64,000 nucleotides of DNA from Crossaster papposus (taxonomy: Eukaryota > Echinodermata > Asteroidea > Velatida > Solasteridae), in the NCBI GenBank assembly GCA_037893245.1, contig JBAIAA010000596.1:124001-188000 (forward strand), in the 5' to 3' direction. Position numbers and translations under genes: made by a program. The notes beneath the pieces are model-generated. The model did no database searches. It was not told the DNA's origin and saw nothing but the letters and a program-made list of their open reading frames with translations. Positions 1 to 64,000 of this stretch are shown here, one piece after another; positions within the stretch are counted from its first letter, which is position 1, and each line of letters starts with the position of its first letter.

Positions 1-352
1 ATGACCTTTGACCTCAGTATTAATCGGAAAGCTTCTTACATTTAGTTTGTGTCTTCAACATGCTTATTTACAATGATGGTCCCATGGACCAGTTTTGTAC
101 ATTCCATCCGTAATAGGTCATATCTTGAAATCAAACTAAGCTAAACCTAGCATTTTTCAGGAATATTTTCAAACACCCTTCTCATCAATACTAGGTGAAC
201 AAATATTATCTGGAACTTCTCTGAAGGTGGGTGAACAATCACCTTAAACTTGGGTTAATATTTCTTTGAACCACCCTGTAGCAGTGGGCGCTTCAATCAA
301 TCAATAATTTTAAATGATGGACATTTTTTGAGGGATTGGGCGTATTTCTAAC

Positions 353-515
353 CTTGTCCGAGTGCTCCATGAACTCGGCAAGATTCAACAGGATTTGTAC
401 GATCTCCGGGATGTCCTGGGACGTCAGGGCCTTCTGCAGACTCTGAATCAAACTATCCTGATCTGTCTCGGTGAGCTCCGACCAGCACGAGACAAAGGCG
501 GCGTTGAACAGATCT
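353..515 (-). CDS. MTOR: mTOR exon 28 (last in window), residues 1283-1337
   Basis: Encodes [55 protein letters not shown], within the FAT domain. Acceptor cccgtttcag, donor gttaga, phase 0. The gene continues left of position 1. Confidence 0.95.
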
Positions 516-3500
516 CTGAAACGGGAAAGAGACTGAATGTCAGTGATGGCTTCTAGTCCTGGAATGCCGCATGGGTGGCGTGGCACCTCGAGCGCTCGTA
601 CAAAAAAAAGGGTTCTAGATTCCTGATCTAGATCCAGATCATTCTGAAAATCTAATGGAATCATCCTGGACCCATAAGCTATCTGCCCACCAAGTTTTGT
701 TAAAATCCCTTCCAGAGTTATTCCGTAAGCCTGCTAACAGACAAACAGACACTGGGAGCCCGATAGACTGTCAGACAAACAGGCATGAATACATAGCCTC
801 CGCCATCAGAGATAGGCAGAGGTAAAAATCCCATTGCTAATTTTAGCCCCCGCAATCTCAAACAGCCCGGTTCCCAGACGGTCTGGGACAACCCCCGCCC
901 ACTTTGAGCGAGGGATTGTGATGCCCCTCCGAAGCGGGCAGGCCTGGATTAAGAGAACTAAGTAGAAGTCTAACTTGTGGGCGTGGGCTTGGGGGGGGGG
1001 GGGGTCTGTCCTGATCTGAACAAAAGAAGCAATTTCCGAGGGGATACTCCTCACTGCCACAGAACCAAAACTTGGCGATTCAAAGGCTGAGCTGTCAGGT
1101 AATCCCTCCCGCGATCTACTGTTGTTAGTAACTCATTGCTGATAGCAGCAATTGTTGACCTAGAGTGCCTCTCCAGCAAGCAACCAACCCTCACTCTTGA
1201 GTAACCGGGTGGCCAGTGTTCGTAGTAGAAAAGGGGCTCATCAAGTGAGCCGAGCTCGTCCGCTTATCAAACGGTCTCATTTGGGATCGCGTCCCTTAGG
1301 AACTATGGTGGTAAATGGATGATGACAGGCCGAGAGGGATGGGTTGTGCTTTATTTTGTTTACCTTGCTAGCGTGTTGTAAGCCTGGGCCAGAGCCCAGC
1401 AGGATCTCAAGGCATGGGAGGGTGATTCCTTGAGGAGCTCAACGCTCAGACGACGAAGCCACTCCACCCAGTCATCGCGGGAGACACGGCGGGTCACGGC
1501 CCAGGCCTGTAATCAATCCAGTCATCAATCATTGATCAATTAAAAAGCCACTTTTCCTGCTTGCATGATCTTCACAGTTTAGTAGTACAAGAAACACATG
1601 AACCTGTACACAGGGTGTCCCCTCAACAAAAACACATTGGACAAGCATACTTCCACTACCCCGAGGCGAAAACTACCTATACCAATGGATGGAGGATCTT
1701 TATAGAAGAACAAATTATACCAAGATATCTTGATTTGGGCTAGTAGTTTTAGCTGCAGACCCTATTTTGTAAAGCAAAGTCAGAGGTCCTTTTGTACCGG
1801 GAAGTAAACCGCGCCTGCAAAGTTAACATAACATTGTTTTGTTATTTCTCGTTAGTTATTTAACGAAAAGACCTACGACTTCACTTCACAAAATAGGGTC
1901 TGAAGCTAAAGCTACTGACCCATATTGAGATATCTTGACATCATTGTTCTTCCACAAAGATTCTCTATCCATTGGTATAGGTAGTTTTGGCCCTTGGGTT
2001 AGTAGAAATGTGACCCACTCCACAATAATGGGTATTATGTCACAAAATAGTGAAATTGAGTTATATACATGGTTGGAAAGCCCACAGCGTAAACTTCCAG
2101 TTAGTATATAATATAGCTCCATAGCTACTCCCGTTCTGGAGATATGACATGTTTGCTTTTGATTACTTCCTTGGAGTTCAAATTAAACAACCGAGAAAAC
2201 ATGCTTTGAAAAAGCCGGCTTTGTTGTAGAACAACAGAACAATGAACACAACATGGGCGTGTTTTCCACTTTAATCATCAAAATCAACATTTCTTTGAAT
2301 GAAACCTGAAAATATTGGTGTTTGAAGATGTCATTAATGGCAACAAATGTAAATCCCATTTTGATGAAATGTTTACCCTCTCAACTTTGAGGGGGCCATT
2401 ACATGATAATGCACAGCGCGACTTAATACCCTTTTTTGTAGAGCCGGTCACAAATATGCTTGTCAATTAGGGTACCTTGGTGAGATTGAAAGGTGTGAGG
2501 TCAAGAAATGACTGACTACCTTGAGATTGAAAGGTGCGAGGTCAAGAAATGACCCAGTATCTTGGTGAAATTGAAAGGTGCGAGGTAAAGAAATGACCGA
2601 GTACCTTGGTGAGATTGAAAGGTGCGAGGTCAAGAAATGACCGAGTACCTTGGTGAGATTGAAGGGTGTGAAGTAAAGAAATGACCGAGTACCTTGGTGA
2701 GATTGAAAGGTGTTAGGTCAAGAAATGACCGAGTACCTTGGCGAGATTGAAAGATGTGAGGTAAAGAAATGACCGAGTACCTTGGTGAGATTGAAAGGTG
2801 TTAGGTCAAGAAATGACCGAGTACCTTGGTGAGATTGAAAGGTGTGAGGTAAAGAAATGACCAAGTACCTTGGTGAGATTGAAAGGTGTGAGGTAAAGAA
2901 ATGACCAAGTACCTTGGTGAGATTGAAAGGTGTGAGGTAAAGAAATGACCAAGTACCTTGGTGAGATTGAAAGGTGTGAGGTAAAGAAATGACCGAGTAC
3001 CTTGGTGAGATTGAAAGGTGTTAGGTCAAGAAATGACCGAGTACCTTGGCGAGATTGAAAGGTGTGAGGTAAAGAAATGACCGAGTACCTTGGTGAGATT
3101 GAAAGGTGTGAGGTAAAGAAATGACGAAGTACCTTGGTGAGATTGAAAGGTGTGAGGTGAAGAAATGACCAAGTACCTTGGTGAGATTGAAAGGTGTTAG
3201 GTCAAGAAATGACCGAGTACCTTGGCGAGATTGAAAGGTGTGAGGTAAAGAAATGACCGAGTACCTTGGTGAGATTGAAAGGTGTTAGGTCAAGAAATGA
3301 CCGAGTACCTTGGTGAGATTGAAAGGTGTGAGGTCAAGAAATGACCGACTTCCTTGGTGAGATTGAAAGGTGTGAGGTCAAAAAATGACCGAGTACCTTG
3401 GTGAGATTGAAAGGTGTGAGGTCAAGAAATGACCGAGTACCTTTGTGAGATTGAAAGGTGTGAGGTCAAGAAATGACCGACTACCTTGGTGAGATTAAAA

Positions 3501-6500
3501 GGTGTGAGGTCAAGAAATGATCGAGTACCTTGGTGAGATTGAAAGGTGCGAGGTCAAGAAATGACCGAGTACCTTGTTGAAAATGAAAGGTGTGAGGTCA
3601 AGAAATGACCGAGTACCTTGGTGAGATTGAAAGGTGCGAGGTCAAGAAATGACCCAGTATCTTGGTGAAATTGAAAGGTGTGAGGTCAAGAAATGACCGA
3701 GTACCTTGGTGAGATTGAAAGGTGTGAGGTCAAGAAATGACCGAGTACCTTGGTGAGATTGAAAGGTGTGAGGTCAAGAAATGACCGAGTACCTTGGTGA
3801 AATTGAAAGGTGTGAGGTCAAGAAATGACCCAGTACCTTAATGAGATTGAAAGGTGTGAGGTCAAGAAATGACCGAGTACCTTGGTGAGATTGAAAGGTG
3901 TGAGGTCAAGAAATGACCGAGTACCTTGGTGAGATTGAAAGGTGTGAGGTCAAGAAATGACCGAGTACCTTGGTGAGATTGAAAAGTGTGAGGTCAAGAA
4001 ATGACCGAGTACCTTGGTGAGATTGAAAGGTGTGAGGTAAAGAAATGACCGAGTACCTTGGTGAGATTGAGAGGTGTGAGGTCAAGAAATGACCCAGTAC
4101 CTTGGTGAGATTGAGAGGTGCGAGGTCAAGAAATGACCGAGTACCTTGGTGAGATTGAAAGGTGTGAGGACAATAAATGAACGAGTACCTTGGTGAGATT
4201 GAAAGGTGTGAGGTCAAGAAATGACCGAATACCTTGGTGAGGTTGAAAGATGTGGAGTAAAAGAAATGACTGACTACCTTGGTGAGATTGTTGGTCTTGA
4301 CGTGGAGTTTCTTGAGACTGACAGGTTCCATGCCAGCGTTACCCTCATCCTTCTGGTTAGCTTTCTTAGCCCTGGTACGAAGCAGAAGCAACTCATCTTC
4401 TGCAATGGAGTTACCCTGTTGGGGGTGGAGGGAAGGAAGGGAGAGGAAATAAGAAAATTTGAACAGTTCAATTGCAGGCTGGCGCAGCGGTTGGCGCAGC
4501 GGTTCTTTCCTTGCCTTCCACCGCTATGACCCCTGTTCGAATCCCACCTGGACCAATATAGACGATGTGTCCTCTGACGCCACGTGTTTACATTTGTTAT
4601 CAAATGTGCCCGGCAGTATGCGCACACATTGTGTTTTACATAAAATTTGCTTAAAGAGTGCTGTCGCAGGTCAGATCGCCTTTGAATTATGTGACCTCTG
4701 ATGTCATCTTTTAACCAAATTTATGTAAAACATGATGCGTGCGCATACTGCCGGGCACAATTGAATACAGATGTAAACAGAGGGCACATGGTCTATATGC
4801 GAGGCGTTCTGGCAAAATGAGGCGGCACAGGGCATAGTGGAGAAAACTGACTGCAAAATAGTGAATTGTGGGTGATTTTGTTTTTTAATTTTCAGATTTA
4901 GTGATATTTGTAATCTTCGGTATGCCTACTAACTATATTTTGTAAAGAAATAGTGAGGAAGTAGTGGAATAAAAATGTTTTTAGGAAAAACAATTGTATT
5001 TTTCCATATCATGTGTACAAACTTTAACTTTAAAGGCATTTTTCTCCAATACTTTACTTTTGCCACATGTTGTTCAATGCGAACTTTAAACATTAAAGAT
5101 TAGCACATGGGATTTCACTGGTGTATACTCATTGGCGAGGGAGAGGCAATTGTTGTAAAGTGTCTAACCCAAGAACACAAATACCATATTCTTGTCAGGG
5201 TACCAGGTACCACGGCAAGAGTCAAACACCATCACCACTAGACCACAGCGCTCCACACAATTTCCCCCGGCTGGATTCCAAACCCACCTTGATGATCTTT
5301 AGCACCAGGGTCTCGTACTTCTGGTGGATGATGCGATGCTTGACCAGCACCTTGTTGACCATTGGCACAAAGATGTGGTACTTCTTGCCCAGCTGCAGGA
5401 CCAGGGACTCTAAGGTGTCCATGGCGATGGTGCGTAGCTCGGGGGTGGTGTCCAGGGTGCGCACCAAGGGGTGAATAATCCGAGAGGCAAAGTCCGTGAA
5501 GTCTAAGGTGCCGCACAGGAGGTCGATGGTCTCAAGGGCCGTTCTAAACAAAATAAATTTGAAAAATTAAAACATCTTGCCATTCGGTAAAACTATACTC
5601 GAAACCATTTGCAGGCTTTCACCCAGACACTTATTAATAAGTGATTCATATTATTAAGTGATTATTAAGTGATCGAAAAAGTGCGAGAAAAGGTGAACAA
5701 ATTGCAAAAAGGAGGAAATGAATACTAAAAAGAATACTAAAAGAAAAAGAATACTAAAAAGTCTGCTTTATAACTTGCAGTTACTTTAACCTGTTTTTAC
5801 TACTTAGTATATCACCATTTGCTTTTGATGTAATTTTCAGAACTGGAGGGATTAGGAGGTTGGTATTTAATACAACAAACACTGTTCCAAAAGAAAAAAG
5901 TGCTCTTCTCGTAATCTGGTTGCCTGGCCCTACTTTTGACAAAACGGAGCAATTTACAGACATCAAGGAACTGTTAGGTCAGAGAACCAGACTAGCTGGC
6001 TTACACCCATTCACAGATGAGTAAGCGATAGCGGACAAAATGAGGACTAACTAAAATTAGGGGCAGTATTTAAGCAAGTAGGTATTTAAGCCTGCAGTGG
6101 TTAAACGGTTACCAATTAACCGACCGTTCAAACAATTACACGGTTAAATTGTTCCGGTTCGGTTAACCGTAATCACATTTGTAACCTTTTATTTTTGGAG
6201 CATAGTACACGAAAGAGACATAAATCTAAACAATACAAAGCTTTGTTTGTCGGCGTTGTACAGGGGCGGGGGAATTTTGTTTACCTGTCTGGATACGTGT
6301 ATATAATTTTTGTTTGCGATTCCAATCTTTAAATTAGCGATGTTTGAACAATTTCTGCCGTTTACGTGGTAACAAATAAGATTATGAACAAATTTCCCAA
6401 CCCTTTTTTTATTTTTTATTTTTTTTCTCCCGTCGATTTATGGTTAACCGTAACCGTAACCGCAACACATAAGTTTACACGAATGATTTTAAAACTGCAA

Positions 6501-9500
6501 ACTTGCAGGCTTAGGTATTTCTTCCAGCGATGGTCGGCCGACCATTGACACTGTTGATGCTCACCTCCTGACAGTCATGGGGATGTCATTAGAGTCAAAG
6601 AGTTTGACCACCGGTGGAAGCAGAAGGTGGAGGTAGTCATCTAGATTGGCGCCAAACTTCTGCATGGCATTGAGCAGCTGCAAAGAAAAAAACCACACAA
6701 CTATCTGAATGTAATCTCCTAGCATTGTTTGCTGAGGTATGCAGTGGTGAAGATCAATAGTTCCATGGGATGACGAATCATGTCTAAATGATCTGAACTC
6801 CCTTACCTTGGTTGTGACAACGCGTCCCTGGCTGTTATCGTGCATGAAGACACGCAGCATCTGAGGCACGATACGTGGCAGGTACAGCTTGAATTCAGTA
6901 CACATGGCCACTACAGTCTAACTGAACCATGTCTAAATGATCTGAACTCCCTTACCTTGGTTGAAACAACGCGTCCCTGGCTGTGCATGAAGACACGCAG
7001 CATCTGCGGCACGATACGTGGCAGGTACAGCTTGAATTCACCACCCAGGGCCACTACAGTCTAACTGAACCGTGTCTGAATGATCTGAACTCCCTTACCT
7101 TGGTTGTGACAACGCGTCCCTGGCTGTTATCGTGCATGAAGACACGCAGCATCTGAGGCACAATACGAGGCAGGTACAGCTTAAATTCACCGCCCAGTGC
7201 GACCACGGTCTGCTCTACCAGCAGGATCACTGTGTTCTGCAGGGGGCTGTTGACCGTCCAGAAATCCTAAAAAGACGAATAATTATGCAATATGAGCGCA
7301 ACAACGGGTGTGCGCACTGGTTCGTGATCTAATTTCATTACCTTTTCCAAGGCCGTTTTTTTTTTTTGCCGGCATTTATTTTTTTGTTTATTTGTTTGTT
7401 GTTCGTTGGGGGTGTTGGGGTGTTTGAGTTTATGTTTTTGCCGGCATTTGTCTGCTAGAAGGATTACAAAAAAACTAATACAGGTATTTTAACAAAACCT
7501 GGTGGGTAGATAGCTTATGGGTCAAGAATGATTCCATTAAATTTTCAGATTGATCTGGACACAGGTCAAGAATATGGATAACTTTGAATGACTTTTTAAT
7601 GTTTTTGTGGTTGGAGCCAAGGTCTGCGTTCTATCGGGTGCACTTTTCATAGCTCTATATGAAACTTTGAAATAAGGCAAAAACTTACTCGGACAAGATC
7701 AAAGATGTCATCCAGGTAGTTGCGAATGTGCTGCTTCACGATGCAGATCATAATACCTAACTGCTGGAAAAGAAACTGTAAATAAAACAAATAAACAAAA
7801 TTAGTGGCTTTACTTTTCATCACAGTCTGTTGGTTTCATACAGAGTGTATAAAAACAAATGTCCCACTTTTAATAAAAAATTGACCTAAGATTACAATTC
7901 TATAATTTTGTGCAAATCTTTTTACATAGGTTGATAGACAATAGTTCAGTGCTTTTGTGTGTGTAATTGCACATACTCAACATGCCACGCGTGAGTGAGC
8001 ACAGGTTAATTACGTAAATTGCCTGTGTGCACTCATGTGTGACATGTTGAGTATATGCAATTGCACACAAAACAGCACTGAACCATTGTCTATCAACCTA
8101 TGTAAAAAGATTCGCAAACAAATTATTATACACATATGGACTGGCGATGAGGTCACTAGAGCACGTCTATTCCCCCGAGGGACTGTGAGTGACCAGAAGG
8201 GGGATCTATTTCCCGAGGCCGAAGGCCGAGGAAAATATAGGTCCTCCTTCTTGTCACTCACTGGCCCGAGGGGGGATAGGCATGCTCCTGTTACCGAATC
8301 ATGCCAGTCCATATGTGTTTTATAACACACCTTGAGCCGCGTTCGCATTGGACTTTTTTTGGTAAAACCTACGGAGACTGTTGTCAACTTTAACCAAATT
8401 AAATCCAATGCGGACAGAGGGTAACATTGTCAAATTGTCCATTTTACCCTCCGCAACAGTAAGATCTACAGGCCCAATCTTCTAGCGGAGGATTTAACAC
8501 CGTGAACTTTGACAATCACGTACGGTAACTTTTGACAATATTAAGTCCAATGCGAACGCGGCTTTGGTCTAAAAGATACAGACGTCGCCATTTTTCCTAT
8601 TAAGATGAGCCTGGCAAACCTCCTGAGGGCGCTGTAACCAGTCAAAAATTGTAAGTCTATTGCCCGCTTCGGGTACTATTTCCCGCAAATTCACGGTGGC
8701 GCAAATCTCATGCACTAGCCTATATTAGTTAACCCCACGTGACCGTGTTTCAGCCAACCAGAACACAGAACTAGCAAGAGGTGTGTTATAAAGAATATAA
8801 ATTTTAGGGCAATTTCTCAAAGTGGGACATTTTTTATGATACACCCTGTAGATCTACAGACTCACAAGGCAAATCAACAAGTCTTCCGGATCCAATCTAA
8901 GCCAAGTCAAGTAAAAGTTGCAAGCTGGTCAATTTGACAACTGAGACAAAGACATGTTACTTGTGAGTTTGTAGTTTGACTTTGTCATTCAATAAGCTAG
9001 TTTCGTATTCCAACTGTGCATGTGCACATAAAGATTTGACGCTTTTTTTTTAGACAAACATTTCATCGTAAACATGCAATAGCATAGCGGGTGCCAGCAA
9101 ATTTTAAAGGTAGGATACACCATTTGCAGATATCGAACAAATTTACTGCCGAATTATTAAGAAATATCTTACTCATCTGAAAGTAAACAATGATTCTAGG
9201 CATCAAGCAAATATTTGCGCTAGATATCTTTTAATTATTTTATAAAATATAATTTTATAAAGAAAAATTCGCGATCGCCCTCCAAAAAACACAAATAACA
9301 TAAGAATAACTGCTCGACGCCGGTTGAAAACAAACGCTGTTTTTTGTGCTTTTTTTGTCATTCACCATTCACCAAAACTTCGGACAGGTTAGTTAAACGA
9401 TATTTACTATAAAATACAACCCCCCAAATCCACTTATACATGATAATTCAAGCAATTACCAATGGTGTATACTACCTTTAAGAGATCGTTGTGTTCTAAA

Positions 9501-12500
9501 GTAACATTTTTAAACAAACGTTTAGACAGCAAAGTATTTTTAAGCATTTTGTGTGTCCAAACTTTTCTTCAGACAAATGTTTCCATCGTCTTTTCTAGTG
9601 CATAAAAAAATGCAAAATCATTCGGATTCAGTTACCACGTTCCCCATAGCATTGTGTGCATTTTATCCGCAACGTTTATCCCAAGGAAAAAATCGTCAAA
9701 TCTTGTGCACAGGCGCAGTTGGAATACAGAACTGGCTTATTGTGAAAAGATTGTCAAGGGCAACTGACCTCGCGGATGCCAGCGTCGCAGGTGCGGATCA
9801 CGTTCAGGTAGGTGGGCATGATCTGCGGCAGGAACTGGACGCACTTGACCCCGAGGCTCTTGAAGATGAAGGTGATGCCCTGGACCACACCCGTGTGGTG
9901 ATTGGCCAAGGATGCGTCCCGCATGATGCGCATCAGGGTCGCTATGGCGACGGCCGGGTAGAACTCCTCCAACGTGGCACTGCCCATGTTTACCAGCATC
10001 TCGCTGGCTGTGTACTCCCCTGACGACAAAGAATTTTGAAAGAACGATAATGAAATAATTGAGCTATGGATCTAGTCATCAAGATGACTGACTAACCTTC
10101 AGTTCCCACCTTGACATCCGACATGGATCTAGTAATCAAGATGACTGACTAACCTTCAGTTCCCATCTTGACATCCGACATGGATCTAGTCATCAAGATG
10201 ACTGACTAACCTTCAGTTCCCATCTTGACATCTGACATGGATCTAGTCATCAAGATGACTGACTAACCTTCAGTTCCCATCTTGACATCTGACATGGATC
10301 TAGTAATCAAGATGACTGACTAACCTTCAGTTCCCATCTTGACATCCGACATGGATCTAGTCATCAAGATGACTGACTAACCTTCAGTTCCCATCTTGAA
10401 ATCTGACATGGATCTAGTCATCAAGATGACTGACTAACCTTCAGTTCCCATCTTGACATCCGACATGGATCTAGTCATCAAGATGACTGACTAACCTTCA
10501 GTTCCCATCTTGACATCTGACATGGATCTAGTCATCAAGATGACTGACTAACCTTCAGTTCCCACCTTGACATCTGACATGGATCTAGTCATCAAGATGA
10601 CTGACTAACCTTCAGTTCCCATCTTGACATCTGACATGGATCTAGTCATCAAGATGACTGACTAACCTTCAGTTCCCATCTTGACATCTGACATGGATCT
10701 AGTCATCAAGATGACTGACTAACCTTCAGTTCCCATCTTGACATCTGACATGGATCTAGTAATCAAGATGACTGACTAACCTTCAGTTCCCACCTTGACA
10801 TGCGACATGGATCTAGTCATCAAGATGACTGACTAACCTTCAGTTCCCATCTTGACATCCGACATGGATCTAGTCATCAAGATGACTGACTAACCTTCAG
10901 TTCCCATCTTGACATCTGACATGGATCTTGTCATCAAGATGACTGACTAACCTTCAGTTTCCATCTTGACATCCGACATGGATCTAGTCATCAAGATGAC
11001 TGACTACCCTTCAGTTCCCACCTTGACATGCGACATGGATCTAGTCATCAAGATGACTGACTAACCTTCAGTTCCCATCTTGACATCTGACATGGATCTA
11101 GTCATCAAGATGACTGACTAACCTTCAGTTTCCATCTTGACATCCGACATGGATCTAGTCATCAAGATGACTGACTACCCTTCAGTTCCCATCTTGACAT
11201 CTGACATGGATCTAGTCATCAAGATGACTGACTACCCTTCAGTTCTCATCTTGACATCTGACATGGATCTAGTCATCAAGATGACTGACTAACCTTCAGT
11301 TCCCATCTTGACATCTGACATGGATCTAGTCATCAAGGTGACTAACTAACCTTCAGTTCCCATCTTGACATCTGACATGGATCTAGTCATCAAGATGACT
11401 GACTAACCTTCAGTTCCCATCTTGACATCCGACATGGATCTAGTAATCAAGATGACTGACTACCCTTCAGTTCCCATCTTGACATCTGACATGGATCTAG
11501 TCATCAAGATGACTGACTACCCTTCAGTTCCCACCTTGACATCTGACATGGATCTAGTCATCAAGATGACTGACTACCCTTCAGTTCCCATCTTGACATC
11601 TGACATGGATCTAGTCATCAAGATGACTGACTAACCTTCAGTTCCCATCTTGACATCTGACATAAATGTAGTCATCAAGATGACTGACTAACCTTCGGTT
11701 CTCATCTTGACATCTGACATAGATCTAGTCATCAAGATAACTGACTACCCTTCAGTTCCCATCTTGACATCTGACATGGATCTAGTCATCAAGATGACTG
11801 ACTACCCTTCAGTTCCCATCTTGACATCTGACATGGATCTAGTCATCAAGATGACTGACTAACCTTCAGTTCCCATCTTGACATCTGACAATAAATGTAG
11901 TCATCAAGATGACTGACTAACCTTCGGTTCCCATCTTGACATCTGACATAGATCTAGTCATCAAGATTACTGACTAACCTTCAGTTCCCATCTTGACATC
12001 TGACATGGATCTAGTCATCAAGATGACTGACTAACCTTCGGTTCCCATCTTGACATCTGACATAGATCTAGTCATCAAGATTACTGACTAACCTTCAGTT
12101 CCCATCTTGACATCTGACATGGATCTAGTCATCAAGATGACTGACTACCCTTCAGTTCTCATCTTGACATCTGACATGGATCTAGTCATCAAGTTGACTG
12201 ACTAACCTTCAGTTCTCATCTCGACATCTGACATGGATCTAGTCATCAAGTTGACTGACTAACCTTCAGTTCTCATCTCGACATCTGACATGGATCTAGT
12301 CATCAAGATGACTGACTACCCTTCAGTTCCCATCTTGACATCTGACATGGATCTAGTCATCAAGATGACTGACTACCCTTCAGTTCCCATCTTGACATCT
12401 GACATGGATCTAGTCATCAAGATGACTGACTACCCTTCAGTTCCCATCTTGACATCTGACATGGATGTAGTCATCAAGATGACTGACTACCCTTCAGTTC

Positions 12501-15500
12501 CCATCTTGACATCTGACATGGATCTAGTAATCAAGATGACTGACTACCCTTCAGTTCCCATCTTGACATCTGACATGGATGTAGTCATCAAGATGACTGA
12601 CTAACCTTCAGTTCCCATCTTGACATCTGACATGGATCTAGTAATCAAGATGACTGACTACCCTTCAGTTCCCATCTTGACATCTGACATGGATCTAGTA
12701 ATCAAGATGACTGACTACCCTTCAGTTCCCATCTTGACATCTGACATGGATCTAGTAATCAAGATGACTGACTACCCTTCAGTTCTCATCTTGACATCTG
12801 ACATGGATGTAGTCATCAAGATGACTGACTACCCTTCAGTTCCCATCTTGACATCCGACATTGATGTAGTCATCAAGATGACTGACTAACCTTTAATTCC
12901 CATCTTGACATCCGACATGGATCTAGTCATCAAGATGACTAACTAACCTTCAGTTCCCATCTTGACATCTGACATGGATCTAGTCATCAAGATGACTGAC
13001 TAACCTTCAGTTCCCATCTTGACATCCGACATGGATCTAGTCATCAAGATGACTAACTAACCTTCAGTTCCCATCTTGACATCTGACATGGATCTAGTAA
13101 TCAAGATGACTGACTACCCTTCAATTCCCATCTTGACATCTGACATGGGTCTAGTCATCAAGATGAATGACTAACCTTCAGTTCCTATTTTGACATCTGA
13201 CATGGATCTAGTCATCAAGATGACTGACTAACCTTCAGTTCCCATCTTGACAACTGACATGGATCTAGTCATCAAGATGACTGACTAACCGTCTGTTCCT
13301 ATCTTGACATCCGACATGGATCTAGTCATCAAGATGACTGACTAACCTTCAGTTCCCATCTTGACATCTGACATGGATCTAGTAACCAAGATGACTGACT
13401 AACCTTCAGTTCCCACCTTGACATCTGACATGGATCTAGTCATCAAGATGATTGACTAACCTTCAGTTCCCATCTTGACATCCAACATGGATCTAGTAAT
13501 CAAGATGACTGACTAACCTTCAGTTCCCATCTTGACATCTGACATGGATGTAGTCATCAAGATGACTGACTACACTTTAGTTCCCATCTTGACATCCGAC
13601 ATGGATCTAGTCATCAAGATGACTCACTAACCTTCAGTTCCCATCTTGACATCTGACATGGATCTAGTCATTAAGATGTCTGACTAACCTTCAGTTCCCA
13701 TCTTGACATCTGACATGGATGTAGTCATCAAGATGACTGACTAACCTTCAGTTCCCATCTTGACATCTGACATGGATGTAGTCATCAAGATGACTGACTA
13801 CACTTCAGTTCCCATCTTGACATCCGACATGGATCTAGTCATCAAGATGACTCACTAACCTTCAGTTCCCATCTTGACATCTGACATGGATCTAGTCATT
13901 AAGATGTCTGACTAACCTTCAGTTCCCATCTTGACATCTGACATGGATGTAGTCATCAAGATGACTGACTAACCTTCAGTTCCCATCTTGACATCTGACA
14001 TGGGTCTAGTCATCAAGATGAATGACTAACCTTCAGTTCCCATCTTGACATCTGACATGGATGTAGTCATCAAGATGACTGACTACACTTCAGTTCCCAT
14101 CTTGACATCCGACATGGATCTAGTCATCAAGATGACTCACTAACCTTCAGTTCCCATCTTGACATCTGACATGGATCTAGTCATTAAGATGTCTGACTAA
14201 CCTTCAGTTCCCATCTTGACATCTGACATGGATGTAGTCATCAAGATGACCGACTACCCTTCAGTTCCCATCTTGACTTCTGACATTGATGTAGTCATCA
14301 AGATGTCTGACTAACCTCCAGTTCCCATCTTGATATCTGACATGGATCTAGTAATCAAGATGACTGACTTACCGTCTGTTCCTATCTTGACATCTTACAT
14401 GGATCTAGTAATCAAGATAACTGGCTAACCTTCAGTTCCCATCTTGACATCCGACATGGATCTAGTCATCAAGATGATTGACTAACCTTCAGTTCCCATC
14501 TTGACATCTGACATGGGTCTAGTCATAAAGATGAATGACTAACCTTCAGTTCCCATCTTGACATCCGACATGGATCTAGTCATCAAGATGACTGACTAAC
14601 CTTCAGTTCCCACTTTGACATCCAACATGGATGAAGTCATCAAGATGACTGACTAACCCTCAGTTCCCATCTTGACATCTGACATGGGTCTAGTCATAAA
14701 GATGAATGACTAACCTTCAGTTCCCATTTTGACATCTGACATGGATGTAGTCATCAAGATGACTGACTAACCTTCAGTTCCCATCTTGACATCTGACATG
14801 GATGTAGTCATCAAGATGACTGACTAACCTTTAGTTCCCATCTTGACATCTGACATGGATCTAGTATTCAAGATGACTGACTAACCTTCAGTTCCCATCT
14901 TGACATCCGACATGGATCTAGTATTCAAGATGACTGACTAACCGTCTGTTCCCATCTTGACATCTGACATGGATCTAGTCATCAAGATGACTGACTACCC
15001 TTCAGTTCCCATCTTGACATCTGACATGGATCTAGTATTCAAGATGACTGACTAACCTTCAGTTCCCATCTTGACATCCGACATGGATCTAGTATTCAAG
15101 ATGACTGACTAACCGTCTGTTCCCATCTTGACATCTGACATGATTCTAGTCATCAAGATGACTGACTAACCTTCAGTTCCCATCTTGACATCTGACATGG
15201 ATCTAGTCATCAAGATGACTGACTACCCTTCAGTTCCCATCTTGACATCTGACATGGATCTAGTAATCAAGATGATTAACTAACCGTCTGTTCCTATCTT
15301 GACATCTGACATGCTCAGCGCTGCTCCACCCTCCCCGTGACTGTCTACAAAGCCCTGGTTGAGTTTGTGTTTGTACGGGTCTAGAGCACCCAGTAAACCC
15401 AGCACTCTGATGGTCTACAGAAAGTAGACAAAAAAGGAATTCATTTAGTAGACACAACATGTGTGGCATGCAAATAAGAGGAAAGATAAGAATGAGACTT

Positions 15501-18500
15501 GCATGGAGACATGAACATGGATAGGTTGAAACATTGAGTTAAACAACCGGTTCTTCTCTTTAACATATAGCATCGGCAGTTATATGTTCTGGAATTAAAA
15601 TCTGCCTAAATAGTATTTGATATACCCAGAGTATTCAATATACCCAGAGGATTGCTAACATTATGTCAACATAATATGTTGACATAATTTCAACAACAGT
15701 GTTTGGTATTTTTTTACACAAAAATCGGGAGCCAAGGATGGGGTTTGGTGTAGAAGAATGTTAGGTATAGCGGTGTTCGGTATAGCGGCGTTCAACTGTA
15801 TATGTATATGAATATTTATGCCAAAATGATTTCGGCCATCTCATATATTGGACCCAATGTGTGGAAATTTGGTGTTTAATTAATATTAAAATGAAGCTGA
15901 ACATTTTTGTATAACAATTATTGGCAATTACCTCTCTGCGGATGTTTGCCGACTGCTCTGTCTTAAGAAAGTTGAGAAGTACATCCAGCAGGTTGGAGTA
16001 CTTCTTGTAAGGTTCTACCACCGAGCCAGTGCTTTCCACTAGCTGACCGAGGGTCCAGAGAGCTACCTAAGCATGGGGTACGATAAGTAATAAACAGGGT
16101 CAATAAACTACATCCAGCAGGTTGGAGTACTTCTTGTAAGGGTCTACCACCGAGCCAGTGCTTTCCACTAGCTGACCAAGGGTCCACAGAGCTACCTAAG
16201 CATGGGGTACGATAAGTAATAAACAGGGTCAATAAACTACATCCAGCAGGTTGGAGTACTTCTTGTAAGGGTCTACCACCGAGCCAGTGCTTTCCACTAG
16301 CTGACCGAGGGTCCAGAGAGCTACCTAAGCATGGGGTACGATAAGTAATAAACAGGGTCAATAAACTACATCCAGCAGGTTGGAGTACTTCTTGTAAGGG
16401 TCTACCACCGAGCCAGTGCTTTCCACTAGCTGACCGAGGGTCCAGAGAGCTACCTAAGCATGGGGTACGATAAGTAATAAACAGGGTCAATAAACTACAT
16501 CCAGCAGGTTGGAGTACTTCTTGTAAGGGTCTACCACCGAGCCAGTGCTTTCCACTAGCTGACCAAGGGTCTGCAGGGCTACCTAAGCATGGGGTACGAT
16601 AAGTAATAAACAGGTTCAATAAACTACATCCAGCAGGTTGGAGTACTTCTTGTAAGGTTCTACCACCAAGCCAGTGCTTTCCACTAGCTGACCAAGGGTC
16701 CACAGAGCTACCTAAGCATGGGGTACGATAATTAATAAACAGGGTCAATAAACTACATCCAGCAGGTTGGAGTACTTCTTGTAAGGGTCTACCACCGAGC
16801 CAGTGCTTTCCACTAGCTGACCAAGGGTCTACAGAGCTACCTAAGCATGGAGTACGATAAGTAATAAACAGGGTCAATAAACTACATCCAGCAGGTTGGA
16901 GAACTTCTTGTAAGGGTCTACCACCGAGCCAGTGCTTTCCACTAGCTGACCAAGGGTCCACAGAGCTACCTAAGCATGGGGTACGATAAGTAATAAACAG
17001 GGTCAATAAACTACATCCAGCAGGTTGGAGTACTTCTTGTAAGGGTCTACCACCGAGCCAGTGCTTTCCACTAGCTGACCAAGGGTCCAGAGAGCTACCT
17101 AAGCATGGGGTACGATAAGTAATAAACAGGGTCAATAAACTACATCCAGCAGGTTGGAGTACTTCTTGTAAGGGTCTACCACCGAGCCAGTGCTTTCCAC
17201 TAGCTGACCAAGGGTCTGCAGGGCTACCTAAGCATGGGGTACGATAAGTAATAAACAGGTTCAATAAACTACATCCAGCAGGTTGGAGTACTTCTTGTAA
17301 GGTTCTACCACCAAGCCAGTGCTTTCCACTAGCTGACCAAGGGTCCACAGAGCTACCTAAGCATGGGGTACGATAATTAATAAACAGGGTCAATAAACTA
17401 CATCCAGCAGGTTGGAGTACTTCTTGTAAGGGTCTACCACCGAGCCAGTGCTTTCCACTAGCTGACCAAGGGTCTACAGAGCTACCTAAGCATGGAGTAC
17501 GATAAGTAATAAACAGGGTCAATAAACTACATCCAGCAGGTTGGAGAACTTCTTGTAAGGGTCTACCACCGAGCCAGTGCTTTCCACTAGCTGACCAAGG
17601 GTCCACAGAGCTACCTAAGCATGGGGTACGATAAGTAATAAACAGGGTCAATAAACTACATCCAGCAGGTTGGAGTACTTCTTGTAAGGGTCTACCACCG
17701 ACCCAGTGCTTTCCAGCAGCTGACCAAGGGTCCACAGAGCTACCTACCACAGAGTTTTTTTAGTCTGACAAAAACCTTAGGGAAACTTAATATTTCGGGC
17801 AATATTCTCTGGCTGTCAACACAAGACTGAGGGATTCCAATTTGCCATTATGTCAATGATCATTCAAGTACGAAACAAGCTGTCGGCAAATTTTCTTCTT
17901 CCATTAAACTTTTACAATGTATACAAATTGTATTAGTTATCCACATTAGTTATCAGGGGAGTCAGGTTGACATAGCAGTCATTCCTCAAATTCCACCGCT
18001 GTGACCCGGGTTCGAATCCCACCTGGGCCAACATGCGGACTGAGTTTTCAGTCCCTGCCTGATTTCGTGGGTTTTGCCCCAGGATATTCTTCTAGGTTTG
18101 TCCTTCTACATTTGTACCTCTAAAAATTTACCTTCTTCTCATTGTCTTCCTACATGTTTCTTCAGGCTTACGAGCTGAAGGGCACTTTTGAGGAATCCTC
18201 GGTTTCATTACAAAAAATCAATACAAATAATCACAAGAAGTTGCAACAAATTTCACAGAAATTATTTCATTCCTCAAAGGGATCGTATACATTTGGTAAT
18301 TACTCCAAATTTTCGGCAATATCTCAAAATCGGTACCACCTTTTGAAATGAAATTTTTACAGGTTAGTTTTATGGTATGTATCTATAACTATAATAGGAT
18401 TGAAACAAACAATGGGTTCCAATTACCAAATGTGTACGATCCCTTTAAGGTCATCACTAGCATACATGTATCAACAATTGCCTTTTCCTGATTTGTCCAA

Positions 18501-21500
18501 TAAAAAAGAAATTAAGAAGACAATAGTTTGAGATTTTTTACCTCTCTCTTGCGGAGTGATGCAGAGTCTTGAAGCATGTCCAGAATGATCGGGCAAAGTT
18601 CATCCATCCATTTGCGCATCTCGGTACCACTAACCTTAAGAAAAATAAATATAACCGAAATCAAGAAAACACAAGATACCGGTAGGCCTACACTCGGTTG
18701 ATTAACCCTAACCTTTTCAACACCATCGAATCATCCCCCCCCCCCTACCCCTCAATCAGCCACGCCCCTCCGAAAATGAGGCTTAGCGCAGATTATACTT
18801 TTTCACGGTCTCATTAAAAAAAAAACCGGAAAATCCGCGAATCCGTGTTAAAGTTGCATGCCAGCAACAAATGACATTTAAAAACTTACGCTTTCATCTT
18901 CTTAAAAGTCACTATGTCCATTGTAGTTTGTAAAGTTGGCACGTCTATCTAGCACAATATATACCGGTACATGTAGAGGGTTGTTAACCAGTTCGCGCCG
19001 AGATTATTTTAACATCACCGAGCCGAATGGCGGGATTATTTTTCTATCGGGTTCAGGCCGATAGTACCGGGAAGCACACCCACCCATTTCCAGCCTTGCT
19101 CGCTGCTGACAGACATTTCCGGCCTTGCTCGTAGCATTTTTATGCGTCATCCGTTATGAATCTGGGAAAAACTTTGCGTTTATATACATCATCCGGCGCG
19201 AACTGGTTAACGTGATGGGGTACCAGAGTTTGGTCTGTAATTGTTTTGTACTCATTAGACGTCACATATTAGTGATGTTTCACACTCACTTTACCAACAT
19301 CAGCTTATTAACCCTACTATGGTTTAACCAGTTCGCGCCGGATGACGTATATAAACGCAAACATTTCCCAAAATTCCAAACGGATGACGCATAAACACGC
19401 CAAGTTCAAGTTCGGAAATGTATGTCAGCAGCGCGCAAGGCCGGAAATGCGTGGGTGTGCTTCCCGGCACTATCAGCCTGAACACGCTTCAGATCGAGTT
19501 TCGTTAAAAATAATCCCGCCCGTCGGCTTGGCGTTGTTAAAATAATCCCGGCGCGAACTGGTTAACAGCACAGATATGCACAAATGTTCCAAGTCAACCC
19601 GTTTGCATGTGTCCCTATGGGGAACACAATTCTGCCCACAGCTTCAATGCACAAACTCTATAAACAAATACACAGTGTGTGCATTTTTGTGCAGTTGAAC
19701 AACTTACCCTTAAAGTGACTTCCGCATAGGAGGGTTCAAGTGTCGGACATGTACGTCAAAAATTTACGAAATTGACACTCGGCTAAACAGTTTGTGCTTA
19801 CTTGTGCCTGCTCTCCAATGGCTGCTAGGACGTTGATGACAACGCTGGGGTTGGGGTCAGCTTCCTTCAGTTTAGGAATCAACGCCTGAGACAAAAGTCA
19901 CAAAGACAAAAAAGAATAGATGTAATTTAGTAAACTTTTGATCACAAGTATTTAGTAGCTGTAATGTTAATCAAAAATGACACGAACGGACTACGTACAG
20001 AAATACTAACTGCACTGTCTATTTCTGTACGGAGTCCAGTGGAACAACAAGAGGAGGATTAGGCTGAGGGATTAGAGGGAAAGGTCAGTGTGGGTAGGAT
20101 CAAAGAAAGAACTAACAAAGAAGTATTAATAGGAGAAATGACACGAAAAATTACACAAACGGACTACATACAGAAATACTAACTGCACTGTCTCTTTCTT
20201 ACTTTACTTCGTTCAGGCGAGACAAAAAGGCAATTCAGAGGTTTAGTTTGTACCTTGAGTATCGGTTCCATGTAGGGTCGGATGAGACGGGGTGCGTTAG
20301 ACACCAGGTGAGCCAGCATCCTGGCACTCTGCTCCTTGTTACGACCCACGCCGCTGTGCTCCAACTCGGTCAGAATCTGAGACGGAATACATACAACCAA
20401 CATATGCAGGTATTAATTGGGAATTAATAAATACCTAGGAGTTGATGGCTTCTGATTGGTCGAGACTCTATCACGTGGAGGGCATTATTTTGTAGTAATG
20501 ACCGGCTTCCAAGTAGAAACGAATAAATGTCCCCTGAACCAGCATTAATCAAGCATCATGTAAGCCAATGATTGGCCGAATGCAACAGTCCTACGGTAAC
20601 TTGTAACAAGGACCTGTCAAATCTTTATATTGGGCGCTATAAATGTACGCGTAGAACATTTGTATATGCGCTGCATTTTTCAAAATAGCGCGTTGCTATG
20701 CTTGGAGGGCATCGGTAGTCAGCTAGTCTGGTATCAAAGTAAGGGTAATAAGAACTCGGTTTTCTGTTCCGCAGAGCGTGGGTTCGAGTCCCGGTGTCGA
20801 CACGCGTGTCCTTAAGCAAGGCAATTAAACCACTATTGCTTCGTCCTTCGGATGGGACGTAAAGCTGTGGGTCCCGTGCGTTGTGTAATTCACGTAAAAG
20901 AACCCAGTAACACTCTTCGCTAAGAGAAGGGGTTCGCCCCGGTGTTCCTGGCAGCGCCTCGGAATAGGCAACTAGATAGATGGCGCTTTACAAATGCAAA
21001 TGCATGATCATCATCAGCTAAAATATGGCCCCTGAACATGAAAACAAAACACTGGAAATATCGCCGAAAGAAAAGTCACGAAATTTTGAGCATTTTTACA
21101 ATTTTTCTTATTAAAGTTTGGCTCGGTCCATTACCCGCGGTCATCCCCCAACCCGGTCATTATCGTGCAGTAATGACCGGGTCCTCGCACTGTTATTCCC
21201 TAAATAAAAAATGGGGTTGGCCGAGCAATCTTCAGTCTCATGAGCTGATTTTATACATGTTAAATTAAAGGGGTAATATACCTTTTGCAGCTATCTGAAA
21301 TGCAACCAACCAAAAATACTGTTGAAAAGCTTATTTGTTGTAAAGATATTAATGATTCTAAACTTCCTGCGAATTTATTCAATCTGGCATGCTGTCATTT
21401 TGAAGAAAATAACAAAAGAATGTCAGTTCCAAATATGTGACCCGCTCCTACGAAACCCGACATAAGTCGCACAGGCTATTTCGAGATACAGCTCGTCAAA

Positions 21501-24500
21501 GTTGAAATGGGGTTAAAAAATCTGGCGGACATCGATTTTTGTTTTTCGTTATTTTTTAATATGTATACTTTAACCCTCAGTTAGGTTAAACAAAATCAAC
21601 TTTATTGATGATAAAGTACAAAAATCATGCATTTATTGAGGTAAACTGTGTCCTAAAAGTGGTAATTTACCTCCCAAATACATCTAAATAAAATCCTCAT
21701 AGAATTGGAAGTACAATGTATGGTATAAAGGTGATTTTGGTAACAAATAAAAGCTGAAGATGTGTACTAAAAGGAAATAACAATATCTCACTTTAGACAA
21801 AAACCACTTATGTCTGGTTTTGTGGGAGCAGGTCACATATGTGACCCGCTCCAGGAAAAGTCGCAAAAACTAAAAATAGAGTTATGTACATGATTGAAAA
21901 ATCCAGGATATAAGCTTTCATTTGGTACATAGTACAGCTCTATAGCCCCTCCCGTTCAGGTGAAATGAAGATTTTGCATATTAATTGGTTCCACGGAATT
22001 CAAAATACACAACTGAGAAAACAGGCTTCGAAACACAACAAAACTAAGACAATACATTAGAACCATGCACTCTTAAAAGGTTTCGTTTCACTTTATTTAT
22101 CGAATTCCAGCTTTTTGTTAATTAAATCTGAAACTTTGGATATTAAAGATGTCATTTAAGACAAAAAATGAAAATCTAATTTTGACAAAAATATTTACCC
22201 TATTAACTTTAACAGGCTATTACTCATAAATGGGTTATTTCAGTTATTTGGGGGCCAATGTGTGACATTGGTATCAAAAATTCAAAATATTTGTTTTTCT
22301 TCAAACAAGACATTATATGGTGACAAAGCATCTCTATTTTCAAAATATAATTGAAATTTGCCAATTGAATGCCATGCCTCCGAGCACGGCACACTCGAGT
22401 CGACATCCATCTTGCTGGTTTCGCGTGTAAAGCGGGACACCAAAGTCAAAGTGTCATAGTACCAAATATGTTACAAATGATTTGAAAAAACCAGGGTCGA
22501 CATCAATTTAATTTTCAATTGGACTACTTTTAACATTAGATAACTTTTAATAACTCTTAATTCCCAATAAAACTAGTAATATGCATCAACATTCTGACCG
22601 CTATACCCCCGAATTACCACATTTTTGCCACCTGGGTCGATTTTGTTTTAATTCTCAAAATATTACTTAAATCTCCACAATTTGTTTTTCTAATTACAGT
22701 GTAGGAGCTATTTAAATCCTATGATAAGCTTTAACATCAGAAAATTGCATACAAATGCTCATAAGCCAAGGCCCAATGTGAGGTTCCACGTGTAAATGGG
22801 ACACTAATATTTTGGTGTCCCATTTACACGGGGAACTTGCATTTTAATTGCTGCATTAGAATACGTTGAAGTGTTTTGAAGAACTGTAACTTAATTTGAG
22901 ACTTGACATCTATAGTATTTCACACACACACAAGTTACAAGTTGCTGGTTTACTTCCTTTGTGCTTCAGAATGCTGAAGTTTAATTCTTTTACTTCCGCC
23001 AGTAAACAAAAGTGTGCCCCACTATTGAGAGTGCATGTGGAATACATTCATTGAACTCAAATTCCTGTTTTAAAACCATGATCAACCATTACTCTTCATA
23101 ACTAAATATAATTTGTATTATTTTAAGGTAAATTGCTGCTGATGAAATAGTACTTTAATACATGTTGATAAAGGTTTCGCGTGTAAATGGGACACCAAAA
23201 TACTGGAGGCCATTTTGATTATCGACTCTGAACATTTTTTGCTGGTAGCCTGCAGTAAAATAAAAATTAAGAAAATGTGACTACAAAATGTACAGGCAAG
23301 TAACAGACTGAAGATATTTTGACTGTTCATTTGTTTTTTCCCTACAAAGTTGGAAGTACCAAATGATAAAGTCAAAAGGTATGATAACAGAATTCTAAAA
23401 TTACATGTACATGACTAAATCTAAGTGAATTATTTATGTTAAAGTTACAGTATTGTGCATTAAAATATTAATTATTATTAAAACTTTCCTGTTCAAGATT
23501 ATGTCAAGTTCATTTTTGTTACTTTATAACACAAAGTCATTTCATCTCAACATGTTGCCACATTTCATATCAAAATAATTTCTTGAAATTTGTTGAGTTG
23601 TTACTAATTGTTGAGTTGTTACTAATTGTTGAGTTGATTCCATTTTGTTGAGTTGATTCCATTTTGTTGAGACTGTCCAAGCCGAGACCAATTGGTCTTA
23701 GCTGAAAGTTTGTGTCTCCCAGCTGATGAAAGCATTAGCTTTTCTGTGAATTTCACAGAAGATCCCGGACACAAATGGTCTCCTAACCCCTATAGGGATT
23801 GAAACCAGCACTGGCAAATTTATATTTTATTGCATCTAATTGAATATCAAGTTGAAATTTAATTTTGCACCAAAATTAAAGTGCTGCCAGTGCTGGTCCT
23901 GGGGAATATATGTATTGTTCCTATAATACTTTCCCATAAAATTTCATTTTGCTTTTTCCTTTAGTGAAGAGGCACACACTTGGGAGAACTATAGCACCCA
24001 CATGAGTTTACCATCAATTATCTACATGTCCATACTCCAGTTCACTTCCTCGGGGCAGTGGAAGCTGCTGTAGTCATGACTAGCACTCAGCAGTTGTGCA
24101 TTGTCGCCTGTGTGCACATGTAATTATGCCAGCGCTTTTGTGTTGCTTTCATCAAATTACTATTACATGTACCAAGATGAAATAAACTGGAGTATAGACA
24201 AGCAATACACACATAGTTTCAAATCTCAAATGTCTGAAATATCAATGAAAAATACATTTTGTAAACTGAGAACTCTAATTTAATTCTGCAGCAGTATATT
24301 TGGCAACCTTCTCCATGTCCTCTTGTGAAAACATGTACAGCAGTTTGCGGCCCGTTTGCCCCATTTTGAGGGCTGGAGGATGGAGAGAGCAGATAACATC
24401 ATCAAGAGGATGTGTGTATAGTTGGTCAGCGTTGACTCCACTAGGCCATATGAACGTTGATCCGGTTCGTCCTCGGCGTTCCATGAACCTAACAATGACA

Positions 24501-27500
24501 GACTCGTCAGTCTTCTTTGCTATCTGCACAAAATAATGATATGCAAGAAACCTAAAATTAAAAACTTTTTTAGTACAACAGAAAGAGTTTCATATATGAT
24601 GCATAGTATGCAATCATACATTTAAGCACAATATCATCAATGCCATGCATCCTACTGTAATAAGCAGTAATATTTTACTTCAATAAATGTATCCAAGACT
24701 ACATGTATTCATAAATTTTATGTCAATTGTTGCCATATCAAATTCCGGTGTTTTTGCAGTTGAGACAATTTAGAAAGTATATTTTGATAGACAAAGTAAA
24801 CTGTATTTTATCATAAGAATCAGTGGCTAAAACCAATCTATACTTACAGTTGCCATGTACACAACGTTTTTCTTTTGCTTTTCATTATGCACCATTACCG
24901 CCACATGTGTACCCTCGTCAAGTATTGTCCTGCAAAGAGATACAATTGGAGAGGTGTAATATTAAATTTGCCAGTAGTATGAACATGATGAAAGATAACA
25001 TTGCTCTGTGATAATCACTACCGTGGATTTGAAATGAATTAATATAACCTACTTTTGTTTCATTACATTGTCATTCTGCCTCCATCATTTCAATAACTTG
25101 CAATTAAAGTGGACAACAATGGTCAGAATTTAAGTAGGCCTACCTTTTTTCAGCCATTTGTTCCACCGTTGTTCCACCATCTTCTGCCTGGTCATCTCCC
25201 TCTATCTGCTCCTCTTCTATCTGGTTACCTTCCTCCCCATGGTGTACCTCTGCCTTGTCACGTCCCTCATCATGGTCAGCGGGAGTAGTAGATTGGGTAG
25301 TGTCGTTGTCATCCGTGTTGTGCGTAGACGAAGGACGAACGTTAGGGTCACTTGCTTCTCCTTCTAGAATGTCATCTGTATGGATTTAAGTAATGGTAAA
25401 CAATAAACGTTATGAATGTTATAAAATCATAAAATGTAGTGCGTTAAAAAATGCAGTAGCCAAAACAGTTTTGAGATACACGTAGTAAGAGATTGAGTCA
25501 GGATTTTATACAAATTGGGCGTGTACCCATTTTCAAATGTTCAAATGAACAGATTTAAGGCTTAAATGCATTTTATTTTTATTTTATCCATATAGTTTTG
25601 TAGCTAAAATCATTAAAAATATTATGTATATTATTTTCCCTGTAACAAATTACACACTGAAAGATACAAGTAAATTATCTAACTATTTTATCACTTTAGT
25701 GAAAAAAATTATGTAGAGGAATAAGAAGAGTTAATTTGCTACAGTCATAGACAGTGAAACACAGATTAGCAAATTCTTATACATGTACCTTGTTTGTTGT
25801 TGTACAGGTGAGCTACCTTCCAGGGACGGACAAACCGGGCATTTTGGCATCTTCCAACTCCTCTTTAATAGACAGGGTTCACAGAAGCAGGATAGGGTCC
25901 TCGTGTCAACCTTCCCTCCTTTGATACTCTTAATACTGTGAAGCTTCCTGGTCCCCTTGACAGTTTTAACTAGTCTGTGTGGTCTGTCTCTGCAAATGTC
26001 CTCGCTCTTTACAAAAAACACTGATCTCCGGAATGGCAGACAACAACTGCTGCTGGCTTCGATGGCAACATTGTCCTTAAGATACTTGTATAGATCTTCT
26101 GGAGTGCTAATGATTGCCGTCTCTGCTTTAACAGCATCTGAAGCTTTCCTCTTGACTACCCCACTTTCTCCATCGCTAGCCCCTTTTCCATGTCGGGTCC
26201 CGGAGTAATTATGGTGCAAGGTCATTTGGTAATCCTCCCTTCCATAGCTGATATCTGAAATGGGTCCCTTGCTTTTGTACTGACTACTACACCCATCCGA
26301 GAAGCGGTAAAATGTTGTAATGTTCAACTCCCTGGTTGTTGTTAGATGATGTACGATGCGTTGTTGGAAACTGTTCACTGCATGATAATCATGCAACAGG
26401 TCATTACTGACCATGATGGCACTTTCCCGTACACGTTCTTGGCATTGTGGGCATTGATAATACAAGACGATCGGATGTACTGTTGCCGAATCCTGCGCAT
26501 AATACGCACTCTGGACTTCGCGCTGGTGCCCGCACTTGTAATTCTCAGCGAAGTCATACACTCCAAGTACTTCATCGGGTTGAAGATTCTTGATCAGCGA
26601 TTTCTGTTGGTCATTCTGCCAATCCTTATTGAACAAATGTTCAGTAAAGGGATGAGCTTCATCTTTTAGTTCCTTGATGAGCTTATCAACAGTGCCCTCC
26701 TTCAGAATGGGTTTTCTCTTTTTTATCTGTTTCGTGCCTTTCTTGCCATGATATGTTGTGGTAACAAGCTCCCACCTCTGCCATATTACCGTCCTGTTGG
26801 GTTGCGATTGGACTTTTTCCAGCTTTTCATCCAGGTTGGTCAGTCCACACTTGCCACATTTTCTTTTGATGCATTGCGGCTGATGGAATTTCAAACCGTT
26901 AGGTTTGGCACACATTGTGCAGGCTGCCAGGTCATACTCGTTCTTGAATGTGCCAGGTTCAAGTTTATTTATTGCTTGTATTTTTAGGTTTATGTTCTCA
27001 CAATACTCGCAGAGGCATCCATTATATTTTGCTGCAGATTTGCACTTGACATGAATGGGACGGTGTGTATAGAAGATGGTGGCACACACTGGATTTTCTT
27101 GATTTTCTTTTGTGTACTTCTCGTACAGTTGTGCCAATGAACAGTCCATAATATGTCTTGGTTTACCGGTTTTCTTGGAGACGAGCTTTTTGTCAGGTAG
27201 TGGATTTGAATTGGCCTCGTAGAACTCCTGCACAGATTTGATGGCTTCTGGCAAAACACGTTTCCGCCCAGCTGTTTGCTTTTTTGCCTTTCCAAGCAGT
27301 TTTCGACTGCATCCAAAATATCTAGATGCTGCCCTTAGTTGTCTACGTCTTTTTATTTCACTGAGAGCCGTCGCCATATGTTTTCGCTTTGCCAACTTCC
27401 TTGGTGCAGCAAGGACAGCCGCAACAGCCTCCATTACACCTTCCTGCAATGGATTTACCGGTGCTATACCAGCCTGTTTTAGTGCAGCCGCTTTTCTCGG

Positions 27501-28479
27501 GGACGATTTGTTTACAAGGTCAATCATGGTTTGTACGTTTTGGGATCGACGTCTTGGTAGTGATGATCTTACTCTCTCCAGAGCTTTTCTTCTTGCATTT
27601 TGTGAACGTGTGTCAATGGCCTCATCCTCTGGTAACATGTTATTTCTTGTTTCCAGTTCTTCATTTTTATCAATTAGTTCTGCTTCCATGTTTTGCAACT
27701 GCTCTTGCAATGCCATCAACTGTTTGTCCTGCTCTGCTTCTTTGGCCTGTAACTCTTCCTGTAATTTCTTGATATGTTCTTCTTGTTCCTGTAACGCTCT
27801 CTGTTTGTCTTCAAGCATCATTTCTCTCATTTTGTTATTCTTTATCGCATACAGTTCTCGACGCCTTGCTTTGATTGCTTCCTTTCTTTCGTCTGTGAAC
27901 CCTGTACGCTGGCGTCTCTTCCTTTCTGCTTCATTCGACCTTTTTTTGTTGCTTTGTTGCCTAGTAAGAATTTTCTTTTGCTTCCTACTTGCAGCTTCTT
28001 CAGCCTTTTTTTTCTTATTGAATTTCTCCATTCTCTTTCGTTGTTCCTTTTCTTCTTATTCTGCCATTTCTCTGCCTCTTCGTTTTGGCTTGGAGACAAA
28101 TTCCTCTTCTTAAGAGTGGATTCTGCAGTTGCACACTGTAATCTGTAGAGTCGGCTATAATTGGCAGCATCTTGTTGCATTTGCTTGTATTTGGTCGGGT
28201 TTGTCTCTCTTATTTTGTGTCTCCAATTCTGCGTTTTTGACTTTTTGGGGCCTTCGATCGTGGATGAACCTTCTAAATCCTGATGTGTCTGTGACTTGGA
28301 GTTGGAGGGGCCTTCACGATGGTTAAATCGAATTCTCAAATTGAAGGAGAGGGCATTTCTTTTCGTCTTCTCCTTGCATTCTGGCATCTTAGTGGGGATG
28401 TTGTTTTTTTTCTCTTTGCATTTCGGCATCTTGGTGGTTCCTGCAATTTAATATAAAAAAAAAATCATAAGACAATTTA

Positions 28480-28510
<31 letters not shown>

Positions 28511-31500
28511 TTAAAAAAAAAAAAAAAAGGTAGACAAAAATCTCTTTTGTAAAAAATGCGACAACTACTCGCAAGTACTTGATTACTCTTTATTTGTCAT
28601 TGTTTTTCTAATCATGTTTTTCAGCATTTATAAACACCACAAAATAATTTATAGTAATTAAAAAACAGTTTGTAACTTAAGCCATTGCATTATCTTTAAC
28701 TAATACATTTGGGTATTACCATCTCCAAAATGTAGGGGTGTGCGGTAAAGCTTACACCATAAATAAGGCATAAAAGAAGGTTATAACTATCATATTTGTT
28801 ATAATTATTTACCTATTGGCACCAACATTTATTACACACTTTAAATAATGTAAAACATAATAATGATGATAATAACAAAAAATCAATACCGCGATAAAAA
28901 ACAAGCACACCAAATGAAACCCCCTATTTGTAATAATGGACTATTCCAAAACATATCGTCAAGATTTTCGTGTCTCTATTTACGATGTGACCATGAAAAC
29001 TAAAATAAACACGAAGAACACAAAAATAATGCTCGAAATCCGTGTGTAGTTCTTTACTATTAACCCTTTTCTAAATTATTAACACAAATATGCAATTTGA
29101 CAGTCACGAAATGCACCAAATTGTCTCTAAAGCGCCGATAAAATCAAGCAAGTTACAACGTAAACGGCACACTACACGGTCGCTTCCCGTCGAAATTAGT
29201 TTACGCTGTGTTGCAGAATGCGTGAATCGCTACCACAACCACAGTACTTTTAATTATTTTCTTACAAATTACTTTGTAAATATCGCTACAAATGATTCAT
29301 CTATCGTTTTAAAATAAAATAGTCTGTCAAAATATCATATAACCAAATACAAACACTTTTCTAAATCCAACGTAAACAGGGACACTGAAAACATGGCGCC
29401 CCGTCTGGAATTTACGCTGTGATAAAATCACCCACTAAATACCATCAATCCGAAGAATCCTTCGCATTATTTCTCCATAAATTACATCTTTAAATACCTA
29501 AAAACATACCCAGACACCTTGATTCTCAAAAATACGTCCACAAAATGTTCAAGTCAAGACTGTCGTGAGTAGTACATCACAACGTAAATTGGGACAAGGA
29601 CAATTTTGAGTCCCGATTCACACAAAATGCAAGCTTATTGCATGTCACTCGCGGACAACGAACTTACGACAAATTATTCTATTCTTATCTTCAAAAGTGC
29701 ACTCAAATCTACAAGAAACGAATTAAATAGTTGAGCAAAATGTAATCTTACCGTGTCTGTCTTGGCCAAAAGATGTTTACCACGTAAACTTCATCACAAC
29801 GTCAACGACGGGACGCGGAAAATCCTACTGCTTGCAACAACAATTAAAGAAAATGGCGCCCACTCAGCGTGCCGCGTGTTTTACCAACGTGGTGGGTACA
29901 TCCGGGCGTTTCATCAGCTTATTCATTTCATTCAATAAATCGTCCGGGAGGTCATGTGACGCAGGGGGGAAATATCACAACGTAAATTTTTAGCGGGACA
30001 CAATTTGGCGACTTCGTTCGAGAAACTTACATTTTGGGGGGGAATAAAGACTTGGAATTTCAGGTGATATATTTCGTGGTTTAGACTGCACACACTATTT
30101 TATTTAATCGTGTATTTGTTGACTATTACATAAGCATTACACTACTTTCAAAGCTTACAAATGTGCAGTTTCATACGTAAAAAATGGGACACGAAAATTT
30201 ACGTTGTGACAATAATTTTGAATCACTTGAATACAATTGTTGCGAGTACAGTCGGGTAGGAAAAGGTAAATATATACGGTGGCAAGTACTAATGTTTTAT
30301 TCCATCACACAAACATGAAGCTTTAAGGTTTCTTTGGTAATTTACAACCTTTTTCTTAAAATATATTTTTTTGTCACAAAAAAAAATAAAAAAATCATGG
30401 GACACCACAACTATTTCCATCAATTACGACTTTATTGTAATTGTTAAATTATCTTTGTGTGTTTTGTGAAATACTTCAATACATGTGTAATAATAATATT
30501 GGGATAAAAAATGTATATGTGAAGGCAAATAACTTTGAGAAGTGAAATAAAATGGGTACATAGTCAAATCACTGTCGGCGGCCATATTAATGGAATAACC
30601 CACATGCATAGCGCAACTTGTGTCACCTTTTCCTAGAGCGGGTCACATATGCATGTCAGAAACGCACTTTTGGACATTTATGTAAATAGTGCGCACAAGT
30701 GTTCAAATTGGTCTGTTCAGTGCGTGACCTGAGAACCCTATAGTTCTTTTGGTACATAGCGTTATGGGGACAACCCATAGGGTTTGTGTGTAAACTGAAA
30801 TCTCTCTAATCTCAAACTCAGAACACTCAACAATTCTAAAATTGTCAGCATCACCCTAATTTGTCCTCTTCTACATTTTCTTTCATTATACCCTAACCTG
30901 ATTTACGCGCTATGGGGACTCGAAAATGTCCCCACTACTCGGTCTGTCTTTTCCAAACAAAAGAGCCTGTCCCCCTAACGCGGTGAGTGCCTACCCTCAT
31001 TTATACCTCTGCCCAGTTCCGTCTCAATTTGCCAGAGCCCCTCTCTTAACAACAACATCTCACCTGTATGAGAGTCTTTCTCAAGGATGGCATGACGAAG
31101 GCCGGGTTGAGATTACTGAGTCTACCGATGGTGCACATGGCCAGCTCTCGGATCTCAAACACCTCGTCATGGAGAGCCACAAACAGCGCGCTCAGGTTCT
31201 CTGCTTGGGCCAGGTGGCCGTCAAACCGTTCATCCAGGGAGGCCAACACACAGTAGCGAATGTCAGGATCTGGGAGAAGAAGAAGCAAGATTGTAATCAA
31301 CTAGGGGAGAGATTAATAAGGGAATAAATGTGTGTTCGAGAGGTTTTAATTACTCTGTTTAATACCGCTTGCAGTCTGGGTGCTGATAATTATCAGCACC
31401 CAGACTCCAAGCGGGGTTAAACAGAGTGATTAAAACCTCTAGAACACACATTTATTCCCATTCATAAATACCTTTTTTGTAAAATTCAGCCAAAAAAGCC

Positions 31501-34500
31501 CCGGAAATCCAGGAAAATTGTCGCAAGTAAATGTCGGTGTTTCGCCATTCTGTGTGTGTCAAATGACATGTTTCCACCTCTGTCGCTCTACACAATACAT
31601 GCAATAAAGCGTATTTACTATGAACCAGACTATTACTGCCACTGGCAGCCTCATTTCCAGGGTGTCGAGCTGTACGCGCTCAACACTACCCGCTCTTACT
31701 ATTGGAGACGAGGTACGGTTAGAAAAAAAGTGAGCCCTGGGGACGGGTATAATGCGACATCGCGTTGTTGCCAGCTGGTTTTAAACACTTCCAGCCATGT
31801 CTTTATCGTCCATTTAATACCGGCCACGTGACGGGCTCTCGACCAATAGGAATGCCTAAACTGTCCCAGGTATTTATGAATAAATGTTCAATTTCGATTA
31901 TGGAAACCGAATATTTGAAACAAACCTTAAAACAAGTGATCTTCGGATTGCGAGTGTCGCTTTTTCTCACGGTCAATTCCTGTATGTTTTGTCTTCTTTA
32001 AACCTAACTACCTGGGCTCTCAAATTAGAAAGCATACCAAACCTAACAAACTTCAACAGCTCACAAAGGTTCAGTAATTGTTGATACACTGTACTGAACC
32101 TAACAGTATTAAACCTGCCAAACTCCAACAGTTGATTGACTTGGTACAGATGGGTCAAGGCGTTCAGTGTGGGATCAGTGCAGTAATAACTGATCAGTGG
32201 TATAATGCTTGAGTGGGGCCACACAGGGTGTCTATCTTGCGCGTGTCTATCTTGCGCGTGTCTATCTTGCGCGCGTCTACCGTGCGCGCGTCTACCGTGC
32301 GCGCGTCTACCGTGCGCATGTCTACCGTGCGCGCGTCTAACGTGCGCCCGTCTATCGTGCGCGCGTCTATCGTGTGTGCGTCCATCGTGCGCGTGTCCAT
32401 CATGCGCGCGTTTATATTTACCAAATTTGCGTCGGATAACATGTATACACGAAAAAACGGATGACATATAAACACGTCACAAGCACTGGTCAGGAATATC
32501 TGTCAGCGACCAGCTCACAGCGAGCGAGGCCAAAATTATCAGGATATGCTACCCACAGATGTCGGCCGAAAACCGTCTCGGATCGAGGTTTGTGTAAAAC
32601 AATCTCGCGCCTGGGCCCGGTCAATGTCAAAATAATCCTGGCGCGAATTGCTTATAATATTAGCTTACCCGAGTCTGTAATGGCAACGACTAGGAGCTTG
32701 CTTAGCACATCGGCTACCACCTGAATGTTGGTGGTGCTGACTGGGTGAGGTCGGTTAGAACGAAGCTGAAATACCAAACACACATTCTGAATTCAAGTTT
32801 GGGTCTACAATTCAACAATTCTAGAAGGTACTTGTTTTTGTTAATCCCCTTAATTCCACACTGCACCGGAGTATACACATGACTGCACAGCAGCTTTTGT
32901 CCAGCAGCTGCACTGCACAATGGACCCGAGCGTGCAGCTGTCACACAAATGACAACAGCATTCTGTATGGATTAGCAGGCCATGGCTATAGCTCCTCTCA
33001 GTGTCAAGGGGTTTAGCAAAATTTGTCTTAAACAGGTTAATTCAACTATTTCCAAAAAATGGCCCCAATTTATGAAAATTTGTTAGTCCACATTTTTTTG
33101 CAATATGGTTACACATTTGTGAAATAGGTTAACTCAAATATAAATTGCTCTGTTTCGTCTGAAGAAAGTCAAAGAACCAGACTACAAGAACAGTATAATA
33201 AAATTAAGATTTGTTAAAATTTCCAGTGTATTTTTCCTTATTTTTTGTACTGTATACGTTTGTTTTTGTGTTTTTAAGGACCGCGATGGAAATTAGCCGT
33301 GTTTAACAGCTATTTGGGGCTATCCTTGGCTTTGTAATCAGTACATCATTATATATTTATATGTTTGTGAATGTACGGTTTGCCAGAATAAATAAAAACA
33401 AATAAATATTAACGTTCTTCGTTTTTCCAGCATTTATGAACACAAAACTTAAAAAACAGGTAAGCGTCACAATATTTTCTCAACAAATTTTTAGAAAAAG
33501 CAAATATGATACAAATGTATACTACCTTTAAAAGTGAGTTTTGGTAATCGCAACCCAAAAAACAGCAAAAAAAATATATAAAAAAAATATAAAAAAAAAA
33601 ATAAAAAAAATAAAAATGCCCCACATAATTACAAACTGTAAAATCTCACATTAATGGAAGGTTGCAGGAGCTGAGCGCATGTCCTGGCAGCCTTGGCGCG
33701 GATCTCCTTGTGCTCGCTGGACAGGAAGTGGTCAGCACAGTGGCGGACAAACTGGGTCAGAGAGTGACCCTCAAAGTCAAAGCTGCCTAGGGTCTGCAGG
33801 GCCAACACCGTGCTGGTGATGTCACCAAACTCATTGGCCCCTTGACTCGAACCTAGACAAGAGAAGAAAGCAAAGCGCGATTGGATCTTAGAAGTTGCGG
33901 GTCAACGCAATTGTTTCTAAATTCTGTACCCTGTGGAGACTTGAACACAATGTTGACAATGGGAGTCAAAATGCCTCCACAGGGTAATTTCTATAGATAA
34001 ATAGGTCTCCACAAGAAATTTCACAAAATAGATTTTTGGATTGTACTCAAATTACTAAAAAACTAGGTTTAGGACGTGGGTTAGGGTTAGTGTTTGGGTT
34101 AGGGTATAATATAGGGTATGGTCAAAATTTTAACAACACAGGAAATTAATTGTGGTTGAAATAGAAGTATTTTTGAAAAACGTGCTCGACTTTCTAACAA
34201 TTTTGTACACAAAAACAAAGAGATGTCTCCACAAGGATACAAATTTGAGGATAATAATAATAATAATAATAATCATTTATAAAGCGTGTTCTTACACATA
34301 GTATCCCATCGCTTAACAGCGATGACTACAGAAAAACAATCAGATATAGTAAAAGTGATAACAATTAACGAATAAACAAAAAGGTTTTGAGAGAGTTTTT
34401 GAACCCTTCAAGTGACTGTGCTGAGCGGATTTCCATGAGAAGACTGTTCGAAAGACTGTTCGAAAGACGCGGGGCGTGTGCATAGTACCCACGCTCACCT

Positions 34501-37500
34501 ACCGAAGAACGCACTTTGGGAACCGCAAGCAGTGTGTTATCTGAACTGGAACGTAGGCCAGGTCGTCTGGGGTGGTACACAAGAGGATACATGAACAAAT
34601 TTGTGTTTACACCTAAAATCTGTACAGAACGTTACTAACGTAAGGTGCCCAATAGGGATGAGCATGGTATCCGTCCTCTCCTGTAATATATAGGCTGGTA
34701 GCAGGGTAATAATAATAATAATAATGAACCTTTCTTATATAGCGCATATCACCCTAGGCGCTGCATCATTATACTCTGCCCATTGGGACCACGAAACATT
34801 TCAAATACCATCTCAGCTCCCTGAGTATACAGCTCGATGCTGCCGTTTTGGCGCAAAGCAGCTAATAACAACCATCTCCGCCCTCACAGGTACCGTGGGT
34901 GGAGAGAAGCAATAAGTGACAAATTGCCTTGACCAAGGGCCCACGTACATGTTCTATTGTCCGTCAAGCTCCGATGGCTCATTCGGTTAAATGCTTGGCA
35001 TACAGACTCAAGGTTAGGGGTTCCAGGCATGGCATTTGTTTTAAAGTCTGATTTTATTTTTTCTTAACTTTTGGCTTTGGAGGATTTGTTTCCTTTTCTA
35101 ATTTTCATTGTGTAATTTTTTGTTAGGTCCGAAATCTCATAGCGTACAACCAACTCGGATGTCGTTTTGAAACAAATTCGCAAACACGCCAGTAAACATA
35201 CTTGTTTAAAAGCAACTAACCACACATTTATTCACTTACACCCAGTTCAGACAGGCGTTCCAGAGTCGCGCTGAACCAAATGAGTGACATATGAAACAAT
35301 GTGAAATAGATGGCAAAAGATCGACTGCTGAAGTCGATAGAAGCGACTCAGGAGTGACTTAATTTCATTTTGGTTCAGCGCCATGCTGGAACGCCTGTCT
35401 AAACCGGCAGTTATTCAACTGCTGCTGCAGACAAGGTGATTAACAAGATGGTGGGTTTCTTTGAGGGACCCTTCTTACCAGCAGGGGATACTGGAGACAT
35501 GAGGCCCTTGGGAGTACCGGGATGCTTGAGGGGCTTGTTCATCAGGACAAGAGACAGCATCTTGAGAAGACCGTCCTGGATGTCCTTCTTGAGACGAGGG
35601 ATCTGCTGGGCTAGGTCGTGCAGAGAGGCCGTCAGGGCAGGGCTAAAGGGGTAACCAGTTTGCGCCGGGTTTATTTTCAATTTACCGGACCCAGGGGCGG
35701 GATTATTTTTCATCAACAAAAAAGTTTAGTTTTTTCAGTACATATCCCTGTTCCGAAATACGGTACCCTCTGGAGACATGAACACAATGTGTACAATGGA
35801 GACAAAACGTCTCCGGAGGGTAAATTTCTATAGATGAATAGGTCTCCATTTGGAATTTCACGAATTAGATTGTTGGATTTTACTTAAATTACTCAAAAAC
35901 TAGGATTAGGATGTGGGTTAGGGTATAATATAGGGTATATTGGGTCGAAATTTCAACCCAGGAAAAAAATTATGGTTAAAATGGGAGCATTTTGAAAAAC
36001 GTGCTCGACTTTCTAACCATTTTGTACACGAGAACAAAGCCATGTCTCCACAGTGATACAAAAATGCGAATTGATGTTTTGATAATGTAACTACAACAAG
36101 ATTTCAACACTTAGTTATTTACATGTTTTTGCCAACATTCTGTCGCCTAGGGCATTGTATCAAGTCATCCGCTACCCGCCATAAATACTGACGTGTGTGT
36201 AGGCACCAGCTGTGGTCATAAGACACTTTTGTCGGCGCCACCGAAATGAACCAAAGCTGACGGCAGCAGGCATGGTGGCTTAGCGCTGGTTCATTTCGGT
36301 GGTGACTTAATTTAAAGTCTACATTTGCACAGTATCCAAACAAAATTTAAAAAAAATTGGTCCCATGGTCATGTTGACCGCTTTTGGAAAATTGTTCACA
36401 ACTCTGTCAAACATTGTCAGATTTGGACGTTTGATGTCTCATTTTAAAGTGGAAACCAGTATCTTTGAAACCATATCTATATTATCGATGTTAGTTATAC
36501 ATTCTACGTGTGGTATTCCCTTATATATTTGTTGCAATTTTGTTGAAACATCCTGTATACATGTACAAATAAGCCCAGCTGAAAAGCACCGTTCAAATTT
36601 CAAAGGAGACTAAAGCCCTGTTCGCACTGGACTTTTTTGATAAAACTTACGGAGACGATGGGTACTTTTCCCATTTTAAGTCCAGTGCGGACAGACTAGG
36701 ACGTTTTCCTCTCAGTTACTTTTCCCGAGTCCAGTGGTTACTTTTACCGGCCAACTGCTGCCCGGGAAAACTTCCCAGGTAACTTTTCCCGAGACAATAA
36801 GTCCAGTGCGAACAGCGCGAGACGGTAAAAGCGGCTCAGGAAAACGTACATCCGGCCCCCTAGTGCGATCTTTGCATTGTTTGCGTGCGCGCACGCTGAT
36901 GCATGCACATCGCATCGTGATCACGATGGTCAAAATTATGGCAGATATTATTATTGATACAGTCGGAAGTTTGATTGGTGCTACCAGTGCATCATTCCCA
37001 GATGATAATAAAGAACGTCAACGTGTCTTATGACGAAAAAAAGCACGACAACGAACAGACGCAAAGCGCCCTCATGAGTCATTATACTGACAGCTCGGTT
37101 AATTCTCCCGCAGTCTCGGTAAAATTTTCCCGTGTCGAAAGTCCAAGTGCGAACAGCGGTAAGATTTGACCATCTTTTATTTTACCATCGTCTCAGTAAA
37201 ACCTTCCCCCCAAAAGGTCCAGTGCGAACACGGCTGAACAATAGTGGGAAAATTTGAATGTTATGGATCACCTCGGGAGGCTAGTTTAATACACCACTCA
37301 AAGCATCCAACATTTGTCTAATAATGAATCCTATGATTGCTCTACCTGAGACCGACAGCCAGCATAGGTTCCAGGAGGTCCTTGACATCAGCATAGATAT
37401 TGTTACCCACGGCCCTGGCTAGCATGCTGATGCAGGTGAAGACAGAAGGGTCTACTGGGCTTGTCTTGTGCTTCCTGTAGATGGGTAGGGGGGCAGGGAC

Positions 37501-40500
37501 AAACAACAGGTTAAGCTTGTATCAAATCGCTAGACAAAACCAAACTGTGGACGTGATTCACCGTTTATTCAGAGTTAGTGTATGCTTTTCATGAAAACAT
37601 TTTTAGCAGTGATGGTGCGAAATACGGTACCCCTGGAGACGTGAACACAATGGGGACAATGGGAGTGAAAAGGTCTCCTAAGGGTAATTTCTATGGATGA
37701 ATAGATCTCCACTAGGAATTTCACGAATTAGATGTTTGGATTGTACTTAAATTACTCAAAAACTAGGGTTAGGATGTGGGTTAGGGTTAGTGTTTGGGTT
37801 AGAGTATAATATAGGATATATTGGGTCAAAATTTCAACCCAGGAAAATAATTGTGGGTAAAATGGGAGCATTTTGAAAAACGTGCTAGACTTTTTAACCA
37901 TTTTGTACACGAGAACAAAGCCATGTCATCACAGTGATACAAAAAAGCGAATATGTGTTCCGGTAGGTCTCGAGATCTGTTTTTGCTGGTCTCATACAGT
38001 CTCGGTCTCGATACACTGTGGTCTGGAACATTTGTGACCAGCTCTACAAAAAGGTGTATTATGTCGCAAAATAGTGAAATTGAGTTATATATACATGGTT
38101 AAAATGCCAACAACGTAAGCTTTCATTTGGTATATAATAGAGCTCCATAGCCCCTCTCATTTTGAAGATATGGTGTGTTTACATATTGATTACTTACTTG
38201 GAGTTCAAATTACACAACTGAGAAAACAGGCTTTGAAATAGCCGGCTCTGTTGTACTACCGGTACAACAGAACGATGCACACAAAATGGTATTTTTTCCC
38301 ACTTTATTTATCAAAATCAACAAAATGAAACCCGAAACGTTAGGTATTAAAGATGTCATTCATGACAACGAATAAAAATCACATTTTGATGAAATGTTTA
38401 CCCTCTCAACGTTGATAGTGCACAGCGCGACTTAATCCACCTTTTTGTAGAGCCGGTCACATTTGAGGTCTTAACCTTTCCCGGTAATCCCCGAAACAAA
38501 TAACACCAAAATCCTGTTGAAAAGCCTACTCGTTGTAAAGATAATAATGACACTAATTACTCCTTTTGGCATGTTGTTGTTTAAAGAAAATAACAAAAGA
38601 ATTACATTTCCAAAGATGTGTCTCGGAGACGAATATTTGGAAATTTTCATCAGTAGTTGGTTTGTTACCCGCAAATGGTGCGCGCAAGAGTTCGATTGAG
38701 GCACACACGCGCGTGGGCACTATTTTCGGTCAGTTTAGTTTGTGAAGCACGTTTAGCTGCATTCGGCTGAATAAGAACGCGCACCTGAATGCCGACTGTG
38801 GTCGCAATTCCAATTGTGACTCGGCAAATTTTGAATTAAAATCATAATCTTAAAATTTCCTACATCAGGTTATTTGTCAAGAACCTTTCGTTATATTTTT
38901 GAGCTTTTTTGCTGCTTCAAACGATAAAAATGCACAACTGACAAATGGTCTATGATTCCTTTAACCAGTTCGGGCCGGATGACGTATATAAACGCAAAGA
39001 TTTCCCCAGATTCAAAACGGATGACGCATAAACACGCCATGAGCAAGGCCGGAAATGTCTGTCAGCAGCGAGCAAGGCCGGAAATGTCTGTCAGCAGCGA
39101 GCAAGGCCGGAAATGCGTGGGTGTGCTTCCCGGTACTATCAGCCTGAACCCGCCTCGGATCGAGTTTCGTTACAAATAAACCTGCGTGTCTCATCTGTCA
39201 ATCCATCGCACAGATGTCAATCCTAGACTCTACAGGACTTACTTGCTATGGTAGTCCTTGTGTGGCAGAGAGGTCTTGACGATGACTAGAATGTTCTGCA
39301 GGTGTGGCATGATCTCGTGCTTGACGGCCACAGACAGCAGACCCACGGCTTGGAAGGCACTGGAGCGCTCTCGCTCCTGATGCGATATAACAAGAGATAC
39401 CAACAAATTAGGGGGATGTCCATCTTGGGACTTTGTGGATCTCATCAGGGCAATATCTAGATCTTGGATATTTTAAAATCATGGAAATGTTAGGATCTTG
39501 GTGATTTTTTTGGGTGATAAACAGGACTTTGTGTTAATTATGCCGCTATTTATTTATTCCTTATTTTGTATTTTACCTTTCTCAAGCTATTCAAGAGATG
39601 CTGAACTGCATCGTCCAGGTATCTGCGGACACATACAACGATGACACAGTTTTAGCATGCAAACAAACAGGATTGTACATGTACAGTTTACAATTACCAA
39701 TTTTTCCTAAAAAAAATAATAATAAACATTTATAAAGCGTCGGTATCCACTAAGTAAGACGCTTATGATGCACAATACAAAACAACAAATTAAATTTGGT
39801 TAACATAAATCAGTGAACAAAAATTATTTTAAAAAAAAATAAAAAATTTAAAAAAAATATCTATCTATTAATCACAAAACCGTGAGGTTAACATGTGGGT
39901 TTTCAGAGAAGATTTAAATACAAAAAATGATGATGACTGACGAATTTCAAAGGGTAACTTGTTCCAGAGTTCGAGAGCGGCTCATGAAAAAGACCGGTCT
40001 CCCCAAGAATGATTGGTACGGGGAACCGTAAGCTGTAGTGCTCTGGCTGAACGAAGACTACGGGAACAGGTAACGAGCCCACAACTTAATCAACGTCTGT
40101 ATAGATTATGTCTACTGGGTTTATGCCTTGTTTCAAATGTACTATTTTGAAGGTGTCACATGGGGTAAAAATAGAGAACTTTAATACAACCAAAATATAA
40201 ATTGAGAAAATATAGAACAGACGCAAACAACTTTTGTCAGTTTAAAAAAGTCACGGCAAAATCAACTGCAGCGCGTGGATACGCACGCGCATTTGCAATG
40301 TTCGGCGCTCATCTTGTGCTTTGGTTTTGGGCGTATCGACTTGGGTAACGCACTTTATAGAATACAAACGCAGATATGCAAATAGCCGTACAAAAGCCGT
40401 ACAAAATGTTGAGGTTTCCATAGGTTTGTGCACAAACATGGATGCGCCCAGCTCGCATCACTTTGTACATCAAACCAGCTCTCTAGTAATTTGTGACCTG

Positions 40501-43500
40501 TCATCACAAAATGAGCGTAAAGTCGCACGGAGTGATTTCCCAATACGGCCAGTCAAAGTCAAAATTTGAAGGGGTGGTCGATTTTGAGATTATATGTTTT
40601 GTTTTAAAGACTAAATCCCCAACAATCAATTCCCAAATTTTCAGGACGATCAGATAAAAAATTATTAGTTTTTGAGACAATTTTGACTATGCCTTTCTTT
40701 GCGCGTTCATACAATTTCTCGCAAGAATTGCCCGTTTTCTCATTATCTCTGTATTAGGACTCCAGAATAAAAAATAAAAATTAAAGTATCAAACCTCCAA
40801 GTGTTATATACCATTCGAAAGCTCTGTTTCCACAGAATTTGGAAATACCCATATCTCAAATTTTGATTTTGCCGACTTTACGCTCATTTTGTGATGACAG
40901 GTCACATTTAATATAGCTCTATGGTTTGAACACACAGCTACATGTACTTACTGATTGACAAATCTTGCAGGTTGGAAGGCAGCTAGCCTGGGTATGAGGG
41001 TCAGTAGGGTCTGTTGTATGAGAGGACTGCGGCTATTACGGTACTTCAACACCTGCTGACACACCTTCAAAAGCACACCAGAATATAACCAAATTCCATA
41101 TCAGTAGAATCCTAAGAAATGTGATTTGCAATGAGGAGCCATTCTACAACCTTTTTTTCCCCCTGAAATTTGTCAATTTTAAAACTCAGTTTGTGCTGAT
41201 TTTAAATTTAACAAATGAAAAAGAAGAAAATGAGGGGTCGTTTTCCAGCACTTGTGGAAAGTTTTTTTTTAATAAACATGTCCGACTTTTGTTTTGAATC
41301 CAGAATGTGAACAGAGCACTGTAAGGTCGACCCAAATATCAATCCTCTATTAACCAGTTCGCGCCCGATTATTATAACATCACCGAGCCGAGGCGCGGGA
41401 TTATTTATAACAAAACTCGATCCGAGGCGGGTTCAGGCTGATGGTACCGGGAAGCACACCCACGCATTCCAGGCCTTGCTCGCAGCTGACAAACGTTTCC
41501 AGCCTTGCTCGTGACGTGTTTATGCGTCATCTGTTTTGAATCTGGGAAAAACTTTGTGTGTTTTGCTGCGTTCCAATCGCGTCGTGTTTGTCGTGTTCAC
41601 TGTGAATTTCTCCATGTTCACGAGTAGGTTGCATTCCAAACGCTACTTACCAAGACGCACGCGCACAGTCGAGTTAGTTGTGCGGTAAGGACATTCTTTA
41701 TCGCGCAAGAACTCGTACGTGGACCAACACGCATGCGCGAGCATTTCATTCGTTATGAAGTCGTGAACATGGAGAAAAAGAATCCACCTCGAGTTCACCC
41801 CTGGTGAACACGAGTTACCAGGCGATTAGAACGCCATTATACGACTCGTGAACTCGTTAACACGATAAACACGACGCGATTGGAACGCAGCATATATACG
41901 TCCTCCAGCTAAGGATTTGGCCCTCAATGCAAAGGCCAAGGATTTGGCCCTCAATGCAAAGGCCAAGGATTCGGCCCTCAACGCAAAGGCTAAGGATTTG
42001 ACCCTCAATGCCAGTCTCACCTACCTCATCAAATTTGGATTCCATCAGCTCCCGGCAGAAGCGGCTCTCTACAAAGCGGGGCTTGGGCTGCAGGCTAGGG
42101 GAGACCAGGGAGGACAGGGCGCCGGTGACCGAGGAACGTTGGGTGTGCTGCAGGGCCTGGGCAACCCCCGTGGGTAAGATGCTGAGACGCGACTTGAGGC
42201 TGGAACCGTGGAACTCCTTCAAGAAATACGGGAGAAGACCAATGTAAAACACAGCACAAATTCTAAGGGGTCACCTCAAAACCAATACTGGAAAAAGGTG
42301 CAGGAAAATTGTCTCCAGAAGACTGAATCGGCAAACAGTATGAGAAAGAAAATTTCGAAACCTCATCTCTGCGCATGCGATTTTAAAAACAACTCATGTC
42401 CACGTTTTGTTAACCCGCTTGGTTTTAGAGCCCCAAATGTGTACATACTACCCAGGAGCGAAAGCAGGAATTTATGAATGTGGGGTCCTAGCCATGGGTG
42501 GGGGGTCTCTCCCCCAGAATTCTTTTTTACAGTAGAAGCTCTGAGGTGCATTCTGGGACATTATGAGCCTATTTTTCTTATATATTTTGATCGTTTAGAT
42601 CTATTGGGAATCTTTTACAGTAAGTACCACGCTGCTATTTTGCTCTGATATAAAAATACATTAAAAAAATTATCAAAAAAACAAAAAAATGCATTCTAAA
42701 AATGCAAGAGCCCAGTTTAAATCAACTTCAAAACATTACTTCTAATGTAATTTACAATTGTTACAATTGTTTTTACATTTCCTCTGATCAAGATGTTACT
42801 TTTTTTCGAAATAGTTTTAACTTCTACGAGCCAACAATTTTCTCCATGTGATATTTCAAGAAACTGACCTAACAAACAACATACTTCCAGCCTAACTGCC
42901 TTGAGAAATAAAAAGCCAAATGGCTAAGTGGATGTGGTTAAATAAAACAAAGGAAGATTTCCAAAGTTGAGGACCAACAGCATTAAAATGATTAACAGCT
43001 CAACACAACTGAATGAATATTCAATTAATGGGCCCTATACTTATCACCGTGGTTTCTGGTTGAAGGGATCGTATACGTTTGGTAATTGGAACCCACTGTT
43101 TGTTTCAATCCTATATAGTTATAGATATATACCATAAAACTAACCAGTAACAATTTCATTTCAATAGGTGGTAGCGATTTTGAGATATTGCCCAAATCTG
43201 GAGCGGTTATGTCCACGCAGGAAGAATAATCTGCATTGGAATACACACTCTGAGAAACGTCACTGCAGTAACGCTTTTCAGATTCAAATTTTTGGGGCTA
43301 AAAAGTGATATCTTTTTCGAAAACCGCAATACTTCGAAGTGAAAAGTTTCTAAAAATGCATTATACTATCCAAAGCTGCTGTACTTCTTACCAAGTAAGT
43401 TTTTATTGCCATTCATTTTTGGAGTAATTACCAAACGTATACGATCCCTTTAAGAACATTTTCAATTGAATACTGGTAAATAAAATATAAATGTAAAACT

Positions 43501-46500
43501 TTTACTTGGGAGGTGCACGGTTCCTCATAAGGCAAATTGAGTATAGGGAGGGGGTAAATAGTTTATTTTAAAATACTTTGACAAATGAAAGAGTAAGTTT
43601 ATATATTGGTGAAAATCTCGGCAGATACTACCGCTACAGTTTACATTGAAGTTGGTGTGTCCATGATTTTTTGGTGTGGCACCCCGAAAATAGATTGAAT
43701 TAATAATTTTCTAGCATTGTATACGTTATGAGCTTTCAAATGAGACATCTCACAAAAATATGGTTAAAACTTTTTGCAATAAGTGGTCGCACCGAAAGTC
43801 TGCTTGTACTGTACATACACAATCTGAGACAACTCCTGTATCCAGTCAGAGATAGTGTGTATACATGCAATTTATTCCACGTAGAGTGTAATACACTACA
43901 GCGCGTTTCGCGCATCGATCGCATGCGTGCTGCACGTGTGTACAGTTGTCCACAGGGCATGGCTAACTCACAAACGGTGATAGGACACATCATGGCTAAG
44001 TGCGTAAAATGAAGTGCGAAAGCCTTTCGATTTGCAACTTCAAGTGATACCCAAATTGAAAAACATGGGTTTCAATCGATAAACAAAAACTACGAGAAAA
44101 TGAACTGAACTTTTCATTTTAAAACTAAAAAGGCAGAAATATCAAATGGTCAGCAAAAAAAAAAAAGCAGTGAATGTCTGTTGTAAGCTGGTAAGTTTTA
44201 GAAGATTAATCATGGAAAAAAATGCCAAAAACTAAAAATCAAAATGACAAAAAGGCAGAGAGAACATGGTCAATTGATGATAACTATCTGGTAGTGCAAA
44301 CATGTGGCGAGTATAAATGTACTGCAAGAAACTCCAAACTGCTTGTGCCTGTATATACAGGGCTACTACCTTGGGCAATCGCAGGAAACGATTGCGATTA
44401 CGCCGGTACCAATGCTCCGGAGTTGTCGGCTGTAAAACCAGAGCAAAATTAAGTGTCAAACGAAGGAGGCAAAACAAAAACAAAAAAGATTCTGCATCAC
44501 TTTAACCAGTTCGCGCCGGGATTATTTTAACATTTACCGAGCCGAGGCGTGGGATAATTTTTAACGAAACTCGATCCGAGGCGGGTTCAGGCCGATGGTA
44601 CCGGGAAGCACACCCACGCATTTCCGGCCTTGCTCGCTGCCGACAGTCATTTCCGGCCTTGCTCGTGACGTGTTTATGCGTCATCTGTTTTGAATTTGGG
44701 GAAAACTTTGCTTGTACATGTATATACTTCCTCTGGCGCGAACTGGTTAACCCTAACCCTGCTAAACACGCAGTGCATCAGGAAAAAAAAGTTACAATAT
44801 ACCATTTGTCAGTTGTGCACTGTTTTTCCTTTAACCCTAACCCCCTAGGCCCTCGCACTAGAAAGCCTATCAAACCCAAACAAACTTCAACGGCTCACAC
44901 AGGTTCAGTAATTATTGGTACACTGTACTGAACCAAAGCAGTTTTAAGTTTTAGTCTATACCATTGGAAAAAAATAAACACGCTGAAAATAGCAGGTAAA
45001 ATACAATTACAGCCATGTAAAATCAGTTCCTGTTGTTTCACAATTTGTTTTTGAAAAATTCGTTAAAATTATTTTAGTTATCAACGTTTCAAATAGCAAA
45101 ATACCTGACAATTGGTACAACACGGTCGTCCTAGGCATTCATTTGGGGTACAGTACACGTTACTACGAAACACTATTCAATTCTCATAGGCCAGTGTTGT
45201 AGTGCTGCATACTGCAGTTTAAAGTAGTGTAGTATTTGGTGACGTTAGCCTTAAAGGGATCGTATACGTTTGGTAATTACTCCAAAAATTAATGGCAATA
45301 AAAACTTACTTGGTAAGAAGTACAGCAGCTTTGGATAGTATAATGCATTTTTAAAAACTTTTTACTTCGAAGTCCTGCGGTTATGGAAAAAGATAACACT
45401 TTTTATCCCCCAAAAGTTGAATCTGAGAAGCGTTACTGCAGTTGCGTTTCTCAAAGTGTGTATTCCAATGCAGATTATTCTTCCTGCGCGGACATAACCG
45501 CTCCAGATTTTAGGCAATATCTCAAAATCGCTACTACCTTTTGAAATGAAATTTGTACAGGTTAGTTTTATGGTATATATCTCTAACTATATAGGATTGA
45601 AACAAACAGTGGGTTCCAATTACCAAACGTATAACGATCCCTTTAATCTGTGCCTAATTGCATATTCATTTGATCTCACACATCAAGGAATCACAGATAA
45701 AAATGAGGTCATCAGCGATCATGTCAAAGTTCAATCATTTGAACACTGTAGCGACGTCGCTAGCCTGTCAGCGACTAGCTGCTGAAGCTGTTATAGCGAC
45801 CAATAACCGACAGGTTTGATGATCACATTATTTTCTTTCAGTCGCGCGACGGACTTTAAACCAGGCTTTACATTCTACAACATGTTAAGCTGAATAAATA
45901 AAGTGTAGAAAGTGAATCAGTTTGAAGATTTCTGAAAAGCAGATTTCAGAGCCAATTTCAGTGACATAATGTGCATTATACCCAAAATGGCATGGAGCTA
46001 TGTATAGTGTGTAGGTTTCACTTAACTCTTATGCACAGTGTTAATATTTCAGTGTATACTACGTACATACTGTACTTTCCATGCACATGCCTTTATAAAG
46101 AAATACTCGGATAAAGGCTATGCTTGGTTTAAAATCTGAATAGCAATACACCCTCTACGACACTAACAGTCAAAAGAAGTTATGAATTAGTACATGAGAA
46201 GCTTGTGTGCAAGCAGCTCAATGTCAAATTAATTTGCAAGATTCAAAGAATGCAGAGAGTAGGGAAAAAAACATTCTTACATGCAATTTCATGCAAATTC
46301 TGATTCACTTTTGTTTTATAATACATACATACACAATAACATGCTTTTAATAAATTTGACTGATGGCTGGTCAACCTGCCAAAATGTCTGCCAGTTAAGC
46401 AAATCAACCAGCCTGCAAGATAGCCAGTTAAGAAACCAGCCAGCCTACCAGCCAGCCTGCAAGCCAGCCAGCCAGTCAAGCAAACCAGCCAGTCAAGCAA

Positions 46501-49500
46501 GCCAGCCAGTCAAGCAAGCCAGTCAAGCAAGCCAGCCAGCCAGCCAGTCAGTCAAGCAAACCAGCCAGCCAGTCAAGCTAGCCAGTCAGTCAAGCAAGCA
46601 AACCAGTCAAGCAAACTAGCCAGCCTGCAAGCCAGCTAATTAAACAAACCAGCCAGCTTGCAAGTCAGCTAGTCAAGCAAACCAGCCAGCTTGCAAGCCA
46701 GCCAGTCAGCTAGCCAGTCAGCCAGCCAGTCAAGCAAACCAGCCAGTCAAGCAAACCAGCCAGTCAAGCAAACCAGCCAGTCAAGCAAGCCAGCCAGTCA
46801 AGCAAGCTAGCCAGTCAAGCAAACCAGCCAGTCAAGCAAGCCAGCCAGTCAAGCAAACCAGCCAGTCAAGCAAACCAGCCAGTCAAGCAGACCAGCAAGC
46901 CTGCAAGACAGCCAGTCAGTCAGTTAAACAAACCAGCCAGTCTGCAAGCCAGTCTGCAAGCCAGCCTGTAAGCCAGCCAGCCTGCAAGCCAGCCAGCCTG
47001 CAAGCCAGCCAGCCTGCAAGCCAGCCAGCCTGCAAGCCAGCCAGCGAACTAGCCAGCCAGCGCACCAGCTAGCCAGAACATCAGCCAGCCAGCCAGCCAG
47101 CCTGCAAACCAGTTAACAGGCAAACAAACCAGTCAGCAGGCAAACAAACCAGCCACCCAGCAAACCAGCCACCCAGCAAACCAGCCAGTAGGACAACCAG
47201 CCAGTAGGAAAACCAGCCAGTAGGAAAACCAGCCGGCCAGTACGCCAGGAAGCCAGGTAGCTAGCCAGGAAGCCAGGTAGCTAGCCAGGTAGGCAGGTAG
47301 CCAGGTAGCCAGCCAGCAGGCACGCCAGCCAGCCAGTAGGCAAGCCAGCCAGCCAGCCAGTAGGCAAGCCAGCCAGCCAGCCAGTAGGCAAGCCAGCCAG
47401 CCAGCCAGCCAGTAGGCAAGCCAGCCAGCCAGCCAGTAGGCAAGCCAGCCAGCCAGCCAGCCAGTAGGCAAGCCAGCCAGCCAGCCAGTAGGCAAGCCAG
47501 CCAGCCAACCAGTAGGCAAACCAGCCAGCCAGCCAGCCAGCCAGCCACCCAGCCACCCAGCAAACCAGTAGGCAAACCAGCCAGTGGGCAAACCAGCCAG
47601 CTAGCCAACCAGCCAGCTAGCAACCCAGCCAGCCAGCCAGGAAACCAGCCAGCCAGCTATTTGCCAACAAGTCATTAATTAACCAAGCAGTCACCACACC
47701 AGCCTCCAAACTAGCCAGCCGGCTAGCAAATCAGCCAGCTACAAATGTAGCTAGCCGGCTAGCCAACCGGCTAGCCAGCTAGCTAACCAGCCAACCAGCT
47801 AGCCAGCCAGCTAGCCAGCTATCCAGAAAGCTAGCAAGAAAGCTAGCCAACAAGCAAGCCTTCAAGCAAGCCAGTTAACCTACATGTACCAGCCACCTAC
47901 CAGCCAGCCAGCCGGCCAGCCAACCAGGCATCCAACTACATGTACATGTAGGCATTCAACTCTTACATGTAAATTACATTATGTAAAATTATTATTGTGA
48001 AAAAAACCACAATGCAATTGTTCCATCTCTAGAAACTGTTTTGTGTCCAACTGAATATACCTTAAAGCTGTGTTCATGTTGAGATTGTTCCTGAGAAACA
48101 TCTTCCATTTCTCGACGAAGACGCTGCAAGTTTAAATACATGTATACGTGACAAATAAACAAGCTGAACATTTCTAGTGCTAGTATGAAATTTACGGAAA
48201 AAAAGTAGAAATGAACAGTATTTTGTTTAATTTGTTGTGTAATCTAAGCTCAAAAATGCAAAACTTGTTAGGGGATAATTACATGTAGCTTATGGACAGT
48301 ACCTGGTATTCTAAGGCACTTTTCTTTCTTTTTTTAATTTTTTTTTAATTTTATGCCAATTTTAATTACAGATTTTCAGGAAAATGGCAAAAGGAAAAAA
48401 TGAAGATTGGGTATTGTGTACACTTCATGCCCACACTGTCATTCCTACAGCACTGCATGCAAAAAAACACACAAGTATAACCACTCACAAAACAAGAAAC
48501 ACAGCAAAACAAAAAATACAATTTACACGTACGGTAGCAGACCTCAATGCAGTTCAGCATGGTTTTCAGATTTTGTCAGATGGCTGGCACACACTAATAA
48601 GCAATTGGCACACATACTCATGGCCAAGTACTGGTATTTGTACTCGTTCTAGCAGATATCTTCTCCTACTGGAAGTTTCTTAACCCTAACTCCCATGGGT
48701 GTGTGCAAAATCATATTGAAATTGAAGAATTTGGAACTGTTAGGGTTTCTTCCGCCAACCATGATGTGCATCATGCTGTATGTTGTCCTATGTTTGTTTC
48801 TTGTACACAGCCATTTTGTCTCTGAAGAAAATCTTGTTAAGATCAAAATATTAGGCCCTCTTAACTTATTTGATTTGTATATATTTCAGGTCATTCCAGC
48901 CAGTAAGCAGTTTGCAGCAGTTTTAATCTTATTCAGGGTTAAAGAGAAACGCAAAGGAAAAGAACCAACTGTATACAATGTACAATTTTTAAACCGTTTG
49001 AGTTTGTCTTACTGTACATGTACATGTACAAAAACATGTACATGTACATGTACACACGTTTCTAAATTCGGTACCGTCATAGAAAGAAATTACACTACTC
49101 GCACCGTACATGTACTCATGGCAAAGTACTCATACTAATACTCTCGGCTCTTGGCAAAGTACTCAATCTATATACTCATTCTCAAACTGATACTCATTCT
49201 CTTCTACTCATCAAAAAGTATTCAAACTTGTACTCATAGAAGAAATAACATTGTACTTAACCAGTTCGCGCCGGGATTATTTTAACATCACCGAGCCGAG
49301 GGGCGGGATTATTTTTAGCGAAACGCGATCTGAAGCGAGTTCAGGCCGATAGCTCCGGGAAGCACACCCACGCATTTCCGGCCTTGCTCGCTGCTGACAG
49401 ACATTTCCGAACTTGAACTTGGCGTGTTTATGCATCATCTGTTTTGAATTTGGAGAAAACTTTGGTTTATATACGTCATCCGGTGCGAACTGGTTAAACT

Positions 49501-52500
49501 CATATGTACAATTATACTCGTGGCAAAGTAGTTGTACTCGTAAAAATGTATGAACAACTTTAGTATCTAAAATTTGCAGTTTTGCAAGTTCTCTAACCAA
49601 AATACCCGACAGGGTTAGGTTTAGGGGTTTGTCTGTGAAGCCTGTTAAATCTTGCTGGAAGTGTTTTCCTGTGTAAAAAGTAATTAAAACTTGGGGGCCA
49701 CCACTCACCTCCCCTTCCATGCTGCTGTTTCGGATGAGTTCGTTGATGATGAGCAGCGAACCGTGGATGCGATCGTCACGATTCAGTCCTTTCTCTTTGG
49801 CCGTCACCTCTTCAAACCCTTTCTCTGCTTCTACATAGGTTTGCTAACAAGATTAAAGAATGACAACATCTATTAAGAAATCTCAAAGTGTTGGTTGTTT
49901 TTTTCTTAACCCATCCATCACCAAGTAAGAGCATCCCTTTTTATTTCTATGGTTCACAAATTCGTTTGCCTTTGAAGTTGGGCCAGTTGGTTGGAGAAAA
50001 AAAAAGAAAAAAAAAAGAATGCAGTTTCACCTGATTAGATGGCTATAAAATGTAATGATGAGAAGTGTGTAGTATCTCCAGTTTGGTTGATTGTAGCGAG
50101 TTTATCATGAGTTGATATCACTGCATAAATATTATCAAAACATCTTTGGCGAACATGTTCGGTAAGTTATACCTGCACAATGCAGCTCACAAACGTTTTG
50201 ACTGTACTGCCGGCCTACAACTGATAAGCCAGGCGCGCGCACGGTACCCGCGCATGCATGTAGGGATTGTAGAGAGTTCGTATGATGTTCACGTCCAAAA
50301 GCGTGGATTTGCAATTTATTTTCTGTAAATAAGTTGCCTAAAGACATAATAACTTTTAATAACCTATGACGATCTGTAATTCCAAACACAAGGAATACAT
50401 AAGTGAGATTTCAGCTTCCTTCATCAGGAAAAAATATGAAAAAAATGTTGTTGTAATATTTGTCGCTATGGCAGGATACATTGATACCCTGGACGTCAGT
50501 CGTAATGCAATGAAGAATTTCGTCCAACCTGGGCTAATTGATTACTTACTTGAAGTTCAAAATACACAACTGAGAAAACAGGCTTTGAAATAGCCGGCTC
50601 TGCTGTAGAACAACAGAACGATGCACACACACAAATCTATCTTTCTACTTTAATCATCAAAATCAACATTTCCTTGAATGAAGCCTAAAACTTTAGGTAT
50701 TAAATATGTCATTTGTGACAAAAAATTAAAATCACATTTTGATGAAAGGTTTTACCCTCTCAAAGTTGAGCGGGCCATTACATGATAATACACAGCGCGA
50801 CTTAATACCCTTTTTTGAGAGCCAATCACAAATATAACACAGCGCCGGATGTGTGATTTTAATATTAATATATTGTTTCTGTTAATTTGTTTTGAGGATG
50901 TGGTTTTAGATAAGATTGGCACTATTAAGAAAAAGGGGCGGGAGCCCCAAAAAGAGTTGGTCGGAAATGAGAACCAAAGAAATAAAAAGTGACTCCCTAA
51001 TGGTCAGGGGGAATACAGACTGAGGCTTTTAGATAATTTCTCTGAATCATTACACATCCTTCCATAATGCTGAATTTGCCCTGAAGTAAAAACAAGAATG
51101 GCCTTAGAATTGTTAAAAAACTCTCAAGGCTGTATGTATTTCGGTTGTGCTATCGTTTTTTCTACAGTTAAGTTGATATAGAAATCTTCTGACCTTGTAC
51201 CACTGCGGCTTCTGCATTTCTTTGGTCTCGCGTTGTGAGGTCAGCTCCAGGCAAGCCCTGAGAGCGGCTACGGCTGCCTCCCGTATGGATTGCTGTATGA
51301 GGCAAGGGTGACGAAGAATAAAAGAAGAGATCGAGAAACTAGAAGGTAGTACACGCATAAAGGAATAAACTAGGAGTTAGAACGAAGACCCCTCTTATCT
51401 TAATCCGATTAGCGCCCAGGCTCTTCACCTTAGAGAATGCACTGCGCCCAATCATGGCCCAATGCATCAACGGCCGGCCTTTGTGCACAGAGATGGCCAC
51501 CGCGTTTTCACTGGTAACCTAACGACTCTCCAAAAGCTGAACCAGCGAATAAACTAGATCAGTAAGCACTAAAATGACATAAAGCTGAAATTGTAATGTT
51601 AATTTTTGTATAATAATACAGTTTTTTTCAAAGATTTTCAAAGGCTGAAAAATAACCGAAGCAGACAATGTCGACATGAGGAAAACGGTGATACATGTTG
51701 CACTGCGAGCCAGGTAGAGCAAATTTGTGAAATGTGCATTCTAAAAAACAATCCAACGCGACTGGAATTTCCCGACTTTCCCGGAGAGGCCACGGTGGCG
51801 CGTAATCTGATTTAGTTATTTCGCTTTGTTTACTGAGCAAGCCTTGCGGTCGTAAAGCTCCTGTCGGTGGCCTTCTGTGTTTCCTTTTATCTTAGGTTGT
51901 TCTAACTCCTTCTAGTTTATTGCTCCATGGTACACGTATTAGGAGGCAAAGTCTGGACTTTGTGCAGGTACAGTAGACGGCACTTCATACCACATTCGTG
52001 GTCTGTGGGTAAAGCTGCAGGTTGTGGGTTCGAGCTTCGAGCTATGGTGCATGTGCCCTTAGGCAAGGCACTTTGTCACTCATTGCTTTTCTCCTAGGGA
52101 TGTAGTCAAGTCCATCACAAGTCCATCACAAGTCCATCACAAGTCTCTGTAAGTCCCTGTAAGTCCCTTCAAGTCCATCACAAGTCCTCCAGTTCCAATA
52201 CAAATCACAAGCTATTCAAATGAGCTTTGACAAAAGCATGAAAGGACTCGTGAAAGGACTCGTGAAAGGACTCGTGAAAGGACTCGTGAAAGGACTCGTG
52301 AAAGGACTCGTGAAAGGACTCGTGAAAGGACTCGTGAAAGGACTCGTGAAAGGACTCGTGAAAGGACTCGTGAAAGGACTCGTGAAAGGACTCGTGAAAG
52401 GACTCGTGAAAGGACTCGTGAAAGGACAAGTGCAAGGACAAGTGCAAGGACAAGTGCAAGGACAAGTGCAAGGACTTGCAGGGACTCGAATACAACTCTG

Positions 52501-55500
52501 CTTCTCTCCACCCAGGAGTAAGTTCGCTACTTGTGAAGGCAGAGATGGTTATTGCGGTTGATTTAATTAGCTTCTTTGGGCGGAAATGGCAGCATCGAGC
52601 TGTATACTCCACAGGGAGCTCGGATGGTATTTGGAATGATACATGGGCTCAATGAGCATGTGATATGTGAAGCACCTTGAGACATTTGGTAGCACTACAA
52701 TATTATTAAACCACGTTTGTGTCTAACCACTTGATCAATATGATTTCGGATGGTTGTGCATTGATGCACATGTTTGAACTGGGATGGTATGCTGTACTGG
52801 CCACGCTTGTGCGAAGTGGCAAACTAAACTATGCCGATTACCGAATCGATCCGAGTCTATGCCAAGGTCTACCATGACTCTCCCTTTCTGTGTCCAATAG
52901 TTAGGGGATTTGGTGCTGGTGTTCTCGGGCAAGACACTTTACTACAATTGCCTCTCTCCAGCTAGGATTATAAATGGGTACCTGTGAGACCAGAATGAAC
53001 TGATCCCGACCTGCTGCAAAAACTGCTCTCATGGTCTGATGAACACGGTTAATACTTGTGAAGCGCTTTGAGATCTATGATATAAGGTGACCTTTGAAAT
53101 TCTCTTTTAATCTATATTCATAAATACCTGGGACAGTTTAGGCATTCCTATTGGTCGAGAGCCCGTCACGTGGCCGGTTTTAAACGGACGATAAAGACAT
53201 GGCTAGAAGTGTTTAAAACCAGTTGGCAACAAAAGTAGCCCCTGCACATGGACAACTCAATGGACATCCTTCTCCGGGCACTTCACTGCTGCGCAGACCA
53301 TTGTTCTTATCTATTTTGAACCATTCGGGTGCAAAATCCTGTTTTCCTCCAAATATGACGAATTTAAGAAAAAAAGTCTTCCACTTTTTAAAAACATTTC
53401 AAAAGTCGTGCACAAACGCGGTCGCGTCACGTTCGTTCTTTTCCCTTTGAAAAAAACACGCGCGCGTACGCCATTTAGACGCGGAGGCCTATCCAGTCTA
53501 TATAATGGAGATCAATGGTAAATACGCTTTATTGCATGTATTGTGACGTAGAGCGACAGAGGCGGAAACATGTCATTTGACAGTGGCCCGTGAACATGGA
53601 TAGGGGAAAACACACAGAATGGCGAAACACCGAAATTTACTTGCGACAATTTGCCGTGATTTTCGGGGCTTTTTTGGCTGAATTTTACAAAAAAGGTATT
53701 TATGAATGGGAATAAATGTGTGTTCGGTCGGTATTAATCACTCTGTTTAATACCGCTTGGAGTCTGGGTGCTGATAATTACCCTCGCCTTCGGCTCGGGT
53801 AATTATCAGCACCCAGACTCCAAGCGGTATTAAACAGAGTGGTTAAAACCTCCCGAACACACATTTATTCCCTTAGTACAACAGCTCAATTTTAAAATTG
53901 TTATCTAAATTTCTCTGCATTAGATGTGACAAATTTCTATTCCATGCATTTTTTATTTTTTTTTCCGACAATTTTTTTTAGAGTTTGGTTTTTGTACGTA
54001 CCTTTGGATCTCTGATCGCATTGAAGATGTGGTCAAAAAAGCTTTGCACTTGCTGGAAAAAAAATGTTGGTGTATTCTCAGCAAGCTCACGCAATACCAG
54101 CACCTGTGTAGTAGGGAAAAAAAATACAAAAAACTATATGTGACCTGGCACCACGAAATGGGTGGAAAGTCGCAAAATAAAGAAATTGACAATATTACAT
54201 TTCTAGAAAGAAGAAGACCTAAGCTTTCAAATGATGTATTGTGTGTTGCTGTAGCTTATTCCTAGCTGCCGTTATACTCTTTTGAAATTGCTAAAGTCAT
54301 GCTCCCTTGTTTCGAGAAAACGGAGTTCAAAGTCTGTAAACCGTGCCAACTATACTATCACTCAGTGCAATTCAGCCGAAAACCCTACAGCCAGTTGAGA
54401 TGTTCTGTACCCTCCAACCTGCAATGCACCAAGCCCCACCTCCGCTCCTAAGAATCTTTTACCCGGCACACCATAGTCAACCTAAGCCAGCGTACCCTAT
54501 CACTTGATGAGACCAAAGTTCTGTCGTTGGGCATGAACTTTGCCCTTGTCAACCAATCATCTCCTGTTGAAGAGGTCATCCAACGCACCGAGCCCACCCT
54601 TCACCATCTTGACAAGTCTGCTGCCGACGAGATTCGTTTGGGGTAAACCCACGGAGCCAGGCAGGGACTGAAAACCCAATCCACATATTGGCCCAGGCGG
54701 GGTTCGAACTCGGGTCACAGCGGTGGAAGGCGAGGAAAGAACCCCTACGCCAACCTGACTCTTTGGGCTAATCCTTAATGGAATCCCGTCTGCAGATCAA
54801 CCAAGCCCTCCGGAAACACAAGCCAGCCAAGCCCAAAATCTCCAGACAAGACCAGTCAGCATTCACATCATTGCACCGAGACAAGTCCATCCACATTCTT
54901 TGAGCGAACAAATGCAATGCCACTGTAGTCATGGGCAATGCCACTGTAGTCATGGGAAAGGCCGAGTATGACTTCAAGGTGACGAACATCCTCAACTCTG
55001 ACTGCTACAGTGCATTCCAGAAAGACCTCACATCATCTATCGAGAGGAAACTGCAAAGAAAGCTCCTTATCCTCCAGCGGTCCGACAACATCTTCCGGCC
55101 TTTGTGAAGACAGCTCCGGCCATCGAGCTCCAAATGCCCAAGGTTCTTTGAACAGCCCAAGATCCACAAGGAGGATGTTCTCTTGCGCCCCATCGTAGCT
55201 TCTAGAAGAGGCCCCACCTACGACACAGCCAGGCATCCCGCATATAACCCCGCTTCACCATTGGAATTTCTTAGTCTTCTGACGTCGGGCAGAGCTTAAT
55301 GTCTAAAAAGTTAAGTTCCTTCGGGTTCTTTTCAGAACCACACATCTCACTAAAGAGTATTACCGTGGTGTTACCGCAAACTACTTATCGTAATACTGCC
55401 TTTTCGCCATGCAAACCTTTAAATCTCATAAGCAAATAACTTATTGGTGTAATTAATTTATTACCTGACATTCTTATAAAATAGGGCTTTTACTTTATAA

Positions 55501-58166: not shown

Positions 58167-58258
58167 CTGCAACCGAAACAAGGACTCAAGTGATAGAATG
58201 TAGTCTAATAATAATTTGCAGCATAGGGTAAATAGGGAGACTTTCCTACTTTTGCGAG

Positions 58259-58694
58259 TTAACCCTAACCCTACCTAATGCTAATTTTTAGTATGCAGTA
58301 CTCTCACCGACTTGTGTGCAATGCCTGTAGTAATTTTTAGTATTTGGTACTTCAGCCCTAATTGCACTCATCATAGTACTTTTTAGCATTGGGTCCCTCT
58401 GCTTGCCGAGTGTGCATGGCCCATGTATGCTGTGTAAGGTGTTCTAAACTCTTCAGTAAAAATTGTCACTTGGGACACAGCACTGGGTCAAGGCTGGACT
58501 ACTGCATTTTTTTGCCAGGTAAGTATTACTGACCTGTATTTCCACTATTAGTATTTTGTAGTTGGCAGTATCTGTACTCTGTCAGTACACACCCAATCAT
58601 CAGTCACAGAGAGACCCAGTGCTACAAAATACTAAGTAGTATTCTGTAGTACCAGTTCTTTAGCCCAAAGTAAGGCCTAGGGGGTTAGGGTTAA
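58259..58694. mobile_element. TTAA/CCCTAACC element, 436 bp
   Basis: TTAACCCTAACCC left and AGGGGGTTAGGGTTAA right. The core is rich in tagtatttggtac-like pieces. It sits 93 bp upstream of exon 1, so exon 1 lies between two elements of this family. Confidence 0.75.
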
Positions 58695-61600
58695 TGGACC
58701 CTAGTTATCGCTTTTTTAACATTTGGACATGATCTGGCGATACTAGAGCCTGAGTGACATGCATAAGTCCAAATGTCTTAAAAGACGTTAAAACCGTCGC
58801 CAACACCACAAAAATACATAACAAAATACCTCAAATTTCCTAAAATTCGCGTGGAGTATGGCAATGCAAAATAATAATAATTATAATTATAATTAATTCT
58901 TGAATGCGGATCCGCGAGGGGCAATTATAATTTACCATTTTACTTTACTTAAAGGTAGGATACACCATTGGTAATTGCTTGAATTATCATTAATGGGTAG
59001 TTTGGGGGGTTGTATTTCATAGTAAATATCATTTAACTGACCTGTCCGAAGTTTTACAATCATGGATGCCGAGAAAAGCACGAAAAACAGCGTTTGTTTT
59101 CAACTGGCATTGGGCAGTTATTCTTATGTTATCTTTGTTTTGATCGCGATCTTTTTTTATTTTTTATTATATTTTTCGGAATAATTACAGGATATCTAGC
59201 GCAATCATTTTGCTGGAAGCCTAGAATCATACTTTCAAATGAGTAAGATATCCTACCTTTATCCAAGATTATTATTATTGTTTTGTTACGATTATTATAA
59301 TTATAATTATTAGTAATTATTAGTAACTCGGACTAACAACGTACCCTGGACCTTTTAATCTTAGAACCAAGACTATTTGATGATACTATTTATTTCATTT
59401 CATTTCATTTCATTTATTATTTTGCAGGATTACATAAAAATATGAAGACAATTACAAGAATTGAAATAAAATAATAAAAACAGGACAAAGCAAGGAAGAT
59501 TACAAAAGAAAACACCCTTATAACAAGAAAAACAACAATAATGCACACCCCTGCAGGATTGCCAAGTAAGCAAACTAAATTACTATCGAGTGGCTCTCCC
59601 AAAGCGCGACTTCTAATTCTATAAAACAATATATAATAAAAATTGTACATTATCATAAAAGAATACAAAAATGGTGTATGATTAACCCTATTGCACTAAA
59701 TTACTCAGAACAACATAAAACAAACAAACACACATCCCCAAAAAGGACAAACAGTCTCAAACGAACAAACAAGCAGACACAAAAAAACTACACGTACACT
59801 TCAGCAAACAAACAAACAAGGTCAGGTCAGGGAATCATACTCATGCTGTATAGTCAACTGCCGTAGCGATACTCCGATAGCCACTGCGAATACGAATAAT
59901 GCTAGGCCTACTCAGCTCTAGTTTCGCGGTCAGACATTCAGGAACCTCATTTATCTTCCCATTACTTTAGCGCGAAAGAGAAAATTTGAGGTTTAATGCA
60001 TGTTGTTAATGATGTTATTGTTTATGAACGGCTCGCCCCTTCGTGACGTACTTCATGGCTCATGCATCATGCCGACCGTGCGTGATTATAATGTCCCATG
60101 ATGATCATTTGGAAACAATTTATGGGGCTAGGAGAGCCTTCTAACTACCTATACTTAACCTAATCCCAAGAAAAAAAACACGTTTCTTACTAGGTGCAGC
60201 TTTATTTTATGGAACTGATGACAACTAAAATGCCAGGAAACTTTAAAAACTATAATGACAAAAACTGCAAAACTTCGTCGACCCTGGAAGTCGCCATCTT
60301 TTATTCAACCTCGTTCAAACACTATACCAGGTTTTCGTGCGGGGTGCCGGTGGTACGTGTATGTGTTTACCAAATATTGTTGTTTATTTAAAAAAAAGAT
60401 AATAATAAATAAAAAATTCAAGAAAAGGATTCTACAAGAATAGGATGATCTACAAGAATAAAAGTACAAATACAAATTGTACATGAAGTCTAGACACTAT
60501 CTCGTGTACTTTAGATTCATTTATAAATTATACTGCCAAATCGAAAATGCATTATGCAAAATACATTACGCAACATCAGAACGGGCCGGCTTGCCATACT
60601 TTACTACGATTTGAAATATTAAATATTAATGAAGCAAAAAACGTGTAATTTGCCAAACTATGAACCTTGGGATTAAATTGCTTTTGCTGAGACTGTTTCT
60701 ATATCGATTTACTCGGGCCGTGGTGCTTTATATTATAGAATAAACTTTGGAAGTAAATGTTACCGGTTTATTAAAAGAAAACCCACAATTTTGAAGAACG
60801 ATGCATCCGCTCTATTTTAAAATTAAGCATGTTTCAAGGGCCCAAATTCATCCGAATTTCATAGTAATGCAAGCTGGCAGTCCTGTACACGGCTCTCCAC
60901 TTTATTTTTTGCGAACCCCGCAAAATGATTTAAAATAGCAGATCTTTGAAGCCACGCCACGATTTGGCGGGTGGATTGGTGGTCCAGCGCCCTCGCAAGT
61001 TGGGTGTACTTCCATAACAAATACAAAAAACACTGTTTCATTTAAGTTGCAGTTTTATTTTGTATAAAACAGCAGAATAAAACTGCAATTTAAATAATCA
61101 TTGTTTATAAAACACTGTTTACCAGGCTTATGCCTAATAAACATTTTGTCCACGATTTGTAAAAATGGCGGCTAACATGCAATTTTAGTATTGCGCCCCC
61201 TATAGACCAAAGTATGTTATTTATGACCATTTTCGAATCTCTGGCTTCGTTTTCGTCTTTGGCTTAAGGCGATTTTTTGCTCCCAACTGCAAGATCTCCA
61301 GCCACATTCTGATGCCTGTTGTGCTTCAGAAACATTCAATTGATTGGTGTGAACCAAAAAGTTCGAATATTTTAAAACAAATTCCATTTCTATTTGCTTC
61401 TCAGTAATTCGGAATTCGGAGGCGAACCAAAGCCAAAGACGAAGTAATTTCGAAAAGGCCCTATGTCTGTGGTGCATTGTGATTTGTCGCGCGCGCGATC
61501 AGCAGTACCTTCACACCGTGCCAGTCATGACATGACGTGTGAAATTATTATTAGCTCACGCGTTTTTGTACAAAATGTCACAACGTGTGTACATTACATC

Positions 61601-62762
61601 AGTTTGTAGATGGTGTGTTGATCATCGGTAAGATTTAACCGAGATTGGTTTATCATACTCAGTCATACTAGGCCAAATATATTATACGTGACGTGTTTTG
61701 TGTGACAGTGTCAGTGTGATTGTGAATGTGAGTCGTTTGGATACATTTGTACTCCGTCGCCGGTGGTGGTGCAAATCAGCACAAAAGGCAAGCAGGCTAG
61801 TGCCACTGCCAGTGCCAGTGATTGCGGCCGTTTTCATTTCACTTTTCAGGTAGGCCCCCTAGGCCCTAAGCCTAACGTTAGGTTAAATTGTTACACCTCA
61901 TCAACCACACTGCCACAGATTCTGTGTCTGTTGGCTGAGAGCTAGTCATATTATGGCATTATCAATTTTGTGTACTATCTTTCTAATTCTACAGTAGTAT
62001 TAATACGGTAACCAATAGTACAGCATGCCATTAGTTTACTAACCAAAGTACCCATATGGCGCTTTAACGGTATAGTGTCTTGTCTGTCATGTCTGTGTGC
62101 AAATGTAGTAATGCTGATGTGCACATTGTGCATTGCGCGTAAATAAAACCAATATTTAAATCCGGGCTCCACACGGATACACATAGTCATAGGCTAGCGG
62201 AACGCCATGATATATCAATATTTTCAATCCGTTTAGTTAATTTACTTCTGTTTCAAGTGAATCATTAGCGTCAAGAATGACTGCCGCACGCTAGGTATGC
62301 TTTAGTCGGCAGGCCAAGCATGGTTGCCAGCTTTGAACAAAAAATGCCATCAAAAGTTGTTTTAAGCATATTTCCCGGGGTTGGCCTGCCGACTATTATG
62401 TGATGTGGGTCTGAAAGGGGGAAAACGACCATTGTGAAGAGAACATTTTTTTGTCGTTTTTGCGCCCGAATGTAATTATAAGTTTATTCTTCAGCGCTAC
62501 ATGTATGCGAATCTCTTGATGTCATGAGCATTGTAAGCTAGAGTGGCTCAAGCTAAACTTGTATCTTTTATTCGAATATGGCAAGGCTAACCATTATTAT
62601 CATCATTAACAATTGTATTTGCAATGTTAACGTTCACCCTAACTTTCAATAAATTCTCAATAAAATATTTAAAACGGACATCTGGTACTAGTACGTCGAC
62701 TACATGTATGTAACGCTACATAATACATTTTAAGGGTATGTTGATGTTATAATATTTACATA
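58695..62762. other. Divergent intergenic region between mTOR and UBIAD1
   Basis: About 4 kb between the genes. It should contain both promoters and the non-coding first exons, but I could not place them with confidence. Visible parts are an AGGTAGGATACACC-type MITE (58949-59262), A/T-rich low-complexity DNA (59380-59850), and two foldback stretches near 61020-61110 and 61225-61475. No additional protein-coding gene was recognised. Confidence 0.6.
58949..59262. mobile_element. AGGTAGGATACACC MITE, second copy
   Basis: Starts TTAAAGGTAGGATACACCAT, ends gatatcctacctttat. The interior gtttggggggttgtatt matches 9104-9481 in reverse. Confidence 0.78.
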
Positions 62763-62787
62763 GCTTGATTCTTCAATTTTGTCTCAG
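62763..62787 (+). promoter_or_regulatory. UBIAD1: Probable splice acceptor of a 5' UTR intron of UBIAD1
   Basis: A pyrimidine-rich run ends in gtctcag nine bases before the UBIAD1 start codon. A possible partner donor, ttttcag/gtaggc, lies near 61850, which would make a 5' non-coding exon somewhere in 61490-61850. This is inferred from sequence pattern only. Confidence 0.4.
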
Positions 62788-62796
62788 ATCTTTAAA

Positions 62797-63819
62797 ATGG
62801 AGAATCCGAAGAGCATCAGCAACGGGTCTGCCGTGAGCATAACCACAGTTCCGGAGTCGGAGGACAGAACAGTCGTCACGCACAGTGTCAGGACCAAAGT
62901 CCGATCCTACCTTATCGCGCTACGTCCGTGGTCTTTCAGCGCCTCGATCAACCCCGTCATCTTGGGCACGGTGCTGGCCCTCAAATCCCACACTGAACCC
63001 AGCCTGAGCCCAGTAAACCTTGTTGTGTTCCTGGCAGCGTTGGTGGCCACGCTTTCGGTGCACGGTGCCGGAAACCTTGTCAACACGTACTACGATTACT
63101 TGAAAGGTATCGACAGCAAAAAGAGCGACGATAGGACTTTGGTGGACGGCATTCTCTCCCCCGACAATGTCGCAACCTTCGGCCAGGTGTTGTACATCAT
63201 CGGCTGTGTCGCATTAGCGGTCTTGTACTTCTTCTCGCCGGCAAGGCTAGAGCACATAGCGCTGTTGTACTTCGGTGGTCTGTCCAGCTCGTTCCTGTAC
63301 ACCGGCGGGATCGGGCTGAAGTACCTCGCTCTGGGCGACCTGGTCATTATGTTCACCTTCGGACCGCTGACCGTCATGTTTGCCTACACCTCCCAGAGCG
63401 GGACCCTGCAGCTCTTCCCTCTACTGTACGCCATCCCCCTGGCCATGAACACGGAGGCCATTCTGCACAGCAACAACACTAGGGACATGGAATCTGACCG
63501 GAAGGCCGGTATCGTCACTATCGCCATGTGCCTGGGCAAAACTGGCTCCTACATCCTCTTCACCCTACTCATGTTCGTGCCCTACATCATGTTCGCCATC
63601 ATGGGGGTGAATTTCTCCCTGGCTTATCTCCTGCCCTTCCTCACCCTTCCCATGGCCTTCAACCTGGAGAAGGATTTTAGGAGGGGCGACATGAGCAAAC
63701 TCCCCCAGCGGACTGCCAAGTTGAACTTGTTCTTTGGCATATTGTACATCATCGCTTGCTTACTAGTTCCACAGCAGGCAATGCCTGGAATTGTAACAAG
63801 CCCGCTCATTTCGAAATAA
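62797..63819 (+). CDS. UBIAD1: UBIAD1, UbiA-type polyprenyltransferase (340 aa, single coding exon)
   Basis: Membrane prenyltransferase of the ER and Golgi. In known animals it attaches geranylgeranyl to menadione to make vitamin K2 (MK-4), and in vertebrates it also controls HMG-CoA reductase turnover. The sequence shows both family Asp-rich motifs: [11 protein letters not shown] at residues 96-106, followed by [11 protein letters not shown], and NNTRDMESD at 226-234, followed by RKAGIVT. Both are very close to vertebrate UBIAD1. There are about eight hydrophobic segments between residues 50 and 325. The length of 340 is nearly the same as human (338). I start at the ATG at 62797; upstream codons are interrupted by a likely acceptor (ttttgtctcag, ending 62787), which suggests a separate 5' non-coding exon. 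The stop TAA overlaps an AATAAA at 63815-63820. It is divergent to mTOR. Confidence 0.96.
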
Positions 63820-64000
63820 ATTAAAAAATGTATAAGAAGTGTCTTAAAAATGTGAACAATATTAATAGGAATGGGCCTTTTGAAAGAGTACTACTGTCTC
63901 TTAGAGCCTTGTTTGTTTCACACAGATCCAAATCGCGATCCGTCGGTTCACAACCAATTCTCGGCTGGATCACTGATCGTAATTGATTTTTCATCATTTG

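Follow-up and report, generated by a model that had tools for sequence, protein, structure and literature searches.

Minisatellite-like tandem duplications that cross exon-intron boundaries have been described in amphioxus, where they are called mirages, in Adh3 and in the globin genes BflGb6 and BflGb9 (PMC3087553). Their units are reported to be 10-72 bp long in Adh3 and 150-160 bp long in the globins; they occur on either side of an exon, carry AG or GT in many of the copies, and have border units that escape homogenisation (PMC3087553). Length polymorphism and somatic instability also belong to the published description of mirages. BflGb6 possesses 6 repeat units in one haplotype and 3 in the other, the Adh3 data together with RT-PCR on the globins suggest that regular splicing is undisturbed by the mirages, and intron gain from such structures has been proposed for the amphioxus globin genes (PMC3087553). 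Other amphioxus loci with similar structures have been cited, and the genes involved are unrelated (PMC3087553, PMC3902484). In lancelet PGBD5, repeats of 60 and 108 bp overlap splice sites in 2 to 7 copies depending on the sequence version, and troponin C is a further case (PMC3902484). The mirages in these accounts are all from cephalochordates (amphioxus/lancelet). For human segmental duplications, boundary minisatellites averaging four 30-bp units have been reported to modify transcripts and to be able to create introns (PMC2812944); in the potato RdRp gene, an intron was gained via tandem duplication across an intron-exon boundary (PMC4974935). A sequence-only reading of the locus analysed here had held that no described system resembles it, a view that the amphioxus mirages (PMC3087553, PMC3902484) and the human boundary repeats (PMC2812944) contradict. 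With mTOR as the gene, no published junction arrays were found in the literature searched, which was mostly open-access. A two-term search of a sea cucumber genome preprint gave nothing that bears on such arrays, and neither did an earthworm study of minisatellites in introns.

The window, the whole stretch of 64,000 nucleotides that was analysed, covers approximately the 5' half of mTOR on the minus strand, and the gene runs on beyond the left window edge. Its coding exons were modelled by tblastn with a human mTOR guide, followed by splice signals and alignment to human mTOR. The model (353..58156) comprises 28 coding exons and 1,337 codons with zero internal stops; exon numbers count from the first modelled coding exon. 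Across its entire length the model is 68% identical to residues 21-1369 of the human guide. In addition, 862 of its residues align with solved human mTOR in one continuous stretch (residues 504-1369 of the 2,549-residue chains), in which the gaps are small, of one or two residues. Four exons are of concern here, each supported by tblastn, the splice model and the solved-structure alignment: exon 26 (4278..4415), exon 23 (7099..7266), exon 20 (15285..15414) and exon 19 (15932..16066), all on the minus strand. The gene and these four exon numbers are the same as had been read from the sequence alone. At the four junctions that bear arrays, the window protein has no residue in excess of solved human mTOR in the alignment, and no gained intron appeared there in the protein model aligned to human mTOR; at the exon 20/21 junction it is solved human mTOR that is longer, by one residue. 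Scans of the 64-kb window for tRNAs and Rfam families gave no matches. Some of the dispersed repeats give the impression of being echinoderm-like.

Four tandem arrays, located with Tandem Repeats Finder and laid out unit by unit in transcript orientation, have units that straddle an exon-intron junction, three of them at donors and one at an acceptor; all four lie on the minus strand. Array A (2472..4290) contains 41.4 copies of a 44-bp unit with 13 exonic and 31 intronic nt and the donor of exon 26. Array B (6775..7211) spans the donor of exon 23 with 3.0 copies of a 143-149 bp unit, of which 105-111 nt are exonic and 38 nt intronic; it is made up of the genuine end of the exon and two copies, 143 and 149 bp long, and Tandem Repeats Finder gives 6775-7211 a unit of 143 bp. 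Array C (10066..15313) is the longest, with 92.1 copies of a 57-bp unit that holds the exon 20 donor between 29 nt of exon and 28 nt of intron, and array D (15980..17746) has 13.7 copies of a 129-bp unit comprising 87 exonic and 42 intronic nt and the acceptor of exon 19. The unit lengths of 44, 57, 129 and about 145 bp in the sequence-only reading, and its description of each unit as an exon piece with a splice site, agree with these layouts. Each array includes a single real junction, which lies in the end copy joined to the remainder of the exon; these are the donors 4278/4277 (A), 7099/7098 (B) and 15285/15284 (C) and the acceptor 16067/16066 (D). The same reading had placed the start of every array exactly at an exon edge. 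On the exon side this is not so: the arrays reach into the exon by 13 nt in exon 26, about 111 nt in exon 23, 29 nt in exon 20 and 87 nt in exon 19. Two of the far, intronic ends do coincide with a copied junction, that of A lying 4 nt beyond a copied donor and that of D starting at a copied acceptor. By eye, array C shows CAT at its exon start and CAT again at its far flank, a 3-nt microhomology of a sort that slippage may leave behind. The intronic spacer of D has GT at its start and AG at its end.

These arrays share with the amphioxus mirages, as published, the boundary-spanning unit, the occurrence on either exon side and the retention of AG or GT in many copies, and their unit lengths (44, 57, 129 and 143-149 bp) fall within the published mirage extremes. 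They differ in that four are found in eight consecutive exons of one gene and in copy numbers of up to 92. PGBD5 is similar to mTOR in having two junction arrays in one gene, with repeats that coincide with or overlap splice sites; unlike mTOR, its repeats are few (2 to 7) and are described as imperfect. The human boundary repeats are likewise minisatellite units at exon-intron boundaries, with a number that is variable in human, but they are reported to alter transcripts and can make introns, whereas a new intron is not seen in the mTOR model. Potato RdRp also has a duplicated segment across a boundary; in contrast to the many copies here, a single duplication there led to the new intron.

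We consider it highly probable that arrays A-D are four separate minisatellites of the mirage type, each grown into the intron from a duplicated junction segment. The process would start with the duplication in tandem of a short segment across a splice junction, and the duplicate would then expand into the intron through slippage during replication and through unequal exchange. The working splice site would stay in the terminal copy, on the rest of the exon, while the remaining copies would sit in the intron, drift, be homogenised among themselves and presumably be removed by normal splicing. The mTOR arrays are real and have statistical support, and they make a well-developed case of an already described kind of repeat; their presence four times in one gene, their copy numbers and the correlation with hairpins described below are unusual.

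The statistical support comes from the placement of the arrays. Under a chance model with 55 junctions in the gene and at least 10 nt required on each side, a random founder unit of 44, 57, 129 or 146 bp spans a junction with a probability of 0.024, 0.036, 0.10 or 0.11, respectively. The product for four of four arrays is approximately 1e-5, and the probability of at least four among 11 arrays is 0.005. The location of A-D at junctions is therefore commoner than chance placement gives and is unlikely to have arisen by chance, which bears out the earlier impression of repeated nucleation at junctions. The four array exons also fit within eight consecutive exons, as do 3.7% of random picks of four from 28. 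For eight further arrays the median distance to a junction is 194 nt, where 745 nt would be expected (P = 0.017), and for six of them the nearest junction is a donor. Their closeness to junctions is soft evidence for a junction bias, because they were hand-picked and rows were left out (A-rich rows at 28444, 28485 and 33567, nested rows, and others such as 41367 and 54914). When 54 junctions were scanned for array copies, exons 23, 19 and 20 clearly stood out, and exon 26 only matched the shuffle maximum because merely 13 exonic nt are copied there; the scan thus has little power to pick up short exonic pieces, and within that sensitivity no older, decayed array stands out against shuffles at the remaining 50 junctions.

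The copies themselves bear signs of array turnover. A block of five units (645 bp) is present twice in array D with 1 mismatch. In array A the exon-side copy ranks 1/41 in divergence and the far-end copy 2/41; in array C the exon-side copy ranks 2/92, being like that of A more divergent than the interior, and the far-end copy is no outlier (41/92). The exclusion of border units reported for mirages is accordingly matched by the exon-side copies of A and C and the far-end copy of A, but not by the far end of C. Similarity between copies shows no clear decay over distance in array A (Spearman 0.177, permuted maximum 0.188) or array C (Spearman 0.030), so these data do not establish local slippage as the sole process. 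The D copies give the impression of slight constraint and not of free drift: variability in their exonic part is 0.008, 0.021 and 0.029 at the three codon positions, and the spacer (0.011) varies less than the exonic part (0.0195), both comparisons resting on few variable sites.

Hairpin-forming capacity differs among the arrays. For the consensus units of A and C, 99 or 100 of 100 shuffles fold less well than the unit at its best, whichever strand is taken, and the best fold of the B and D units is not beyond shuffles; a separate one-strand folding test agrees, with z of about -3.5 for A and C. Folding against shuffles found no hairpin excess in the exon-side copies of A and C, and nearly all other copies are more stable than the exon-side one (39/40 in A and 91/91 in C). 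This predicted pattern tentatively fits a hairpin-assisted expansion of A and C, in a comparison of two arrays against two, and the hairpin-capable units may be those that amplified furthest. A broader proposal, that arrays in this genome arise preferentially at splice junctions, especially donors, and that hairpin-forming units run to tens of copies, appears to us rather unlikely. If it were true, the junction would decide where arrays start, and DNA hairpins how far they grow.

Other explanations of the arrays were weighed against the mirage type. The copies might be functional, their splice sites having been selected either because they attract the splicing machinery to weak sites or because they adjust mTOR output via unproductive isoforms; selection on splice-site number had also been suggested from the sequence alone. 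The signals are indeed mostly retained, with GT in register in 37/40 copies of A and 66/91 of C (at least 21 further C copies have GGTAGT, in which GT is shifted one base later), the donor kept in both extra B copies, and AG preceding all 13 extra D copies by reading of the units. Moreover, the real donor has a score of 4.85 in A and 6.35 in C, under the mean of 8.50 (sd 1.72) for the 25 other donors, and in the model 143 of the 146 alternative sites would lead to a premature stop, as a nonsense-mediated-decay switch needs. However, the nine-base donor window is matched or exceeded in conservation by 34/44 nine-base windows of the A unit and 42/57 of the C unit, so the donor in these arrays shows no special constraint and is conserved no better than the rest of the unit. 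Nor are the real sites the weakest: in leave-one-out scoring with the weakest first, the donor of exon 26 ranks 5/28 and that of exon 23 ranks 23/28, the exon 20 donor is outside the ten weakest of the 28, and the exon 19 acceptor ranks 6/27. Together with the premature stops, which also leave selection on splice-site number unsupported, these results make functional copies very improbable. An assembly artefact, in which copies or copy number were created or inflated, has in its favour that long near-identical arrays are hard to assemble, that the 645-bp D block is near-identical, and that the copy numbers of the lancelet PGBD5 repeats differ between two sequence versions (PMC3902484). Assembly may have inflated the copy number; that it should have invented four arrays astride junctions is implausible, considering that units within the arrays differ at many sites, that the exon-side copies are distinct and that array B is just three well-differentiated copies, and as an account of the whole we regard an artefact as very improbable.

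Even less credible is the notion of repeated coding modules, by which the arrays would be retained or spliced as extra exons and lengthen the protein. Unit lengths of 129 (D) and 57 (C) bp are multiples of three, the D unit corresponding to 43 codons with 29 in its exonic part; the D spacer runs from GT to AG, the third codon position is the most variable in the D exonic part, and three alternative donors of array A leave the modelled frame open. Against this, the exonic part is interrupted by an in-frame stop in 2/13 D copies, all 13 alternative D acceptors and all 91 alternative C donors lead to premature stops when retained, and human mTOR has no such insertion. The D spacer is moreover only 42 nt, and an intron of this length would be very short.

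The copies in mTOR place up to 92 working-looking splice sites beside a real one, which makes the gene a natural test of how the spliceosome avoids decoys. Copies scoring at least as high as the real donor number 65/91 in C, 7/40 in A and 2/2 in B. RNA shielding of the array donors was considered and rejected for A and C, where 23/40 and 74/91 copies are as accessible as the real site or more in predicted folding; in array B the predicted accessibility is 0.081 and 0.033 for the copies against 0.103 for the real site. Weak real splice sites were likewise rejected as the cause of the arrays, the leave-one-out ranks being inconsistent despite the A and C donors lying below the mean. The cluster also offers a test of whether array birth favours exon-intron boundaries, and its arrays could serve as raw material for intron gain, as proposed for the amphioxus globins (PMC3087553). 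A host outside the cephalochordates, if true, would widen the range of mirages.

The two copies of exon 23 in array B show a further pattern. Copy 1 differs from the real exon by 10 synonymous and 1 non-synonymous base differences and a 6-nt deletion, and copy 2 by 7 synonymous and 5 non-synonymous base differences. The two have seven codon differences from the real exon in common, all seven synonymous and all confined to the first 48 of 111 nt; the protein-altering changes are private to one copy or the other. Under free drift over the whole history of the exon, 7/7 synonymous differences would have a probability of about 0.002-0.004 in a test that was framed post hoc. This distribution could be explained if a diverged haplotype had taken part in an exchange, or if a conversion tract had stopped in mid-exon.

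The two intronic duplicates of exon 23, which span its donor, differ from the real exon at seven codons common to both copies (6807-7266), and all seven differences are synonymous. These shared differences are limited to the 5' part of the duplicated piece. This pattern runs contrary to what free drift of the copies would produce.

A 27-bp array (41911-42011) leaves out the exon 7 donor, its start lying 14 nt further downstream; a CCAG-rich tandem repeat of 1.5 kb (46422-47927), also in an mTOR intron, is 134 nt from a donor. An array of about 20 copies of the 12-bp unit TGAAAGGACTCG (52239-52476) is close to perfect, with 98% matches.

Intron 15 of mTOR (10.7 kb) contains a minus-strand open frame of 766 aa (25731-28031), which is without a Pfam match at E 0.01 and is perhaps a mobile element. 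Adjoining mTOR in a head-to-head arrangement is a plus-strand UbiA-family prenyltransferase gene (62797-63819; Pfam PF01040), probably UBIAD1; mTOR and UBIAD1 lie in the same order in human.
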